Source: Verrucomicrobiaceae bacterium (lineage in GTDB: Bacteria > Verrucomicrobiota > Verrucomicrobiia > Verrucomicrobiales > Akkermansiaceae). Taken from it: a stretch of 64,000 nucleotides of DNA. The notes beneath the pieces are model-generated. The model had not been told where the DNA came from. It ran no database searches and saw only the letters and a program-made list of their open reading frames with translations. Position 1 is the first letter of the stretch. Each line of letters opens with the position of its first letter. Positions 1-64,000 of this stretch are shown one piece after another. The DNA is taken from assembly GCA_027484055.1 (NCBI GenBank), contig JAIXQH010000010.1, forward strand, positions 186,001-250,000, read 5' to 3'. The translations under genes were made by a program, and so were the position numbers.

Positions 1-1305
1 GGTGCCATCACGGCCTTACGTATGCGGCCGGTTGAGACGTTCGACTTCCACCATCCTAATGCCATCACAGCGCATTGGACTCGGGAAAACTTTGAGGTTT
101 TGGGGCAGCGCTTCAGCATCGAGCTCGCCCAGCGAATGAATCTCCCGTTCAATGGCGTGACATTCTGGGTTCATGAACTTTTCTGTTTCGCCTCAGCGGC
201 ACTGGACAGTCCCACTCGGATTCAAGTGCTGGCAGAATCGGTACGGACTGCCAAGGGCCCGAAAATCGAGAAGCTGCAAGCCCTGCTCGGCTTGATTAGC
301 TCACTGATGAGAGTCGTCCTCGTGGCAGACGATCTCGAAGGGTTTTCCTCGGATGAGTCAGCGGCTCTGAAGCTTGCGGCATTTCTTGGAACACTACGTG
401 AGTCAGTGGAACGCATGGATGTGATTCTCTCCGTGAACCAAGATATTTGGTCCAGCGCCTTCTTACCCCGACTCAGCGGTGGTCTCGTTGATCGCTTGTC
501 TGAGGTGATCGTAGAACTCGAACCGCTGACTGAGACAGAAATGTCGGATCTTCTCGACTCACGCGTCCCTGGCCTAGGTCACCGAGTTCTACAACACATC
601 GACATCTCCGCATCCGGGACACACGCTCGCGGAGTCATTCGCGCAGCAGGGCTGGCCTGGCTCAAGGCCACCGCCATGGACAGTATGCAGGCAGGCATCG
701 AAGTGCCACCAGCTCCCGCACTTGAAGCCTTTGCTCCAAGCGCTTGGTCTGACGCCGCTCCCGTCGAGGCGAAGGATCTGCCTCCAGTCGAGCCGCAAGC
801 AGTTGCAGCAGCAACATTCAGTCCGGTCGAGTCTTGGCCTGCCCCCGTCTTCGTCCCCGCACCTGAGGAAACCCTAGAGCCAATTCTAGCTCCTAGCCCG
901 GTCTCTACCTGGGACGCTTTCCAGCAAATCACCCCGGCAACCCCCCACACTCCGGCTGAACCCGGACCGGTGATCGGCGAGCCAGTCTCCACGAATCCGC
1001 CGTTTGAAAACTCCTATGCGGCTCCTGTCGCTTGGAATATCGCTCCGGCTGAAGTTCCAGCCGCTTGGCAGCAAACTACCCCTGTGCCTGCTCCGGCCCA
1101 GCCGGCGAGTCCGTTTGATTCTGCGACTCCCAGTGTTGCCATCTTGGCGGAGGAAAGTCCCTTTGTCGGAATCAATCACACGACTCCTACGGCGGAGTCC
1201 CTTCCGACTCCAGCGACCGCTGCGGTGGGCGCTGTGAGCGATACGGATCGTGTCGATGACCTGCTGCGCCAATTCCGCGAGCGATACGGTCGCGGAGGCT
1301 TGTGA
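1..1305 (+). CDS. 3' part of an uncharacterised ATPase-like protein with a proline/alanine-rich tail (5' end outside window)
   Basis: The frame is open to the left window edge, so the gene is probably cut and the Met at base 22 need not be the start. Counting from that Met, residues 98-105 (VVLVADDL) look like a Walker B strand and residues 135-141 (ILSVNQD) like a sensor-1 strand, which suggests the second half of an AAA/STAND-type P-loop ATPase; a Walker A motif would lie upstream. Residues from about 230 to 410 are rich in Pro, Ala, Glu and Thr and look disordered, followed by a short charged C-terminal segment. It ends 64 bp before nuoD on the same strand, so it may be co-transcribed, but nothing ties its function to complex I. 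No family name can be given. Confidence 0.55.
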   Translation, partial: GAITALRMRPVETFDFHHPNAITAHWTRENFEVLGQRFSIELAQRMNLPFNGVTFWVHELFCFASAALDSPTRIQVLAESVRTAKGPKIEKLQALLGLISSLMRVVLVADDLEGFSSDESAALKLAAFLGTLRESVERMDVILSVNQDIWSSAFLPRLSGGLVDRLSEVIVELEPLTETEMSDLLDSRVPGLGHRVLQHIDISASGTHARGVIRAAGLAWLKATAMDSMQAGIEVPPAPALEAFAPSAWSDAAPVEAKDLPPVEPQAVAAATFSPVESWPAPVFVPAPEETLEPILAPSPVSTWDAFQQITPATPHTPAEPGPVIGEPVSTNPPFENSYAAPVAWNIAPAEVPAAWQQTTPVPAPAQPASPFDSATPSVAILAEESPFVGINHTTPTAESLPTPATAAVGAVSDTDRVDDLLRQFRERYGRGGL

Positions 1306-1369
1306 AATTTTTCACAAAGCCCTTGCGAAATTGCCAGCTTTGGGCGTTTCTCTTGGCGGCAAAACAGGC

Positions 1370-2629
1370 ATGAGCACCACTATTCAAGAAATCGAGGCAC
1401 CCGACAGCATCGCCCGCACCGCCCGTGCTGCTGACCATTACCATTCTGTGACCGATGACCTCGTCGGAGAGCGAATGGTGCTTAACATGGGGCCTTCTCA
1501 CCCAGCGACTCACGGAGTTCTGCGACTCATTTTAGAGCTAAATGGCGAGGTTATTCACTCCGCAGATCCGGATGTGGGCTTCCTCCACCGCGGAGATGAA
1601 AAAATCGCTGAGAACATGCATTACAACCAGTTCGTTCCCTACACGGATCGTCTGGATTACTTGGCCCCGCTCGCCAACAACGTTGCCTACGCCTGTGCGG
1701 TGGAGAAATTGATGGGTTGGACCCTGCCGCCGCGTGGCCAGGCACTGCGCGTGCTCTGCTGCGAACTGGCCCGCATTTCCTCCCACATGCTCGGAGTCGG
1801 CGTCTGCGCGATGGACGTCGGTGCGATGACCGTTTTCCTTTACACCTTCACCGAGCGGGAAAAGGTTTACAACCTCTGTGAACAGCTCACCGGCGCTCGG
1901 TTCACCACCTCATACACCCGCGTCGGTGGCCAAGTTCGCGACATGCCACCCGGATTCGAGGCTTCCGTCCGCACCTTTCTGGATGAGTGCCTCGTCACCA
2001 TCGGAGAAATTGGTAAGCTCCTGGATAAAAACAAAATCTTCCTCGACCGGATGGTCAACGTCGGCGTGATTTCCAAAGAATCCGCCATCTCCTTCGGCAT
2101 GACAGGGCCGAATCTCCGCGCGTCTGGCGTGGCTCGCGATTTACGCAAAGACAGCCCCTACCTTGGCTACGAAAAATACGAGTTCGACATCCCGATCGCG
2201 GACGAAGGTGACTGCTACGCCCGTTACCAATGCCGGATGGAGGAAATGCGTCAATCCATCCTCATTTGCCGCCAAGTGCTCGACACCATGCCAGACGGGC
2301 CAATCAATCTTGCAGATTCCAAGAGCATCCTCCCCGACAAGGAGCGTGTGATGATGTCCATGGAGGAACTCATCCACCACTTCATCGTCTCTACACAAGG
2401 CATCAATGCCCCAGCCGGTGAGGTTTACTTCGCGGCAGAAAATCCAAAAGGCGAGCTTGGATTCTTCATCCATTCTAAAGGTGGCGGCGTTCCGTATCGC
2501 TTGAAGATCCGTAGCCCCTCGTTCTGCAATCTCGCCATCACCTCACGGCTCCTGCCTGGGCACATGGTTTCCGATATTCCCGCCATCCTTGGCTCACTCG
2601 ACTTCGTGATGGGTGAGTGTGATCGTTAA
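1370..2629 (+). CDS. nuoD: NADH-quinone oxidoreductase subunit D
   Basis: This is the 49-kDa-type subunit of respiratory complex I; with NuoB it forms the quinone-binding cavity in the peripheral arm. The 419-residue length is normal. Family hallmarks are visible: NMGPSHPATHGVLR near the N-terminus, FLHRGDEKIAE, the RDMPPGF segment and the C-terminal DFVMGECDR, close to the usual GxxDxVxGExDR ending. I start it at the ATG at 1370 (MSTTIQEIE), because the 40 upstream in-frame codons overlap the previous gene and do not resemble the family. It is followed 22 bp later by nuoE on the same strand. No nuoC lies directly upstream and no nuoF downstream, so the complex I genes of this genome are probably split over several loci. 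Confidence 0.95.
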   Translation: MSTTIQEIEAPDSIARTARAADHYHSVTDDLVGERMVLNMGPSHPATHGVLRLILELNGEVIHSADPDVGFLHRGDEKIAENMHYNQFVPYTDRLDYLAPLANNVAYACAVEKLMGWTLPPRGQALRVLCCELARISSHMLGVGVCAMDVGAMTVFLYTFTEREKVYNLCEQLTGARFTTSYTRVGGQVRDMPPGFEASVRTFLDECLVTIGEIGKLLDKNKIFLDRMVNVGVISKESAISFGMTGPNLRASGVARDLRKDSPYLGYEKYEFDIPIADEGDCYARYQCRMEEMRQSILICRQVLDTMPDGPINLADSKSILPDKERVMMSMEELIHHFIVSTQGINAPAGEVYFAAENPKGELGFFIHSKGGGVPYRLKIRSPSFCNLAITSRLLPGHMVSDIPAILGSLDFVMGECDR

Positions 2630-2651
2630 TTCGCTTTAAATTTCAGTCCAG

Positions 2652-3227
2652 ATGTCCCACTCCGCCCTCGAAGAATCGGTCGCCTCGCATGAGACTCCCG
2701 GCAGTCAGTTTTATCCCGCCTTCGCCATCACTCCTGAGTTAGAGGCTGAGGCGGATGCCCGGATCTCCCACTACCCGGAAAGTAAGCGTGCGGCGACCTT
2801 GCCGTTGCTCCACATCGTCCAACACAAATTTGGTTTCATTTCCGCGCCTTCCATAGAGTGGGTGGCGGCGAAGTTAGGTATCGAGCCGATCAAAGTGCTG
2901 GAAGTGGTGAGTTTCTACCCAGGTTTCCGCCAATCGGCACCGGGGAAATTCCATATCCGCGTTTGTCGCACCCTCTCGTGCGCGATGGGGGGAAGCTATG
3001 AGTTGATGGAGCGCCTCGCGGAGCTTACCGGCATTGATCGCTCTGACAATGACTCTCATCATCACCCCATCAGCGTTTCTCCATGTGGTAAGTTTTCCCT
3101 AGAGTTCGCCGAGTGCCTTGCTTCCTGTGGCACCGCACCCGTTTGCTTGGTGAACGATGATTTCCACGAGGCCGTCGCGCCGGGAAAAGCGGAAGAACTC
3201 CTCGCAAAATACGCGCCGCTGGGCTGA
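2652..3227 (+). CDS. nuoE: NADH-quinone oxidoreductase subunit E (24-kDa type, thioredoxin-like 2Fe-2S)
   Basis: NuoE carries the N1a [2Fe-2S] cluster of the NADH dehydrogenase module of complex I. The 191-residue protein has the expected helical N-terminal part (HYPESKRAATLPLLH, then the EVVSFYPGF segment) and a thioredoxin-like C-terminal part with the four ligands in the family spacing CX4C (CRTLSC) and CX3C (CLASC). It forms a two-gene unit with nuoD. The NuoF subunit that normally binds it is not encoded next to it. A hairpin just after the stop codon closes the unit. Confidence 0.95.
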   Translation: MSHSALEESVASHETPGSQFYPAFAITPELEAEADARISHYPESKRAATLPLLHIVQHKFGFISAPSIEWVAAKLGIEPIKVLEVVSFYPGFRQSAPGKFHIRVCRTLSCAMGGSYELMERLAELTGIDRSDNDSHHHPISVSPCGKFSLEFAECLASCGTAPVCLVNDDFHEAVAPGKAEELLAKYAPLG

Positions 3228-3248
3228 GCCAGTTGCGGCGGGCGTTCC

Positions 3249-3284
3249 CACTGCCAAAGCGCCGTTTGGGGGCTCTTGGCAGTG
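3249..3284. terminator. Hairpin between the convergent nuoE and PEP-CTERM genes
   Basis: CACTGCCAA at 3249-3257 pairs perfectly with TTGGCAGTG at 3276-3284, and the inner six bases pair with one mismatch around a 7-base loop. A short T-containing stretch follows on the plus strand. It sits 21 bp after the nuoE stop and just before the end of the convergent minus-strand gene, so it can serve both. The U-tract is weak. Confidence 0.6.
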
Positions 3285-3295
3285 ATTTAATCATC

Positions 3296-3952
3296 TTACC
3301 TCCGACGTCTTAACAGGCTCAGGACGCCGACGGCACCCAGCAGAATCGCGGATGGCTCTGGAATGGGTTGATTGACGAAGGGTTTGGAATCCGAGCCATT
3401 GCTGCCAATTTCTTGCACGTGCATGCCAATCCGGATGGACCCGGCTGCCAGACCTGCGATCACTTGATCGTAGTTCACGCCGATGAAATCGAAGGTGCCA
3501 GTCTCGCCCGGGTCTAAGCCTTTCTGAGACTGTGGATTGTTTGGCGAAAAGCGATAGTCCGCTGAGAAGTTGATCTCATTTCCGCCGGGCAAATTACTCG
3601 GGCTACCACCCGATTCGTAAGACACCGTGGAGGAACTCAGTCCGCTATTGAAGGATCTCGAGGTGGGGACAAAGCTTGGATTCACATCCCAATAAATCTG
3701 AGTCACCGTAGGACGCGAGGCTGTCACGGTGCTTCCATTGATCACGGATTGATTCGTAAAACTGAAACGCGTTCCAGTGCCCATATTCGAGACGAGAGCA
3801 TCGATATCAATGACGCTAAGTGAGGCGTCATTAAGGTCAGCTGCACGAAACAGCGTGAAGTTCAACGAGGTTTGTGCTTGAGCCATGGGCATGGCGCTCG
3901 ACACAGCGATTCCAAACAGGAGTACAAGTCTCCACAGAGATATCATGTTCAT
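3296..3952 (-). CDS. PEP-CTERM sorting-domain protein
   Basis: This 218-residue secreted protein has a signal peptide at residues 1-26 (hydrophobic LVLLFGIAVSSAM, then AQA). The C-terminus has the PEP-CTERM signal: PIPEPSA, a hydrophobic helix and four arginines. In exosortase systems this tag is recognised, cleaved and used to fix the protein to the cell envelope or extracellular matrix. The body is rich in Ser, Asn, Gly and Thr and has no recognisable enzyme domain. The start at 3952 is the first Met of the signal peptide; a second Met two codons later would also work. The function of the mature domain is unknown. Confidence 0.85.
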   Translation of the reverse strand: MNMISLWRLVLLFGIAVSSAMPMAQAQTSLNFTLFRAADLNDASLSVIDIDALVSNMGTGTRFSFTNQSVINGSTVTASRPTVTQIYWDVNPSFVPTSRSFNSGLSSSTVSYESGGSPSNLPGGNEINFSADYRFSPNNPQSQKGLDPGETGTFDFIGVNYDQVIAGLAAGSIRIGMHVQEIGSNGSDSKPFVNQPIPEPSAILLGAVGVLSLLRRRR

Positions 3953-4230
3953 GGGGCGGGGTGAGTTGGGGGAGCAACCGCTGCCGATCGGGGGAAAGAC
4001 AACGCGCGGGAAATACGAGTTAACCCATCATAAAACAATCACTTTCAAGTGCGTATTTTTTAATATTCAGCTTATGTTATTTATTAACTATCTTTAATTA
4101 TTAAAAACCGCGATTTATACCCGAGTCGGGTGGCGGAATCTCAAGGCTGGCGAGCGTTTAGAGAAAGCAGACAATTGTCGATAAATCGCCCTTGCTAAGT
4201 CCCAGCGCTCTGAATAGACCGTCGCCCGCT
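3953..4230. other. AT-rich divergent intergenic region
   Basis: About 280 bp separate the divergent PEP-CTERM and HAD genes. Bases 4030-4110 are much more AT-rich than the surroundings, with runs of T and A, and are the likely promoter region for one or both genes. I could not assign -35 and -10 boxes with confidence, and I see no gene here. Confidence 0.4.
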
Positions 4231-4845
4231 ATGGCAAGTATCGGTCCTTTCTCCTTTCCCAAGAGTGGTTTTGATGGTGTAGTTTTCGATTGCGACGGCA
4301 CGCTCGTCGACTCGATGTCGGTGCATTTTGAAGCCTGGTGTGAGGCGCTCTCGATTTACGGAGCGAGTGGCATTTTCAAAGAGGACGTCTTTTTCGCCAT
4401 GGGCGGGAGACCGACCTTGGACATCGTCGTAGAGCTGAACGATGAATACAACCTACGCTTGGACCCAGTTGCGGTGGCCCAGGCGAAACGCGAGTGTTTC
4501 CTCAAGCGTCTGGATCAAGTGACTTTGATCGATGAAGTGGCGCAATTCGCAGAGAGTCTGCGGGGTAAAGTTCCGATGGCGATTGCCACGGGCGGCTCGC
4601 GCTTCGTGATCGAGAAGACTCTGAAAATCGTCGGGATTTCCGATTGGTTCGACGAGGTGGTGACGGCAGATGACGTCACAGAAGGGAAGCCTTCACCCGA
4701 AATTTTCCTCAAGGCTGCTAGGTTGCTCGGTGTGGATCCACGGAAATGCTTAGCGCTCGAAGATGCCCCAGCCGGGATTCTTTCAGCTCAGCTGGCAGGC
4801 ATGCAAGTGATCGCCATTCCCTCGCCATTGGTGGTTTGTAAATAA
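4231..4845 (+). CDS. HAD-superfamily phosphatase, beta-phosphoglucomutase/phosphatase-like
   Basis: The protein has the HAD motifs in order: motif I DCDGTLVDS near residue 20 with the nucleophile Asp and the second Asp, motif II TGGS in the middle, the conserved Lys in EGKPSPEIF, and motif IV LEDAPAGI. The helical cap between motifs I and II is of the beta-phosphoglucomutase type. Such enzymes dephosphorylate or isomerise small sugar phosphates in the cytoplasm; the substrate cannot be read from the sequence. The ATG at 4231 gives 204 residues. The frame extends to a TTG at 4192, but those 13 residues look non-coding. It stands alone between two minus-strand genes. Confidence 0.85.
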   Translation: MASIGPFSFPKSGFDGVVFDCDGTLVDSMSVHFEAWCEALSIYGASGIFKEDVFFAMGGRPTLDIVVELNDEYNLRLDPVAVAQAKRECFLKRLDQVTLIDEVAQFAESLRGKVPMAIATGGSRFVIEKTLKIVGISDWFDEVVTADDVTEGKPSPEIFLKAARLLGVDPRKCLALEDAPAGILSAQLAGMQVIAIPSPLVVCK

Positions 4846-4868
4846 CGAGGAGATGGGCCGCCAGAGCC

Positions 4869-6578
4869 TCAACGGTTGCCGGCGGGCTTGTCGAGTGGAC
4901 CGAGTGCCGGTGTGATGGCCCAGTCTGGTCCGAGCCACTCGGCGCGAAGATCGCGGAAGGGGAGTTTACGGTGATCTTCTACTGCGATGTAGCGAGGGTT
5001 GAGATGGGGAATGTAACGGTCAGCGACCCGGGATTTGAGCCAGGTGTTGAGTTCTTTGAAGAGTCTGCGGGCCGTGTCGGGTTGTTTCTCGGCTAGGTCG
5101 ATTTTCTCATAGGGATCGGCAGCGAGATCGTAGAGGTGGACCTCACCGTTCCAGTTGAAAATCAGCTTATCCTTGCCATGGCGGATCGCGGAATGAGGAG
5201 TGAGCGGCAGCCCATCGACAGGGGAAGGGGCATGGACATTGAAGGGGTAGTGCCAGTAGAAGGTGTCTTTGGCGTAGTTTTTTCCAGCGTTCGTGGGATC
5301 GCTGAAGAGCGGGCGCAGTGAACGTCCATCGATGTCGGAGGGGGCTGTACCGCCTGAGAAATCAACCAAAGTGGGCAAGAGGTCGGTGGAGTCCACAGGG
5401 GTGTCAGACCAGACGCCTTTGGGGATGAGGCCACCGGGTGACCAGAACGTCAAGGGGACGCGGATGCCACCTTCGTAGAGGCAGGCTTTCCCACCGAAAA
5501 AGGGCGCGTTGTCCGTGGGGGGAATCTCGCCAGGTTTGTTCGTCCAGTCGATGCCGCCGTTGTCGCTCATGAAGACAAAGATGGTGTTTTTCGCGAGGCC
5601 GGTTTGTTCAAGCGTGCGAATGATGCGCCCCACGGAGTCGTCCAAGGATTTCACCATGGCGGCATAGACCGGATCGCGCTGACCGTTCCAGCCTAGGGTG
5701 GACTTCGCTTTGAAATGGGCGATGTCTTCAGGCTTGGCTTGCCATGGGCTGTGAACCCCAAAGGCGCAGTGGTAGAGGAGGAAGGGTTTGTCCGATTTCG
5801 CGGCATCGCGGAGGAAGGACTCTGCATGGGCGGCTTGCTCGTCGGTGAGGTAGGCGTTGCCGAGGTCGGGGCCGGATTTGCCCTGGCGGAGCTCGTGTTG
5901 TGGCATTTCCGGGAACCATTTGGTTTTACGATCCCAGAGTTTTCTCCAGTCAAAATGGGGCGAACCGCCACTGTCGTAGTAGGCGAGTTCTTCAAATCCA
6001 TGATCGCTTGGCTGCCAGCCTTGTGCGCCATGACCGCCGAGATGCCACTTGCCCATGAAGGCATTCCGGTAACCGACGAGGTAGGAGGGTAGCGTCCGGT
6101 CGGTGCGGCCGTGGTCACCAGCTTGGCCAGTGGGCAGTGCGGTGAGAGCCTTGCCGTTGATGAGCGGCTGTTGCTCAGGAATCGCGTCCCCCCAGTAGAG
6201 GCTATCTTGGGCTAACCAGCCTGCGGGTGGGGTGGTGTTTGTGTTGTAAAACGTCCGCACGGAGCCGGCAGTCGCAGTCGTGACACCGAGGGCGGCACCG
6301 TTTTTTCCGGTCAGCAGGCTCGCACGAGTGGGTGAGCAAAGTGGGCAAGCGTAGGTGGTGGAAAAAGAAAATCCCTCGCGGACGATGCGGTCGATATTCG
6401 GCGTTTCAAAAAACTGCTGAGCCGCCGGTGTTTTGGTAAAGCGCTCGGCGTAGGCGTTCACATCACAGATGCCCAAGTCATCCGCAAGGAAGAATACGAA
6501 GTTGGGGCGCTCAGTAGCTGCAATGGCACACAGCGAGGAGCTGAGAAGAATGAGGCTAAAAAAAATACGATGGGACAT
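4869..6578 (-). CDS. Secreted sulfatase (arylsulfatase family)
   Basis: This is a 569-residue alkaline-phosphatase-fold sulfatase. A signal peptide covers about residues 1-21 (IFFSLILLSSSLCAIA). The metal-binding RPNFVFFLADDLG follows at residue 24. The activation motif is CSPTRASLLTG with Cys81, the residue that a formylglycine-generating enzyme would convert. GKWHLGGHG and MSDNGG are further active-site segments. It probably removes sulfate esters from polysaccharides outside the cytoplasm, as is usual in this phylum. I chose the Met at 6578 because it begins the signal peptide; the 44 codons upstream in frame look non-coding. A divergent protease operon starts 146 bp away. Confidence 0.9.
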   Translation of the reverse strand: MSHRIFFSLILLSSSLCAIAATERPNFVFFLADDLGICDVNAYAERFTKTPAAQQFFETPNIDRIVREGFSFSTTYACPLCSPTRASLLTGKNGAALGVTTATAGSVRTFYNTNTTPPAGWLAQDSLYWGDAIPEQQPLINGKALTALPTGQAGDHGRTDRTLPSYLVGYRNAFMGKWHLGGHGAQGWQPSDHGFEELAYYDSGGSPHFDWRKLWDRKTKWFPEMPQHELRQGKSGPDLGNAYLTDEQAAHAESFLRDAAKSDKPFLLYHCAFGVHSPWQAKPEDIAHFKAKSTLGWNGQRDPVYAAMVKSLDDSVGRIIRTLEQTGLAKNTIFVFMSDNGGIDWTNKPGEIPPTDNAPFFGGKACLYEGGIRVPLTFWSPGGLIPKGVWSDTPVDSTDLLPTLVDFSGGTAPSDIDGRSLRPLFSDPTNAGKNYAKDTFYWHYPFNVHAPSPVDGLPLTPHSAIRHGKDKLIFNWNGEVHLYDLAADPYEKIDLAEKQPDTARRLFKELNTWLKSRVADRYIPHLNPRYIAVEDHRKLPFRDLRAEWLGPDWAITPALGPLDKPAGNR

Positions 6579-6674
6579 GGCGTTTATAAAAAATGCGGTG
6601 ACTCGGGAGGAGATGGCAAGCCATTCTATCCCGTAAAAACGGGCTAGCGGCGCTGTTTCTTGTGCCATAACATA

Positions 6675-6701
6675 TTGACAGGACATCGATAACGCTACGA
6701 C
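6675..6701 (+). promoter_or_regulatory. Possible promoter of the protease/sensor/regulator operon
   Basis: A perfect -35-like TTGACA lies at 6675-6680, and a weak -10-like TACGAC follows after 15 bases, ending 24 bp before the ATG at 6725. The -10 box and the spacing are poor, so this is only a candidate. It lies in the divergent gap with the sulfatase gene. Confidence 0.25.
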
Positions 6702-6724
6702 GTTTCCCAAAATCTAAACCCATT

Positions 6725-9700
6725 ATGCAATTTCACACTCCCACTCGGGTATTAGTGGCCTTCTTCATGACGGCTCAACTCGCACCCGCTGTCATGTACA
6801 ATCGTGACACGGGGAGTGCCAAGTCGGTTTCGCTTGCGACTTTGCAGCCGTTTAGAAGTCGGGCGACCCTTTCGAACTGCTCTGCGGTGTTGATTGCTCC
6901 AAATGTGATTCTCAGCGCAGCCCACTGTGTAAATTACGCAGCGACTGGCTCGGTCGACGTATTTTGGAACGGCCAGACACGCGCGGGTGCCGTTTTCACG
7001 AACATCGGCGCGGATCATTTATTGATCGTTACGGGCACGAATTTCGACACCACCCTCGGGAGAATGACGGCCCCCTACTCGGGGACCACTGAACTCAATC
7101 GGCTTGCATGGAAAGTGGCATCAGGAGGCAACGGTGTCATTGGGACCGGCGGCTTCGGTCCGGCCTATGATGGGGTGGGTCGTGCCATGACCAATCGGAT
7201 CGAGGTGAACAACGTCGCGACTCCGCCAAACCCCGTGACCACGGACTGGCTGTATTATGATTTCGACGGCCCTCCCAGCCTGCCCCAATCGAACCGTGCG
7301 ACGACCCTTTACGAAGGTGGCACCGCCCCGGGCGATTCGGGCGGACCACTCTACATGTATGAAAATGGCAGGTGGTGGGTGATCGGCGTCACCAGTGGAC
7401 CGGATGCTGGATTCTACCGAGATGGAAGGGTCCGGACCGACATGGCTCAAATCGAATCTATCACCGGCTACTCATGGGCGCGTCCTACCACACCGAAACT
7501 TGAAATGCGCTGGCTGGCGCAAGACCTCACAAGCACGGTGACGAATGGCTCGACCGTTAGCACTTGGCCGCGCCAAGGCGGGACGGATGCTTGGAGCAAT
7601 AGTGTGCCGAGTGGTGCTGTTGGTTCTGCCACTCTAGCCCATGCCGCCACTCCGACTGGGACAGCGGCCCTCAATTTTGCGGGGAACGCCCGCTTGGTTT
7701 TACCCGCCCCTTCGAACCCCATCGCCGGGAAAACCGCATTTTCCGTGGCCATGGTCGTAAGGGCGAATGCGGTCGGTCTTGGTGCAGAAACCAATGGAGT
7801 GGACAACACAGGGCTGCTCGATGCAGATGAAGCCGGAATCGTCAATGACTGGGGGCTGGTCCTGCCCTCGACCGGTAAACCTGGTCTCAGTGTGGGTAAA
7901 ACAGACACCACCACCGACACGACCGCCTACCATGGCGGAAGCAGCATCGTCGATGGTCAATGGCACGTGGTCGTGGCGACATGGGACGGCTCGGAAGTCA
8001 CCGGTGATGCCGTAGGTCTGGACAGAAATTGCTCCGTCTATGTCGATGGCGTGGCTAACGTGTCTCGTAAGCAAGCGGCAGAGTTTCTCAATGTGGCCAG
8101 AAATTCAGCGTCGCTCACACTGGGTGGAAGCCGCAACTCGGCACGGTTTTTAGACGGCCGCATCGCCGAAGTCAGGCTTTACAGCGGCGCGTTAGATGCA
8201 ACGGACGTCGATGCCGTGATCAAGGAATTGAGAAACACTCATCTCCAACGCCAGGTGTCATTAACCCTCACTAAGCCTACGAAAAGCCGCGTGATCATGG
8301 CTCGTTCCCAAGGCCTCATCATCGACGGAACGCTAGTAGGCACTTCGCCGACCGTGAGCCTTACCCAAGTAAGCGGCCCGGGCAGCGCCTCCTTTTCCAG
8401 TAGCACTGTTCTGCCGGCACGGGTGACATTTCCAGTCAATGGAACTTATCAATTGAACGTTACGGCAAGCGATGGCCCATCCACCGCCGTGCAATCCATT
8501 ACCGTGGAAGTGGTGACGACCATGCCTACGGTAACCGACACCAGTTCGCCAGTGTCGGCAGCATGGACGGCGCAGAACATCGGCGACGCAGCTACCACAA
8601 GCGCTTCAGAGACCTTAGGCGCGACTACTGCCACTATCACCGGCTCTGGGCTAGGGCTTCAGGAAATTAGCGACTCGATCCGCTTCGTCTGGAAGCCGCT
8701 CACAGGAGATGGTTCTATCACGGCCCGGGTGACTGGATTTCAGAGTGACAATGGGGGGCAAGCCCACGCGGGTGTAATGATGCGCTCAGCACTCAACCGT
8801 GAGAGCACCAATGTGGCAGCCAGCATCAGTGGCGGTGTCAATGGGATCGGGCTACAGTTTTCCAGAAGGACCGAAGAAGCCTCCTACACCGAACCCACTC
8901 CCTACAATCTAGAAGTTCCCTACTGGGTCAGAGTGAGACGCGTCGGCACCACCGTCACCGCCTTCCACAGTGCGGACGGTGTGACTTGGGTGCAACAGGG
9001 GCCAAGCACCACCATCAGCACCCTGCCAAACAGCGCCTTGTGGGGGCTGGCCGTAACGGCTCAGACGAATGTAGAGCTGAGCGACGCACGTTTTGATAAC
9101 ATTTTGCTCGAGCCACTTGGCGGGCAAGCCGCTCCCGGGAATGTTTGGACCGGTGCAGACATCGGTGCTCCGACCGTGGCAGGGTCAAATACGCTTTCCG
9201 GAAGTACTCGCACTCTCAATGGCAGCGGCGCCGACATCGGTGGCACCAGCGATCAATTCTATTTCCTCTCTCAATCTTATGCCGGAGACGCCCAGCTCAC
9301 CGCGCGTGTCATCTCACAAGGCGAGACCGCTGCTGCTGCTAAGGCCGGGGTGATGATCCGCGCCTCGGCCACAGCGACGGCAGAAAATGCTTACATCGCC
9401 GTCACTCCGCGGGTCGGTATTCCCTTTCAAACGCGCTCAGTCGCCGCCGGAGCGACGACTGCGACCGCCACTGGCACCACCAAGTTCACCCCGCCTTACT
9501 GGGTCAGGCTCACCCGCACTGCGAATTCCTTCAGTTGCTTCCGTTCGGTGAATGGGACCACTTGGGCGCAACTTGGACCCGCTGTCACTGTCGCAGATGC
9601 ACCCGCCACGATGTTTACCGGTCTGCACCTAGCCTCGGTGAATAACAATGGAAACTCCCGGGTGTTTTACGACAACATCGCCCTAGTGGAAAACGCGACC

Positions 9701-10744
9701 GTCGGCATCGCCCCAGTGATTGGCATCGCGAGCGGACAAAATCCGAACGTCAGTAACAATTTCACCCTCACCGCGACGGCGGATCGCGCGGTCACTTGGA
9801 ACTGGGAACGGATCTCTGGCCCGGGGACCGTCACCTTCAGTAACCCGGCCATCGCCACCCCTCAAGTCGCCTTCTCCCGCGCTGGCACTTATGTGTTGCG
9901 GGTGACGGCAGTTGCCGACGGGGTCACCACCTCGTTCGATCAGACCTTGAATCTCTTCCTCGATGCCCGGTGGAATTTCAACACGCCCGGAAATGCAGAA
10001 GGCTGGGTTTCTGCAAATTCGGCGGGTGCCACAGTGGCAAATGGTATCATCAGCGCTGCGGTCAACGCCCCCGACCCCCAGCTTGCCAAAAACAATGCCG
10101 TTTATGTCAGCGGAGATCTCGCGAGAACCTTCCTCGTCCGCTACCGCAGCACTGCGATAGGCACGGCCCAACTCTTCTGGGGGCGCATCGGGAACCCGGG
10201 TATCACTGGCACGAGATCAGTGAACTTCACCTACCCGACTGCTAATACATGGTCCGGCCTCGCGCTCAATCCACTCACCGCCGCGACTGCTCCCACGGAC
10301 TGGACGGGTCAAATCATCAACAACTTTCGCTTCGATCCCACCGGCTCGACGGGCTCGACTTGGGACATCGACTGGATCGCCCTTTCAGAAGGCAATGTGG
10401 ACGATGACAACTACACCTTCTGGCTCTCAAATTTCCCCGCGCTGACCAACACCGCTCCCAGTGCCGATCCCGATGGCGACGGTTGGTCAAACCGTGACGA
10501 ATGGATCATCGGAACTGACCCGACGAATATCGCTTCACGATTCACCACCACCGTCACCACAGCGGGCATCACTTTCCCACGGACGGCGGGTCGCAGTTAC
10601 CGCGTGGAAACGAGTCTGACTCTGGGAAATGACTGGGTCCTACATGCGAATGCCGCCGCAGGCACCACTCCCATCACCGTCCCTCATCCCGTGGCGTCTG
10701 GGCCCAGGCGGTTCTACCGGGTCGTCATCTCCGCCTTCCCATGA
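6725..10744 (+). CDS. Large secreted multidomain protein with an N-terminal trypsin-like domain
   Basis: The 1339-residue protein has a signal peptide (residues 1-22) followed by a chymotrypsin-fold domain whose triad reads as His67 (SAAHC), probably Asp108 and Ser205 (GDSGGP). Residues about 255-500 are a LamG/concanavalin-like domain, then an Ig/PKD-like module (about 515-595). Two copies of a DUF1349-like beta-sandwich follow (about 605-795 and 800-990), with the parallel phrases AGVMMRSA and AGVMIRAS. Another PKD-like module comes next, and near the C-terminus DPDGDGWSNRDEW is a calcium-binding thrombospondin-3-like loop. It is probably an exported protease or glycan-binding protein. Its stop overlaps the start of the sensor kinase by four bases (ATGA), which ties it to that signalling system. 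Confidence 0.85.
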   Translation: MQFHTPTRVLVAFFMTAQLAPAVMYNRDTGSAKSVSLATLQPFRSRATLSNCSAVLIAPNVILSAAHCVNYAATGSVDVFWNGQTRAGAVFTNIGADHLLIVTGTNFDTTLGRMTAPYSGTTELNRLAWKVASGGNGVIGTGGFGPAYDGVGRAMTNRIEVNNVATPPNPVTTDWLYYDFDGPPSLPQSNRATTLYEGGTAPGDSGGPLYMYENGRWWVIGVTSGPDAGFYRDGRVRTDMAQIESITGYSWARPTTPKLEMRWLAQDLTSTVTNGSTVSTWPRQGGTDAWSNSVPSGAVGSATLAHAATPTGTAALNFAGNARLVLPAPSNPIAGKTAFSVAMVVRANAVGLGAETNGVDNTGLLDADEAGIVNDWGLVLPSTGKPGLSVGKTDTTTDTTAYHGGSSIVDGQWHVVVATWDGSEVTGDAVGLDRNCSVYVDGVANVSRKQAAEFLNVARNSASLTLGGSRNSARFLDGRIAEVRLYSGALDATDVDAVIKELRNTHLQRQVSLTLTKPTKSRVIMARSQGLIIDGTLVGTSPTVSLTQVSGPGSASFSSSTVLPARVTFPVNGTYQLNVTASDGPSTAVQSITVEVVTTMPTVTDTSSPVSAAWTAQNIGDAATTSASETLGATTATITGSGLGLQEISDSIRFVWKPLTGDGSITARVTGFQSDNGGQAHAGVMMRSALNRESTNVAASISGGVNGIGLQFSRRTEEASYTEPTPYNLEVPYWVRVRRVGTTVTAFHSADGVTWVQQGPSTTISTLPNSALWGLAVTAQTNVELSDARFDNILLEPLGGQAAPGNVWTGADIGAPTVAGSNTLSGSTRTLNGSGADIGGTSDQFYFLSQSYAGDAQLTARVISQGETAAAAKAGVMIRASATATAENAYIAVTPRVGIPFQTRSVAAGATTATATGTTKFTPPYWVRLTRTANSFSCFRSVNGTTWAQLGPAVTVADAPATMFTGLHLASVNNNGNSRVFYDNIALVENATVGIAPVIGIASGQNPNVSNNFTLTATADRAVTWNWERISGPGTVTFSNPAIATPQVAFSRAGTYVLRVTAVADGVTTSFDQTLNLFLDARWNFNTPGNAEGWVSANSAGATVANGIISAAVNAPDPQLAKNNAVYVSGDLARTFLVRYRSTAIGTAQLFWGRIGNPGITGTRSVNFTYPTANTWSGLALNPLTAATAPTDWTGQIINNFRFDPTGSTGSTWDIDWIALSEGNVDDDNYTFWLSNFPALTNTAPSADPDGDGWSNRDEWIIGTDPTNIASRFTTTVTTAGITFPRTAGRSYRVETSLTLGNDWVLHANAAAGTTPITVPHPVASGPRRFYRVVISAFP

Positions 10745-12747
10745 GGTTCGTTTCTCTCACGACTGGCTGCAGTGGTCTTCGCAGAGGCTTGCGAATTGCT
10801 AAAATTACAGCACTCATTTTACTCTGCGGATCACCCATCCAAGCACAGGATGAGACTGAAGACTGGATGACCCAGTCACTCGCGACGAGTCTGTCCTCAC
10901 GCTTTAGGGTGATCAATGAGCGTCTCAATCAGGTAGCTGCGACCTTAGAAAAACTGCCGACTGTTTCCGGCACGGATGCATTGGGCAGTCGTGGCTTCCA
11001 TTCCAATTTCACGAAATTCTTATCAGACCACTGGCTCCAGCTGACCTGGGCCTCGCCACAACGCTTCGACAGCATCGCTCTCGTGCCGACCAGACTTACC
11101 AACCAGAGTGGGGATGCAACGAACTACGGCTTTCCGGAGGCGTTCCGTATCGAAGCGACCCGCTTTAAAGATGGCGAAACATTCACCCTAATTGAGGTCG
11201 AAAATACCCAACTCTCGCTGCGGCGCGGTGAGCCACTTGTCCTCAATGTCAGTGCCGTTGGGATCGAATCCCTTCGGATCGTCCCGCTCAAGCTCACCCC
11301 ACTTGGAGATAAAAATGAACTGTTCCTCTCCCTAGCAGAGTGGATGGTTTTTCAAAAATCCACGAACATCGCGCGAAAGGGAGTGTTCAGCGCCAAAGCC
11401 AGTACGGAGGGTGAGTATGGCTGGGGCCTGCGCTACCTGAATGATGAACAAACCGTTTTAGGTCCACCCGAATTCCCATCCCTGGGAAACAGCCTCGGCT
11501 GGCACGGAGATTCTGATCCTGCATGGGTCATTATCGATCTCGGGGCTGTGCAAACCTTCGATGCTGTGCGTCTGATCGCGGCAAAAGGAGATGGTCCCAC
11601 GAAAGGCCCAGGCTTTGGTTTCCCCGTTCAATTTCATTTCGACGCCTGTAGCGATCTCAGCCTTGGCGACTGGCAAACGGTCTGGAATAGCGGATCTCGA
11701 AACATCAAAAACCCTGGTTATAATCCCATGACCATTCCTTTCACGCCAGCCAAGGGACGTTACCTGCGCATGTCTATTGATAAAATGGATACCCCGGATG
11801 AATACACCACGCCGCGCTTGCTGCTCTCCGAGCTCGAAGTCTTGCATAAGGGGCGCAACCTCGCCGCCTACTGCACAGTCAGGACTTCGGACCGCCGGAA
11901 AATCATTTCCCACGATGGCATTCGCGTCTGGAGTGCTGCCAGCTTGACGGATGGCTACACTTCCAGTGGCAAGATCATGCCAGAACACCTTTGGGTGAGT
12001 CAGCTCTCCGAAAGGTTCGATTTGCGGTGTGAGAAGACCCTACTCCTCCAAGAACGTGACGAATTGTTAAGGTTCTGGAATCGGCTCGCCATCGCCACGA
12101 TCATTGTCTCATTACTCCTCGTCGCCGTCACCTTGGCCATCTGGCTCAATCGTGTCAGAAAAGGAAATCGTAACGTCCTAGAATCCCTCCGGACGAGTAT
12201 CTCAAATGACCTTCACGACGAAGTCGGAAGCAATCTAGCAACCATCGCCCTTTTATCCGAATTGACTCCATCGGCTGAAAATATCGAAAACATCAACCGC
12301 CTTTCTCGCGAGACCTCACTCGCACTTCGAGAAATCGTGCAAATCACAATCGCTACCGACGACAATCAAAAGAACGTCACCGATCGACTCCGAGAAATTG
12401 CATCCCTGATGCTCAGCGATCACCAATGGACATTCGTCGTCGAAGAAACGGGTGTTTTTGACCTGAAACAGCGCAAAAATATCGTGTTTTTTTTCAAAGA
12501 ATCACTCCATAATATCATTCGCCACGCACAAGCGACTCGTGTGAGTATCGTATTTAAAAAGTCACTTCACCACTACCACCTATTGATCGAGGATGATGGG
12601 ATCGGGATCAACGCATCCAGAGCCGAGCATCCGAGTCATTTACGAACCTTACGGCAACGGGCAGAGAGTCTATCTGGAACCTTGCATGTAGATTCCCAGC
12701 CAAGCCTAGGCACTCGACTTTCCCTAAAATTTCCAATCATTCATTAA
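10741..12747 (+). CDS. Sensor histidine kinase with discoidin-like extracytoplasmic domains (NarL/DegS type)
   Basis: A signal-like N-terminus is followed by about 400 exported residues containing two F5/8-type-C (discoidin-like) beta-sandwich regions, one near residues 75-205 and one near 215-385 (WVIIDLGAVQTFDAVRL is typical). One membrane helix lies at about residues 446-467. The cytoplasmic part is a HisKA_3 region with phospho-accepting His492 in NDLHDEVGSN and a HATPase domain with an N-box (KESLHNIIRHA) and the G-box EDDGIGI. It would phosphorylate the regulator encoded next. Discoidin domains usually bind glycans, so a carbohydrate or a product of the coupled protease gene is a plausible signal; that is inference. 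The gene overlaps the protease gene by 4 bp. Confidence 0.9.
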   Translation: MRFVSLTTGCSGLRRGLRIAKITALILLCGSPIQAQDETEDWMTQSLATSLSSRFRVINERLNQVAATLEKLPTVSGTDALGSRGFHSNFTKFLSDHWLQLTWASPQRFDSIALVPTRLTNQSGDATNYGFPEAFRIEATRFKDGETFTLIEVENTQLSLRRGEPLVLNVSAVGIESLRIVPLKLTPLGDKNELFLSLAEWMVFQKSTNIARKGVFSAKASTEGEYGWGLRYLNDEQTVLGPPEFPSLGNSLGWHGDSDPAWVIIDLGAVQTFDAVRLIAAKGDGPTKGPGFGFPVQFHFDACSDLSLGDWQTVWNSGSRNIKNPGYNPMTIPFTPAKGRYLRMSIDKMDTPDEYTTPRLLLSELEVLHKGRNLAAYCTVRTSDRRKIISHDGIRVWSAASLTDGYTSSGKIMPEHLWVSQLSERFDLRCEKTLLLQERDELLRFWNRLAIATIIVSLLLVAVTLAIWLNRVRKGNRNVLESLRTSISNDLHDEVGSNLATIALLSELTPSAENIENINRLSRETSLALREIVQITIATDDNQKNVTDRLREIASLMLSDHQWTFVVEETGVFDLKQRKNIVFFFKESLHNIIRHAQATRVSIVFKKSLHHYHLLIEDDGIGINASRAEHPSHLRTLRQRAESLSGTLHVDSQPSLGTRLSLKFPIIH

Positions 12748-12748
12748 T

Positions 12749-13405
12749 ATGTCTGCCACCGTCACCACCCCGCTCAGTCACATTTGCCTCATCGAAGATC
12801 ACCAAGACTATCGCCGTGTGCTTCAACAAGCGATTAACTCAAGCGCTCATCTCAAATGTTTGCACGCCTACTCATCCATCGAGGCATTCTTGGAAGGCAC
12901 CACCCCTGACGGTTCTGTGGACGTCGTCTTGCTCGATCTCGGGCTCCCCGGCATGCATGGTGTCGAGGGGATCAAGTTGATCCAAGAACGCTTCCCGCGT
13001 GCGAAGATCCTCGTCCTCACCGTCTACGACCACAAGCCCGTAGTCCTTCAAGCTCTCGCCGCTGGTGCCGGTGGATATCTTCTGAAGGCAGATCGACTGG
13101 AGACCATCATCAAGGGCATCGATGACGCCCTCCAAGGCGGTGCGCCACTGAACAGCCACATCGCACGCATGATCTTGACCACCTTCAACGCAGTCCGCCC
13201 CGTCATGCCAGAAATCGACCTCACCGACCGCGAACGGGAAACCCTCGGTCTGCTAGCGAAAGGCATGATCAAAAAGGAAATCGCCGAGAAACTCGGCGTG
13301 TCCTACCACACCGTGGACACCCACGTGCGGAACATTTACATCAAGCTCAAGGTCCACAATCTCTCCGGTGCCGTCACCCGTGCGATCCAGCTTGGCTTGA
13401 CTTGA
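12749..13405 (+). CDS. NarL/LuxR-family response regulator
   Basis: The 218-residue protein has a receiver domain with the phospho-accepting Asp63 in VVLLDLGLPGMHG and acidic residues at the N-terminus (IEDH). The C-terminal LuxR-type helix-turn-helix is clear: LTDRERETLGLLAKG and EKLGVSYHTVDTHVRNIYIKL. It follows the kinase gene with a single base between stop and start and is surely its partner. Targets cannot be read from the sequence; the operon itself and the divergent sulfatase are the obvious local candidates. Confidence 0.95.
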   Translation: MSATVTTPLSHICLIEDHQDYRRVLQQAINSSAHLKCLHAYSSIEAFLEGTTPDGSVDVVLLDLGLPGMHGVEGIKLIQERFPRAKILVLTVYDHKPVVLQALAAGAGGYLLKADRLETIIKGIDDALQGGAPLNSHIARMILTTFNAVRPVMPEIDLTDRERETLGLLAKGMIKKEIAEKLGVSYHTVDTHVRNIYIKLKVHNLSGAVTRAIQLGLT

Positions 13406-13425
13406 GCCTCCTGAACTACAGCCAG

Positions 13426-13854
13426 TCAGCCTCTTCCGTCCAAGTACTTCCAAGCACCCTTGAACCGCTTGAAACGGGAATGCTCATGCAGCTTGTGGGC
13501 CTCGTCGCCGATGAAATACTCGGCCACGAATTCGACCTTCCCTGACTTATCGCTCGGCCCGCCCTTGGAGCTGCCCAAGATCGTCAGGAAGCGCCAATTC
13601 GCCTCGTAGATCGTCTCCTCCAAGCGCATTTTTAAGTCGCTCGTCCGAGAATCCGGATGCGTCGTCGTGACCAAGTAATCCACCAACCGGAAAAAATAAG
13701 CACTGTAGCGAGAGCGCATCAGCTGCAGCGCGGTCTCCGGTTTCGCCCGGCCCAAATGAAATGACTGGCAGCACGCCGCGTAAGTCTCGCGGCTTTTACA
13801 AGGACACAGGGATAGATCTCGAATCCCTGTGATTTGTTCCGTTGGCTCGTTCAT
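13426..13854 (-). CDS. YchJ-family protein with SEC-C metal-binding motif
   Basis: The 142-residue protein begins with a SEC-C zinc-binding motif (CPCKSRETYAACC) and continues with an NTF2-like alpha-beta domain (LMRSRYSAYFFRLVDYLVTTTHP), the architecture of the UPF0225/YchJ family. The cellular role of this family is not established. I start it at 13854 (MNEPTEQI); the 31 codons upstream in frame look non-coding. It converges with the response regulator gene. Confidence 0.85.
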   Translation of the reverse strand: MNEPTEQITGIRDLSLCPCKSRETYAACCQSFHLGRAKPETALQLMRSRYSAYFFRLVDYLVTTTHPDSRTSDLKMRLEETIYEANWRFLTILGSSKGGPSDKSGKVEFVAEYFIGDEAHKLHEHSRFKRFKGAWKYLDGRG

Positions 13855-14011
13855 CGGGCGGAGTGTGTGACTCAGACGGGTGGGATCAATCGAAATCCAC
13901 TTCAAAAAAACACCCAGCCCGTCAAAGGACCAAGGCCCAGCGACCACCCTGCGAGTCGAGTTCTAGCTGTTTGACTAAGCTGGCTAAACAAGTCCGCAGA
14001 AGCTCAAATTC

Positions 14012-14107
14012 TCACCGATCCGCAAACCACCGAGTGATCACCCGCGCCAAGGCCAATCCACCCACCACCGCACAGACGGCGATTACAACTGTGACGAGGT
14101 GAAGCAT
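14012..14107 (-). CDS. Possible 31-residue single-span membrane peptide
   Basis: An ATG on the minus strand at 14107 opens a 31-codon frame that is almost entirely one hydrophobic helix (VVIAVCAVVGGLALA), followed by a basic tail ending in RWFADR. This topology is typical of real small membrane proteins. There is no strong ribosome binding site and no homology can be claimed. It lies alone in a 380-bp gap between the YchJ gene and a repeat. It could be chance. Confidence 0.3.
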   Translation of the reverse strand: MLHLVTVVIAVCAVVGGLALARVITRWFADR

Positions 14108-14237
14108 GCCACGATCTCAACCCGAGGAGACCTCGCGTCAAGTCGTTTTCCCGAGGATTACGAGGCCACCACATGCTAAAGATCACTGGCTACGGGTTTC
14201 CCGCGACGTGATCTTCTTCCGCTCCTAGATAAAAAGA

Positions 14238-14326
14238 GAACCACGGATAAACGCGGATGAACACAGATCATCAAAGAGTTCCCCGCAGCTTCTTGATCCG
14301 TTTCTATCCGTTTTCATCCGCGGTTC
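14238..14326. repeat. Inverted hairpin repeat unit of the GAACCACGGAT family
   Basis: The left arm starts GAACCACGGATAAACGCGG and the right arm ends CCGTTTTCATCCGCGGTTC. The arms are largely complementary around about 35 bases of unique DNA. The same arms recur many times at 18.9-19.8 kb and once at 43.14 kb. This copy abuts the 3' end of an hsdR fragment. Confidence 0.85.
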
Positions 14327-14590
14327 AATCTTCTAATCGGCTCGGCATGTCGAAGCCGGTGAGCCACATCTTGCAGACGAAGACGAGGCGGAAGGAATCG
14401 GCCGGATTCTTGAACTTCTCCTCCAGGTCCTCCTTCACCATCCGCTCGCGGTGCGGCAGGATGTCGAAGCCCTTTTCCTTCATCTCGGAAATCTCGTTCT
14501 GCCCCGGCGAGACGACCACCGCCGTGTCCGTCTCCTGAAGATTGACCTAGCGCGCATGCAGCGCGGCGAAATCTGGATTCATCTAAGTCG
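14325..14590 (-). pseudogene. hsdR fragment (type I restriction endonuclease, helicase part)
   Basis: The minus-strand translation contains VVVSPGQNEISEM, GFDILPHRERMVKEDLEEKF and FVCKMWLTGFDMPS, which is the second RecA-like helicase domain of HsdR. Upstream in the same frame NPDFAALHAR is readable, followed by a stop (TAG, complement of 14547-14549), so the reading frame is broken. The similarity ends abruptly after GFDMPS, where a hairpin repeat begins. Only about 80 of roughly 1000 residues remain. Together with hsdM scraps at 18666-18836 and possibly 19834-19932, it shows that a type I restriction locus once occupied this region on the minus strand. Confidence 0.8.
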
Positions 14591-14773
14591 GCAGCTAGGA
14601 CCTCATCGTGGGCACGGCCGTTGATACCACCAGCCCCACCCGGTTAAACCAAAGTTGGCACCAAGGCCGGCGACGTCGTCGTCGCCAACCACTAATAGCA
14701 CCCGGTCAATTTGAATCAGGAGTAGGGAATACGGCCCTGCTTTATTTCTGACTCTTACACGGTCCCTGAACTG

Positions 14774-17700
14774 TTACTCAAAACTTTCCTCCTGCGCATG
14801 ATCGCGCTCCCGCTCCCCAGCGATCCATTGGTCGAGTTCGGGCATGGCATCGGCTATCCACTCACGCACTTGCTCGTCCGTATTTTTAGTAAGTTCCATC
14901 AACTGATTTTTCCTGTGAGCCAGGATGTCTGCCAGTGAACCGCTCCAACTTTGAGGATGCACCCGTGTCCACAAATCGCCGATGAATTTTCGCTTGTCGG
15001 GTGCCACATCGAGCATCAACAGGAAAAGCGGAGCAAGGCCGCCATAGTTGTTGGGATGCTCCTCAAACATGTGAAGACATCTGCCCAGCAGAGGAAACCG
15101 CTTTTTCGGATCCAAGTTTGCCCACCCTTGAAGTAGGACAAGTCCGAGTTCTTCGACAGCCGATTTTTTACCGGGGCGCACATCAGTCAAACTGTAATGG
15201 AAGTTCTCCAAGTCAGATAAAAGAAACGTGTCCAGCGCCACAAAGGGTTGTGTCTCAAATGACGCCTCTACCGTGCAGCTCAAATTCCAAAGGGAAACCG
15301 TATAAGCCTGAACGGCGACACATAAGCGTTGGAAAACTACTTCAGCAGCCCGCCTTCCCTCATCACCCCGGAGGCAAGTCCTGATTATTTCACCTGCGGT
15401 ATAATCGCGAAGGTCGCAACTGCCGCCAAAATCCAACCGCATCAAAAGGTCGCGACCAACAGATTTGAGAAGTTCGTCCTGTTTCGCATCCTCTTTCTTC
15501 GCGCGTGAAACAAGGCGCATTTGCAGGATATCAAGTGCCATTGCAACGCCGTCGGGCAACGATGCAATATCGTTCAACAAAGCTGCTAAATCTTCAGTTG
15601 GCGAGTTCTCGACGCACCCATTGGCTATGAATCGGAAGTCCGCAGACGTGAGGCCACCTCGCGAGATCGCTTTTCTGAGCCGAGAAATACCGGCGGCATC
15701 CATGCCGATGCTGGCTTGGAAATAGGGAAGCTTTGATGACAGATCGGGATCGCTGATTGCAGCATCAAGTGTGATTGACGCGAATACATGATCACGCTGG
15801 TGCACTCCAAAAAGGAAGCCATCCAGCAAATTTGCCTTTCGAGTTTCGGGCGGAGCAGCACGATAAGCCACAGTAAGCTCACTCCACATCACATCCAGAT
15901 TTTCCGCACTCTCTGCAAGGCCGATGCCACACTGAAATGCCCTCTCCGAATAGGTTGCAATGAGAGCTTCTGCAACGAATACAATTCGAACTTCGGAATC
16001 TTGAGCGAGTGCACGACCAACATCCTTGGCCATTTCACGGGCCTTCTCCCATGGCTTCATTAAATCGCCATCATCCTCCTCGCCATCCATGAAATCCGAG
16101 CCTCCTCCGCCAAGCATCCTGCTGATCACAACCGCACGAGCCTGATTGAGAAGATCCACAGGTTTCAATAGCGCGATGAGTTGCTCCAACTCAGTCCTTA
16201 CCTCCATGGGCATTTTCTGACCGTCATAGCGAAAGGCGGCTCGGCAAGAGATCCAGCCTTCGATCCAAGGCCGAGTTTGAATAAATTGCTCCGCAGCCCG
16301 CCTGAGAGCCTCGCGACAACTAGGATACGACCAAAGTGCGCGCAACGCACTCGCGAGAAGCACACGCGCCTCGGTCTCCGACTCGATCTCAACTACGAGT
16401 GCGATGGCCTCCTCAAACCAATCCCAAATGTCTTGATTAATCTTGGGCCACCAGCCCCAATCGCGCGATCTCGCCCCAAATTCGTGACCTCCCGCCGACA
16501 TTGAGCTCCCTGTTGCTAGCAGCGCCCGGAGGGCTATCGAAGCGCTCTTGCGAAGCGATTCGTTATCAGCCGCCGCAAATCGCCGGATTGCAGCCCTCCG
16601 CTGCTGAGGCGACGCTTGGGTTCCCGACAGGTAAATATGGAAGAACTCACTAAATAGGTTTCTGACAGAACTCAGGTTGTTGTTCTCAGGCTGTGAGCCT
16701 GCCCAGCGCGCGAGCAGATCCACAGCCCGATCAAACAAACCCGCGTCGTATCCGATGGCCTTGATCAACCGAATCCACTGGTGATGCCCTTCAGAGGCTA
16801 CGGAATCCTCACCCCTCCCAATAAGAACCTGCTCAAGTTTTTCCAGAACCGTGTCGGGGGCGACCGGAGCAATGTTGGTGACAATCTGAATGGGATCATC
16901 TGTTCCCGCAAAAAGATCTCCCAGCGGTCCGTCATTGCGGAGCCAACGAGTGACGGTTGCTTGTGCGGCTTCTGAATCGTGCAGGAAGCCAAGGCGGCGC
17001 GACACGGACTTTAGCATTCTGGGCGTCAGCGTTGCACAGAACTGATCAAAAGCGGTTGGCGGGATCCTCTCAAGAGCGCGAGCTGCAAGCGGATTGGCGA
17101 TGGCTTGTGGCAGGATCGCCCGAAATCGCCCACGGGTCTGAGCGACACCACGCCTCTTCATTTCAATCAGAGCTTCATAAAGTGGGCGCGCTCCTATCTC
17201 CCGGATGGCTCCCACCCGGGAAAGCTCTCCCTCTCCAGAAACGTTCTCCCCATCTATTGAATATAAAAGTGCCAGATCCTCGGCAGCCAGAATCAGTTCC
17301 CGATCTGGATGGTTGCGCTGGAAGAATATTCGCTCGAAAAGCTCACGATCCTTTAGACTGCCAAGTGTTTCCCCTTTTCCGAGGGTTGCAGCGATCACAC
17401 CGGCGACTCGAAAATTCCCATCGCTAAACTTGGCGATCGCTTCGCGGTCGGCCTGCGACACATCCGCAAATGCCTCCTTCATCCACTTGCCCAGCAGATC
17501 TGGTGATGCCGTTCCAAGACGAAAAACATCGGTGTGCTCGGGCTCGTCGTCCGCAACATCATACTCAACGGTGAGAAGACTAAGTTCGCTGGACTCGTCA
17601 GCACAGAGTTTCGCCAGCTCCGAATGTGTATGAGGGTTACAGTTGTCCACAACGAGAATGGCACGTTGCTTCTGTGCGATCAGCTGACGCGCCATATTCC

Positions 17701-18550
17701 GTGCGGTCGGCTCAGTCTCTTCAGAGTAGTCGGTGTAAATAGCGATACTTGGATCAAGAGCGTCCTCTCCAACGTCATCCTCGAACAGAGCTTGAACCAG
17801 GCGTGTCTTTCCGGTTCCCGAAAGCCCCACAAGTCGAATGCACTGCCCACGCTCACGCAATCCTTCCCGCAAACTGCTGATTCCTTCTGGGATGGTGAGG
17901 TGCTGCCGTTCTCGCGAGCGTTCATCGATCATGCACGCCTTGTCGTCGGAGAGGTAGTGCTTTGAAATTCTGTTTCCACTCCCACTCCCATTCCAATTTC
18001 CGATGCTACTCCAACCGGAAAGCGAACTCCCAGTCCTGCTTTTCACCCAAGCCACGATCCCCGCATATTCGTTCACCCAAGTGGCGAGACGAACCCGATC
18101 ATAGAAGTCGATATGGAGTTGGGCAGCGTTCGGAATATCTCCGAGCGCATCACGCATCGCCTGTCGGCGGTCAGCAAGGGGCGCGTCGGCAACCGAACCT
18201 TGTGAACTGACAATCACGTAAGCACCTGAAACTTCGGCAAGCTGGCGAATCGCTCCGCGCAAGACGCCTTTGGGACACATTTCCTCGAGAATTGCACCAC
18301 GTGGCATATCTGGCTTCTTAACTTGGAAGCCGGTTTTCCGCCTCGGCACAAAATCGGGATCTTTGATTTCTTGTGGGCAATCCACACGAACGTCGATTCC
18401 TCCATCCGCAGCATCCTGATTGCCACCAGCGGTCACGGATGAGCGAGGAAGGCCTTTTGACCTAAACTCAGCGGCAGCTAACCGAGCAACGAGGTCTCGG
18501 AGGTCGGCGTCCCCCAAATTGGCAATGTCCTTTTCAGTGATTTCAAGCAT
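14774..18550 (-). CDS. STAND-type NTPase with N-terminal Mrr-like nuclease domain (Avs-like candidate defence protein)
   Basis: The protein has 1258 residues. Residues about 1-150 look like a PD-(D/E)xK nuclease of the Mrr/Cap4 kind: Asp49 in AADGGIDV and the QxK pair in GFQVKK (residues 74-79). A P-loop (GLSGTGKT, 242-249) and a Walker B strand (LVVDN, 299-303) identify a STAND/AAA ATPase. The remaining 800 residues are helical and repeat-like, which would suit a ligand sensor. This nuclease-NTPase-sensor layout is that of antiviral STAND proteins (Avs), but I cannot place it in a numbered Avs class. The start at 18550 (MLEITEKD) is preferred because upstream codons run into hsdM debris; the Met at 18583 is an alternative. 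It lies between hsdM and hsdR remnants on the same strand. Confidence 0.8.
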   Translation of the reverse strand: MLEITEKDIANLGDADLRDLVARLAAAEFRSKGLPRSSVTAGGNQDAADGGIDVRVDCPQEIKDPDFVPRRKTGFQVKKPDMPRGAILEEMCPKGVLRGAIRQLAEVSGAYVIVSSQGSVADAPLADRRQAMRDALGDIPNAAQLHIDFYDRVRLATWVNEYAGIVAWVKSRTGSSLSGWSSIGNWNGSGSGNRISKHYLSDDKACMIDERSRERQHLTIPEGISSLREGLRERGQCIRLVGLSGTGKTRLVQALFEDDVGEDALDPSIAIYTDYSEETEPTARNMARQLIAQKQRAILVVDNCNPHTHSELAKLCADESSELSLLTVEYDVADDEPEHTDVFRLGTASPDLLGKWMKEAFADVSQADREAIAKFSDGNFRVAGVIAATLGKGETLGSLKDRELFERIFFQRNHPDRELILAAEDLALLYSIDGENVSGEGELSRVGAIREIGARPLYEALIEMKRRGVAQTRGRFRAILPQAIANPLAARALERIPPTAFDQFCATLTPRMLKSVSRRLGFLHDSEAAQATVTRWLRNDGPLGDLFAGTDDPIQIVTNIAPVAPDTVLEKLEQVLIGRGEDSVASEGHHQWIRLIKAIGYDAGLFDRAVDLLARWAGSQPENNNLSSVRNLFSEFFHIYLSGTQASPQQRRAAIRRFAAADNESLRKSASIALRALLATGSSMSAGGHEFGARSRDWGWWPKINQDIWDWFEEAIALVVEIESETEARVLLASALRALWSYPSCREALRRAAEQFIQTRPWIEGWISCRAAFRYDGQKMPMEVRTELEQLIALLKPVDLLNQARAVVISRMLGGGGSDFMDGEEDDGDLMKPWEKAREMAKDVGRALAQDSEVRIVFVAEALIATYSERAFQCGIGLAESAENLDVMWSELTVAYRAAPPETRKANLLDGFLFGVHQRDHVFASITLDAAISDPDLSSKLPYFQASIGMDAAGISRLRKAISRGGLTSADFRFIANGCVENSPTEDLAALLNDIASLPDGVAMALDILQMRLVSRAKKEDAKQDELLKSVGRDLLMRLDFGGSCDLRDYTAGEIIRTCLRGDEGRRAAEVVFQRLCVAVQAYTVSLWNLSCTVEASFETQPFVALDTFLLSDLENFHYSLTDVRPGKKSAVEELGLVLLQGWANLDPKKRFPLLGRCLHMFEEHPNNYGGLAPLFLLMLDVAPDKRKFIGDLWTRVHPQSWSGSLADILAHRKNQLMELTKNTDEQVREWIADAMPELDQWIAGERERDHAQEESFE

Positions 18551-18665
18551 GACTGCTGTCCGTCTTTCATTTCGCTTCGCCATCCTAACAATCAACCGTT
18601 TGGCAGGAAGTGGATTTTCATTTAGAAGCTGAAAGTTTACAGTGTTCAGGACGCGAAAAGGATGC

Positions 18666-18836
18666 GCGGGCATCGGCGGCGGAGTTCGCCATGACGAATC
18701 CGGCGCGGCCCTTTTTGTTCAGCGCGGAGTGGAAATGCTGTATCCAGATGGAGTTGCCATTGTCGGTGCGCGGAATGCCCAAGGGGGAGCTCGGATCTTC
18801 GACGAGGCGCTCCTTACCGATCTTTTTGAATGTGCC
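18666..18836 (-). pseudogene. hsdM fragment (type I DNA methyltransferase)
   Basis: The minus-strand translation reads [25 protein letters not shown] and [20 protein letters not shown], a well-conserved block of HsdM just after the NPPF motif. Similarity ends on one side at ADAR, close to the STAND gene, and on the other side at the hairpin repeat array. About 57 residues remain of some 500. It belongs with the hsdR fragment at 14325-14590. Confidence 0.8.
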
Positions 18837-18859
18837 GGGATGGAAGAGGGAGAAAGAGG

Positions 18860-19394
18860 TACCACGGATGAACGCGGATGAACGCGGATCAGATTTTGAG
18901 ACTGATGTCTTTTTCTTAGCGGTGGTCATCGGTTATTCTGAATGTTGAGAGCTACAGGGTGAAAGAGGAACCACGAATCAGACTTTGGAAAGGATGGTCT
19001 TTTCTTATCTGCGTTCATCTGCGTTCATCAGCGTGCATCCGTGGTTCGAATTCTTGATGTTATCGAGATCGGTTCTTGTTGAAGAGGAACCACGGATGGA
19101 CGCGGATGAACACGGATTAAATTTTGGAACGGATGGTCTTTTCTTATCAGCGTTCATCCGCGTTCATCTGTGGTTCGAATTCTTGATGTTGCGGAGATCG
19201 GTGCTTGTTGAAGAGGAACCACGGATAGACGGGGATGAACGCGGATCAGATTCTGAAACTGATGTCTTCTTCTTAGTGGTGGTCATCGGTTATTCTGAAT
19301 GTTGAGAGCTACTGGGTGAAAGTTGAACCACGGTTCAGACTCTGGAAAGGATGGTCTTTTCTTATCAGCGTTCATCCGCGTGCATCCGTGGTTC
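18860..19394. repeat. Array of interspersed hairpin repeats (GAACCACGGATGAACGCGG family)
   Basis: This stretch is built from copies of two arms, one like ACCACGGATGAACGCGGATG and one like its complement ending CATCCGTGGTTC. Left-type arms start near 18861, 18968, 19088, 19217 and 19325; right-type arms end near 19047, 19176 and 19394. Longer units are also duplicated: about 105 bp at 18861-18965 recurs at 19218-19324 with few changes, and a segment around 19047-19095 recurs at 19175-19225. Any open frames here follow the repeats and are not genes. Confidence 0.9.
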
Positions 19395-19815
19395 GTATTC
19401 TTGGGCTTTGATTAATCACGCGCTTCCACTCCAGCCGTCCGCGCTTGAAGTTGAGGATCAAACCAACGGGGTGGCCGGTGATTTTGAGGTAGTTGAGCAT
19501 TTGGCCGAGTTCGTGATCGGTGATCCGGTCGATGACTTTGGTGTCCACCACCACGAATCCGTAGACAGTGAGATCCGGGACGTATTCTCCCACTTTAACC
19601 GCCTTGTAGATCACATCGTATCGGGGTTGCTGGGTCCAAGGAATGCCGCGCAGACCAAATTCGACGCAAAGAGAGTTCTCATACGGTTTTTCCAACAACC
19701 CGTGACCCAGCGTATTCAGCACTTCAAACGCACAACTGATGACGGAACTCGTTTCTGCCTCGAATCGCAATCCGTGTTCATCCGCGTGCATCCGTGGTTC
19801 TTCTTCAAAGTTCAT
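19372..19815 (-). CDS. GxxExxY-family protein
   Basis: The 147-residue protein carries the namesake motif as GLLEKPY (Gly39, Glu42, Tyr45). It also has the family layout ILNTLGHGL-like helix, VPDLTVYG, VVVDTKV and a C-terminal GLILNFKRGRLEWKRV. The Pro80-Asp81 and Asp91-x-Lys93 pairs resemble a PD-(D/E)xK nuclease core, but enzyme activity in this family is not established. Both ends lie inside copies of the hairpin repeat: the first 15 residues (NFEEEPRMHADEHG) and the last 12 (SPRIRTTDARG) are translated repeat arms. Gene and repeats may therefore spread together, or the gene has captured repeat sequence as its termini. Confidence 0.8.
   Translation of the reverse strand: MNFEEEPRMHADEHGLRFEAETSSVISCAFEVLNTLGHGLLEKPYENSLCVEFGLRGIPWTQQPRYDVIYKAVKVGEYVPDLTVYGFVVVDTKVIDRITDHELGQMLNYLKITGHPVGLILNFKRGRLEWKRVINQSPRIRTTDARG
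19773..19800. repeat. Right-type arm of the hairpin repeat family
   Basis: CGTGTTCATCCGCGTGCATCC followed by GTGGTTC is a direct copy of the arm at 19367-19394. The two copies flank the GxxExxY gene in the same orientation. Confidence 0.85.
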
Positions 19816-19833
19816 GGCAAGAGCATCGTTGTT

Positions 19834-19932
19834 TCAAAGCGGAGAGCATTCGTCGGTCTTGTGATCGGCCCAGAGCTTCTTTTCGAGTTCGGCGTGGGAG
19901 TCGTCGGCGGTGGCGGATTCGGTCCAATGCAT
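19834..19932 (-). pseudogene. Possible 5' remnant of hsdM
   Basis: An ATG on the minus strand at 19932 opens 32 codons containing HAELEKKLWADH, which resembles the first helix of many HsdM proteins (LEKKLWAAAD). The frame then stops after CSPL. It is short and the match is from memory of the family, so it is tentative. Its position and strand fit an hsdM gene whose middle part lies at 18666-18836, split by the GxxExxY gene and repeats. Confidence 0.3.
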
Positions 19933-19999
19933 GAGTTAGCTAGAGCCTATCTGCTCGGTGACTGGCGGGAAGGAGAAAGAAACGTTAAATCAAAACAAA

Positions 20000-20025
20000 C
20001 GCGGCAGGGTGGTGGCCCTGCCGCG
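20000..20025 (-). terminator. Strong hairpin terminator on the minus strand
   Basis: CGCGGCAGGG pairs perfectly with CCCTGCCGCG around a 6-base loop. On the minus strand it is followed by a T-rich run (GTTTGTTTTGATTT). It lies 18 bp after the stop codon of the minus-strand frame ending at 20043, in the right direction to terminate it. Confidence 0.75.
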
Positions 20026-20042
20026 TGGTGTTGTTTGAGTGG

Positions 20043-20303
20043 TTAGTAGGATGGTGTTTTACGCGTTTGGACGCGTGGGGTGGGGGAGCCGGGTGCGGGG
20101 TCGTTGTTACCTTTTTGGATGCGGGCGTCATTCCAGGCGGCGATGAGGGATTTCCCGGCGGGGCTGGTCCCGGGGAGTTCGCTGAGCTTTACACCGAGCG
20201 AAAGTCTAGCACCCCTCGCGGTATGTAGAGGCGTAATCCGCCGGGATGACGCCCAGCGGCCACGCGAATCCCCAATCCCCAATCTCTCCCCGGGAATCCG
20301 CAT
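20043..20303 (-). pseudogene. Orphan C-terminal fragment of unknown protein
   Basis: The 3' part of this minus-strand frame, SELPGTSPAGKSLIAAWNDARIQK onward in two phrases, looks like real protein, and the frame ends 18 bp before a strong terminator. The first 30 residues look like translated intergenic DNA. I take it as the surviving 3' end of a gene whose 5' part is lost, possibly a component of the decayed restriction locus. I do not recognise the family. Confidence 0.4.
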
Positions 20304-20382
20304 GGCTCGCTTTGCTGGATTTTCGCATCGCCATGTGGTTTGGGTGCTTTATGAATGGGGGAGCGTGATTTCGTTATCGACC

Positions 20383-23070
20383 ATGAAGATTATTTTCCGG
20401 GTGAACTACCAGACGAGCACGGAGCAATCGTTGTGGTTGAGGTATTCGACGGTGCTGGATGCGGTAGGGGTGCGCTTCGATCATGTGGTGCCGATGCATT
20501 GGCTCAATGCGCAGCAATGGGAAACGCAGGTGACGCTGTGTGGCACGGGCTGCTTCCGGATGGAGTATCACTATCAGCTCCGGCAGAAAAATGGGGCGGT
20601 GCTGGATGAGTGGTTAGCCCCGAGTGGGATCGAGGTGGATTTAGCGGCGCAGGATGCCTTGCTGTTGCAAGACACCTGGCGCTCGGCGGGGACGGTGGAT
20701 TATGCGTTTGAGACGAATCCGTTCTTGGCGATGCAGCCGCAGCGGGAATTTTTCCATGAGTTAGGCGCTGTGCCAGAAGCGAATCATCGGTTCACGCTGC
20801 GGATGGCGGCGGTTCCGCAAGGGCTGGTGCCGTGCTTGATCGGGAGTGTGAGTGAACTGGGCGATTGGGGCTGGCACTCGGCGGTTCCTCTCGAAGAGAC
20901 GGCGCGGAATGTCTGGCAGAAAAATCTCTATCTGCCAGCGGAGTGGCACATCGAGTACAAGTATGGGCTGTATGATCCGGCCTTGAACTGTGTGGTGAGC
21001 TTGGAGCTGGGAGAAAATAGGCAGCTGCCTGCGAGGGTGGCTGGCGAGGTTCAGCAGACTTGGGTGAGCGATGAATGCTACCGGCGCGAGGCGGCGAGTT
21101 TGTTTCATGGCGCGGGAGTGGCGGTACCGGTGTTTTCCCTTCGCAGCGAGAAAAGCTTGGGCGTGGGGGACTTTGCCGACCTTAAACCACTGGCGGACTG
21201 GGCGCAGGGCGTGGGGCTGAAATTGATCCAAATTTTACCGATCAATGACACCACCTCCGCGTATGACTGGACGGATTCCTATCCGTATTCGGCGGTGAGT
21301 GTGTTTGCGCTGCATCCGCTTTATCTGCGTTTGGACGATCTGAAGTATGCGATGCCGGCCAGCTTTAAGCTGGAGCTGTATGCCGAGCGCGAGCGGCTGA
21401 ATGCCTTGCCAGAGGTGGATTACGTCGCGGTGATGAAGGTGAAACGACGCCTGAGCCGGCAGGTGTTTGATAAAAACCGCGGCTGGATTCTGGCGAGTGC
21501 GGCGTTCAAATCATTTCTCGAAGCGCAGGGCGAGTGGTTGATCCCGTATGCGGTGTTTTGCGTGAAGCGCGATGAAATGGGCACGGCGGATTTCACGAAA
21601 TGGGGCGAGTGGGCGGTGTATGATCGCGAGCAGGCGCTGGCACTCACGGATCCTCATCACCCGGCGTGGCCAGACGTCGCCTATCACTGCTGGTTGCAAT
21701 CCGAGCTGGACCTGCAACTGACGGAAGCGGTGGCACATTTACACGAGCGAGGACTGGCGCTGAAAGGGGATTTACCCATCGGGATAGATCGGCAATCGGT
21801 GGAGGCCTGGTCGGCTCCGCATTTGTTCAAGATGGGTGCTCAAGCGGGTGCCCCGCCAGACGCCTTCGCGGTGAAGGGGCAGAATTGGGGATTTCCGACC
21901 TATGACTGGGAAGTGATGCAAGGGGATGGCTTCGCGTGGTGGCGGTCACGCTTTGGCCAGCTGAGTCGTTACTTCGACGCCTACCGGATCGACCACATCT
22001 TGGGATTTTTCCGGATCTGGCAGGTGCCGATCGAGCAGGTGGAGGGGATCATGGGTTACTTCGACCCTGCGCTGCCAATCACGGTGGATGAGTTCCGCGA
22101 GCGGGGGATTCCGTTTGATTTCAACAGGTTCTGCCAGCCGTATTTGACGGCGGAAATTCTGCGGGCGCACTTGGGGGAAATCGATCTTGCGAGCCTCGCC
22201 CCTTATGTGGAGCAGACGGGTGAAAATCGCTATCAGTTACGCGAGGCGGTGGCGACGCAACGGCGGATCCTGGAGCACTTTGCCTCGCGAACGGATGCGG
22301 ATTCACTGAAGCAGGGCCTGCTGGATTGTGTGAGCGAGGTCTTGTTTTTTGAAGTGCCGGGCTCGCATGGCACGCAGTTTCATCCTCGGTGTTCGTTGCA
22401 GGCGACGCGTTCTTTTCAAGCCCTGCCGCTCGATATCCAGGCGAAGGTGGATGCGCTCTACGTCGACTATTTCTTCCGTAGGCAAGAGGACTTCTGGCAG
22501 GCGCGAGGCTTGGAAACGCTGCCGGCGATGAGGCGTGCCAGCTCCATGTTATTGTGCGGGGAAGACCTGGGAATGGTGCCGGCCTGCGTGCCTGGGGTGC
22601 TGCGGGAACTGGGGATTTTATCGTTGGAAATCCAGCGGATGCCGAAATTAGCGGGGGTGGAATTTTTTGATCCAGCACTGGCCCCGTACTTGAGTGTGGT
22701 CAGTCCCTCGACCCATGACATGGCGACGCTGCGTTCGTGGTGGACGGAAGACAGCGAGGTGGCGGCTCGTTTTGCGTCGCAAATGCTCGGATTATCCACG
22801 CATGAGCCCGAGCTTTCTCCTGATTTAGCCGCGCGGATCATCTGGCAGCACCTTCATTCTCCGGCGATGTGGGCGATTTTTCCGCTCCAAGATTTGTGGG
22901 CCATGGATGAAACGCTACGCAACCCTCAGCCTGAGGCAGAGCGGATCAATGTCCCAGCGATCATGCCTTACTACTGGCGCTACCGGATGCATGTCTCATT
23001 GGAAACCTTGGCCGCTGAGGCTGGTTTCAATGAGAAGTTAGCGCGGTTGATCCAATCATCTGGGAGATGA
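20383..23070 (+). CDS. malQ: 4-alpha-glucanotransferase with two N-terminal starch-binding domains (DPE2-like)
   Basis: The enzyme moves alpha-1,4-glucan segments between maltodextrins or glycogen and acceptors. The 895-residue protein begins with two CBM20-like domains (about residues 1-115 and 130-240), seen from paired W residues and the phrases SLWLRYSTVL and GSVSELGDWGW. The GH77 barrel follows, with nucleophile Asp537 (AYRIDHILG), acid/base Glu727 (CGEDLGMV) and Asp779 (STHDMATL). Plain bacterial MalQ is 500-700 residues; CBM20-CBM20-GH77 is the layout of plant DPE2 and some bacterial enzymes. The ATG at 20383 starts exactly at the first CBM20 strand; an open frame upstream to 20080 is not convincing protein. 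The gene is monocistronic here. Confidence 0.92.
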   Translation: MKIIFRVNYQTSTEQSLWLRYSTVLDAVGVRFDHVVPMHWLNAQQWETQVTLCGTGCFRMEYHYQLRQKNGAVLDEWLAPSGIEVDLAAQDALLLQDTWRSAGTVDYAFETNPFLAMQPQREFFHELGAVPEANHRFTLRMAAVPQGLVPCLIGSVSELGDWGWHSAVPLEETARNVWQKNLYLPAEWHIEYKYGLYDPALNCVVSLELGENRQLPARVAGEVQQTWVSDECYRREAASLFHGAGVAVPVFSLRSEKSLGVGDFADLKPLADWAQGVGLKLIQILPINDTTSAYDWTDSYPYSAVSVFALHPLYLRLDDLKYAMPASFKLELYAERERLNALPEVDYVAVMKVKRRLSRQVFDKNRGWILASAAFKSFLEAQGEWLIPYAVFCVKRDEMGTADFTKWGEWAVYDREQALALTDPHHPAWPDVAYHCWLQSELDLQLTEAVAHLHERGLALKGDLPIGIDRQSVEAWSAPHLFKMGAQAGAPPDAFAVKGQNWGFPTYDWEVMQGDGFAWWRSRFGQLSRYFDAYRIDHILGFFRIWQVPIEQVEGIMGYFDPALPITVDEFRERGIPFDFNRFCQPYLTAEILRAHLGEIDLASLAPYVEQTGENRYQLREAVATQRRILEHFASRTDADSLKQGLLDCVSEVLFFEVPGSHGTQFHPRCSLQATRSFQALPLDIQAKVDALYVDYFFRRQEDFWQARGLETLPAMRRASSMLLCGEDLGMVPACVPGVLRELGILSLEIQRMPKLAGVEFFDPALAPYLSVVSPSTHDMATLRSWWTEDSEVAARFASQMLGLSTHEPELSPDLAARIIWQHLHSPAMWAIFPLQDLWAMDETLRNPQPEAERINVPAIMPYYWRYRMHVSLETLAAEAGFNEKLARLIQSSGR

Positions 23071-23091
23071 GCGATTTTCGTAGAGGATGCC

Positions 23092-23121
23092 TTGACCCAA
23101 TCGGGACTTGAGGGCTAGCCT
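23092..23121 (+). promoter_or_regulatory. Possible sucC promoter
   Basis: TTGACC at 23092-23097 is a near-consensus -35 box. TAGCCT follows about 18 bases later as a weak -10 box, some 45 bp before the sucC start. It is the only such pair in the short gap after malQ. Confidence 0.3.
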
Positions 23122-23163
23122 CCCGCCGACTCTCCGGGTCAGCGCACGATTCACGCCGTCACT

Positions 23164-24345
23164 ATGAACATTCACGAATACCAAGCCAAAGAGCTTTTCG
23201 ACCGATTTCAAGTCCCAAGCCCACGCGGTGCTGTCGCCAGCACACCCGCCGAAGCGGAAACAGCAGCCCGGTTATTTCCCGGTGCCAAGCTGGTCATCAA
23301 GGCGCAAGTCCATGCGGGCGGTCGCGGAAAAGGCCATTTCACCAATGGCTTCCAAGGCGGGGTCCACCTCATCGAATCGCCGGAACAAGCGGCCGAATTC
23401 GCTGGGAAAATGCTCAACGAAACGCTCGTCACCATCCAAACGGGCGACGCTGGCAAACTGGTGAGCAAAGTGATGATCGCCGAAGCTGTGGACATCACTC
23501 ACGAATACTACCTTGCAATTCTCATGGACCGTGCCACTTGCCGTCCAGTCATCGTCGTCTCCACGGAGGGCGGGATGAGCATCGAAGACGTTGCACACAA
23601 CACGCCGGAAAAAATCGTCCGTCAGTTCGTCCACCCCGTTTTAGGCCTCCAAGCTTATGAAATCCGCAAGCTCACCGCCGCGCTTGGTCTGAGTGGTGAC
23701 ATCGCCAAGCAATTCGCGAAGCTACTTGGAAATCTCTACAAGCTCTTCATTTCCTGTGACTGCGCGATGGTGGAAATCAATCCGCTCGTCACCACTCCCG
23801 ATGGCCGGGTGCTCGCACTGGATGCCAAGTTCGGCTTCGACGACAATGCACTCTATCGCCACCCAGACATCGTCGCCATGCGCGACGTGACCGAGGAAGA
23901 CCCCCGCGAAGTGGCGGCCTCGGAGTTCGGTCTCAACTACATCGGCCTCGACGGGAACATCGCCTGCTTGGTCAACGGTGCCGGTCTCGCCATGGCGACC
24001 ATGGACATCATCAAGCACTTCGGTGGTGATCCAGCCAACTTCCTCGACGTGGGCGGCGGCGCGACCAAAGAGCAGGTCACCGCAGCTTTCAAAATCATCC
24101 TCGGAGATCCAAATGTGAAGGGCATCCTCATCAACATCTTCGGTGGAATCATGGACTGCAACATCATCGCCGAGGGCGTGATCGCTGCCGCCAAAGAAAC
24201 CGGCCTACCCATCCCGCTCGTGGTTCGCCTCGAAGGGAACAATGTCGAAATGGGCAAGGCAACCCTCGCTGCATCCGGCCTCAACATCGTCGCCGCAAGT
24301 GACATGTCAGACGCTGCTAAAAAGATCGTCGCGGCGGTCGGGTAA
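23164..24345 (+). CDS. sucC: Succinyl-CoA ligase (ADP/GDP-forming) subunit beta
   Basis: The beta subunit binds nucleotide and forms succinyl-CoA or succinate in the TCA cycle together with SucD. The 393-residue length is standard. [12 protein letters not shown] opens the ATP-grasp domain, [14 protein letters not shown] is the nucleotide loop, and VEINPLV is a conserved metal site. [11 protein letters not shown] and NIFGGIMDC belong to the C-terminal ligase domain that contacts the alpha subunit. The usual short sucC-sucD spacing is broken here by an unrelated gene at 24378-24905. Confidence 0.96.
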
Positions 24346-24377
24346 GAAAGGCGAGTTTCTAGCGTTTTCGCGAACAC

Positions 24378-24905
24378 ATGACCCTACGGCAATTCTACGA
24401 CTGGCAAACCATGGGGGGGGCGAAAGACGTCTCCCGCCTCGTTGCAGCGTTGGAAGAGCGTGAAATTTCGTGGTGCATGATCGGCGGACTCGCGGTCAAT
24501 CACTGGGCTGAAGAGCCCATGGCCACTGCGGATGTCGACATCGTCATTGTTTCTGATCGAATCGAAGAAGCAGCGGAAACACTAAAAGCTCTTGGATTCA
24601 CCGAAAAGCGCTTTCCATGGTCCATCAACTTTAAAGGCGAATCGAAAGTTTCCATCCAAATCAGCACTGAGGAAATGTATCTGGATTTCCCGGACCGTTC
24701 AATTGGGGCAACGGTGCATGGAATCCTGATGCGAGTTGCGAGTCTTGAAGACACCCTAACGGGAAAGATCGCTGCCTACGAAGAGCCCCAACGCCGCCCC
24801 AGCAAGCGTCAGAAAGATCTTGCCGATATTTCAAGACTTCTTGAAGCGCATCCCTCGATCAAGGGGCTGATTCCAGATACCATTTACGAAAAACTCGAAA
24901 AATAA
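24378..24905 (+). CDS. Nucleotidyltransferase-fold protein (DUF6036/AbiEii-like)
   Basis: The 175-residue protein has the core of a minimal nucleotidyltransferase: [14 protein letters not shown] (Gly36-Gly37) and TADVDIVI with Asp52 and Asp54. The C-terminal half contains [16 protein letters not shown] and [14 protein letters not shown], typical of the AbiEii/DUF6036 group that includes toxin and antitoxin-associated proteins. Its role cannot be stated. It sits between sucC and sucD on the same strand with 32 and 24 bp gaps, so it is co-transcribed with a TCA enzyme. An eight-G run at 24413-24420 immediately follows an in-frame ATG at 24411, so that Met is an alternative start right at a slippage-prone tract. 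Confidence 0.75.
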
Positions 24906-24929
24906 TTCACTCCAGCAGACTCCGATAAC

Positions 24930-25826
24930 ATGTCCATCCTCATCGACGAAAACACGAAACTCCTCATCCAAGGAATCACCGGCAGCTTCGGCGCACGCCA
25001 CGCTTCGCTCTCACTCGCCTACGGCACGAAAGTCGTCGCAGGTGTCACTCCGGGAAAAGGCGGGCAGAAGTTTGAAAACGTCGTGCCGATTTTTGACACC
25101 GTCAGCCAAGCGGTCAATGAAACGGGAGCCACAGCCTCTGCCATTTTTGTTCCGCCACCGTTTGCTGCGGATGCGATCCTCGAAGCCGCAGATGCGGGAG
25201 TGGACCTCATCGTCTGCATCACCGAAGGCATCCCCGTCATGGACATGATGCGGGTGAAAGACGCGCTTCGCGGCTCTAAGTCACGCCTCGTCGGTCCGAA
25301 TTGCCCTGGCATTGTCACCCCCGGCTACGGAGAGAAATCCCATGGTGGCTGCCGCATCGGCATCGCCCCAGGATACATTCACAAGCGCGGAAATGTGGGA
25401 GTCGTCTCACGATCCGGCACTCTCACCTACGAGGCGGTGTTCCAGCTCACCCAGCTCGGCTACGGCCAGAGCACCTGCGTCGGTATCGGCGGAGATCCGA
25501 TCAATGGCACCAACCACCTCGAAGTGCTCGAAATGTTCAATAACGACCCGGAAACCGAAGCCATCATCATGATCGGCGAAATCGGCGGCAATGCCGAAGT
25601 GGACGCCGCACGTTGGGCGTTGGCGAATTGCAAGAAGCCGATCGCAGGTTTCATCGCCGGAGCCACCGCGCCTCCTGGACGGCGCATGGGTCATGCGGGT
25701 GCTATCGTCGGTGGTGAAGAAGACACCGCGCAGGCGAAAAAGCGCATCCTCGCAGAGTGCGGCATCGCAGTGGCGGAAACCCCCTCGGACATGGCCAAGA
25801 CCCTGCTTGAGCGCTGGGGGAAATAA
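24930..25826 (+). CDS. sucD: Succinyl-CoA ligase (ADP/GDP-forming) subunit alpha
   Basis: The alpha subunit binds CoA and carries the phospho-histidine intermediate of succinyl-CoA synthetase. [18 protein letters not shown] is the standard N-terminus with the Rossmann CoA-binding fold. The PNCPGI segment is intact, and the active-site His255 lies in [10 protein letters not shown]. Length (298) is normal. It is followed by a near-perfect hairpin terminator, so sucC, the nucleotidyltransferase-like gene and sucD form one unit. Confidence 0.96.
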
Positions 25827-25850
25827 GCTGAACCCGGATCCATTCAAAAA

Positions 25851-25881
25851 ATAAGAGCTACGAAAACTTCGTAGCTCTTAT
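25851..25881. terminator. Bidirectional hairpin terminator after sucD
   Basis: ATAAGAGCTACGAA and TTCGTAGCTCTTAT form a perfect 14-bp stem around a 3-base loop. An A-rich run precedes it and a T-containing run follows, so it can act for sucD and for the convergent PEP-CTERM gene. Confidence 0.85.
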
Positions 25882-25934
25882 CGTTTATAGACGACTCACT
25901 CGAATGATTCTTCGGAGTGAGTGTTGAGTTAAAA

Positions 25935-26783
25935 TCAGTTCGATCTGCGGCGGCGGAGCAGCGAGAGCGTGCCAAGCGCACCGAGCAGCAGGGTGCTGGT
26001 AGGTTCTGGAACAGTCACTGGCGAAATGCTGATGCTGTCCAAGCCGGCCGTGTAGAAATACTTGCCGCCTTCTTTTGAGCCATCTTTGAGGTCGAGACCA
26101 GGATACTCTTCATAAGCCTTGGGTCCGAAGTCGAAGCGAAGGGTAATGGCTTCACCATCAGGGGTGAATTTGAGCGAGCGCTCTTCCCAAAGGGTCTGCT
26201 CGTTGCCAGTGAAACTTTCGTCGGCGAACCCAACTTCAGATTCGATTTTGTCATCGAACGAGCTGAGCAATTCGCCCGTGCTACCGTAGATTGAGACGCC
26301 TAGCAGCGCCGCGTATTTATCGCCGCCGAGGTAGTCGGCGATGAAATAGTTCAAGGAATATTCGGTCTTCGGTTTGAAACCATCGACCTTCTGAGAAAGG
26401 ATGCTGCCGTAGAGTCCACTGCCGACGCTGCTGAGCAGGTTGGAAGCGTATTGATTGCTATACTTGGAGTCGATTTCCTTGAGCGGCTCCTTTGAGTCTA
26501 ACCCGCTCGAAGAGACTGGAGCACCAAGTCCGTGCTCTTTTGAAGGCGAGCTGACGACGAAGAGGTCACCGCCTTTGTGGATTTGCCAACCGACAATATC
26601 ATCTCCCTGAGAGTAGGCTCCACCTGGCGCTTCAGGGGAGACCTCATTGAATTCAAATCCGCCATTCACGACGGTTTGAGCATTCGCACTTGCCGAGAAG
26701 GCGAGAAACATGGCAGTGGCGAGGCTAGGAGTGACCTTAGAAAGGTTGGCCACGTGGGGGCTAGACACAGGTGTATGAGTCAT
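25935..26783 (-). CDS. PEP-CTERM protein with a DUF642-like beta-sandwich domain
   Basis: The protein has a long N-region and a signal peptide ending near SASANAQ (about residue 36). The mature part starts VVNGGFEFNEV and continues DIVGWQIHKGGD, the NGGFE/GW pattern of DUF642-like or CBM-like secreted domains. The C-terminus is a PEP-CTERM tag: TVPEPTST, a hydrophobic helix and four arginines before SN. It is probably anchored or released by exosortase at the envelope. I start at 26783 (MTHTPVSS); a Met at 26795 is equally possible, and the 53 codons above that look non-coding. Confidence 0.82.
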   Translation of the reverse strand: MTHTPVSSPHVANLSKVTPSLATAMFLAFSASANAQTVVNGGFEFNEVSPEAPGGAYSQGDDIVGWQIHKGGDLFVVSSPSKEHGLGAPVSSSGLDSKEPLKEIDSKYSNQYASNLLSSVGSGLYGSILSQKVDGFKPKTEYSLNYFIADYLGGDKYAALLGVSIYGSTGELLSSFDDKIESEVGFADESFTGNEQTLWEERSLKFTPDGEAITLRFDFGPKAYEEYPGLDLKDGSKEGGKYFYTAGLDSISISPVTVPEPTSTLLLGALGTLSLLRRRRSN

Positions 26784-27079
26784 CTGGGGGTGCATGGGGT
26801 GGGGGAATGAAACAGCGAGTGAACGATACGACACCACGCGGTGGTGCGAATCTGGGGGAATCACCACAAGAGATCGAAGCAACCAGTCCGGGGAGGGAGT
26901 AGAACGAATCTTGTCGGCGGTGAAATGCCTTATGGGCGCTGGGTTGTCCAGCATCTTTTTAAGATAAGCGAATAATTTTTTATAAAAATAAAGATTTGGA
27001 TGAGTTTACCATCAGGCAGCACAATTTTTTCATTCTGAGGGTTTGCAAATCGGCATAAAATCCGCTTATTGTCGCCGGG

Positions 27080-27544
27080 ATGGTGGTGACAAAAACGTTA
27101 CGCGCAGCAGCAGGCTGGCTTGAGCTTGGATTGGCGGATGAGGCGCTTTATGAACTGAACTCACTTCCGCAGGAGGTGCTGAGACTGCGCCCCGCTTTGG
27201 AGCTCACCTTGGCAGCGCAAATGGAGCGCGAGCAATGGAATGCCGCCTCGGAGACGGCCCGCTTACTTTGCCTCAAGGTGGAGGATGAACCTGAGTTTTT
27301 CCTACGGGCTGCTTACTGTTTGCACGAAACCGGAGACACCCTCGCCGCGTGCAATCAACTCCTGCGTGGGCCGAAGACTCTCTTCGAAATGGCCGTTTTC
27401 CACTACAATCTAGCATGCTACCTCTGGACTCTCGGAGAAGGGCCACGTGCGCGCAGCCACCTCAGACAAGCGATTGAAATGGATGAGTCTTACCTGGCTT
27501 CTGCGCGGATCGACCGCGATTTAGTCGGGATCGACCTCCAGTAA
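27080..27544 (+). CDS. Small TPR-like protein
   Basis: This 154-residue protein is almost all helix, with three or four tetratricopeptide-like hairpins: AAGWLELGLADEALYELNSL, RAAYCLHETGDTLAACNQLL and YNLACYLWTLGEGPRARSHL with the typical W/Y-A-G-A spacing. TPR modules bind proteins; the partner is unknown. It has no signal peptide. It converges on yicC with only 6 bp between the stops. Confidence 0.7.
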   Translation: MVVTKTLRAAAGWLELGLADEALYELNSLPQEVLRLRPALELTLAAQMEREQWNAASETARLLCLKVEDEPEFFLRAAYCLHETGDTLAACNQLLRGPKTLFEMAVFHYNLACYLWTLGEGPRARSHLRQAIEMDESYLASARIDRDLVGIDLQ

Positions 27545-27550
27545 AGCGGC

Positions 27551-28426
27551 TCACTCGACGTTTTGCACCTGCTCACGGATTTTTTCTAATTCGGTCTTCG
27601 CCTCGACGATGGTCTGGGCGATCGAAGCGTCATTCGCCTTGGAACCGATGGTGTTAAACTCGCGGAAAAGCTCTTGGCAGAGGAAGTCCAGCGCCCGGCC
27701 AGGCGGCTCTGCGGCATCGAGGTAGTCGCGGAATTTTAGAAAATGGGACTCCAGTCGGGTGATTTCCTCACTCACATCACAGCGATCTGCGAAGAGCGCG
27801 ACTTCCTTGGCCACCCGCTCGTCGGTGAGATCGAGTTCCAAGCCTGCGTCGCGCAAGCGTTTCATCATCAGTTCGCGCTGGCGGATCACCCGGGCGGGTG
27901 CCTCATGGGCAATTTTCTGGGCGAACTCGCTGAGGCAGGCAAGGCGAGCGAGGAAATCTGCCTTGAGATGCGCCCCTTCGGATTCACGCATGATGACGAG
28001 TTGCGCCAGTGCATCATTCAGCGCGGGCTCGATGGTTAGCCAAGCTGCATCGCGGTCGATTTCACGGACTCCCGTGCTGATGATTCCGGGTTGGCGAATG
28101 AAATCGGCTGCCGTCGGCAGTGTCGGATAGCCGACTGTTTTTTCGAGCTGGCTGAAGACTGCGGAGAACGCAAGGGCCAGCGCGGGATCGATCCGAAATT
28201 CCCCGCCGTTGGTGGCGGTGGCTTCGAAGGTGATGGATACCTGGATGCGGCCTCGTGACACCGATCCCAGCACCTGCTTGCGGATTTGAGCGTCCAATTC
28301 ATGGAGTTCGCGCGGGGCTTGGATCACGACTTCTGCCTGTTTGCGGTTCACCGCGCTGATCTCCACGTTAGCTGACCACTCGTGGGTCGCCGCGCTGCCA
28401 CGGCCAAATCCTGTCATTGAATGCAT
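27551..28426 (-). CDS. yicC: YicC-family endoribonuclease
   Basis: The N-terminal MHSMTGFGRG and the following VEISAVNRKQ match the YicC N-terminal domain (usual SMTGFGR and VNSR). The C-terminal DUF1732 domain is clear: DVSEEITRLESHFLKF, RALDFLCQELFREFNTIGSKAND and VEAKTELEKIREQVQNVE. Family members have been described as RNases that trim or cleave RNA and affect stationary phase. Length of 291 is typical. It is divergent from mnmA. Confidence 0.92.
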   Translation of the reverse strand: MHSMTGFGRGSAATHEWSANVEISAVNRKQAEVVIQAPRELHELDAQIRKQVLGSVSRGRIQVSITFEATATNGGEFRIDPALALAFSAVFSQLEKTVGYPTLPTAADFIRQPGIISTGVREIDRDAAWLTIEPALNDALAQLVIMRESEGAHLKADFLARLACLSEFAQKIAHEAPARVIRQRELMMKRLRDAGLELDLTDERVAKEVALFADRCDVSEEITRLESHFLKFRDYLDAAEPPGRALDFLCQELFREFNTIGSKANDASIAQTIVEAKTELEKIREQVQNVE

Positions 28427-28525
28427 GGGCGAGAAATGAGCGAGGGGGGAGGATCGGTCAATCGGGAAGCAGATCGGGTGATCTTTTCAATTCCCACCTG
28501 CAAGAATCCAGCCGACTCTCTGTGC

Positions 28526-29605
28526 ATGGCGAAGGTTTTAGTCGGTCTTTCAGGCGGGGTGGATAGCGCGGTGGCCGCTGCGCTGCTGGTGGAGCAGGGG
28601 CATGAGGTGACGGCTGGCTACATGAAAAATTGGATCAACGAGGAGGGCATTCCCGGTGACTGCCCTTGGGAGCAAGACATCGAAGACGGCCGCGCGGTGG
28701 CGAAAAAACTGGGGATCGAATACCGCGTCATCGATCTCATCGACTCTTACCGCGACCGGATCGTGGAATACCTCATCGAGGGCTATCGGTCCGGCATCAC
28801 CCCGAATCCCGATGTCTGGTGCAACCGCGAAATGAAATTCGGCGTCTTTCTCGACTACGCGCTTTCCCAAGGTTTCGCCCACGTCGCCACCGGCCACTAC
28901 GCGCGGCACCGGATCTTGGGCGATGGGTCGGCAGCCATTTTGCGCGGCGCGGACCCGAATAAGGACCAGAGTTACTTCCTCTCCCTCATGACTCAGCGCC
29001 AAGCCGCGCACGCCCTTTTTCCCACTGGGGAAATGCTCAAGCCCGAGGTGCGCCAAGTCGCGCGGCGCTTTGATTTACCGGTGGCGGAGAAGAAGGACAG
29101 CCAAGGCATCTGCTTCCTCGGCCAAGTGAAAATGAGCGATTTCCTCCGCCACTACGTCACCGACACGCCTGGGGAAATCGTCGATCTCGCGGGGAAAGTC
29201 CTTGGTGAGCATCGTGGCCTCCACCTTTACACGCTCGGCCAGCGCAAAGGCCACGGCGTCGCTTCCCCGCGCGAGGGGATGGCCTATGTGGTGGTCGGGA
29301 AAAACCTCGCGGCCAATCAGCTCATCGTCGGCTGGGACAGCCCGGAGTCTCGTGGCCTCTACGCGCAAGAATGCATCGTCGGCACCCTCTCCGCGCTCAA
29401 CGAAGCCTTCGACCAACCTCGCCACGTGGACGCGCAACCCCGCTACCGGGCGAAGGCTGAACCCGCCCGACTCACGCCCCTCGGAGCCGGGAAAATTCAC
29501 CTCAGCTTCCAGCGCCCTCAACGCGCCATCGTCCCAGGTCAGATCTGCGCCCTCTACGAAGGCGGCCGCCTGCTCGGTGGCGGCGTGTTCGAGAGCGTGA
29601 ACTGA
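28526..29605 (+). CDS. mnmA: tRNA-specific 2-thiouridylase
   Basis: MnmA installs the 2-thio group on U34 of Lys, Glu and Gln tRNAs, using ATP and a sulfur relay. The PP-loop SGGVDSAVAA is at residue 9. The two catalytic cysteines are visible in NPDVWCNREMKFG and DSQGICFLG. GHYAR and NKDQSYFL are further conserved blocks, and the C-terminal beta-barrel follows. The start at 28526 (MAKVLVGLSGG) gives 359 residues; an in-frame extension of 35 codons upstream overlaps yicC and does not look like protein. Confidence 0.95.
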   Translation: MAKVLVGLSGGVDSAVAAALLVEQGHEVTAGYMKNWINEEGIPGDCPWEQDIEDGRAVAKKLGIEYRVIDLIDSYRDRIVEYLIEGYRSGITPNPDVWCNREMKFGVFLDYALSQGFAHVATGHYARHRILGDGSAAILRGADPNKDQSYFLSLMTQRQAAHALFPTGEMLKPEVRQVARRFDLPVAEKKDSQGICFLGQVKMSDFLRHYVTDTPGEIVDLAGKVLGEHRGLHLYTLGQRKGHGVASPREGMAYVVVGKNLAANQLIVGWDSPESRGLYAQECIVGTLSALNEAFDQPRHVDAQPRYRAKAEPARLTPLGAGKIHLSFQRPQRAIVPGQICALYEGGRLLGGGVFESVN

Positions 29606-29628
29606 GTGACTTGTGAGCGGCTGCTGAG

Positions 29629-31206
29629 TCAGCGCCGGTAGCGGTCAGCGAGTGCGGCAGGCATCGCACTGGGTGTATAAATCGTTCCCGTGCCGCGATC
29701 CCCTTGGGGCTTGTAGTGCGGACTCTCGCGACTGGATTCTGGAGTGTAACTGGGCTTGCCACTCTCGCGAGTCCACCACGTCAGCCATTTGGCTTGTAGT
29801 TCGGCCACGACGTTTGGATTTTTCGCCGCGAGATCCTGGACTTCCAACGGATCATCCACGGTGTGAAAAAGCTCCCAGCCATGGTTGTCCACCTCGGCGA
29901 GGGTCCATTCTTCGGTGCGGATGGCGCGGTTGTCGAAGTATTGAAAATAAAGGGGGCTCGTTTGCTTCCACGCTTGGCCTTTGAGCAAAGGGAGAAACGA
30001 CTTGCCTGCGGCAGGCGCTTGGGTGCTGCCGGATTGTGCGGCCTCAAGGAATGTGGGCATGACATCCACCATGTGCACCGGGCTGTTTTCGATGCGGCCG
30101 TTCTTTCCAAGATTCCCGGCCGGCCAAGACGCGATCGCTCCAGAGGTAACGCCACCGGAATGTTGGCTGATTTTGTAAAGTCGCCATGGCGTGACGTTGG
30201 CGTAGGCCCAGCCGGTGCCGAGCTGCCAGTTGGAGCCGACATCACCGGGGAGTTTTCCTTGTTTCAGGAGGGTCTGATCCATGACGGAGAAGGAGTCTGA
30301 GCCGTTGTCGCTCATGAAAAGGACCAGGGTGTTATCCGCTTTTCCGCTGTCCGTGAGAGCTTTCATGACCTTGCTGATCCCCCGATCCATGCGCTCGACC
30401 ATCGCGGCATAGACCGACATGCGGAGATCTTCGAGATCGCGTTGTGCCGGGGTGAGTGAGTTCCAGTCGGGTAAATTTTCAGGATAAGCGGGCAGTTTCG
30501 TCGCTGCTGGAATCAGCCCGAGTTCCTTTTGTCGCTTAAAGCGTGCCTCGCGGACCGCTTGCCAACCGCCTGCGTAGTTGCCCCGTTGGGCCATGATGTC
30601 CGCCTTGGGAGCCTCAAGGGGATTGTGGGGGGCTTGGAAGCTCAAATAGAGGAAAAAGGGTTTGCTGTCGTCCCCTTGGATAAATTTGACCGCCCGCTCA
30701 CTAAACGCATCCGAGCTGTAGAAATCCTTGCCAAATTGAGTGAAGGGCTGGCGATCCACACGGTAGCTTTTTGCACCCGTGAAATGCCCGGCAAAGCCCT
30801 CAAGAAATCCAAAAAAGTGGTCGAAGCCACGGTCCATCGGGTCGCCAGCCAAATGCCATTTCCCGACCAGCGCCGTGCGGTAGCCATTCTCGTGCAGCGC
30901 CTCAGATAGGAGCGGAGTTTTGGTGAATGTGGGCAAGGCTTTAGGCCACCATTGCCCGGTGAGCATGGCTGCCCGTGAGATGACACACATGCCGCCATTG
31001 TAGAAATGGGTGAGTCGCACGCCATTTTTCGCCAATTGATCGATCGCGGGGGTGGCCATTTCCCCGCCATAGCAGCCGGGATCGCTGTAGCCCATGTCAT
31101 CTGCGAGGATGATCAGTAGATTCGGTCGGGTATCCGCTGCTTGGGCGCAGAGGCTCAGGCACCCGGCGACGACTAGGGCGCAGTAGCGGAAACAATTTCG
31201 AAACAT
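29629..31206 (-). CDS. Secreted sulfatase with an atypical activation motif
   Basis: This 525-residue sulfatase has a signal peptide (about residues 1-24, ending AQAA). DTRPNLLIILADDMGYSD is the metal-binding start and VGKWHLAG and FMSDNGSDSF are active-site segments. The region where the maturation motif CxPxR should be reads MCVISRAAMLTG: Cys74 and Arg78 are in place but Pro is replaced by Ile76. It may still be converted, or the enzyme may have drifted. I start at 31206 (MFRNCFRYC), which opens the signal peptide. It follows the small gene at 31239-31475 on the same strand, 32 bp away. Confidence 0.88.
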   Translation of the reverse strand: MFRNCFRYCALVVAGCLSLCAQAADTRPNLLIILADDMGYSDPGCYGGEMATPAIDQLAKNGVRLTHFYNGGMCVISRAAMLTGQWWPKALPTFTKTPLLSEALHENGYRTALVGKWHLAGDPMDRGFDHFFGFLEGFAGHFTGAKSYRVDRQPFTQFGKDFYSSDAFSERAVKFIQGDDSKPFFLYLSFQAPHNPLEAPKADIMAQRGNYAGGWQAVREARFKRQKELGLIPAATKLPAYPENLPDWNSLTPAQRDLEDLRMSVYAAMVERMDRGISKVMKALTDSGKADNTLVLFMSDNGSDSFSVMDQTLLKQGKLPGDVGSNWQLGTGWAYANVTPWRLYKISQHSGGVTSGAIASWPAGNLGKNGRIENSPVHMVDVMPTFLEAAQSGSTQAPAAGKSFLPLLKGQAWKQTSPLYFQYFDNRAIRTEEWTLAEVDNHGWELFHTVDDPLEVQDLAAKNPNVVAELQAKWLTWWTRESGKPSYTPESSRESPHYKPQGDRGTGTIYTPSAMPAALADRYRR

Positions 31207-31238
31207 GGGATGGATTTTGGGTGGGCGCAGCCGATTTT

Positions 31239-31475
31239 TCAGCCATCGGTGGGCAGCGACTCCAGATGGAGTAAGGCTTTTTGGTAGCTGGCATTCGCCA
31301 AGTAGTGGCGCATTTGAGCATCGACCTCCGTCCGGTGCTGCTGAGTCCAAGCGGAAATTTCTTCCGAAACGCCTTTTAACGCTTCGAGATGATCCGCCGC
31401 GTCGCGATCCCGCCACGCGTGGTCGGCGATGATGGACTCCCGGCGGCGCAAGAGATCGATGAGTTGAGAAGTCAT
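31239..31475 (-). CDS. Small helical protein of unknown function
   Basis: The 78-residue protein is highly charged and predicted helical (LIDLLRRRESIIADHAWRD, EALKGVSEEISAWTQQHR). It has no signal peptide, no cysteines and no recognisable family. It starts 12 bp after the stop of the methyltransferase gene and is followed 32 bp later by the sulfatase, all on the minus strand, so it is probably part of that transcript. The good spacing and absence of strong alternative frames support it as a real gene. Confidence 0.55.
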   Translation of the reverse strand: MTSQLIDLLRRRESIIADHAWRDRDAADHLEALKGVSEEISAWTQQHRTEVDAQMRHYLANASYQKALLHLESLPTDG

Positions 31476-31487
31476 GGCGTGCTTGGA

Positions 31488-32648
31488 CTAACGGGAGGCG
31501 ATGACCTCGACGGTGAAGCCCTTGAGGTAACCGGTTTCTGGGATGGAAATGAGGATGGGGTGGTCGGCACGCTGGGCGTGATTCATTACGAAACGGGCGG
31601 ATTTCTTGGCATCCACAGAGGCGGAGACAAGGTTTTCCATGAACAGCTCGCGCGAGGCGTGGTAGGAGCAGCAAAAGGTAGAAAGTAGGCCGCCGCGGTC
31701 GAGCAGCTTGAGCGAGCGGAGGTGGATTTCTTTGTAGCCACGCATGGCGTCCATGAGGGTGGCCTTGTTGCGGGTGAAGCTTGGAGGATCGAGGATGATG
31801 AGGTCGTAGTCGGGCTTGGCGTGCTTGAGGAAATCGAAAACATTGTGCTCGAGGACTTCGATTTCGACGCCATTGAGCTCGGCATTTTTCTGCGCGGCGG
31901 CACAGGCGCTGGCGGAGACATCCACGGCGGTGACGTGGGCGGCACCGGCCTTGGCGCAGGCGAGAGCGAAGCCGCCTTGGTTGGTGAAACAGTCGAGCAC
32001 GCGCTTGCCCTTGGCCAGTGAGGCGACTTCGGCATGGGCTTGGAGCTGGTCGAGGTAGAGTCCGGTTTTCTGGCCGTCGAAGAGATCCACCTCGAAGGCG
32101 AGACCGTTGGCATGGACGATGAATGGGCCGGGATTTTCCCCGTGAAGCATTTCGATGCCCGGTTCCATGCCCTCGGCCTTGCGGTAGGGCGAGTCGTTGC
32201 GGAGCACGATGGAGGCAGGATTTAAAAGGGCGATGAGCGCGTCGCGGATGATTTCCTTCCGCAGATCCATGGCGAGGGTGAGCGTCTGGACGGATAGGTG
32301 GTCGCCGTAGCGGTCCACGATCAAGCCGGGGATGCCGTCGGACTCGGACCAGACGAGGCGAGCGAGGGTCTCGTCGATGCCACGCTGGCGGCGGTGCTCG
32401 ATGGCTTGGCCGATGCGGCGGGTGAAGAAGTCGAGGTCGAGGTCCTGTTTGCGGCGGGAAAAGCGGCGGGCGACGATTTGCGAAAGCGGGTTGTAAATGG
32501 CAGTGCCGAGCGGGCGGTCGCGGAAGTCCTTGAGGGTGATGACATCACCGGGCTTGGGATCGCCGAAGGATTTTTTGATCTCGGTGGCATAGATCCACTC
32601 GTGACCGTGAAAAATGCGTGCGCGTGGAGAAATGATGATGCCTGCCAT
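31488..32648 (-). CDS. rlmI: PUA-containing SAM-dependent 23S rRNA cytosine methyltransferase (RlmI-like)
   Basis: The 386-residue protein has an N-terminal PUA-like domain (about residues 1-75). A central EEHUD-like linker with GIPGLIVDRYGD follows, and then a Rossmann methyltransferase with motif I VLDCFTNQGGFALACA, an acidic residue in VTAVDVS and motif IV LILDPPSFTRN. The late cysteine in TFCCSYH is the expected catalytic nucleophile of RlmI-type m5C methyltransferases. It probably modifies 23S rRNA in the cytoplasm; the exact position is inferred from the family. Confidence 0.9.
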   Translation of the reverse strand: MAGIIISPRARIFHGHEWIYATEIKKSFGDPKPGDVITLKDFRDRPLGTAIYNPLSQIVARRFSRRKQDLDLDFFTRRIGQAIEHRRQRGIDETLARLVWSESDGIPGLIVDRYGDHLSVQTLTLAMDLRKEIIRDALIALLNPASIVLRNDSPYRKAEGMEPGIEMLHGENPGPFIVHANGLAFEVDLFDGQKTGLYLDQLQAHAEVASLAKGKRVLDCFTNQGGFALACAKAGAAHVTAVDVSASACAAAQKNAELNGVEIEVLEHNVFDFLKHAKPDYDLIILDPPSFTRNKATLMDAMRGYKEIHLRSLKLLDRGGLLSTFCCSYHASRELFMENLVSASVDAKKSARFVMNHAQRADHPILISIPETGYLKGFTVEVIASR

Positions 32649-32855
32649 GGGGCGGGAATGTCGTCAGGGGGGAGGGGACTTGTCGAATAAGAAACGAGGA
32701 AATCCGTGTCAGGGGCTATCCAACAGGGTTCGTGACGGTGGCCGGTGGGCACGCATGGGAAGGACTTGAACCGCCAACAATGCCAAGTTTGGGAGATGGA
32801 TAGGAGATCGGAGATAGGAGATAGGGGATGGGAGCTTAAAAAGTACTCAGCACTA

Positions 32856-32897
32856 CTCACTGCTCACTGCTCACTGCTCACTGCTCACTGCTCACTC
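32856..32897. repeat. 7-bp microsatellite, six copies
   Basis: CTCACTG is repeated six times in tandem, the last copy ending in C. It lies in a 360-bp gap that contains no gene, next to a purine-rich imperfect repeat (GGAGATA-like) at about 32805-32830. Confidence 0.9.
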
Positions 32898-32910
32898 GGC
32901 ACTTCTTTCC

Positions 32911-32955
32911 CTCCGCGTCCCTTCGCGACCTCAGCGCCTTTGCGGTAAACTCTTC
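32911..32955. repeat. 45-bp interspersed repeat, left copy
   Basis: The segment starts CTCCGCGTCCCTTCGCG and ends TTTGCGGTAAACTCTTC. A copy matching at 38 of 45 positions lies in the same orientation at 43314-43358. The two bracket the second restriction locus and its foreign genes. Confidence 0.75.
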
Positions 32956-33010
32956 CGATCAGAAACCAGCAGTGACGACCCACTCGCCGCCACTGCTGCC
33001 CCGCCTCATT

Positions 33011-33631
33011 TCAGACGACCATCATTGTCGCTACGTCGCTCCAGCCGCTTAGGCCGTTGGCACCGATGGCGCGCACGCGGAAGAAGTAATCCTTCCCCCG
33101 CGTCAGCCCGGTGAAGAGCATGTTCTGCGAACTCGACACCGCTGGCAGCGCGGTCCACGGGCCGTTGATGGGGTCCAGCGTGTAGGCGCATTCATAACTA
33201 TCGGCCAGCGGCACGGCCTTGCATTTGCACAGTGCCTCGCCTGCCGTGCCAGTGGTCTTGACGCGCAGGTCTTGCGGTGCGGGGAGCGGTCCGCTGCTGC
33301 GAATGGGCTTGGCTTTTAAGTCATACCCACTGGCGGCGAGTGCCACCAGGTTGCCGTCCGCCGTTAGTTCTAGCCCGGCGGCGAGTTTCTGCATCTGCAG
33401 CACCAACGCGTCTCGTTTCTGTTTGCGCAGTGCCGCGTTGGCGGCGGTGGCTTCGCCCGCTAGCGCGTTTTGCAGCGCATCGATGGCGGTTTTGAAAATC
33501 ACCATCGTCGGCACCGGAGCGGGGAAAAATCCCAGTCCCGGTGCGGTGGTGAGTGCGGTGTGGATCTTCATCGCTTTCGCGAGGATCGTTGCATCCGAGT
33601 CTTGGCTGAATCCTACACTGAGTTCGTTCAT
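33011..33631 (-). CDS. Fibronectin type III domain protein
   Basis: The 206-residue protein has a helical N-terminal half (KTAIDALQNALAGEATAA, KQKRDALVLQMQKLA) and one fibronectin type III domain in the C-terminal half (LPAPQDLRVKTTG, YECAYTLDP, GLTRGKDYFFRVRAIGANG, LSGWSDVA). No signal peptide is evident. The domain mediates protein or carbohydrate contacts; the function of this protein is unknown. The 22-bp tandem array lies 180 bp upstream of its start. Confidence 0.7.
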   Translation of the reverse strand: MNELSVGFSQDSDATILAKAMKIHTALTTAPGLGFFPAPVPTMVIFKTAIDALQNALAGEATAANAALRKQKRDALVLQMQKLAAGLELTADGNLVALAASGYDLKAKPIRSSGPLPAPQDLRVKTTGTAGEALCKCKAVPLADSYECAYTLDPINGPWTALPAVSSSQNMLFTGLTRGKDYFFRVRAIGANGLSGWSDVATMMVV

Positions 33632-34315
33632 ATGATTTCCTTTCTATGGGGTGTTCTTGCTACATTTGGGACTGGGAGACTTTCTCCAACCGCCAAAAGG
33701 CATCGCTCCACGGTGCAGTGCACCCACCTCCACGCCCCAGGTCCGGGGGCTCTTGCATGCAGTGCCACCCACCACTCCATGCAGGGGCCGGGTGCCCTGC
33801 ACCGTGGACCGCCCCCGACTGGACCCAGCGCACCCCCCAACTGGACCCAGCCCACCCTCCGACTGCATCCAGGTGACCCCGCCACTGCATGCAGTGCACC
33901 CCCCGACTGGGTGCAGTTGACCCCTCGACTGCATCCAGTGCAGCCCCCTCCTGCATGCAGGTGACCCCCACACTGCATCCAGCCGGAGGGACTGCTGGCG
34001 CGAGGACTGGCACAGGATCAAGGGTTTACGCTCAATGCGGGGGCGTGGACTCGCTAGCGTATTCAAAGGGACAGAGCTACTCACGACAGTGCAGTCGCAA
34101 GCAGACGGATCGGGGGATATCCGGTGAGAACTTAACATTCCGCCGCAGGCAAAGCAGTAGGCGGGCCGGATTATTGGAAATAAAAAGAACCTGCGGGAAT
34201 CGGTGGTTTTCTATGCTGCGAAACGTCTTCTTGCCGATCTCAATTTGGATAGATAGCGTGACGTTATACCGTTGACCGATTGCGACGGATGCAGCCGATC
34301 CTCCGAAACTTTGCC
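33632..34315. other. Long intergenic stretch without a supported gene
   Basis: About 680 bp separate the divergent fibronectin-type gene and the hsdR remnant. The centre is occupied by the 22-bp tandem array, with looser GCATGCAGTG-like copies at 33712-33790. Frames that stay open through it do so because of the repeat composition. Bases 34140-34310 show nothing I can name and should contain the original hsdR promoter. Confidence 0.5.
33813..33988. repeat. Tandem array of eight 22-bp units
   Basis: Eight consecutive units of exactly 22 bp start at 33813, 33835, 33857, 33879, 33901, 33923, 33945 and 33967. The consensus is CCCCGACTGCATCCAGTGCACC. The core CTGCATSCAG is palindromic or nearly so. 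Units differ at several positions, mostly in the core and the last six bases. There are no spacers, so it is not a CRISPR array. Confidence 0.9.
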
Positions 34316-35332
34316 ATGAAAAATCCGAAATCCACCTACTTCGACGGGCAGGAAAGCCAAAGCTCCGTCGTCCGGGAGGACACCATAGAATACGGCTTCA
34401 TCGGCACCCTCCAGAAGCTCAAATACGAGTATCGCCCGGACATCTCCAACCGCGCCGCGCTGGAAGCCAACTTCCGCGAGAAATTCGAAGCCCTAAACCG
34501 CGTCCGCCTAACGGATGCGGAGTTCGCCCGCCTGCTCGACGAGATCGTCACCCCGGATGTCTTCACCGCCTCGAAGACCCTGCGCGCCATCAACAGCTTC
34601 ACCCGAGACGACGGCACGCCGCTGAACTACACCCTCGTCAACATCAAGGACTGGTGCAAAAACACCTTCGAGGTCATCAACCAGCTCCGCATCAACACGG
34701 ACAACAGCCACCACCGTTACGATGTGATCCTCCTCATCAACGGCGTGCCCTGCGTCCAGATCGAGTTGAAGACCCTCGGCATCAGCCCGCGCCGGGCGAT
34801 GGAGCAGATCGTCGAATACAAGCACGATCCCGGCAACGGTTACACCAAGACGCTGCTCTGCTTCATGCAGCTCTTCATCGTCAGCAACCGCAATCAGACC
34901 TACTACTTCGCCAACAACAACGCCCGCCACTTCGCCTTCAACGCCGACGAGCGCTTCCTGCCTGTCTATGAGTATGCCGACGAGGAAAACCGGAAAATCA
35001 CCCGTCTCGACGCCTTTGCCGACGTTTTCCTGAAAAAGTGCGACCTCGGCCGCACCATCAGCCGCTACATGGTCCTCATCGCCAGCGAGCAGAAGCTCAT
35101 GATCATGCGGCCCTATCAGGTCTATGCCGTAAAGCACATGGTCACGTGCATCGATGACGACAACGGCAACGGCTACATCTGGCACACCACAGGCAGCGGC
35201 AAGACGCTTACCTCCTTCAAGGCCGCCACCCTGCTCAAGGAAAACGAGCACATCGAGAAATGCCTCTTCGTCGTGGATCGGAAAATCGGCACCATCATCT
35301 GTGCTGGCATGGAATACCCGTGGCTAAACTAG
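34316..35332 (+). pseudogene. 5' part of hsdR (type I restriction subunit R), truncated
   Basis: From MKNPKSTYFDG at 34316 the frame reads as the N-terminal half of HsdR. It contains the restriction nuclease domain (RYDVILLINGVPCVQIELKT with the D and ExK residues) and the start of the helicase domain (MIMRPYQVYAVKHM, and Walker A IWHTTGSGKTLTSF). Similarity stops at LFVVDRK (about base 35284), where the family would continue DLDxQT. The last 16 codons are unrelated and lead to a stop. The helicase domain is incomplete, so the product cannot translocate DNA. The matching downstream scrap is at 41737-41784. Confidence 0.88.
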
Positions 35333-35341
35333 CCGAGAAAA

Positions 35342-37633
35342 ATGAACACTAATCCCGCACTCGGACGCTATCAGCTCAACTGCTTCTCCGTTGAGTTCTC
35401 TGTTCAATCCGTCACAGTCTCTGAGCTTCCGTGGAGTGATGAAATGGACATGGGTGAGCTTCGGAAGAGCCTTGGGAATGATTGGTTCGTCCTGAGGCGT
35501 GGCGACAAAATTTACGGTCTGGCTACTGTTCCCGAGCCTGCAATAAGGTTCGGGCAAGTGAAGACGATTCTTCCGCTGAGTGATTACGATGGACTCGATT
35601 TCATGCGAGCACGATTGAACGAAGCTCTGCCAGAACTTTTGCCAAAATACCAAGCTGAGCGCGTTCGACCATTCCAATTCCTCGCCCGCAAGGATGAGTT
35701 TATCGCCCACTTCGCCGCCAATCGACAACTGCCTGAAGTCGTAAAGCGCGGATTTGCTGTCCGCCCACGATTTGAATTGGAAGCTCGGACTATCGAATTG
35801 ATTGAAGGAGATTTGCGAGTGGCTGTTGCAATGTCAGTGACGATGCAGTGGGAAATCTCAGCAAGCCTTGTTGACCTTACGAATCAGGGAGTTCAGCTCG
35901 ATGGCCTCTACGTCGTCCTCAGGCAACCTCAACCAGGCGAACGACGGTTGGTTGGCCGCGTCAAGAGCGTTAACCAGGGCAACGTGGAACTTGACGAGAC
36001 AATGGACGGACGAACGTCCATTGCGGCTGATTTGGTTCGTTTGGAAGGAAGCAAATTCAGTTTCAAGCGCTGTCTCTCCAAACTGCTTGGCCAACGGTAT
36101 CGCGACTTCGATGCGCAGCGCGAATCATGGGAGGCCAGCTATACCAGCGGGCCGAGTTTCGATAATGTGCTGGGCAAGTTGTCGAGCAGCCTCAAACCAG
36201 TGAATCTTGGTCCTGGCATCATGGCAACAATAGGTGCCGCCATTCCGATTGAGAACACAGAGGGAGCGCCTATCTATCGGGAGCTTCCTCCAGTCGAGTA
36301 TTGTTTCGACGCCGCGAAGACGAAGCGGGACACAATTCCGTGGAATGGTTTGGCTAAGTTCGGTCCTTACGACAGCGACACTTTCGAAAAGAGGACTCCA
36401 CGTATTTTGGTTGTTGTGCCCCAGTCTGAGCAAAACAAGGCAGAACAGGTGTTTGGCACTTTCCTCGACGGTGTGCCGAACGGTCAATTCCCGGTCGGGT
36501 TCGCCCGGTTGTTTAATCTACGCCAAGTCAAACTCGATACCTGCCCGGTAGCGGATCACCGTCTTGCACAGAACCAACACGCTACGGCATACCGCGCAGC
36601 GATTGAATCTCATCTCAGCAGCGGGGCCAGCTATGACGCAGCGCTGGTCGTAGTGCCTGATTTCAGTCGTCAGTTGCCGGACGACCATAACCCATATCTG
36701 CATGCCAAGGCGCTGCTGTTGACGAATGGCATTCCTTCTCAGGAGTTACGTGTTGCGACACTCCACCAACCAGCTACATCACTTCCATACACACTCCGAA
36801 ACATTGCCGTCGCGCTTTACGCGAAAATGGACGGAGCACCGTGGACCGTCAGTCAGCCGCGAACCTACAACGACGAGATTGTGATTGGCATGGGCATGGC
36901 AGAGGTGGCCGGAAGCCGAGTCGAGAAACGGCAACGCCACATGGGCATCACCACTGTCTTTCTTGGGGACGGGAATTTCCTCCTCTCGAACATTTCGCGG
37001 GAATGCACATACGACGAGTATCCTGAAGTCCTGAAGGCTTCGACAAAGTCCATTCTCGCCGAAGTCAAACGGCGCAACGGTTGGCAGCCCGGTGACCGAG
37101 TAAGGATTGTGTTTCACTCGTCCAAGCCGCTGAAGAACGTGGAAATTGACGAACTCATCGCCGAGTGCGTCGCCGATGTCGCCGGGGAACAGATTGTCGA
37201 GTTTGCGTCCCTCCAAGTCTCCCAAGACCACCCGTTCAAAATTATCGACCGCTCCCAGCTGGGAAAGAAATACGGCCAGACGATGAAGGGTGTCTACGCC
37301 CCCGCCCGTGGATTTATCATGCAGCTTGGAGCCAGCACCCGACTTTTGGCGACGAATGGACCAGACCAAATCAAACGCCCCCTCAGCCCTCTCCCTGCGC
37401 CGCTATTGGTGCATCTGCATAAACGTTCCACGTCGAAGTCGCTGGACGCGTTGACGGAACAAATCCTCAAGTTTACCTCCATGACTTGGCGGTCCACATC
37501 TCCTGCGGCGATGCCAGTGACCATTTACTACTCGGAATTGATCGCCGAGTTGCTGGCCCGCTTCCGCACACTGCCTGATTGGTCACCCGCACTGCTCAAC
37601 ACCAAGCTCCGCGCGAGCAAGTGGTTCCTATGA
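35342..37633 (+). CDS. Long-B prokaryotic Argonaute, catalytically inactive, RsAgo-like
   Basis: The 763-residue protein follows Rhodobacter sphaeroides Ago closely from memory: PFQFLARKDEFI and the VVLRQPQPGERRLVGRV linker in the N-terminal half, then MID and PIWI. The MID pocket for a 5'-phosphorylated guide looks intact, with Tyr452 and Lys456 (PYLHAKALLL), Gln467 (GIPSQELR) and Lys495, and the C-terminal WFL as in RsAgo. The PIWI domain (about 510-763) has lost the DEDX tetrad: the first Asp position falls in VIGMGMAE and the RDG site is FHSSKPL. It should bind a small guide and target nucleic acid without cutting, so it needs an effector. The CHAT gene starts in its stop codon. Confidence 0.93.
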   Translation: MNTNPALGRYQLNCFSVEFSVQSVTVSELPWSDEMDMGELRKSLGNDWFVLRRGDKIYGLATVPEPAIRFGQVKTILPLSDYDGLDFMRARLNEALPELLPKYQAERVRPFQFLARKDEFIAHFAANRQLPEVVKRGFAVRPRFELEARTIELIEGDLRVAVAMSVTMQWEISASLVDLTNQGVQLDGLYVVLRQPQPGERRLVGRVKSVNQGNVELDETMDGRTSIAADLVRLEGSKFSFKRCLSKLLGQRYRDFDAQRESWEASYTSGPSFDNVLGKLSSSLKPVNLGPGIMATIGAAIPIENTEGAPIYRELPPVEYCFDAAKTKRDTIPWNGLAKFGPYDSDTFEKRTPRILVVVPQSEQNKAEQVFGTFLDGVPNGQFPVGFARLFNLRQVKLDTCPVADHRLAQNQHATAYRAAIESHLSSGASYDAALVVVPDFSRQLPDDHNPYLHAKALLLTNGIPSQELRVATLHQPATSLPYTLRNIAVALYAKMDGAPWTVSQPRTYNDEIVIGMGMAEVAGSRVEKRQRHMGITTVFLGDGNFLLSNISRECTYDEYPEVLKASTKSILAEVKRRNGWQPGDRVRIVFHSSKPLKNVEIDELIAECVADVAGEQIVEFASLQVSQDHPFKIIDRSQLGKKYGQTMKGVYAPARGFIMQLGASTRLLATNGPDQIKRPLSPLPAPLLVHLHKRSTSKSLDALTEQILKFTSMTWRSTSPAAMPVTIYYSELIAELLARFRTLPDWSPALLNTKLRASKWFL

Positions 37634-39024
37634 ACGCGGCAATGACACAGAGTTTTGGTGCCGAGTTGTCGCGAATCGCGGCAAACTTGAAGGACTCAAC
37701 GGTCTGGCCCTCGCCAGCGACCGGTCTTGCACTTCAACTTCTAAAACTCTGTGGCTGTGACGAGCGCAGGACCAGTCTACTCGGCCCAACTCCCTTTCCC
37801 GGTGGGCCGCTCGATGCAGCTCCCGCCGCCGCCGCTGCTGGATTCGCTATGGCCGTGTCTGAGCCACAGCGTGAGGAACTGTCGCGCTGGCGGGAAGGGA
37901 TGAAACGACTTGTGAAGCGGGAACCATTTCCACGCGACCGCCAAACCTTCGCCTACCGCCCGTCAGAGTTGGTCGGGCTTGCGGTTGGCATTTCGGCGAC
38001 AGAAGACCGAAGCAGTTTGTCAGCTGCATGGATTCGGTCGGTTGTCCAAAATTTGCCCAGCAAAAGCCCTCCAACAAATGCGTGGGCGCTGCTCCTATAC
38101 CACTACGCCGCTGCCATTCTTGGAGTTCAATTCCCGCTCGCAATCCCAGCCCGACTTTCGGAATACGACACCACCGAGCTCGGATTGCTTATTGCACTGC
38201 TGGCACAAGGCAGCGTGTTCAAGGCAGCCGAGTTTGACGCGAGTGCAGCGCAGAATGCCTTGCTCGAGCGAGTGGTAACTGAAAGCCCCATTGCTCGGGA
38301 CACCGAAAGACTGGCCGCCTTGTTTGGTGCCCTTTCACTGAGCCTGAAAACCCGCCTCTCTGAATCCAGCTCATTCGCCCAAACGCTTCCAACAAACACG
38401 ATCATGAAACAGAAAATCCTCTTCCTTGCCGCAAATCCGACCGGCACAACGCCATTGGCCCTCGATGAAGAATGCCGCCAAATCACGGAGAAAATCAGGG
38501 CAGCCGCCCACCGTGACTCGCTAGAATTGATAACGCGTTGGGCCGTGCGCCCCGAGGACTTACTCCAGCACCTGAACGAGCATAGACCCCACGTCGTTCA
38601 TTTTAGCGGGCACGGCACGGCTACGGAGGAGATTGTGCTTCTCGACAAGGACAAGAATCCGAAGACCGTTCCTGCGCCGGCGCTAAAGCAGCTCTTCGCG
38701 ACGTTGAAGGATAACATTCGTGTCGTGGTCCTGAATGCCTGCTTCTCGAAGCAACAAGCCTCCGCGATCACTGAAGTGGTGGACTGTGCGATCGGCATGA
38801 ACAAGGCCATCGGTGACGACGCAGCGATCGCGTTTGCTGCTGCATTTTATCAAGCAATCGGTTTCGGAAGGTCCGTCAAAGTCGCGTTCGAGTCAGGGAA
38901 GAGCGCCTTGATGTTGGAAGGGATTCCTGAGGAGAAGACGCCCGAACTCCTTTGCAAAACGGGTGTGGACCCAGCCGCAATCGTGTTGGTCGAGCCTGAC
39001 ATCTCACAGCGAAACCCCAAGTAG
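37630..39024 (+). CDS. CHAT-domain caspase-like protease with a unique N-terminal region
   Basis: The start ATG at 37630 overlaps the Argonaute stop (ATGA), which implies coupled translation. The 464-residue protein has a C-terminal CHAT protease (residues about 260-445): KILFLAANPTGTTPLALDEE, the dyad His328 in HFSGHG and Cys371 in VVLNACFS, and AFYQAIGFG. Residues 1-258 form a helical region I cannot assign. A second in-frame ATG at 38404 begins exactly where stand-alone CHAT proteins begin, so a short form could be made. CHAT enzymes cleave proteins after activation by partners, as with the TPR-CHAT protease of type III-E CRISPR. Here the neighbours suggest activation by Argonaute or by the downstream STAND protein. 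Confidence 0.88.
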   Translation: MNAAMTQSFGAELSRIAANLKDSTVWPSPATGLALQLLKLCGCDERRTSLLGPTPFPGGPLDAAPAAAAAGFAMAVSEPQREELSRWREGMKRLVKREPFPRDRQTFAYRPSELVGLAVGISATEDRSSLSAAWIRSVVQNLPSKSPPTNAWALLLYHYAAAILGVQFPLAIPARLSEYDTTELGLLIALLAQGSVFKAAEFDASAAQNALLERVVTESPIARDTERLAALFGALSLSLKTRLSESSSFAQTLPTNTIMKQKILFLAANPTGTTPLALDEECRQITEKIRAAAHRDSLELITRWAVRPEDLLQHLNEHRPHVVHFSGHGTATEEIVLLDKDKNPKTVPAPALKQLFATLKDNIRVVVLNACFSKQQASAITEVVDCAIGMNKAIGDDAAIAFAAAFYQAIGFGRSVKVAFESGKSALMLEGIPEEKTPELLCKTGVDPAAIVLVEPDISQRNPK

Positions 39025-39053
39025 GCTCATCGGATTCCGGCGCTGCTCCGCCG

Positions 39054-41720
39054 GTGAGCCAGACTATTGCAGCAACTGCGGGTTTGCGCGAGGGAAAAGC
39101 TTCCGCTGCGCCATGTTACTTGCCGGAGCGTAACCCGCACTTCCGAGGCCGTAAACAGGACCTTTCCCGCTTAAGAGAAGCGTTGAACCAATCACGCACA
39201 ATCGGCATCACGCAGCAGGTTGCGCTCTGTGCTTCCGGTGGTGTCGGGAAATCCTCAGTAGCTCTCGAATTCGCGTGGGACTGTTTTGCCGCCGATCCCC
39301 AGATTTATACTGGTGGAGTGTTTTGGTGCGATTGCAGAAGTCGGGATATTTCAAGCTTGGCCGATGGCCTTGCATCATTCGCCTCGTCGCTTGGTCTGAG
39401 TGCCACCGACGACAACGATCTCATGCCTACGGCTCGACGGGTGCGCGACAGACTCACAAGCGGTCCTCCGTGCTTGCTCGTCCTTGATAACGTCATTGAT
39501 TCTGAGCAATGGAGAGACAAGGAATGGAACACGCTTTTGCCTGGCGGCAACTGTAGTCGCCTGTTGACTACTAGATCGGAAACCGTGGGCGACCAGCGCG
39601 TTCCCATGTTGAGTCTTGCATCTCTGACTGAGGAAGACGCGAGGGAGCTTCTTCATTCATATCGTCAGGATGTGCCGCTCCGCGTAAAAGACGATTCGAT
39701 CCGTAGTGTCATCGAGTGGTTTGGCGGTTTGGCCATCGGTCTGACAGTGGTCGGAATCTACCTTGGAATCCACGCCAAGGTAACGTGGGACGAATATTGG
39801 CGAAGCCTGCGCGATAAGAAACTCGACACAGTTCGTGAAACTGAGGATCTCGCGTCTCCTGCGGACTACACAAATCGCGTTGACGCGGTAATTGACGACA
39901 TTTTTCGATCACTCTCTTCTTCCGAGAGGCGAGCGCTATTTTACGTATCCCTCCTTCCGGGTGAAGACGTAAGCGACCGTTGGCTTCGCGAACTGCTTGA
40001 GGACGACCTAAACACGCGGCGGATTTCAGGCAACGTGCCCCCAGGATACGCTTCTCTTCCGCATGCCATCATCACTCGATTGATGCAAAGGGGTATACTT
40101 CTTCGTTCAATCGAAACTCCCGTTCGCAGGACCGTCTCTGTTCATCAAGTCGTCCGGGAGCGAATCCGCGAACTCCTCAAGGTTGAACGAGGGCTCAGCC
40201 ATGAACTCTCCGCGCATGTGCGTCAACTTGCCACAAGAGTTTACCACCGCTCCCGACAATGGACGCGCGCCATATCCGAGTGCACGGACATGTCAGAAGC
40301 TCAGAGGCTTTTGGATTCCATGCTGAGCGCCGACTGTGACCCAGATGTTTACACTTTCACCGCGATCCTATCGAAGGCAGTAACTTTTGGTGAAGCGAAG
40401 GCGATATTCGCGCAGATGAACGCGTCTGGCCACAAGCCGACGCTGTTTACGTTCAACACGCTTCTCACTAAATCGGAAACCTACGATGACGCGAAGGCAG
40501 TGTTTGCGCAATTGCAGGCAGCGGGCGAGGATCCGACGGAATTCACTTTCAATACGCTACTGTGGAAGGCAGAGGATTTCAGCGAAGCACAATGTATTAT
40601 TGAGCAAATCAAGGACGCCAACCTCGAGCCAAATGCTAGAGCATATAACCGACTCTTATCGCTTGCGACAAAATATGATGAAGTGAATGCAATCATGGAG
40701 GAAATGCAGGAAATTGGCTACTCGCCACACTTGTTTTTTGTTCGGAAACTCCTTTGGTTGGCGAGGTCATTCGATGCAGCGGAGGCAGCTGCGATTCGCA
40801 TCGAAGCAGAGGGTGGGAAGCTCGAAGAACCGCAGTTTGCGGCATTGTTGAGAAGAGCGGAGACCCAGGAGCAGATGGATCTTGTGGTGGCCCGTGCAGA
40901 AGCAGAAGGTTTTCCGTTTAAATTGAAAGTGCTCAATCGAAGACTTAATGGCGCAGCTACATTTACTGACGCGAAAGCCCTCTTTCTTCAATGTCTGGAA
41001 TCTGGTCAGCAGCCCATTTGGGTTACTTTTCGAAGCTTGCTCGTTCACGCAGGGAATGATGAAGAAATCTTATGGACCGCTGAGCAAATGCGGTTGGCTG
41101 GTGTGCAACCGAAGGAAGGGAATTTGATAAAGATGTTATTGAAGAAAAAAACCGAACAAGAGGCGCTAACCATTGTTGCCAAACTGGAAGCCTCTGGGGT
41201 TCGAATAATCGGAAGCACCCGCAAGTGGGGATTACCGGCGGCAGCGAATTACCCTGAGGCCAAGGAAATGATTGCAGATATGCTGACGAAGAATGAGAAG
41301 CTCACGGTGGTTCAGTTCACATCTCTATTTTCGCAACAAGAGGATTTGCCGCACGTCAAAGAGGTGCTCAGTTGGTATTATGGTCTTCCATATCATCCTT
41401 CCGACCCTCTGAACGCGTTGGTTGCGAGCTTAAGGCAGCTAGACCGCGTGGACGAGGCAATGACTGTCGTCCTCCAACACCCGCACCTCTCGGCTGGGCA
41501 ACGGTTAATGCGCGAGTTTCCAGATAAGGCACTAACATTTTTCCAAACTACTAAGAATACGGATTCTTCCCATCCGACAGCCGACCTAGCCCTCGGAATT
41601 CTTGCGATGGAAACAAACAGACAAGATGACGCAAGGATCCATTTTCAAGGAGCGCTTCAGCGAGCCAAGCATCCCAAGGCGATTGAGACAATTCAATCGA
41701 AGCTCAAGCTTCTGGGTTGA
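39054..41720 (+). CDS. STAND (NB-ARC) NTPase with eleven 32-residue PPR-like repeats
   Basis: The 888-residue protein starts with GTG at 39054. HFRGRKQDLSRL leads into the NTPase: Walker A GGVGKSS (62-68), Walker B LLVLDNV (141-147), LLTTRSE (170-176) and the GxP-like FGGLAIGLTVVG (223-234), then a winged-helix region to about 375. Residues 427-778 are eleven consecutive 32-residue helical hairpins resembling pentatricopeptide repeats, for example KPTLFTFNTLLTKSETYDDA. A TPR-like end follows (about 840-885). STAND proteins oligomerise when their repeat domain binds a ligand; PPR modules usually bind RNA. No enzymatic effector domain is fused, so the CHAT protease is the probable output. It follows the CHAT gene by 29 bp. 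Confidence 0.85.
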   Translation: MSQTIAATAGLREGKASAAPCYLPERNPHFRGRKQDLSRLREALNQSRTIGITQQVALCASGGVGKSSVALEFAWDCFAADPQIYTGGVFWCDCRSRDISSLADGLASFASSLGLSATDDNDLMPTARRVRDRLTSGPPCLLVLDNVIDSEQWRDKEWNTLLPGGNCSRLLTTRSETVGDQRVPMLSLASLTEEDARELLHSYRQDVPLRVKDDSIRSVIEWFGGLAIGLTVVGIYLGIHAKVTWDEYWRSLRDKKLDTVRETEDLASPADYTNRVDAVIDDIFRSLSSSERRALFYVSLLPGEDVSDRWLRELLEDDLNTRRISGNVPPGYASLPHAIITRLMQRGILLRSIETPVRRTVSVHQVVRERIRELLKVERGLSHELSAHVRQLATRVYHRSRQWTRAISECTDMSEAQRLLDSMLSADCDPDVYTFTAILSKAVTFGEAKAIFAQMNASGHKPTLFTFNTLLTKSETYDDAKAVFAQLQAAGEDPTEFTFNTLLWKAEDFSEAQCIIEQIKDANLEPNARAYNRLLSLATKYDEVNAIMEEMQEIGYSPHLFFVRKLLWLARSFDAAEAAAIRIEAEGGKLEEPQFAALLRRAETQEQMDLVVARAEAEGFPFKLKVLNRRLNGAATFTDAKALFLQCLESGQQPIWVTFRSLLVHAGNDEEILWTAEQMRLAGVQPKEGNLIKMLLKKKTEQEALTIVAKLEASGVRIIGSTRKWGLPAAANYPEAKEMIADMLTKNEKLTVVQFTSLFSQQEDLPHVKEVLSWYYGLPYHPSDPLNALVASLRQLDRVDEAMTVVLQHPHLSAGQRLMREFPDKALTFFQTTKNTDSSHPTADLALGILAMETNRQDDARIHFQGALQRAKHPKAIETIQSKLKLLG
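40332..41387 (+). repeat. Coding repeat: eleven PPR-like units of 96 bp
   Basis: At protein level the units begin at residues 427, 459, 491, 523, 555, 587, 619, 651, 683, 715 and 747, with no insertion or deletion. Most open with G-x-x-P, have an aromatic residue and then N, T or R before a Leu-Leu pair (FTFNTLL, AYNRLL, VTFRSLL), and end in an AxxxFxxM-like second helix. Canonical PPRs have 35 residues; these are three shorter. The DNA copies have diverged, so the array is not recent. Confidence 0.85.
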
Positions 41721-41736
41721 TTGACAGTATGCGTCG

Positions 41737-41784
41737 TTCATCGGCTTCACCGGAACGCCCATCGAAAAGACTGACGCGAACACG
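41737..41784 (+). pseudogene. 16-codon scrap of hsdR
   Basis: The translation FIGFTGTPIEKTDANT is a signature of the HsdR helicase domain (the TGTP motif). It lies 16 bp after the STAND/PPR-like gene and marks the right side of the insert. Twelve bases later the sequence becomes hsdM, so the rest of hsdR has been deleted. Confidence 0.85.
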
Positions 41785-41795
41785 CCGCCTGATCC

Positions 41796-42860
41796 GGCAA
41801 GAAGTTGGGCGAGTTCTACACCCCGCAGCAGATTTCCGACATCCTCTCCGCCATCGTCACGCTGGACAGCCAGGATCCGAAGACCGGCCCCAAGATGCGG
41901 CTGGATAGCGTGCTGGACTTCGCCTGCGGTTCCGGTTCCCTGCTGCTGAACGTGCGTAGGCACATGAAATACGACAAAGAAGGCAAGGACATGGGAGGCA
42001 CCATCGGCAAGATTTTCGGTCAGGAGAAAAACATCACCACCTACAACCTCGCCCGCATGAATATGCTGCTGCACGGGGTGAAGGACACGGAGTTCGACAT
42101 CTTCCACGGCGACACCCTGCTCAACGAGTGGGACATGATGCGGGAAGCGAACCCGGCCAAGAAACCCAGTTTCGATGCCATCGTCGCCAACCCACCCTTC
42201 AGCTACCGCTGGGAGCCAACCGACGCGCTGGCCGACGACGTCCGCTTCAAAAGCCACGGCCTCGCCCCCAAGTCCGCCGCCGACTTCGCCTTCCTGCTCC
42301 ACGGCTTCCATTTCCTCAAAGACGAAGGCGTGATGGCGATCATCCTGCCGCATGGCGTGCTCTTCCGTGGCGGTGCCGAGGAACGCATCCGCACCAAGCT
42401 GCTCAACGACGGACACATCGACACCGTCATCGGCCTGCCCGCCAACCTCTTCTACTCCACCGGCATCCCCGTCTGCATCCTCGTGCTCAAAAAGTGCAAG
42501 AAGCCCAACGACGTGCTCTTCATCAACGCCGCTGAGCACTTCGTGAAAGGCAAACGCCAGAACCAACTGACGCCCGAGCACATCTCAAAGATCATCGACA
42601 CCTACCAGTTCCGAAAGGAAGAGCCCCGCTACTCCCGCCGGGTGGAGATGGACGAGATCAAGAAGAACGACTTCAACCTGAACATCTCCCGCTACATCAG
42701 CACGGCAGTGGGTGAGGCGGAGATTGATCTAGCAGCGACTCATGGAGAACTGGTAGATATTGAGAAAGCCGTCCGAGCGGCGACCGTAAAGCACAATGGT
42801 TTTCTAAAAGAGTTAGGGTTGCCCTTGCTGCCGCTTGAGGAGCATGACTTGCCGGGCTGA
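41796..42860 (+). pseudogene. hsdM lacking its 5' part (type I DNA methyltransferase)
   Basis: From GKKLGEFYTPQQISDIL the frame is HsdM up to a normal-looking C-terminus. It contains SAM-binding motif I (DFACGSGSLLLNV) and the catalytic NPPF motif (VANPPFSYRW), followed by MAIILPHGVLFRGGAEERIR. About 350 residues remain; the N-terminal 130-180 residues that pack on HsdS and DNA are gone. A TTG at 41805 could serve as a start, but activity is unlikely without the N-terminal domain. No hsdS gene follows. The family is different from the hsdM fragment at 18666-18836. Confidence 0.85.
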
Positions 42861-42929
42861 GAGAGAGCAACCTTCCCGCCTCCGCGTTTCGTTTCAACCC
42901 TCCTCCTCTCATGGGCTTTTCATCGGCAC

Positions 42930-43302
42930 AGCGGACGGATTCCGCTGCTCCATAGACGAGGCGAGAGAGCACCGGAGAAGAGGGACTCGCGCAAAGCCGC
43001 AAAGGCGCAAAGGAAGAAGGGGGTGGGGGATTGAAGATTTAAGATTTTCTTCCCTTTGTTCTCTATGTGTTCTTTGTGGTGAGATCGTTTCGTCATCCAT
43101 TGAAGCGACAGGAGTGTCGCTGCTCCTTAGCTTCAATCTGCTCCGCGTTCATCCGCGTGCATCGGTGGTTCTCTTCATCTTGCTGGACGGCTTGGCGATC
43201 AATGCCCCTCCGCGCTTCGATTGCATCGATCATATGGATTTGTCCGATTCGCGGTTTCCTCATTTCTTGGCGATTCATGCACAAAGCGGACAGAGGCCGC
43301 TT
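42930..43302. repeat. Three REP-like hairpins (AGCGACA-GGAG-TGTCGCT family)
   Basis: A perfect 7-bp stem lies at 43104-43121 (AGCGACAGGAGTGTCGCT, followed by GCTCC). Related 6-bp stems lie at 42930-42946 (AGCGGA/TCCGCT, followed by GCTCC) and at 43284-43302 (AAGCGG/CCGCTT, followed by CTCCG). The shared stem type and trailing GCTCC suggest one family of short intergenic palindromes. Confidence 0.65.
43144..43171. repeat. Isolated right-type arm of the GAACCACGGAT hairpin family
   Basis: CGCGTTCATCCGCGTGCATCG followed by GTGGTTC matches the arms at 19367-19394 and 19773-19800 almost exactly. No left-type partner is adjacent. Confidence 0.75.
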
Positions 43303-43313
43303 CTCCGTATTTT

Positions 43314-43358
43314 CTCCGCGTCCCTTTGCGGACTCTGCGGCTCTGCGGTGAACTCTTC
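43314..43358. repeat. 45-bp interspersed repeat, right copy
   Basis: It starts CTCCGCGTCCCTTTGCGG and ends CTGCGGTGAACTCTTC, matching the copy at 32911-32955 at 38 of 45 positions in the same orientation, 10.4 kb apart. Confidence 0.75.
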
Positions 43359-43468
43359 ATGGAAGCAGCGGGAGGGAAATCCGGGCCGGAACTTTCCTCA
43401 TTTCGCAGTGGAGCGAGATTTTCCCTTGCTCCCGCCCGCCCCAGTCCCTACGCAAGGGGCTACCAACC

Positions 43469-43732
43469 ATGGGACAACAATCGAAAAAGATCATTAAACG
43501 TCGTCGCCGCGCTGACTATCTCAAGCGCAAGGCTGAAGCGACTAAGCTCGGTGGGATCGCTAAGAAACCTGCTGTCAAGAAGGCCGAAGTGGCCAAAAAA
43601 GCTCCTGCAAAGAAGGCTGCCGCTAAAAAGGCTCCTGCGAAGAAGGTGGCGAAGAAAGTGGCAGATGAGGCTGTGCTCGATGCTGCTCCAGCGGTGGAGG
43701 CCGCAGTGGAGGAGGCTCCGACGGCTGAATAA
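43469..43732 (+). CDS. Small lysine/alanine-rich basic protein (histone H1-like tail)
   Basis: The 87-residue protein has a basic start (QQSKKIIKRRRRADYLKRK). A low-complexity middle of AKKAPAKKAA-type repeats follows, and then an acidic alanine-rich end (VEAAVEEAPTAE). The repeats resemble the C-terminal tail of histone H1 and of bacterial nucleoid proteins, so nucleic-acid binding is likely but not proven. It has its own terminator. The terminator lies inside the 3' end of the convergent transglutaminase gene. Confidence 0.75.
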   Translation: MGQQSKKIIKRRRRADYLKRKAEATKLGGIAKKPAVKKAEVAKKAPAKKAAAKKAPAKKVAKKVADEAVLDAAPAVEAAVEEAPTAE

Positions 43733-43753
43733 GCCCCATCGAAAGACCCACTT

Positions 43754-45787
43754 TCATTTTTCATCAAGCCGCCCCGCGAGGGGTGGCTTTTTTTGTTCCG
43801 GCAGAGCGGCGAGTATTTTTACCAACTCTTGGGTGAGGGTGCTGAGCCGGGCATGATGCTCTGCGCTCGCCGGTTGTGGGTCGAAGCGCAGGCGTTGGTG
43901 AAGTCGGATGGCCTCTACCAGTGCTGCACTGCTGGGCAGCGCGAGGCGGGAGAGCCAAGTGGCGAGTGGAGTGCCGGGTGGGCGGGTGCCGAGGGCTTTT
44001 TCCGCGTGAGATTCTAGGGCGTTGAGCGGTGTCTGGATGGGGGCGGCAGTGGAGTAGAGATAGGGACGGGGGGAGTCTCCATGCAGCTGGTTTCTGGATT
44101 TCCAAAGCCGTCTCATGATGAATGCGAGCACGCCCAAGCCGAGGGCGCCCATGATGAGCGTGGCGTAGAGGCGGTTGGCAGGGCGGTTGCGCCAGAGGAA
44201 GAAGTCTTCCCGGAAGCGTTTGACGGCGTCGTTGAAGCGTTGGGTGGTAGAAAGTTGAATCGGGGCGCTGGTCTGCCAGCTGGGCGGGGTGGTATCGAAG
44301 TCGATCCAGCGGCCAGCGCTTTCATCCCAGACGCGGCACCAAGCATGGCCATGAGTGCCACGGATGAGGTATTCGCCGTTTTTCAAATCCCGCTCGATGA
44401 CCGCGTAGCCAATGCTGTAGCGGGCAGGGATGCCCGCCTCGTGAAGGAGTAAGGTGGCGGCCGTGGCGAAATACTCGCAATGACCGGCCCGGGTGGTGGT
44501 GAGGAATTGGGCGATGGCGCTGGGAGTGGTGGAGTTCTTACCCCGGCGTTGAGTGCTCTCGATGGTGAGATTGCGGGTGTAGGTGAAATTTTTAAAAAAC
44601 CACTGGTGAAGGACGGTGAGCTTGGCGCTGAGGCTGGGTTGCTGGTCGAGCTTGAGTTCTGCGAGGACTTGGCGGAGTGCTTCCTTTTCGCGGGTGGGAA
44701 CGGCGATGTCCTCTTTCGTGAGCGGTGGGTTTTCCGGGCTAAGTCGGTTTTCCCAGAGCACGCTACCTTCGATGACGGATTGCTTCGGAAAGATGCGCAC
44801 CGTGCCTTGTGAGTTGCGTTCGAGGCCGTCTTGCTCGAAGTCGCGCAGACTGGCGGCGTCGCCGGGGAGTGGCAGTGGCGTCTCGGCGAAGGCGGCTCCG
44901 CGTAAAGTGAAGCGGGGTAGCGCATCAGCAACGGACTGCAACTGGATTTCTTCAGAGCTTCCCTGTGCGAGCAGGAAATAGGGGACTTGCCGAAAAAGGC
45001 GCGTATCAAGGTCGGTGAAGGCGGTATCACTCTGAGGCAGGATGGACCAATTTCCGGAGCGGTAGCTGTTATAACTCGCGGTGCGAAGCAGGCGTGGCAC
45101 GGTGGCTGAGCCTTCTGGTCTGAGACGCCAGGCGATCTCCGGTGAGAGCTCGACCCGACCGGGACGACCGACCATAGTGGTTGTGGTATTAGGGTCAAAG
45201 CCCGAGCGCCGTGGAGCGCTGCCGCCGAGGAAATCATCGAGCCGCTGGATGGCGAATTGACCGGTAAGGGCGATGCCCGCAGCCACGATCAGAGAGATGA
45301 CTAGGGCAAGTGGGCGGCTGTGAGTGGCGGCTAGCAGCATCCAGCCGGTGAGGATGACGACGCCGGGTAAATACGCCACGCTGCCTGACTGGGGGCCAAG
45401 GGTGGATGCCACGAGGGCGGTGACGAAGTAGAAGTTTCCGAAGTTGAAGTGGATGGGCGACTCCGTCAGCCCGAGGCGGAGATTGCGTTCGCGACGTTGC
45501 TTGGAGAGAAAGGAAAAACTGTTGAGTGGAAGGGAGTCATGGAACCCGTAGCTCTGGACGAACTGCATGGGTAGCAGCAGAGCGGGAAGCCAAGTCAGCA
45601 GCTTCGACATCACCATGGCGGGTGCGGTATCGAGTGCGATCAAAACGGCGGCGACGAGGATGGCCGCCGCATTGAGATGCCAGGTGCGCTCAGTCTGAGA
45701 TGGGGTGAAATCCCAGCGAACTTTCAGCCAGTGCGCACTTTCAACGATGAGCGCGAGGATAATGCCGCTGACCAGGCGCTCGGTCAT
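43754..45787 (-). CDS. Transglutaminase-like membrane protein (TgpA family)
   Basis: The 677-residue protein has an N-terminal set of membrane helices (residues about 5-195, six or so spans), a large extracytoplasmic part and another helix near residue 555. The papain-like transglutaminase core is clear: catalytic Cys in TTRAGHCEYFATA, His in GTHGHAWCRVW and Asp in WIDFDTTP. This is the DUF3488-transglutaminase layout. Such genes cluster with DUF58 and MoxR genes, as here, and probably act together at the envelope; the substrate is unknown. The last codons overlap a terminator of the opposite gene. Confidence 0.88.
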   Translation of the reverse strand: MTERLVSGIILALIVESAHWLKVRWDFTPSQTERTWHLNAAAILVAAVLIALDTAPAMVMSKLLTWLPALLLPMQFVQSYGFHDSLPLNSFSFLSKQRRERNLRLGLTESPIHFNFGNFYFVTALVASTLGPQSGSVAYLPGVVILTGWMLLAATHSRPLALVISLIVAAGIALTGQFAIQRLDDFLGGSAPRRSGFDPNTTTTMVGRPGRVELSPEIAWRLRPEGSATVPRLLRTASYNSYRSGNWSILPQSDTAFTDLDTRLFRQVPYFLLAQGSSEEIQLQSVADALPRFTLRGAAFAETPLPLPGDAASLRDFEQDGLERNSQGTVRIFPKQSVIEGSVLWENRLSPENPPLTKEDIAVPTREKEALRQVLAELKLDQQPSLSAKLTVLHQWFFKNFTYTRNLTIESTQRRGKNSTTPSAIAQFLTTTRAGHCEYFATAATLLLHEAGIPARYSIGYAVIERDLKNGEYLIRGTHGHAWCRVWDESAGRWIDFDTTPPSWQTSAPIQLSTTQRFNDAVKRFREDFFLWRNRPANRLYATLIMGALGLGVLAFIMRRLWKSRNQLHGDSPRPYLYSTAAPIQTPLNALESHAEKALGTRPPGTPLATWLSRLALPSSAALVEAIRLHQRLRFDPQPASAEHHARLSTLTQELVKILAALPEQKKPPLAGRLDEK
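43766..43794 (+). terminator. Rho-independent terminator of the lysine-rich gene
   Basis: AAGCC-G-CCCC and GGGG-T-GGCTT form a stem with one G-T pair and the tetraloop GCGA, followed by seven Ts. It lies 33 bp after the stop at 43732 and inside the coding end of the minus-strand transglutaminase gene. Confidence 0.85.
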
Positions 45788-45864
45788 GACACCCCAGAAA
45801 ATGAGGGTGCAACCGAGAAGGTAGCGGGGTGCTGGATGGACGGTATGAATCGGCGCGGGTCGGG

Positions 45865-47262
45865 TTAAACGATGGTGGCTAGGTGGGTCGGTAGGGCTAG
45901 AAGATCACGAGCGACGTGACCGGATTCGAGCCAATAACCGGGGATCGCAGCGGGAGCGGTGCCTTTTCCAATCACCAAGACGACGCACAATAAACCACGG
46001 CGAGTGAGGGATTTGAGGAAGTCCGCGCGTTGGGAATCCCAGCCGTTGAGGATGACGATACAGGAGCTGAGGTCTTCGCGATGGCGTAAAATCAGTTCAG
46101 CAAGGGCGGTGAAGTTTTCCACCCGTTGAGGTGGCACTGTGGCGAGGATTTCCAAGAGTTTATCGACCCGCTCGACGCTACGCCCGGCGGTGACGCTGTG
46201 GGCTTGGGCATCGATGAATAACAAGTCGATCAATGCGTCGCTGGTATCGATCGATGAGGCAAATGAGGCGGCGACTGAGATGACTTCTTCGAACTGGGCG
46301 TCGGTTCCGGAGGTGGAAAGCGTATCGACGATCAAGCCATAGCGAGGATATGAGGTGTCCGCGAGTTCCTTGACGATAGGCCGCCCGGTGCGGGCCCAAC
46401 TCCGCCAGTGGATTTGGCGGATGGGATCACCGGGGCGGTAGTCGCGTAAGCCGATGAATTCCCCGGAATCTCCAATTGAGTTCGTATTCGCTTCACCTGC
46501 GACTTGGTATGACTGCCCGCCGGGGAGTTCGAACTGAGGGATTCGGAACCGCTGCGGTAGCACGGTTAGCGTCGCGTGAGGGGCTTTCACCCGGCGGCAT
46601 CCCTGAAAAAGCCCAAAGGGATCTGGAAGTAGAACTCGGAGGTCTTGGAAATGGATCTGGCCCCGGCGAAGAGGTGTGATCTCCAAGGTGATTCGGGACA
46701 TTTCACCCGGCGCGAGATTCAGTTCATCTCGCGTGCTGCCACCTGTGAAGCGGCGGTTTCTTGTCATCAACCACTGCCACCGGTAATAGGCGAAATACCG
46801 GTCGAAGGCATTTCTCTCCGCCTCGCCAGGTTCTCGAAGATGTGAGAAATCCTGTGAACTGGGCCGTGGATCTGGCGGTGACTCGGCCAGCCATAAACGG
46901 GAGACTTTCCGGCGCTGGGAGTGCGTCATTAGAACTGTGTATCGAAGCGGCTCACCCACCCTGGCATAGCGCGGTAGCTCACGCTTGGCCTCTAGCGGCG
47001 CACGCCTGACAAGCGCCCATGGGACGCTGATCAAGGTCATCCCGACCGTGAGCGAAAAAAGTTGGTAGGTGGCGCGTCCGCGTTGGCCCATGAGACAGAC
47101 GGCGAGTATCATCACCAAACTGAGTCCGATGCCGGCAGGACGGGTGCGCCGCATCAAGAAGTGGCCGCTCCCCGAAGCGAAATGATACAAGCGGTAAAGA
47201 ACCCCAACCGAGTCATTTCCGTGGGTGGGAAGAGGAGCAGGGGCTGGAGACTGCTGTGGCAC
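45865..47262 (-). CDS. DUF58 domain membrane protein
   Basis: The 465-residue protein has two membrane helices near residues 44-82 and, in its second half, the DUF58 signature GEFIGLRDYRPGDPIRQIHW and SWARTGRPIVKEL. A von Willebrand A-like fold follows (YGLIVDT as the first strand). It lies between the moxR and transglutaminase genes on the same strand, 8 bp after moxR, the standard arrangement of this three-gene module. The role is thought to be MoxR-assisted assembly or regulation of envelope proteins. Confidence 0.88.
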   Translation of the reverse strand: MPQQSPAPAPLPTHGNDSVGVLYRLYHFASGSGHFLMRRTRPAGIGLSLVMILAVCLMGQRGRATYQLFSLTVGMTLISVPWALVRRAPLEAKRELPRYARVGEPLRYTVLMTHSQRRKVSRLWLAESPPDPRPSSQDFSHLREPGEAERNAFDRYFAYYRWQWLMTRNRRFTGGSTRDELNLAPGEMSRITLEITPLRRGQIHFQDLRVLLPDPFGLFQGCRRVKAPHATLTVLPQRFRIPQFELPGGQSYQVAGEANTNSIGDSGEFIGLRDYRPGDPIRQIHWRSWARTGRPIVKELADTSYPRYGLIVDTLSTSGTDAQFEEVISVAASFASSIDTSDALIDLLFIDAQAHSVTAGRSVERVDKLLEILATVPPQRVENFTALAELILRHREDLSSCIVILNGWDSQRADFLKSLTRRGLLCVVLVIGKGTAPAAIPGYWLESGHVARDLLALPTHLATIV

Positions 47263-47270
47263 TAAGATAC

Positions 47271-48206
47271 TTAGACTGGAACGGGGATTTGTTCAACTAG
47301 TTCAGCCACGATCTTACGCGCACTGAGCCCTGAATACTTCGCCTCAGGGACTAGCACCAAGCGATGAGCGATGACGTCTGCCGCCACGGACTGGATGAGT
47401 TCTGGGGAGACAAAATCCATCCCTTGGAAAAGCGCCAAGGCTTGAGAAACTTTCATCAAGGCCAAGGAGGCACGAGGACTCGCCGCGAGCTGGATCGAGG
47501 GATGAGAGCGGGTGGCGGCGACTAGGGCGACGACATAGTGGCGCAGCTCATCGCTAAAACGGACATGGCGAGCGGCCTCCATGAGTTCCATGATTTCTTC
47601 ACGGCTGACTGCTGGATTCAAGAGATCAACGGGATGTGATTCCGCTTGATCGGATAAAATCGCCGCTTCTTCTGCTGCGCTGACGTAGCCGAGTGAACAC
47701 TGCATGGAAAAACGATCCATCTGTGCCTCTGGCAGCGGATAGGTGCCACGGAATTCCACCGGATTCTGCGTGGCGATGACGAAAAATAGACCATCAAACC
47801 CATAGCGCTCACCATCGATGGTGGCCTGTCGTTCGCCCATCGCTTCCAGCAGTGCGCTCTGAGTGCGTGGGGAAGCACGGTTGATCTCATCGGCGAGTAA
47901 GATGTCCGTAAAGATCGGCCCTGGGTGGAAGCGGAACTCTTGCGAGCGTGGGTCGAGCACAGAAACTCCCAAAATGTCGGAGGGCAATAGATCTGGAGTG
48001 AACTGCACCCGCTTGAACACCGTGTCACGGATCGACTTGGCGATTGCCTTGGCCAAGGTGGTTTTCCCCGTCCCTGGGAAATCCTCCAACAAGACATGCC
48101 CTCCAGAAATGAAACAGGCAAGAACACGGCGCACCGTCTCGTGCTGCCCGCGAATGACAGAACAGACCGCTGACTCCAAGCGGTTAGCAGTGGTCGAATG
48201 GCTCAT
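47271..48206 (-). CDS. MoxR-family AAA+ ATPase
   Basis: The 311-residue protein has Walker A (EDFPGTGKTTLAKAIA), Walker B (ILLADEINRASPRTQ), the sensor segment IATQNPVEFRGTYPLPEAQMDRF and the C-terminal lid with SPRASLAL. MoxR ATPases act as chaperones for VWA or DUF58 partners. I start it at 48206 (MSHSTTANRLE), just 22 bp after the pyrD stop; the in-frame extension upstream overlaps pyrD. Confidence 0.92.
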   Translation of the reverse strand: MSHSTTANRLESAVCSVIRGQHETVRRVLACFISGGHVLLEDFPGTGKTTLAKAIAKSIRDTVFKRVQFTPDLLPSDILGVSVLDPRSQEFRFHPGPIFTDILLADEINRASPRTQSALLEAMGERQATIDGERYGFDGLFFVIATQNPVEFRGTYPLPEAQMDRFSMQCSLGYVSAAEEAAILSDQAESHPVDLLNPAVSREEIMELMEAARHVRFSDELRHYVVALVAATRSHPSIQLAASPRASLALMKVSQALALFQGMDFVSPELIQSVAADVIAHRLVLVPEAKYSGLSARKIVAELVEQIPVPV

Positions 48207-48228
48207 GGGGTATCGATGAATAAGTGGA

Positions 48229-49263
48229 TCAAGAGTTGCCCAGCCCCATCGCGATTTCACGAACTAACTGCGGGCCTTGATAAATAAATGACGTGTAGAT
48301 CTGGACCATGGAGGCACCTGCTTTGATTTTTTCTTGGGCGTCGGCTAACGATGAAATCCCACCCACGCCGATGATCGGGATCTTCACTCCAAGCTGGCTT
48401 GAGAACTGGCGAAGCACATCGGTGCTTTTCCGGAAGACGGGTCTGCCGGAGAGACCGCCTGCTTGCGCGGACAGCGGATGGCCTGCGACTTGATCCCGGT
48501 CCAGCGTGGTATTCGTCGCGATCACACCTTCCAAGCCACCGGCGAGAAAGACCTGCGACAGGTCACGGATGTGATCTTCATCGAGATCAGGCGCGACTTT
48601 AAATAGAAGTGGCACCCATTTTCCGTGCTCAGCGGCGAGACGGGATTGCTCCTGTTTTAAGAGATCGAGAAGCTTTGCGCTTGCCTCCGCACCTTGTAAC
48701 TCGCGAAGGCCGGGGGTGTTCGGCGACGATAAATTCACCGCGATGTAATCGGCGACTGGGTAGGCCTTGCGTAAGCAAATGAGGTAATCATCGGCGGCAT
48801 TCGAGTTTGGGGTGTCTTTGTTTTTACCGATGTTGAAGCCGACGATGCCTTGGAAGGAGTTCGTGGCTTGGACATTTGCGACACCGGCGTCGATTCCAGG
48901 GTTGTTGAAGCCCATCCGATTGATGATCGCCTCGCGGTCGATGAGTCGGAAAAGCCGAGGTTTATCATTTCCTGTCTGCGGGCGCGGGGTGATGGTGCCG
49001 ATCTCGATACTCCCAAATCCGAGCCTGCCTAGGGCGTCGATGCAGTTGCCCTCTTTGTCCAATCCCGCCGCGAGGCCGATGCGATTTGGAAACTGTAAGC
49101 CCAGCATTTCAAAAGGTTTACCCATTTCTGATGAGTCACCCAAGGCGCTCAAGAGTCCCACTTTTTCCGCCATTCTGAGGGCAGCTAGACTGGTGTGATG
49201 CGCCGTTTCGGCGTTCATGCAGAACAGCCCAGCGCGGGCGAGCGGATACAATGCGTCAAACAT
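48229..49263 (-). CDS. pyrD: Dihydroorotate dehydrogenase (quinone), class 2
   Basis: This enzyme oxidises dihydroorotate to orotate in pyrimidine synthesis and passes electrons to quinone. The N-terminal helices (MFDALYPLARAGLFCMNAETAHH) are the membrane-associated part typical of class 2. GLAAGLDKEG and NRMGFNNPG bind FMN, the catalytic Ser lies in NLSSPNTPGLR, and IGVGGISS and IYTSFIYQGP close the barrel. Length of 344 is normal. It leads a four-gene minus-strand run with moxR, the DUF58 gene and the transglutaminase gene. Confidence 0.95.
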   Translation of the reverse strand: MFDALYPLARAGLFCMNAETAHHTSLAALRMAEKVGLLSALGDSSEMGKPFEMLGLQFPNRIGLAAGLDKEGNCIDALGRLGFGSIEIGTITPRPQTGNDKPRLFRLIDREAIINRMGFNNPGIDAGVANVQATNSFQGIVGFNIGKNKDTPNSNAADDYLICLRKAYPVADYIAVNLSSPNTPGLRELQGAEASAKLLDLLKQEQSRLAAEHGKWVPLLFKVAPDLDEDHIRDLSQVFLAGGLEGVIATNTTLDRDQVAGHPLSAQAGGLSGRPVFRKSTDVLRQFSSQLGVKIPIIGVGGISSLADAQEKIKAGASMVQIYTSFIYQGPQLVREIAMGLGNS

Positions 49264-49569
49264 CCGTGCAAAGTGTTGGAGTAGAGCTGTAATGTCGAAC
49301 CTCCATGCGACAAACTGTCCGATTCTGGGCGAATCTCGTCAAGACCGTGCGTTTTGTGCAGGGTGTGACTCATCATTTTACTTATAATGAGCGACTTATG
49401 ATCTGAAAAATGGCGGTACGCGGATTGCTCGTAAGGTTTTGCGTTGATTCTGCTTCAAAAAGTGTTTTTCGAGAGTGGTTACATTGTGAATTCAATGCAG
49501 GCATTTTGGAAAAAAAGAAAAAAACAATAAAAGCACCTCAGCGACGTTTCATTAATAACACCTACCACT
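49264..49569. other. Divergent intergenic region between pyrD and the sigma factor gene
   Basis: 306 bp without a supported gene. The half nearer the sigma factor gene is A/T-rich, with an A-run at 49510-49530, and probably holds its promoter and leader. I could not choose boxes with confidence. Confidence 0.4.
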
Positions 49570-50430
49570 ATGTCCTACGAATCCGACAGCAGCCTAAAGC
49601 TCTATCTACGGGAAATTTCAAAGACTCCTCTTCTCACGGCAGATGAGGAAGTCTCCCTAGCAAAGCGAATCAAGGAAGGTGACGAAAAGGCGCGGACTCA
49701 CATGATCAGCGCGAACCTCCGCTTGGTCGTGAAAATCGCCCAAGATTATTCCAACTACGGGATGCCGGTGACTGATTTGATTTCCGAAGGGAACATCGGT
49801 CTCATGAAAGCGGTGGAACGCTTCGATCCCGAAAAAGGTGGGAAACTCTCCACTTACGCAGCTTGGTGGATCAAGCAGTCGATCAAGCGTGCTCTGGCAA
49901 ATCAGTCCAAGACGATCCGCCTGCCGGTCCACATGGTGGATAAAATTGCCAAGATGCGCCGCATCGCTGCGATTCTCACCGAAGCGCTGGGCCGCGAACC
50001 GACCGATGAGGAACTCGCCGACGAAGTGGGCTTGCCACACCGGAAGCTGGCTCTTTTACGCCAAGCCTCGTTCCGCCCAGCCTCGCTCGATGCACCGATT
50101 AACGAGGGGGAAACCACAGAATTCGGCGAAGTCATCAGTGACGAGCGCGCGGTCAATCCACTGGACATGCTCACGGATAAGAACTTGCACGGCGAGTTAG
50201 ACGGTCTGCTTTCAGTCCTAGACGAGCGCGAGCGCCGCATCATCGACGAGCGATTCGGTCTGAACGGCCGCCAGGCGATGACCCTGGAGGAAGTCGGTCA
50301 CGAGTTCGGGGTGACCCGCGAGCGGATCAGACAGCTTCAGAACTCTGCGCTGACCAAGATGCGCCGTGCGCTACGGAAGAAAGAAAAGCCTCTGCCCAAG
50401 CCAGTCATTGGCAACATGGTTCTGGCCTGA
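49570..50430 (+). CDS. Sigma-70 family RNA polymerase sigma factor (group 1/2)
   Basis: The 286-residue protein has region 1.2 (SSLKLYLREISKTPLLTADEE), region 2 with the -10 recognition helix (KLSTYAAWWIKQSIKRALA), region 3 (EALGREPTDEELADEVG) and region 4 with the -35 helix (LEEVGHEFGVTRERIRQLQ). There is no long region 1.1. This is the compact primary-like sigma of many Verrucomicrobiota, close to RpoD in regions 2 and 4; it could be the housekeeping sigma or an RpoS-like group 2 member. It has its own terminator. Confidence 0.92.
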   Translation: MSYESDSSLKLYLREISKTPLLTADEEVSLAKRIKEGDEKARTHMISANLRLVVKIAQDYSNYGMPVTDLISEGNIGLMKAVERFDPEKGGKLSTYAAWWIKQSIKRALANQSKTIRLPVHMVDKIAKMRRIAAILTEALGREPTDEELADEVGLPHRKLALLRQASFRPASLDAPINEGETTEFGEVISDERAVNPLDMLTDKNLHGELDGLLSVLDERERRIIDERFGLNGRQAMTLEEVGHEFGVTRERIRQLQNSALTKMRRALRKKEKPLPKPVIGNMVLA

Positions 50431-50449
50431 ACAAAATCTTAACGAGACC

Positions 50450-50486
50450 AAGCCGCATCCTACCCACCAGTGGGATGCGGCTTTAT
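50450..50486. terminator. Terminator shared by the sigma factor gene and the convergent phosphodiesterase gene
   Basis: AAGCCGCATCC and GGATGCGGCTT form a perfect 11-bp stem with a 12-base loop, followed by TTATTCTT. It starts 19 bp after the sigma factor stop and overlaps the stop of the opposite gene. Confidence 0.85.
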
Positions 50487-51337
50487 TCTTGGGGAATGGG
50501 GATGCCGATGGCGTGGTGGTCGCTGACGCTCTCGGGGGACTCGAGCATGACTGCGTTGAGATCTCCGAGGCCGAGCGTGAAGAAATAGTCAAAGGTGGTG
50601 GGTTTGAATTCGCTTTCTCTGGCACTGGCCCAGGTGAGCCGCTTTTTCTGCGGGGTGTCTGCCCAAGTGTTGCGGAAGCCAGCCTTGGTGAGTTCCTCGG
50701 CCACCTTACACAGTGGGAATTGGCCGTCGTGATTGGTATTGAAATCGCCTGTTAAGATCCAGCCGCCGATGGTTTTTCCAGTGAAGGCCTTTTCCACGAC
50801 GCTGCGCTGGGCGATGAGCTGGGCCGCTTGCTCATTTCTCATGGCGGCAACTTCGGCTGGGTCGCCGCGATTACTCTTTAAATGCAAGCCATAGACCATC
50901 AGCAGGCTGCCATTTTTCTGCTCTAGGGCGGCGAAGGAAAATCCACGAGCCATTTCGGGCAGGGTGGGCTTCCAAGGTTCCCACGCAGCGGCACGGCACA
51001 CGAGCTTGGAGGCGATGCCGACTTGCTGTGGGCGGATTTCTCCGGTGTTTGGATCCGTGAAACTACTGACGACATGGGTCTTCAGACCGGGGATGACGGC
51101 ACAGAGTTCTTCAAAGGCGGCCCAGTCGCGCACTTCCACGCCGATGAAGACGTCGGGGTTGAGTTTTTTAAGGGCCTCCTGCGCGTCTTTCATGTGTTTG
51201 GCGGCTTCCTTCGTGGTGGCTTTTGGGCTTTTCCCAGGGAACCATTCGAGATTCCAAGTGATGACCTTGAGTGGGGTACCCGCCTGAAGGAAGGAGCTGA
51301 GAGTGAGGGCGGTGAGAAGGCGGAGTAGGTATTTCAT
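50483..51337 (-). CDS. Secreted endonuclease/exonuclease/phosphatase-family protein
   Basis: The 284-residue protein has a signal peptide (residues 1-19, LLRLLTALTLSSFLQAG). The EEP fold follows, with VITWNLEWFPG, the metal-binding Glu in FIGVEVRD, GLHLKSNRG, the catalytic LTGDFNTNHDG and the terminal SDHHAIGIPI. Members hydrolyse phosphodiesters in nucleic acids, lipids or nucleotides. Secretion suggests an extracellular nuclease or phosphodiesterase; the substrate is not defined. Confidence 0.88.
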   Translation of the reverse strand: MKYLLRLLTALTLSSFLQAGTPLKVITWNLEWFPGKSPKATTKEAAKHMKDAQEALKKLNPDVFIGVEVRDWAAFEELCAVIPGLKTHVVSSFTDPNTGEIRPQQVGIASKLVCRAAAWEPWKPTLPEMARGFSFAALEQKNGSLLMVYGLHLKSNRGDPAEVAAMRNEQAAQLIAQRSVVEKAFTGKTIGGWILTGDFNTNHDGQFPLCKVAEELTKAGFRNTWADTPQKKRLTWASARESEFKPTTFDYFFTLGLGDLNAVMLESPESVSDHHAIGIPIPQE

Positions 51338-51417
51338 GAAGACTGGAGTCCTAGCAAGGGTCTCTGCTACAGCACGGGGAAGGCCAATTCTGTGACAGTT
51401 AGCTCACCGGGTATGAC

Positions 51418-52800
51418 TTACAACAGGCTGCCCTGAAGGATGATACCGGCGACGGCGAAGTAGATGATGAGTCCGGTGACATCGACCAAAGTGGCGACGA
51501 AAGGGGCGGAAGAGGTCGCGGGGTCTAGTCCGAGACGCTTGAGCAGGAAGGGAAGCATGGAGCCGGAGAGGGTGCCCCAAAGGACGACGCCGATGAGTGA
51601 AATCCCTACTGTGAGGGCGATGAGCAGCCAGTGACTGCCGTAGATATTGGGGAAAATAGAGGCCCAAATGAGGATTCGCACCACCCCGAAAAAGGCAAGA
51701 ATCAGCCCAAGTGAGCACCCGGAGAAGATTTCCCGCCGCATTACGCGCCACCAATCTTGGAGTTTTACTTCACCGATGGCCATGGCGCGGATGATTAGGG
51801 TGGCGGCCTGGGAGCCGCTATTTCCGCCGCTGGAGAGGATGAGTGGCACGAATGAATTGAGTACGAGGGCCTTAGCGATTTCGTTCTCGTAGTGCCGCAT
51901 GGCGCTGGCCGTGAAGAGCTCGCCGACGAAGAGCACGATGAGCCAAGTGGCGCGTTTTTTTACGAGTTTGCGAAACGAGATGTACATGTAGGGCTCGTCG
52001 AGCTGCTCCAAGCCACCGATTTTATGGATGTCTTCTGTAGCTTCTTCTTCAGCGACATCGAGAATATCGTCCACGGTGACGATGCCGACGAGGCCGCCAT
52101 GGCGATCGACGACAGGCAGGACAGTGCGGTCGTATTTCCGAAAGGCAGCGACGGCGGTTTCTTGGTCGTCTGTGGCGTGGAGCGCGGTACAAACGCCGTC
52201 ACGGAGCTCGCTGACCTGCTTTTCGAGCGGGCAAAGCAGGAGATCACGGATGCGGACGTCGTCGATGAGTTTGCCGTCGGAATCCACCACGTAGAGGACG
52301 TTGAGTGTCTCGCTGGCGCGGCCATTTTCCCGGATGTGGTCGAGGACTTGGCGGGCGGTCCATGCGTCGCGGATGACGAGGTAGTCAGAAGTCATCAAGC
52401 GACCGATGCTGTCTTCTGGGTAGTTGAGCAGGCTGAGGGCGATTTGGCGTTCCTTGGGGGAGAGGCTGTTGACGAGGCGGGCGCAGACGAGAGTGGGGAG
52501 TTCTTCGAGCAGGGCGGTGCGGTCGTCCGCGGCCATGGCATCGAGGATTTTCGCGGCATCTTCATGGCCCATGGCGTGGAGGAGATTCTCTTGCGACTCG
52601 ACGGTGAGGTATTCGAAGAGCTCTGCGGCTTTATCCGTCGGGAGCAGGCGGAAGAGGATGGCGAGCTCGATTGAGGAAAAGGAGTCGATGATCTCGCCGG
52701 AGTCTGCGGGGAGCAGGGTGGTGAGTTGGGCTTTGATTTCCACGAATCGTCCTGCTTTGAGAAGCTGGGCGAGTTGTGCGGTGGAGACCGGAAGCGACAT
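51418..52800 (-). CDS. mgtE: Magnesium transporter MgtE
   Basis: The 460-residue protein has the MgtE layout. A helical N domain comes first (residues about 1-130, with LLPTDKAAELFEYL and SIGRLMTSDYL after it). Two CBS domains follow (about 135-260) that close the pore when magnesium binds, and then a five-helix channel domain with the signature LILSSGGNSGSQAATLIIRA. It imports magnesium across the inner membrane. It stands alone between a phosphodiesterase gene and a lipoprotein gene on the same strand. Confidence 0.95.
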   Translation of the reverse strand: MSLPVSTAQLAQLLKAGRFVEIKAQLTTLLPADSGEIIDSFSSIELAILFRLLPTDKAAELFEYLTVESQENLLHAMGHEDAAKILDAMAADDRTALLEELPTLVCARLVNSLSPKERQIALSLLNYPEDSIGRLMTSDYLVIRDAWTARQVLDHIRENGRASETLNVLYVVDSDGKLIDDVRIRDLLLCPLEKQVSELRDGVCTALHATDDQETAVAAFRKYDRTVLPVVDRHGGLVGIVTVDDILDVAEEEATEDIHKIGGLEQLDEPYMYISFRKLVKKRATWLIVLFVGELFTASAMRHYENEIAKALVLNSFVPLILSSGGNSGSQAATLIIRAMAIGEVKLQDWWRVMRREIFSGCSLGLILAFFGVVRILIWASIFPNIYGSHWLLIALTVGISLIGVVLWGTLSGSMLPFLLKRLGLDPATSSAPFVATLVDVTGLIIYFAVAGIILQGSLL

Positions 52801-52832
52801 GGTAAAAAGAAAGCGACGACGGCCGCTTGTCT

Positions 52833-54479
52833 TCAGTCCGGGATACCTGCGTTGAGCAAGAGGATTCGGCGGAGTTCGAGGATGGCTTGTGGATCGTTGA
52901 AGGCACCGTGATCACTTGGGACGATTTTCTCAGACTCGGCACTTTTGAGGTGAGAACTCCAGTAGGGCACGACACCGTCACCACTCTCGGGTGTGTCGCC
53001 CTTGCCCCTGTCACCGAGAATGGAGTGATGGGGAACGAGGATGGGGAGCTTATCGAGGGATTTGTAGAGGGGGTTTTTTGGCGAAAGCCCGGCAACGCTG
53101 GTGAGTCGGCCGCGCTCGATGAGATTTCCTGGAATGTCGATGAGGGCGCTCGTGACGGTGGTGGGAAGGGTGAGCACTTTGATGAAGAGGCTGGTGAGTG
53201 ATAGATCGGCTAGGCCGCTGCCACGATGAGGGGTGCAGATGTAGATTTGGCGACTGATGTGAGGATTTGGCTCAAACAGGGCGACCCGGCGGAGGAGGTG
53301 GGTGGAGTTGAGTTTATGATAGAGCGGCGAGGCGTTAGTTCCCAGTTCATCATCCCAGATGGTGCGCCCGGGCTTGATGACTTGCATGCGGGAGAGCAGG
53401 CCACCCATGCTGTGGCCGATGATGACCATCTTATTCTTGGGGTGGAAGAGCTCGTTAAATGCGGTGAGCTCCTCGCGGAGGCGCATGGCTGAGTAGCTAA
53501 TGGGCCAGCCAGTTGGGTAGTAGAAGAGCATGTATTGATACTTGCCGCGGAGCTTGGGATCGGCCCGGAGATCATTGATGACGTTTCGCCACATGCGTGG
53601 GTGGGAATTTAGGCCATGGACGAGGAGCACGGGGATGCGCTCGGGATCGAAGGGTTCGAGCAGGAACAGCTTGGAATCGATGACTCCGGGGTAAATGAGG
53701 CCGGTGATGGCGATTTTAAATTCCTCAATGTCGTGGGTCTGCTCGACGATGGGGGCGGTGAAGTCAGCGGCGAGGGGATAGCGGGTCTTTCCTAGCTGGA
53801 TTTGTGAAATAAAGGTGGGGTCGTAGCCGGTGAGAGAGGCGCTGCGTGGGCTGCCGGGTGAGGAGGAGGAAGGGGAGTCGAAGTTGAGCACGCCAGTGAT
53901 GGGGTCGAGGTAGCTGCGATTGCTGATGAAGCGCTGCATGGTCGGATCGTTGGGGCGGCGCCATTTCGGAGCGAACGGTGCCCCGGCGCCGTCGTGGGTA
54001 TGCCAGTGTTGGCAGAGGGTGTGCTTGACGAGGTGAGCGGGCTTAGCGGATTCGAGCTGGGCGAGTGGGCGGACTCCCAATTTCTCAGCGATGTCGGCGC
54101 GAATGCGGTAACTGACCCCGGCGTAGGTGAAGGGTTTTTCGACGGCGTGGTTTTCGCCGATGAAGTTTTTCGCGATGCCTTCTGTGGCAGTTCTTAGGAT
54201 GCGTAGCGCGTGCTGTTGCTCGGGACCTAGGGACTTGATGTCGGGGATGCTGCCGCCGTCGGTATCGAGGTGGTTCCAGGCGATTTCCGCAGCGCGGAGT
54301 TGGTAAACGGCTGCCGCTTGCTCATCTGTGGTGAAGTGATTGGCTTTTTTGAGTAGGGCATCCGCAGCGTTGAGGGTGACGCCTTGAAGTTCGCGGTTGG
54401 CTTTCTCTGGCGCGGGCCTGATGGCGACGCATGAGATGAGAAAAAGACTACCAACGAGAGTCAGCGAGAGTTTACGCAT
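52833..54479 (-). CDS. Lipoprotein with alpha/beta-hydrolase fold
   Basis: The 548-residue protein has a lipoprotein signal (SLFLISC, Cys17). The hydrolase domain starts near residue 275 with RIPVLLVHGLNSHPRMW. The nucleophile elbow is GHSMGGL, and a late GVVPYWSSH and PSDHGAF supply acid and His positions. It resembles PGAP1-like or lipase-like esterases of the cell surface. Substrate unknown. It is followed on the same strand, upstream, by another lipoprotein gene with a 27-bp gap, so the two may be co-expressed. Confidence 0.85.
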   Translation of the reverse strand: MRKLSLTLVGSLFLISCVAIRPAPEKANRELQGVTLNAADALLKKANHFTTDEQAAAVYQLRAAEIAWNHLDTDGGSIPDIKSLGPEQQHALRILRTATEGIAKNFIGENHAVEKPFTYAGVSYRIRADIAEKLGVRPLAQLESAKPAHLVKHTLCQHWHTHDGAGAPFAPKWRRPNDPTMQRFISNRSYLDPITGVLNFDSPSSSSPGSPRSASLTGYDPTFISQIQLGKTRYPLAADFTAPIVEQTHDIEEFKIAITGLIYPGVIDSKLFLLEPFDPERIPVLLVHGLNSHPRMWRNVINDLRADPKLRGKYQYMLFYYPTGWPISYSAMRLREELTAFNELFHPKNKMVIIGHSMGGLLSRMQVIKPGRTIWDDELGTNASPLYHKLNSTHLLRRVALFEPNPHISRQIYICTPHRGSGLADLSLTSLFIKVLTLPTTVTSALIDIPGNLIERGRLTSVAGLSPKNPLYKSLDKLPILVPHHSILGDRGKGDTPESGDGVVPYWSSHLKSAESEKIVPSDHGAFNDPQAILELRRILLLNAGIPD

Positions 54480-54506
54480 GGCGATAGGAAAAGGAGGTGG
54501 ATGACA

Positions 54507-55217
54507 TTAAAGTCCGCTCAACCAATTGCGTTTGACGACGGGGAAAAGCTCCTTATTGGAGGCTTGCATGAGCTGCTCGGACCACTCGTCGCAGATCATT
54601 TCGCTAGATCTCTTGAGATTGGGATTTTGCGGGGTGCTTAGCTGAATATCAGGCCCCCGGCGATCGGCAACGGTGGCGATGAGGTGGCCGGTAGCGGCAT
54701 CGGTGACGCGGGCCTCGAAGGCACAGAGCGGGAGGCGGATGAGTGATCTTACGAGGCGAGGAGTGCTGGGATGTGGGTCAAACTGGACTTCTGTGAGGGC
54801 GACTTCGAGGATGAGGGTGCCGGGCTGGAGGCTGTCTTCGGTTTTGTAGAAAATGCAGATGGGAGAGGTGAAGGCTTGGTTCAGGGAGCTATTCCAGTGT
54901 TTGGCAAGGGAGGTGCAGCGCTTGATGTAGTCTCGCTTGGAGGTGATTTCGGTCCCCTTGCTTTTTTCCCAGAGCTCGGTCCGCAGGAAGGAGGTGCTGA
55001 CTGAGCGAACGATGATGTGGTGGTAGCGAGAGATGTCGATTTTCGGGTCGTGCCACGCATGTTGGAAGGGTAAGCGCGGCGACCGTTTTGAAAGATCGAC
55101 AGCAGTGGACTTTAAAAACCGAGTGCTGTCGGGGTAGGGGGTGGATTGCTCTAAACTACAGGAGCAAACATTGGCGAGAGCAAAGGTGCTCAGTAGGAAG
55201 CGGAGGAGATTTTTCAT
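54507..55217 (-). CDS. Lipoprotein of the DUF3313-like group
   Basis: The 236-residue protein has a lipobox-like end of the signal sequence (ALANVCSCS). The body has features of DUF3313 lipoproteins: YHHIIVRSVST early on, EVALTEVQFDPH and a C-terminal CDEWSEQLMQA region. No enzyme motif is seen. It lies directly upstream of the hydrolase lipoprotein on the same strand. The family assignment is tentative. Confidence 0.6.
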   Translation of the reverse strand: MKNLLRFLLSTFALANVCSCSLEQSTPYPDSTRFLKSTAVDLSKRSPRLPFQHAWHDPKIDISRYHHIIVRSVSTSFLRTELWEKSKGTEITSKRDYIKRCTSLAKHWNSSLNQAFTSPICIFYKTEDSLQPGTLILEVALTEVQFDPHPSTPRLVRSLIRLPLCAFEARVTDAATGHLIATVADRRGPDIQLSTPQNPNLKRSSEMICDEWSEQLMQASNKELFPVVKRNWLSGL

Positions 55218-55241
55218 CAGCGGAACAGGATCGAAGATATT

Positions 55242-55733
55242 CTAGCCGTGAAGAGGCGCTTCTAGCTCCTCGAAATCCATTTCACGGACTCGTTTGTGAT
55301 CCCGTTGGAGTTCGACCTGAGCACGGAGTTGTTCGCGGACTTCGATGCCTGCGGGAATAGCTGGCAGGATCAAGGAATTCATTGAGCGATCCGATGTCTC
55401 CAGATGGATCGATGCCAGACCGGTGAGACGCATCCACCAGGTGCGGATGAGGATGGAGTCTTTCACTCGGTAGAGTTCGATCTCATCGATAGTCTGGTTG
55501 ATGATGCCTGAAGTGACACGCAGGCGCTGGGTGGTGAGTTCGAATGTTTTCGTCCTCACGGCCCAGTATTTCCAGAGCATGTAAATTAGCGGAATTAACA
55601 ATCCGACCAGCGCGGGCGGGAAAAAAACACCACCGACTCCGATGGCGATTGCCAGAAAAATGGCCGCCGCGAAAGGACCGAGGTTTAGCCATTGTGATGA
55701 GCTGCCTTTCCAGAGGGATTGTTCATCGGTCAT
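55242..55733 (-). CDS. Membrane protein with bacterial PH domain (YdbS/DUF304-like)
   Basis: The 163-residue protein has two membrane helices (residues about 20-65, GPFAAAIFLAIAIGVGG and ALVGLLIPLIYMLWK). A PH-like beta domain follows, with FELTTQRLRVTSGIINQTIDEIEL and YRVKDSILI, which is typical of the bPH2 family. The function is unknown; related proteins sit at the membrane. I start at 55733 (MTDEQSLWKG); another Met ten codons upstream is possible. Confidence 0.8.
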   Translation of the reverse strand: MTDEQSLWKGSSSQWLNLGPFAAAIFLAIAIGVGGVFFPPALVGLLIPLIYMLWKYWAVRTKTFELTTQRLRVTSGIINQTIDEIELYRVKDSILIRTWWMRLTGLASIHLETSDRSMNSLILPAIPAGIEVREQLRAQVELQRDHKRVREMDFEELEAPLHG

Positions 55734-55801
55734 GGACAGGAGCATGCTTGGCCTCAGGGGCATTCTGCAAGTGGAGAATCTTTAGAGATTTTCCGCAGGC
55801 T

Positions 55802-56665
55802 TCAAATGTACCCTGAGCAATCGAGCCTTTGATTCATTTCGCTGGCGGGGTTGGCCTCACTCGACATGCCGACGACTACGGCTGGTACTCCAGCGACGGT
55901 ATGGTGTGGTGCAACATCGTTCAGCACGACACTGCCGGCGCCGATTTTCGCGCCAGTGCCGATTTCGACGCGACCCAAAATTTTCGCGCCTGCGCCGATC
56001 AGCACGCCTGAGCGGATGATCGGGTGGCGATTTCCGCAGTCCTTGCCCGTACCGCCGAGGGTGACTTCGTGAAGAATTGACACGTCATCCTCGATGATGG
56101 CCGTCTCGCCCACGACGAAAGAAGTGGCATGGTCGAGTAAAATGCCGCAGCCAATTTGCGCCGCAGGGTGGATGTCCACTGCAAACGCTTCACTCGCAAC
56201 ACTCTGAAAATAGAGTGCCAACCAGCGTCGGTCATCCTTCCAGAGTTGATGAGACACCCGGTAAGTCGTCAGAGCGAGAAAGCCTTTGAAAAAAAGCAGC
56301 GGCTCCAACAGGGAGAAACACGCAGGATCCCGCTCGAACATCGCCCGCAAGTCTCGCACCGACGCGTGAACGATTTGTGGGTTCTCCGCAAAAACTCCGG
56401 TCAAAAGTGTCTCCAAGCTCGTTCTAGGCATGTCTTCCCGCGCAAGCCTCCGTGCAAGTCTAGTCCCTAATGCGCATGCAAGAGTGCTTCTGGAAAGGAT
56501 CACATCGTCCGCGAGGTGCCGTAGAAATGGTTCCTCGGACGCGACCCGCTGCGCCTCAAGACGTAAGGTTTCCCAGACATGTTGCATGTCCGCTACGGCC
56601 CCAGCACAAAGCTTTGCTGGATTCTTGCTCGCCGGGGCTAGTCCGGCCTGTTGAGATTCGCTCAT
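55802..56665 (-). CDS. cysE: Serine O-acetyltransferase
   Basis: CysE makes O-acetylserine from serine and acetyl-CoA, the first committed step of cysteine synthesis. The N-terminal helical domain (ETLRLEAQRVASEEPFLRHL) and the left-handed beta-helix (DIHPAAQIGCGILLDHATSFVVGETA, then GGTGKDCGNRHP) are both clear. The Met at 56665 overlaps the start codon of the divergent Rrf2 gene; starting at Met27 (MQHVWETL, base 56587) would match most CysE proteins better and leave about 77 bp for promoters. I list the long form. The adjacent Rrf2 gene is a likely regulator. Confidence 0.92.
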   Translation of the reverse strand: MSESQQAGLAPASKNPAKLCAGAVADMQHVWETLRLEAQRVASEEPFLRHLADDVILSRSTLACALGTRLARRLAREDMPRTSLETLLTGVFAENPQIVHASVRDLRAMFERDPACFSLLEPLLFFKGFLALTTYRVSHQLWKDDRRWLALYFQSVASEAFAVDIHPAAQIGCGILLDHATSFVVGETAIIEDDVSILHEVTLGGTGKDCGNRHPIIRSGVLIGAGAKILGRVEIGTGAKIGAGSVVLNDVAPHHTVAGVPAVVVGMSSEANPASEMNQRLDCSGYI

Positions 56666-57077
56666 GAAGATTTCACAGAAATTGGAATATGCCTGCCGAG
56701 CGATGGCTCAGCTGGCGAAATACCATGACGGGCGGAGTCTTACACGCCTCGAGGACTTAGCGCAACGGGAAGCAGTATCCGGAAATTTTCTTGTGCAAAT
56801 TCTCAATGATCTACGCCGTGCCGGCCTCATCGAAAGCCGTCGTGGCAAGGCCGGTGGCTACCTTCTCGCAAGGACGGCCGACCAAATCACCCTCCGTCAG
56901 GTCATCGATGCAGTGGATCCTGCCCTTCTTCAATGCTCTGTTACTCGCGATGGAGATTCCGGTGAAGCGGTGCGGCGTGCCTGGGACCAAGTCTCTCTAA
57001 CTCTACTCAAGTCCCTCGACCAAATCACCTTAGACAGCTTCGTCAATCCACAGACCTCCCCGATGTTTTACATCTAA
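56664..57077 (+). CDS. Rrf2-family transcriptional regulator (CymR-like)
   Basis: The 137-residue protein has the Rrf2 winged helix-turn-helix (MKISQKLEYACRAMAQLA, SGNFLVQILNDLRRAGLIESRRGKAGGY) and the dimer helix region. The three cysteines that hold the cluster in IscR are missing; there is one Cys (LLQCSV) in that region. This, and its position divergent from cysE, favours a CymR-like cysteine-metabolism regulator over an iron-sulfur sensor. Its start codon overlaps the longest cysE frame by two bases (CATG). Confidence 0.88.
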   Translation: MKISQKLEYACRAMAQLAKYHDGRSLTRLEDLAQREAVSGNFLVQILNDLRRAGLIESRRGKAGGYLLARTADQITLRQVIDAVDPALLQCSVTRDGDSGEAVRRAWDQVSLTLLKSLDQITLDSFVNPQTSPMFYI

Positions 57078-57200
57078 TTCTTCACCCGCTGGGAGGGCCT
57101 GATAGCCTGATTTAAAAATTATCAACATTCATGAAATATTTCGCTGGATGAACTAATCCGTTTTCGGTAAAGGACTTGAGCTTACCAACTCTCTAATCTC

Positions 57201-57833
57201 ATGGCTGCACCCGGCGAACACACCCACCACATCAAAATCCGCTCGACGCAAATGGAAATGCAGTCGGCAGGAAATGCAAACCGCGAAGAGGATTACGACA
57301 GTAAACTCAGAGCTGCCGAAGAAGATATCGAGCGCATCCAGCTCCAGCGCGAAAGCCTCGCGCGCCAAAAACGCGAACTCGAAGAACTCACCGAGCGCAA
57401 GCGCGCCTTCCTCTCCCAGCAAGCTGAGCTCGTGGAAAAGCTCACCTCTTCGCTCACTCTCATCGACCGCGGCTTATATGAAATCAACCAAGAAGCGGAC
57501 GACCTCCAGCAATGCCGCGTCTGCTTCGCCGCCCACCTCGAGAAGATCCAGAAGTTCAATCCGGAAAATTGGGGACGCGATGTGGCTCCTGAAAAACTCG
57601 AAAAAGCCCTGATGGCCATCGACATCGCTAGCGACGAGTACGACCAAGCAGCCACCCATTTCCAAGGCACTCGCAGCGGCAGTATTTTCGGCGGTAGCTC
57701 GAAGCGCAGTCGCTCCGCGAGCCGCAGCGGCACCAGCTCAGAATTCTTGGTGAATCTGCGAAATGGCTTTGCCTTTAATCTCCCCATCCTCGTGCTCGGC
57801 ACCGTTGCCGTTTTCATCTACTTCACCAAGTAG
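57201..57833 (+). CDS. Coiled-coil protein with a C-terminal membrane anchor
   Basis: The 210-residue protein has a long heptad-rich helix at about residues 30-105 (KLRAAEEDIERIQLQRESL, KRELEELTERKRAFL), a Ser/Arg-rich linker (SSKRSRSASRSGTSS) and one hydrophobic helix at the very C-terminus (LPILVLGTVAVFIYF). It would be a tail-anchored inner membrane protein with a cytoplasmic coiled coil. No family is recognised. Three small membrane genes follow on the same strand, ending in an FtsB/DivIC-like protein, so a cell-division or envelope role is possible. Confidence 0.65.
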   Translation: MAAPGEHTHHIKIRSTQMEMQSAGNANREEDYDSKLRAAEEDIERIQLQRESLARQKRELEELTERKRAFLSQQAELVEKLTSSLTLIDRGLYEINQEADDLQQCRVCFAAHLEKIQKFNPENWGRDVAPEKLEKALMAIDIASDEYDQAATHFQGTRSGSIFGGSSKRSRSASRSGTSSEFLVNLRNGFAFNLPILVLGTVAVFIYFTK

Positions 57834-57844
57834 CCATTACCTCA

Positions 57845-58165
57845 ATGAGCCGGAACAAGTTTCTCACCGAAGATCTCGAACTTCAGAAGATTCGCGAGGC
57901 CGAGCAGCAGCTCTTATTGCTCGAACAAGAGTGCGCGGAAATCCCCAAAAAGCTCGCTCTCCAGCAGAAAGAGCAACAATGCACCATGCCGCCCCTCGCG
58001 GAAATCGAAGATCGCAAAAGGCGAATCGCTCATGACCAAATGGTCTCCCGTGGCGAGGTGGCCAACATCCTCCGCGACCAAAACCGCAGCCTCCTTCTCA
58101 TGGTCCTCTTCGCCTCCGCCTCCGCATCGCTGATCTGGTGGGGCATCAAGTTGATCCAAGGCTGA
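57845..58165 (+). CDS. Small coiled-coil membrane protein
   Basis: The 106-residue protein has a charged coiled-coil N-terminal half (LELQKIREAEQQLLLLEQE) and one membrane helix near the C-terminus (LLLMVLFASASASLIWWGI). The layout is that of the preceding protein, and the start is only 11 bp after its stop, so the two probably form a complex. No homology can be named. Confidence 0.6.
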   Translation: MSRNKFLTEDLELQKIREAEQQLLLLEQECAEIPKKLALQQKEQQCTMPPLAEIEDRKRRIAHDQMVSRGEVANILRDQNRSLLLMVLFASASASLIWWGIKLIQG

Positions 58166-58231
58166 TGGCTTGCGGACTCCCTCAGGGATCTTGACAAAAC
58201 GCCTCGTTCAAACCACTTCTTGACCCAGAAA

Positions 58232-58573
58232 ATGGCAAGTAAATCACTAGAAATGGCAAAACTAACGCGCTTGAAAGGCCGTCAAAAAGTTCTGACCTTC
58301 GCCGTAAATTTTTCGTTTTTAGTGATGTGCCTTTCCGTCGGTTTCCTCGTCTATGCGGCTGGATTTCCTCAGCACCGCCAACTAGCGGCCCTCGAAGCTA
58401 AGCTCCAGCTCGCCCAACAGCACGAACGTGACGTGCTCGCAGACCTAGAATACCACCAAATCGAGTTTCGCGCACTCAAGACAGACCCAGCCTTTTTAGA
58501 AATCCATGCGCGCGACCGGCTGAACTATTACCGCGAAGGCGAGCGGGTTCTTAAATTCTCCAAGGATCAGTGA
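58232..58573 (+). CDS. FtsB/DivIC-like septum formation initiator protein
   Basis: The protein of about 113 residues has a short basic cytoplasmic start, one membrane helix (FAVNFSFLVMCLSVGFLVYAAG in two parts), a short coiled coil (QLAALEAKLQLAQQHERDVL) and the family ending DPAFLEIHARDRLNYYREGERVLKF, close to the REKLGYxxPGExxF motif of FtsB/DivIC. These bitopic proteins join FtsL and FtsQ in the divisome. The start is uncertain: a TTG 12 bases upstream and a Met seven codons downstream are alternatives. Confidence 0.75.
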   Translation: MASKSLEMAKLTRLKGRQKVLTFAVNFSFLVMCLSVGFLVYAAGFPQHRQLAALEAKLQLAQQHERDVLADLEYHQIEFRALKTDPAFLEIHARDRLNYYREGERVLKFSKDQ

Positions 58574-58622
58574 ACTTGATTTGCCGCTTGGCGGGACTGC
58601 TTTCCCAGTCTATCCCACGCTC

Positions 58623-59159
58623 ATGCGCGACGATATTGAACGGATTTTGATCGATGAAGCGGTGATTGAGCGTCGTCTCGACGCCATGGCTCTCGATATC
58701 GAACGCGACTTCCCCGGCGGCACACTCGTCGTCATCATCCTGCTAAAAGGTGCACTCGTCTTCGCCGCAGACCTTCTCCGTCGCGTGCCACGCCCGTTGG
58801 AAATCGAGTGCCTCAACGTCGCCAGCTACCACGGTGGCATTGAAAGCTCGGGAAAAGTCGATTTCCTCGACCGCCATTTCCCCGAGGTCAAGGGGCGCCA
58901 CGTCCTGCTCCTCGATGACATCCTCGACACCGGACGCACTCTTCATGCCGTATCCGCCAGGCTCGTCGAAGAAGGAGCCACCGCCGTTCACACCGCCGTC
59001 CTCTTGGCCAAGGACAAAGTGCGCGCCGCAGAAGTGGAAGCGGACTACGTCGGCTTTGAAATTGGCGACGAATTCGTCGTCGGCTACGGCCTCGACTACA
59101 AGGGCATGTACCGGAATCTCCCCTACGTAGGCGTGCTCAAGCTCTCCGCCGCTACCTGA
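58623..59159 (+). CDS. hpt: Hypoxanthine phosphoribosyltransferase
   Basis: The enzyme salvages hypoxanthine (and often guanine) to the nucleotide with PRPP. The 178-residue protein has the PRPP-binding loop VLLLDDILDTGRTL. The VVIILLKGALVFAADL segment binds pyrophosphate, and there is a late VGFEIGDEFVVGYGLDYKG region for the purine. The ATG at 58623 (MRDDIERIL) is preferred; 14 in-frame codons upstream do not match the family. It converges on dgt. Confidence 0.93.
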   Translation: MRDDIERILIDEAVIERRLDAMALDIERDFPGGTLVVIILLKGALVFAADLLRRVPRPLEIECLNVASYHGGIESSGKVDFLDRHFPEVKGRHVLLLDDILDTGRTLHAVSARLVEEGATAVHTAVLLAKDKVRAAEVEADYVGFEIGDEFVVGYGLDYKGMYRNLPYVGVLKLSAAT

Positions 59160-59166
59160 TTTTTTC

Positions 59167-60495
59167 TCACCCGATCAAGTCACCGATCGAGCCGAAATCA
59201 GGCGAAAATAAGCGCTTATACGTCCGCGCGGCGTAGCCGTCGGTCATCCCCGATAGGAAATCACACACCAGCCGTGCCCGGACTGATTCATCCGCCGCGG
59301 CCTCCAGCTCTGCGGCGGTATCTGCCGGGAGAAGCTGGAAATCTTGCCCGTCGATCAACTGCCGTGAAATGTAACGCTCACCCAGCACCTCCCACAACTG
59401 CCGCAGCATCCGGCTGCCTTTGTGCTCAAGCTGCTTCAACTGCGGCGAGCGGAAAACCACCTCAAAGGCCAGCCGCTTGAACAGGCTCGATTCCACCTTC
59501 ACCGCCTCGTCGATCTCCAGCCGATAGCCATACCGATTCGTCGTCCCGCTGAGGAAATTTACCTCCCGCACCAGACGAGTCGCTTGAATGTACTTCCCGA
59601 TTCTCTTGCCGACAAACGGGTCCACCCGCTTGCGCCGGATCGCTCGCATCAAATCCCCCAGAGCGCTTCCTTCCCCCGTCGCCACGCCCTGCGCTTCCGC
59701 CCATGACTCGATTTTCTCGATCGTTAGGAACCCCGCTCGCACGCTGTCCGAGAGATCATTCAGCGAGTAGGCCGTATCATCCGCCCAATCCATCACCTGG
59801 CATTCGACGGATTTGAAACCATCCCGCACCTTGCCCGGCGTGAGTTCTAGCGGGAAATCATTTCCCCCCATCGCCCAGTCCAAATAGACGTGTTGGGAAT
59901 CATAAATGAAATGATGCTCCGGTTGTTTTCCTAACTCGGTCCACAACGATTTATACTTCAACACCCCGTCCAGAAACGCCCGTGTCGGGTCCATACCACT
60001 GCGCTTGGTTGAGAAAATCCGCTCCGTTAGCAAGCGCAGCGTCTGAGCATTTCCCTCAAATCCGCCGTGGTCACGCATCAAGAAATTCAGCGTCCGCTCA
60101 CCTGCATGGCCGAAGGGTGGATGCCCTAAATCATGCGACAGGCAAATCGCCTCCACCAAATCCGGGTCGATGAAATAATCCTCCCCTAGCGGCCCATCCG
60201 GCTGGCTCTTCAGCCAGTAACAGATCGACTTCCCAATCTGCGCTACCTCCAGCGAATGCGTCAGCCGCGTCCGGTAGAAATCATACTCACCACTCCAGAA
60301 CACCTGCGTTTTATTCTGCAAGCGCCGGAACGTCGGTGTGTGCAGCACTCGGTCCCGGTCGATCTGGAACGGCGTCCGATAGTCCGCCGCATCCGCCGCG
60401 CCTGAGCGCCGCTCCGTATCAAAAGCCCCGTAAAAGCGGTTCAACATTTGCCGAACCCTAAAGCCCTCAGCGCATCCGGCAATCTCAACCTTCAC
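59167..60495 (-). CDS. dgt: Deoxyguanosinetriphosphate triphosphohydrolase (dGTPase)
   Basis: This HD-domain enzyme removes tripeptidelike triphosphate from dGTP, giving deoxyguanosine; that is, it releases inorganic triphosphate from the nucleotide. Metal-binding HD residues are seen in TRLTHSLEVAQIGK, CLSHDLGHPPFGHAGE and MDWADDTAYSLND. The 442-residue length suits the Dgt family. The GTG at 60495 is supported by a strong ribosome binding site, GGGAGG seven bases upstream on the minus strand; a Met 16 codons later is an alternative. It may help balance dNTP pools or limit phage replication; nothing here decides. Confidence 0.92.
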   Translation of the reverse strand: MKVEIAGCAEGFRVRQMLNRFYGAFDTERRSGAADAADYRTPFQIDRDRVLHTPTFRRLQNKTQVFWSGEYDFYRTRLTHSLEVAQIGKSICYWLKSQPDGPLGEDYFIDPDLVEAICLSHDLGHPPFGHAGERTLNFLMRDHGGFEGNAQTLRLLTERIFSTKRSGMDPTRAFLDGVLKYKSLWTELGKQPEHHFIYDSQHVYLDWAMGGNDFPLELTPGKVRDGFKSVECQVMDWADDTAYSLNDLSDSVRAGFLTIEKIESWAEAQGVATGEGSALGDLMRAIRRKRVDPFVGKRIGKYIQATRLVREVNFLSGTTNRYGYRLEIDEAVKVESSLFKRLAFEVVFRSPQLKQLEHKGSRMLRQLWEVLGERYISRQLIDGQDFQLLPADTAAELEAAADESVRARLVCDFLSGMTDGYAARTYKRLFSPDFGSIGDLIG

Positions 60496-60560
60496 CCACG
60501 TTTTTTCCTCCCGCTACGATCTTCCTCGCTCCCTCCCGCCTCCCGCCTTAGGCTCATGCC

Positions 60561-61607
60561 ATGGACGCCTTGATTCACCTCTTAGAAGCCAAGCAAGATC
60601 TCACTTCGCGCGAGGTGCAGGTCCTCGCCGATCTCCTGCTCGACGCCACCGCACCGGATGAAAAAAAAGCCCGCCTGCTCGAAGCCCTTGCCCTCAAAGG
60701 TGAGACCCCAGACGAGATCGCCGGCTTCGTCGAAGCCTTTCTCGAACACGCCGTGGACCCTCACCTCCGTCTGCTCGACCTCCCTGGCCCCACCCTCGAT
60801 GTCTGCGGCACCGGTGGCGACCAGCTTGACCTTTTCAACGTCTCCACCACCGCCATGTTCATCGCCGCCGCCGCCGGAGCCGTCGTCGTGAAACACGGAA
60901 ATCGCGGCATCACCTCCAAGAGCGGCGGTGCCGATGTTCTTGAAGCTCTGGGAGTCAGGATCGACTTTGGGGCAGAAGAATTCAGAACTTGCGTCGAGCA
61001 AGCAGGCCTCGGCTTCATGTTCGCCCCGCTCTATCACCCGGCCTTCAAGTCCGTCGTCGCCGTGCGGAAATCTCTCGCCTCACGCGGGGTGAAAACCATT
61101 TTCAACCTCATCGGCCCCTTGCTCAATCCCGCCCGGCCCGAGTGCCAACTCGTCGGCGTCTTCTCCCGCGAGCTCTGCCCCGTCTTCGCGGAAATCCTCC
61201 AACGCCTCGGCCGCGAAAGCGCTTGGGTCGTCCACGGCACCACCGGCGATGGACGCTCGGTGGATGAAGTCAGCCTCATGGGTTCCACTCGCATTTGTAA
61301 ATCCGGCTCGCTCCAAGACATGGACGACGAAGAAATCCGGCCCCGTGATTTCGGCCTCCACCATGCCGAAGTCGAAGACCTCCAAGGCGGCGACGCCAAG
61401 GTCAACGCCCTCATCCTTGAAGCCATCCTCAACGGCAGCGAAACCGGCCCCAAGCGCGACATGGTCCTCATCAATGCCAGCGCCGCGCTCGCCTGCGCTG
61501 GTCTCGCCGACCACATGGACGACGGCCTAGAAATCGCCCAAGAAATGATCACTAGCGGTGCCGCCCTCGATCGCCTCCGCCGCCTCCAAAAAGCCTCCCG
61601 TGCCTAA
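60561..61607 (+). CDS. trpD: Anthranilate phosphoribosyltransferase
   Basis: TrpD joins anthranilate and PRPP in tryptophan synthesis. The 348-residue protein has DVCGTGGDQLDLFNVST (PRPP site), VVKHGNRGITSKSGGADVLEALG, FMFAPLYHPAFKSV and FNLIGPLLNPARP, all in family order. No other trp gene is adjacent, so the pathway is dispersed. It is divergent from dgt and followed by an inverted repeat. Confidence 0.95.
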   Translation: MDALIHLLEAKQDLTSREVQVLADLLLDATAPDEKKARLLEALALKGETPDEIAGFVEAFLEHAVDPHLRLLDLPGPTLDVCGTGGDQLDLFNVSTTAMFIAAAAGAVVVKHGNRGITSKSGGADVLEALGVRIDFGAEEFRTCVEQAGLGFMFAPLYHPAFKSVVAVRKSLASRGVKTIFNLIGPLLNPARPECQLVGVFSRELCPVFAEILQRLGRESAWVVHGTTGDGRSVDEVSLMGSTRICKSGSLQDMDDEEIRPRDFGLHHAEVEDLQGGDAKVNALILEAILNGSETGPKRDMVLINASAALACAGLADHMDDGLEIAQEMITSGAALDRLRRLQKASRA

Positions 61608-61647
61608 GCCTGCAAACCCATCACCTCACCCGCCTCAACCGGCCTAC

Positions 61648-61682
61648 CTTTCAAATCGTCCTGATCTCGGTCGATTTGAAAG
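61648..61682. promoter_or_regulatory. Perfect 11-bp inverted repeat between trpD and the DUF1549 gene
   Basis: CTTTCAAATCG at 61648-61658 and CGATTTGAAAG at 61672-61682 are exact reverse complements separated by 13 bases. There is no T-run after it, so a classic terminator is unlikely. It may be an operator or an RNA hairpin ahead of the next gene, whose start is 22-49 bp downstream. Confidence 0.5.
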
Positions 61683-61730
61683 AGGCTCTCGGTTCGCTAC
61701 GTTATGGGTGCCATCCGCCAATCCATTTCC

Positions 61731-63608
61731 ATGACGTCCTCCCGATTTGCCCTCTGCCTGCTGGGCGCCCTAGTCACCTCGCTCAACGCTGCTCCGGATT
61801 TCATTCACGAAGTCGCGCCGATTTTGAAAAAGCACTGCGCCGAGTGCCACACCGAGTCCAAGAAAAAAGGCGGGCTCTCCATGAACGATGAAAATTCGTT
61901 CCGCGAAGGCTCAGAAAATGGCCCGATCCTCCATCCCACGCATCCCGAGAAAAGCCTGCTGCTCGAAGTGATTTCCACCGATGACGAGGACCTGCGGATG
62001 CCGCCTAAGGGCAAAGGACTGGATGACAAGCAGGTCGAAATCATCCGTCAGTGGGTGATGGCTGGCGCAAAATGGGAACCCGGCTACGCGTTGAAAACTC
62101 CCGCCTACGAGCCGCCGCTTCGCCCACGCAACCCCACTCTTCCCGTTGCTCAAGGAAAGCGGAGCAATCCCATCGACCGCATCATCGACCACTACCTCGC
62201 GGGTAAAAAACTGCCGCGTCCAGCGCCCCTTGATGACAGCGCATTTCTCCGCCGCGTGCATCTGGACCTCGTCGGCCTGCTGCCGGACGTGGAAACAGTG
62301 CGCAGTTTCACCGCCGACAAGTCAGCCGACAAACGCAGCCGCTTGGTCGACAAGCTGTTGGCCGACAAGACCGCTTACACCGACCACTGGCTCACCTTTT
62401 GGAACGACCACCTGCGCAACGATTACGCAGGTCCAGGGGTGATTGAAAATGGCAGGAAACAAATCAGCGGCTGGCTCTATCAGGCGATCTATGACAATAT
62501 GCCATACGACGAATTTGTCCGCCAGCTCGTCGCCCCGACTGCGGAAAACGAAGGCTTCGCCAACGGCATCGTCTGGCGTGGGACCATTTCCGCCGCGCAG
62601 ATCCCACCGATGCAATACGCGCAATCCGTCGGCCAGACTTTCCTCGGCATCAACCTGAAATGCGCCTCCTGCCATGACTCATTTGTCGATCGCTGGAAGC
62701 TCAGCGAGGCATACGGTTTGGCGGCGATCTATTCGGACAAACCCTTGGAAATGTTCCGCTGCGACAAGCCGACCGGAAAAACGGCGGTTGCCGCGTGGTT
62801 GTTTCCTGAACTTGGCACCGTGGACGCCAGTTTACCCAAGGATCAGCGGCTCAAACAGCTCGCCGCTCTCATCACACATCCCCAAAATGGCCGCACGCCG
62901 CGTGCCATCGTGAACCGCCTTTGGCAGCGTCTCATGGGCCGTGGCATCGTCCACCCGGTGGATGCCATGCAGTCCGCGCCGTGGAACGAAGACCTGCTCG
63001 ACTACCTCGCGGTTCATCTTACGGAAAATCACTATGACTTGAAACAAACGCTGCGCCTGATTTGTGGATCTGCCGCCTATCAATCGAAGTCCGAGTCCTT
63101 TCGCGAAGCACCGTTGGAAAGCAATTACAGCTACCTTGGCCCTCGTGCGAAACGACTGACCGCCGAGGAATTCACCGACGCCGTCTGGCAAATCTGCGGC
63201 ACGGCGCCCCAGAAAATCGACGCCCCGGTGAACCGTGATAAGGCCATGGTGGCGCGTGCTTCCTTGATGAAATCGGATTTACTGATGCGCACTCTCGGCC
63301 GCCCGAACCGCGAACAAATCGTCACCACCCGACCCAATGACCTCGCCACTTTGGAGGCGATGGATCTGAACAACGGCGCGATTCTCGACCAACGACTGGT
63401 CCAAGGTGCAAAAGCCCTAGAAGCCCGTAAATTTACCAGTCCCACGGAACTCAGCACCTATCTCTGGCAGGCCGCACTCTCAAGAAACCCGACTCCTGAA
63501 GAGCTCAAACTCTCCCTAACCCAACTTGGTCCTGCGCCGACTGCAGCAGCCATCCAAGACTTACTCTGGGGCCTGTTCATGCTGCCGGAATTTCAAATCA
63601 TTCGCTGA
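61731..63608 (+). CDS. DUF1549/DUF1553 protein with planctomycete-type cytochrome c domain
   Basis: The 625-residue secreted protein has a signal peptide (SRFALCLLGALVTSLNA). A PSCyt1 heme-binding segment follows, with HCAECH, and then DUF1549 (RRVHLDLVGLLPDVETVRSF, LNLKCASCHD with a second CxxCH) and DUF1553 (NRLWQRLMGRGIVHPVDAM, RRLTAEEFTDAVWQ-like phrase). These pairs with DUF1501 proteins are abundant in Planctomycetota and Verrucomicrobiota and are linked to polysaccharide breakdown, but the reaction is unknown. I start at 61731 at the signal peptide; a Met at 61704 is an alternative. Confidence 0.88.
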   Translation: MTSSRFALCLLGALVTSLNAAPDFIHEVAPILKKHCAECHTESKKKGGLSMNDENSFREGSENGPILHPTHPEKSLLLEVISTDDEDLRMPPKGKGLDDKQVEIIRQWVMAGAKWEPGYALKTPAYEPPLRPRNPTLPVAQGKRSNPIDRIIDHYLAGKKLPRPAPLDDSAFLRRVHLDLVGLLPDVETVRSFTADKSADKRSRLVDKLLADKTAYTDHWLTFWNDHLRNDYAGPGVIENGRKQISGWLYQAIYDNMPYDEFVRQLVAPTAENEGFANGIVWRGTISAAQIPPMQYAQSVGQTFLGINLKCASCHDSFVDRWKLSEAYGLAAIYSDKPLEMFRCDKPTGKTAVAAWLFPELGTVDASLPKDQRLKQLAALITHPQNGRTPRAIVNRLWQRLMGRGIVHPVDAMQSAPWNEDLLDYLAVHLTENHYDLKQTLRLICGSAAYQSKSESFREAPLESNYSYLGPRAKRLTAEEFTDAVWQICGTAPQKIDAPVNRDKAMVARASLMKSDLLMRTLGRPNREQIVTTRPNDLATLEAMDLNNGAILDQRLVQGAKALEARKFTSPTELSTYLWQAALSRNPTPEELKLSLTQLGPAPTAAAIQDLLWGLFMLPEFQIIR

Positions 63609-63624
63609 ACCCATCTCCAATACC

Positions 63625-64000
63625 ATGCAAGCGCTACCTCTTGATCCGGAACAACCTCGCCGGGATTTCCTGAAAAAACTCTCTGCAGCATCGATTGCCG
63701 CGCTGATGGCCCGTGCCCCGCGAGCCTCTGCGGAGACGATCATCCAGCCAAAAGCCACTGCTGACGCCTGCATCCTACTCTGGATGGGCGGTGGCATGGC
63801 GGCTCCTGAAACCTTCGACCCCAAGGCCTATCAGCCATTCGTCAAAGGCGCACCCGTTGCGAACATGCTCTCCACCTTTCCGGCAATCGACACCTCGGTG
63901 GACAACATCAAAATCTGCCAGGGTCTCGAAAAAATCGCCAAAGTGATGGATCGCGCGACGCTCATCCGCTCTGCCGTGCAGCCGGATTTGGGGAGTATTT
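63625..64000 (+). CDS. DUF1501 protein, 5' part (continues beyond window)
   Basis: The frame from ATG at 63625 stays open to the window end (125 codons). A twin-arginine-like signal (RRDFLKKLSAAS) is followed by ACILLWMGGGMAAPETFDPK and the start of the phosphatase-like fold of DUF1501. It follows the DUF1549/DUF1553 gene by 16 bp, the usual two-gene unit. Export through Tat in a folded state is likely. Confidence 0.88.
   Translation, partial: MQALPLDPEQPRRDFLKKLSAASIAALMARAPRASAETIIQPKATADACILLWMGGGMAAPETFDPKAYQPFVKGAPVANMLSTFPAIDTSVDNIKICQGLEKIAKVMDRATLIRSAVQPDLGSI

Follow-up and report, generated by a model that had tools for sequence, protein, structure and literature searches.

Gene organization of the locus

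The window analyzed here is the whole stretch of 64,000 nt taken from contig JAIXQH010000010.1 of a Verrucomicrobiaceae bacterium (assembly GCA_027484055.1, positions 186,001-250,000 of the forward strand), and the coordinates of the three genes described and of their flanks are positions within it. Three intact open reading frames, all on the + strand and without internal stops, follow each other in the order Argonaute, CHAT, STAND, as an earlier note on this DNA had described. The first (35342..37633) encodes a long-B Argonaute of the RsAgo type with 763 aa, recognized by PDB, PADLOC and NCBIfam matches. The second (37630..39024) encodes a helical-CHAT protein of 464 aa, identified by Pfam, PADLOC and a structure model. 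The third (39054..41720) starts with GTG and encodes a STAND protein of 888 aa with NB-ARC and PPR regions, found by Pfam and PDB matches. The CHAT start codon overlaps the Argonaute stop codon as ATGA, both in the window and in the related locus L002 of a second genome, and the STAND start lies 29 bp 3' of the CHAT stop in the window; overlap and spacing are as given in that note.

The trio is bordered by pieces of type I restriction genes on the same strand. On its 5' side lies the N-terminal part of a broken hsdR (34280..35332), comprising HSDR_N and the start of the helicase (Pfam HSDR_N, 1.6e-34; PADLOC REase_I, 1.8e-120, profile positions 4-309 of 976). On its 3' side are found a scrap of hsdR (41731..41785, ASFIGFTGTPIEKTDANT), which has a counterpart 3' of STAND in L002 too, and a 5'-truncated hsdM (41805..42860; Pfam N6_Mtase, 1.3e-94; PADLOC MTase_I from profile position 186). 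The segment common to the window (35325..41785, + strand) and L002 (7696-14174) displays 80.1% identity over 6490 blastn columns and begins 17 bp before the Argonaute start. The three genes had been taken for the whole foreign insert in a broken hsdR: the broken gene is indeed present upstream, but the shared segment also carries the hsdR scrap past the STAND stop.

Scans for promoters and terminators returned nothing beyond what was obtained with shuffled sequence, and no promoter of the unit's own was recognized by this weak test. As the shared segment starts so close to the Argonaute gene, the unit probably depends on the host locus for its expression. An inverted repeat (39037-39054) with perfect 6-bp arms and a loop of 6 nt reaches as far as the first base of the STAND start codon; it is identical in L002 (11408-11425) and might couple the translation of STAND to that of CHAT. 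A frameshift fusion of CHAT and STAND was considered and rejected, the STAND frame being open only from 39000.

The Argonaute

The best PDB match of the first protein is RsAgo (6d8a, E 1.4e-198), the NCBIfam model NF052569 scores it at 805 bits against a cut-off of 700, and PADLOC assigns it to pAgo_II. Judged by these matches, it is a full-length RsAgo-type long-B pAgo, in line with the RsAgo-like Argonaute of the earlier note. In all 28 aligned Argonaute homologues a Gly occupies alignment column 516, which we take to correspond to the first catalytic Asp of the PIWI motif. The Y, K, Q and K residues of the MID pocket, which accommodates the 5' phosphate of the guide, are kept in 28/28 of the same homologues; in the window protein they are Y452, K456, Q467 and K495, aligned with Y463, K467, Q478 and K506 of RsAgo. 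The available part of PMC6299218 names the RsAgo residues of this pocket and describes substituted PIWI residues in long-B Argonautes. Three features of long-B pAgo systems are all found here, namely a full-length pAgo of the RsAgo kind with substituted PIWI residues, the guide pocket and the position of the Argonaute upstream of its partner.

The helical-CHAT protein

The C-terminal part of the second protein (P0003) is a CHAT caspase-fold protease domain (aa 258-458, 38401..39003, + strand), scored by Pfam at 40.7 bits against a cut-off of 24. Its His328 and Cys371, already pointed out in the earlier note, are invariant in all 23 aligned family members. The same note had missed the nature of the N-terminal half (aa 1-247, 37630..38370, + strand). 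PADLOC matches aa 7-238 of it to profile positions 2-211 of 378 of Aga_Helical-REase PDLC02411 (4.4e-28), a model that also matches an EcbAgaN-like protein encoded in locus L016 (2.9e-111). The related model PDLC02407 matches as well (4.9e-16), and PDLC02404 has no match in P0003 yet is the best model for five of the six nuclease partners described in the next section. BLASTP aligns P0003 from its first residue to aa 243 with the helical-nuclease of locus L029 (31%, 3e-22), and the comparison of profile A1 with profile A5 gives an alignment confined to the helical part (96.7%, E 3.9e-10). The A2 profile detects the L029 protein at 106 bits and that of L013 weakly at 9.8 bits; it scores EcbAgaN and the L014, L030 and L031 proteins no better than their shuffled copies, and finds no match among PDB sequences. 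Taken together, these alignments identify the N-terminal half as the helical domain found in nucleases that accompany Argonautes (Aga_Helical-REase; bAgaN, the effector of BPAN). No nuclease domain of P0003 is matched by Pfam, and CHAT occupies that place.

A first structure model, built with 23 sequences, was poor in its CHAT half (69.0). The second, built with 64 sequences, reaches a pLDDT of 89.3, shows helices over residues 3-247 and, with a pTM of 0.55, does not place the helical and CHAT domains against each other. The fold comparison of this second model concerns aa 256-458 and uses a Foldseek library up to 8 April 2026; the EcAgo/EcbAgaN entry 23wq is absent from the match lists obtained with that library. 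Met259 (38404..38406, + strand) stands directly before the CHAT motif, and in the family comparison a Met is found within 5 residues before the motif in 35/40 proteins; it may be a fossil or an internal start.

Partners of other long-B Argonautes

Nine other Argonaute loci were read, originating from 5 of 15 plasmid records (H21-H25) and from 4 of 10 genomes without helical-CHAT (G749, G734, G638 and G705). In six of the nine (L013, L014, L016, L029, L030 and L031), the gene following the Argonaute encodes a helical-REase with a C-terminal DpnII-MboI nuclease; that of L016 matches the solved EcbAgaN (PDB 23wq, 1.7e-195), EcAgo being present in the same entry. The remaining three consist of a SIR2 partner adjoining a distant Argonaute of the class (L033), a partner labeled 'Aga_Unknown' by PADLOC (L034) and a short Piwi gene without partner among transposases (L015). 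CHAT thus stands where related Argonaute partners carry a DpnII/MboI-type nuclease, which is an effector swap. This natural exchange of nuclease for protease behind one kind of helical domain opens the way to testing directly whether the domain is the switch between Argonaute and effector. If the helical domain alone were the switch, it would provide a portable guide-controlled switch.

The position of the protease gene also bears on what the enzyme may cut. The tight coupling of the two genes by the ATGA overlap could be explained by a protease acting on the Argonaute itself or on the machinery of its guides, resulting in Argonaute turnover and not in cell death. This is very improbable, given that relatives carry a nuclease or SIR2 protein in the corresponding place, both being known killing effectors according to the accessible portion of PMC10620215. 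Overlapping Argonaute and partner genes are also found in L014 and L016.

Several other genes were observed at these loci. The 'Aga_Unknown' gene of L034 (6211-7086, PDLC02409), located after a long-B-like Argonaute on a Hymenobacter plasmid, has no Pfam match above cut-off. In L029 (genome G749), an open reading frame of 535 aa without any Pfam or PADLOC match follows the Argonaute-nuclease pair at 4680-6287. Other defense genes adjoin the long-B Argonaute operons, namely a DrmMI-like methylase (L029), HmaC (L030) and HmaB with HmaC (L033). The helical half of a distant helical-CHAT protein from a 7538-bp contig (P0051) fits PDLC02407 best (4.8e-41), which makes a second nuclease-to-CHAT swap possible.

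The STAND protein

The third protein (P0002) contains an NB-ARC NTPase domain (aa 34-260, 39153..39833, + strand) with the Walker A motif GGVGKSS from aa 62 and LLVLDN from aa 141, scored by Pfam at 38.3 bits against a cut-off of 23.5. Its repeats score 64.1 bits with PPR_2 against a cut-off of 30 and are clearest over aa 409-560 (40278..40733, + strand), where PPR_2 and PPR_3 of Pfam and designed or natural PPR proteins of the PDB are matched. As Pfam's own cut-off is passed, the repeats that the earlier note had called PPR-like are true PPR. Apaf-1 (1z6t) is matched at 1.2e-5 in the PDB, along with designed PPR proteins. By these matches the third gene product is an Apaf-1-like NB-ARC protein with PPR repeats, displaying the architecture of bacterial NLR-like STAND proteins, an NB-ARC with Walker motifs followed by C-terminal repeats.

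Only 19 residues precede the shared block in P0002, leaving no N-terminal effector in cis. All operon-type STAND proteins (those of the window and L002, P0244 and P0245) have only 19-25 residues in this slot. Five relatives (P0246-P0250) carry a DUF4062-like part in the effector slot, which passes the Pfam cut-off in P0249 and P0250, falls short of it in P0246 and P0247, and is recognized by alignment only in P0248. In P0083, a partial protein from an Opitutaceae record, CHAT, NB-ARC and PPR are joined in one chain without an Argonaute domain. The empty slot of the operon-type proteins and this fusion point to a probable cooperation of CHAT with this STAND family, whether in cis or in trans; the fusion itself makes it probable that protease and STAND are a single device divided into two proteins. 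The proposal of the earlier note that STAND may relay a signal to CHAT is upheld as far as a link between the two proteins is concerned, which the P0083 chain supports; relay, scaffold, sensing of its own and a role as substrate are all compatible with such a link. Between the window and L002, STAND identity amounts to 61% in the PPR part, 74% in NB-ARC and 78% at the C-terminus, and the PPR part, the most variable region, could fit a sensor.

Recurrence of the genes

The possibility raised in the earlier note that homologues of the three genes are never found together elsewhere can be set aside, as the full trio is present in a second genome of the same genus (L002, JAIXOR010000073, equal to G215:C86). 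A scan of genome contigs gave this one locus, and further genome scans added no third genome with the trio, G487 contributing weak STAND matches only. The helical-CHAT protein is rare: it was found in 2/387 genomes of the phylum, 2/260 of the family and 2/308 of the order, the same two each time. Searches of viral contigs with the helical domain and with the Argonaute found no relatives, and none of 69 plasmid records has a place covering 80% of the CHAT protein.

In order to extend the comparison, protein entries for Argonaute and helical-CHAT were paired when their longest contigs were equally long and their sources identical, a procedure in which the DNA itself is not seen. Among the matches listed, 6 of 39 helical-CHAT entries have such an Argonaute twin (among at least 119 Argonaute entries), with longest contigs of 6057, 7245, 5698, 5158, 8134 and 3902, and these probably represent six further Argonaute/helical-CHAT pairs. 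The control consisted of 81 generic CHAT proteins listed, one of which shares the longest-contig size of an Argonaute, from different sources. The other 33 of the 39 helical-CHAT entries listed have no Argonaute twin; the procedure does miss real pairs, the L002 contig (217198) appearing as a CHAT entry without a listed Argonaute though the Argonaute is present.

For eight pairs, the distances of Argonaute, helical domain and CHAT were compared by Mantel tests with 20000 permutations. The correlation is highest between Argonaute and helical domain (r 0.92, p 0.0013), with 0.74 (p 0.0033) for Argonaute and CHAT and 0.76 (p 0.0034) for helical domain and CHAT; these values are a hint, as the sequences are few and related. 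In the Argonaute tree all eight CHAT-paired Argonautes fall into one supported group (100/99) of 10 rows, two of them with unknown partner. Of the rows for which a different partner is known, the REase locus L029 lies closest to this group, and the joins of L013, L014, L016, L030, L031 and L033 are unsure on account of their long outer branches. The presence of the Argonaute-partner domain in the CHAT protein and the recurrence of the trio in a second genome bear out the coupling of Argonaute and CHAT claimed in the earlier note, which is well supported at the level of sequence.

The correlation with the helical domain also weighs on the question of what triggers the protease. CHAT and STAND might form a split NLR-like defense protein triggered by its own PPR sensor, the Argonaute tuning or restraining the protease through the helical domain. 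The single CHAT-NB-ARC-PPR chain of P0083 without Argonaute domain would suit such an arrangement, as would the frequency of CHAT as an effector with many other N-termini among the matches listed and the restraint of GbbAgaS by its Argonaute in BPAS, reported in the available part of PMC10620215. It is nevertheless improbable, because half of the protease protein is an Argonaute-partner helical domain that tracks the Argonaute over the eight pairs, whose guide pocket is moreover kept in every homologue aligned.

The weakest link of the trio is the place of STAND, seen directly at two loci only, both from one genus. Close STAND homologues number 22 among the matches listed, far fewer than those of Argonaute or helical-CHAT, a count that may reflect a limit of the search since only candidates sharing most words were scored. 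One of the 39 CHAT entries listed has a STAND twin (693943, with no listed Argonaute of that size), and none of the 119 Argonautes listed has one. These low numbers, together with the highest dS of the three genes (see below) and the variability of the PPR part, would be expected if Argonaute and helical-CHAT formed a working pair and STAND were a separate defense gene or a substrate of the protease instead of a platform. Such a two-gene system is judged unlikely: the same NB-ARC-PPR is found fused to CHAT in P0083, operon-type STAND proteins have no effector of their own, and the low STAND count may come from the word-sharing filter of the protein search.

Comparison with known systems

The closest described system is BPAN (EcAgo/EcbAgaN, PMC10620215), in which an inactive long-B Argonaute with a kept guide pocket likewise comes first and is followed by a partner whose N-terminus belongs to the same helical family. 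Here, unlike in BPAN, CHAT replaces the DpnII-MboI (PD-(D/E)XK) nuclease domain and a third gene, STAND, is present. BPAS and BPAM (PMC10620215) share with the trio an inactive long-B Argonaute with an exchangeable effector, which is a SIR2 protein in BPAS and a membrane protein in BPAM; P0003 has no SIR2 match in Pfam or PADLOC. Craspase (type III-E CRISPR) resembles the trio by a CHAT protease with a His-Cys pair and, in its logic, by guide-directed recognition beside CHAT. It differs in that the Argonaute here takes the place of gRAMP and the Aga-helical domain that of TPR; P0003 has no TPR match (Pfam, PADLOC), the helical domain standing before CHAT. No gRAMP (Cas7-11) was matched among only five locus genes profile-searched with Pfam and PADLOC, and 30000-48000 contains no direct repeat of at least 22 bases that would indicate a CRISPR array. 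SAVED-CHAT (PDB 8tl0) possesses a SAVED domain, whereas none is matched in P0003, where the PADLOC SAVED_CHAT model covers only positions 307-451 of 498 (aa 278-421). Bacterial NLR-like STAND proteins and Apaf-1 have NB-ARC and C-terminal repeats in common with P0002; here, in contrast, the repeats are PPR, there is no effector in cis and the likely effector is the adjoining Argonaute-partner protein.

Effectors of long-B Argonautes comprise nucleases, SIR2 (NAD+ loss) and membrane proteins, with og_54 as a minor other class, according to the part of PMC10620215 that was available; CHAT has 0 occurrences in the available part of PMC6299218. No system combining Argonaute or PIWI with CHAT, a long-B Argonaute with a protease, or CHAT with NB-ARC and PPR was found in the literature searched, an absence that is provisional as preprints and most subscription papers lie outside the search. 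That a described system with these three parts is not known, as the earlier note remarked, agrees with this outcome. The trio is best called a variant of long-B pAgo systems, for which the provisional name "BPAC" is used; the nuclease that defines BPAN, the SIR2 of BPAS and the TPR and array of Craspase do not fit it.

Proposed mechanism

The reading we prefer, with a probability of roughly 0.6, is that a guide-directed long-B Argonaute switches on the CHAT protease, that STAND contributes as a platform or as a second sensor, and that the outcome is abortive infection. By analogy with EcAgo/EcbAgaN, the Argonaute loaded with small guide nucleic acids would meet complementary invader nucleic acid and would then act on the helical domain in such a manner that the CHAT active site is freed. 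For EcBPAN, which is triggered by the CloDF13 origin, RNA-guided recognition of DNA that activates the partner and leads to abortive infection is described, and by analogy the same may hold here; the description is given in the available text of PMC10620215, which also attributes distinct effectors and abortive infection to long-B Argonautes in general. The same text reports that EcbAgaN formed no stable complex with EcAgo under the published conditions, so that a lasting complex of Argonaute and helical domain should not be assumed. The NB-ARC-PPR protein, with its effector slot empty, may join CHAT as an oligomerizing platform or as a second sensor, as P0083 suggests. The active protease would finally cut cell proteins, and the infected cell would be stopped or killed. 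If this reading is correct, proteolysis by a caspase relative would be added to the effectors of long-B Argonautes, and an Argonaute and an Apaf-1-like NB-ARC protein would be tied to one protease.

A bolder version, put forward tentatively and with more doubt than trust, is a guide-directed bacterial apoptosome. The Argonaute would read the invader, an Apaf-1-like NB-ARC wheel with a PPR arm would assemble, and both would fire the Argonaute-tethered caspase-fold protease; the PPR arm would read nucleic acid and the tether domain would be borrowed from the BPAN nuclease. Were it true, this would be the first Argonaute with proteolysis as its output and the first effector common to an Argonaute and an NLR-like STAND protein.

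Selection and genomic context

The proposed function can be confronted with the selection acting on the genes. Between the window and L002, dN/dS amounts to 0.10 for Argonaute, 0.14 for CHAT and 0.13 for STAND, which argues for purifying selection on all three. The trio of L002 lies between an hsdM-like piece, recognized by eye in translation, and the hsdR scrap. Broken hsdR and hsdM pieces around both loci and the failure of the weak promoter test would agree with a passenger that has decayed among restriction-gene debris and lost its function; it is hardly credible that three open reading frames would then stay intact in two genomes at such dN/dS ratios, with catalytic and guide residues kept.

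The dS values differ by gene (Argonaute 0.66, CHAT 0.22, STAND 1.67) and thus indicate partly separate histories. Identities of the helical and CHAT parts also vary by homologue, with 87% and 72% in P0015 and 64% and 89% in P0021, respectively; both observations imply that the parts recombine. In P0252 a STAND (NB-ARC) piece of this family continues in frame into the C-terminal part of an HsdR. Together with the hsd pieces at both loci, this protein shows that the unit keeps company with type I restriction genes. Two repeated regions were also observed in the window: a degenerate tandem array at 33812-33984, closely preceding the hsdR remnant, in which units of 22, 44 and 66 bp recur with 72-76% matches, and a 129-bp tandem duplication at 19017-19275.
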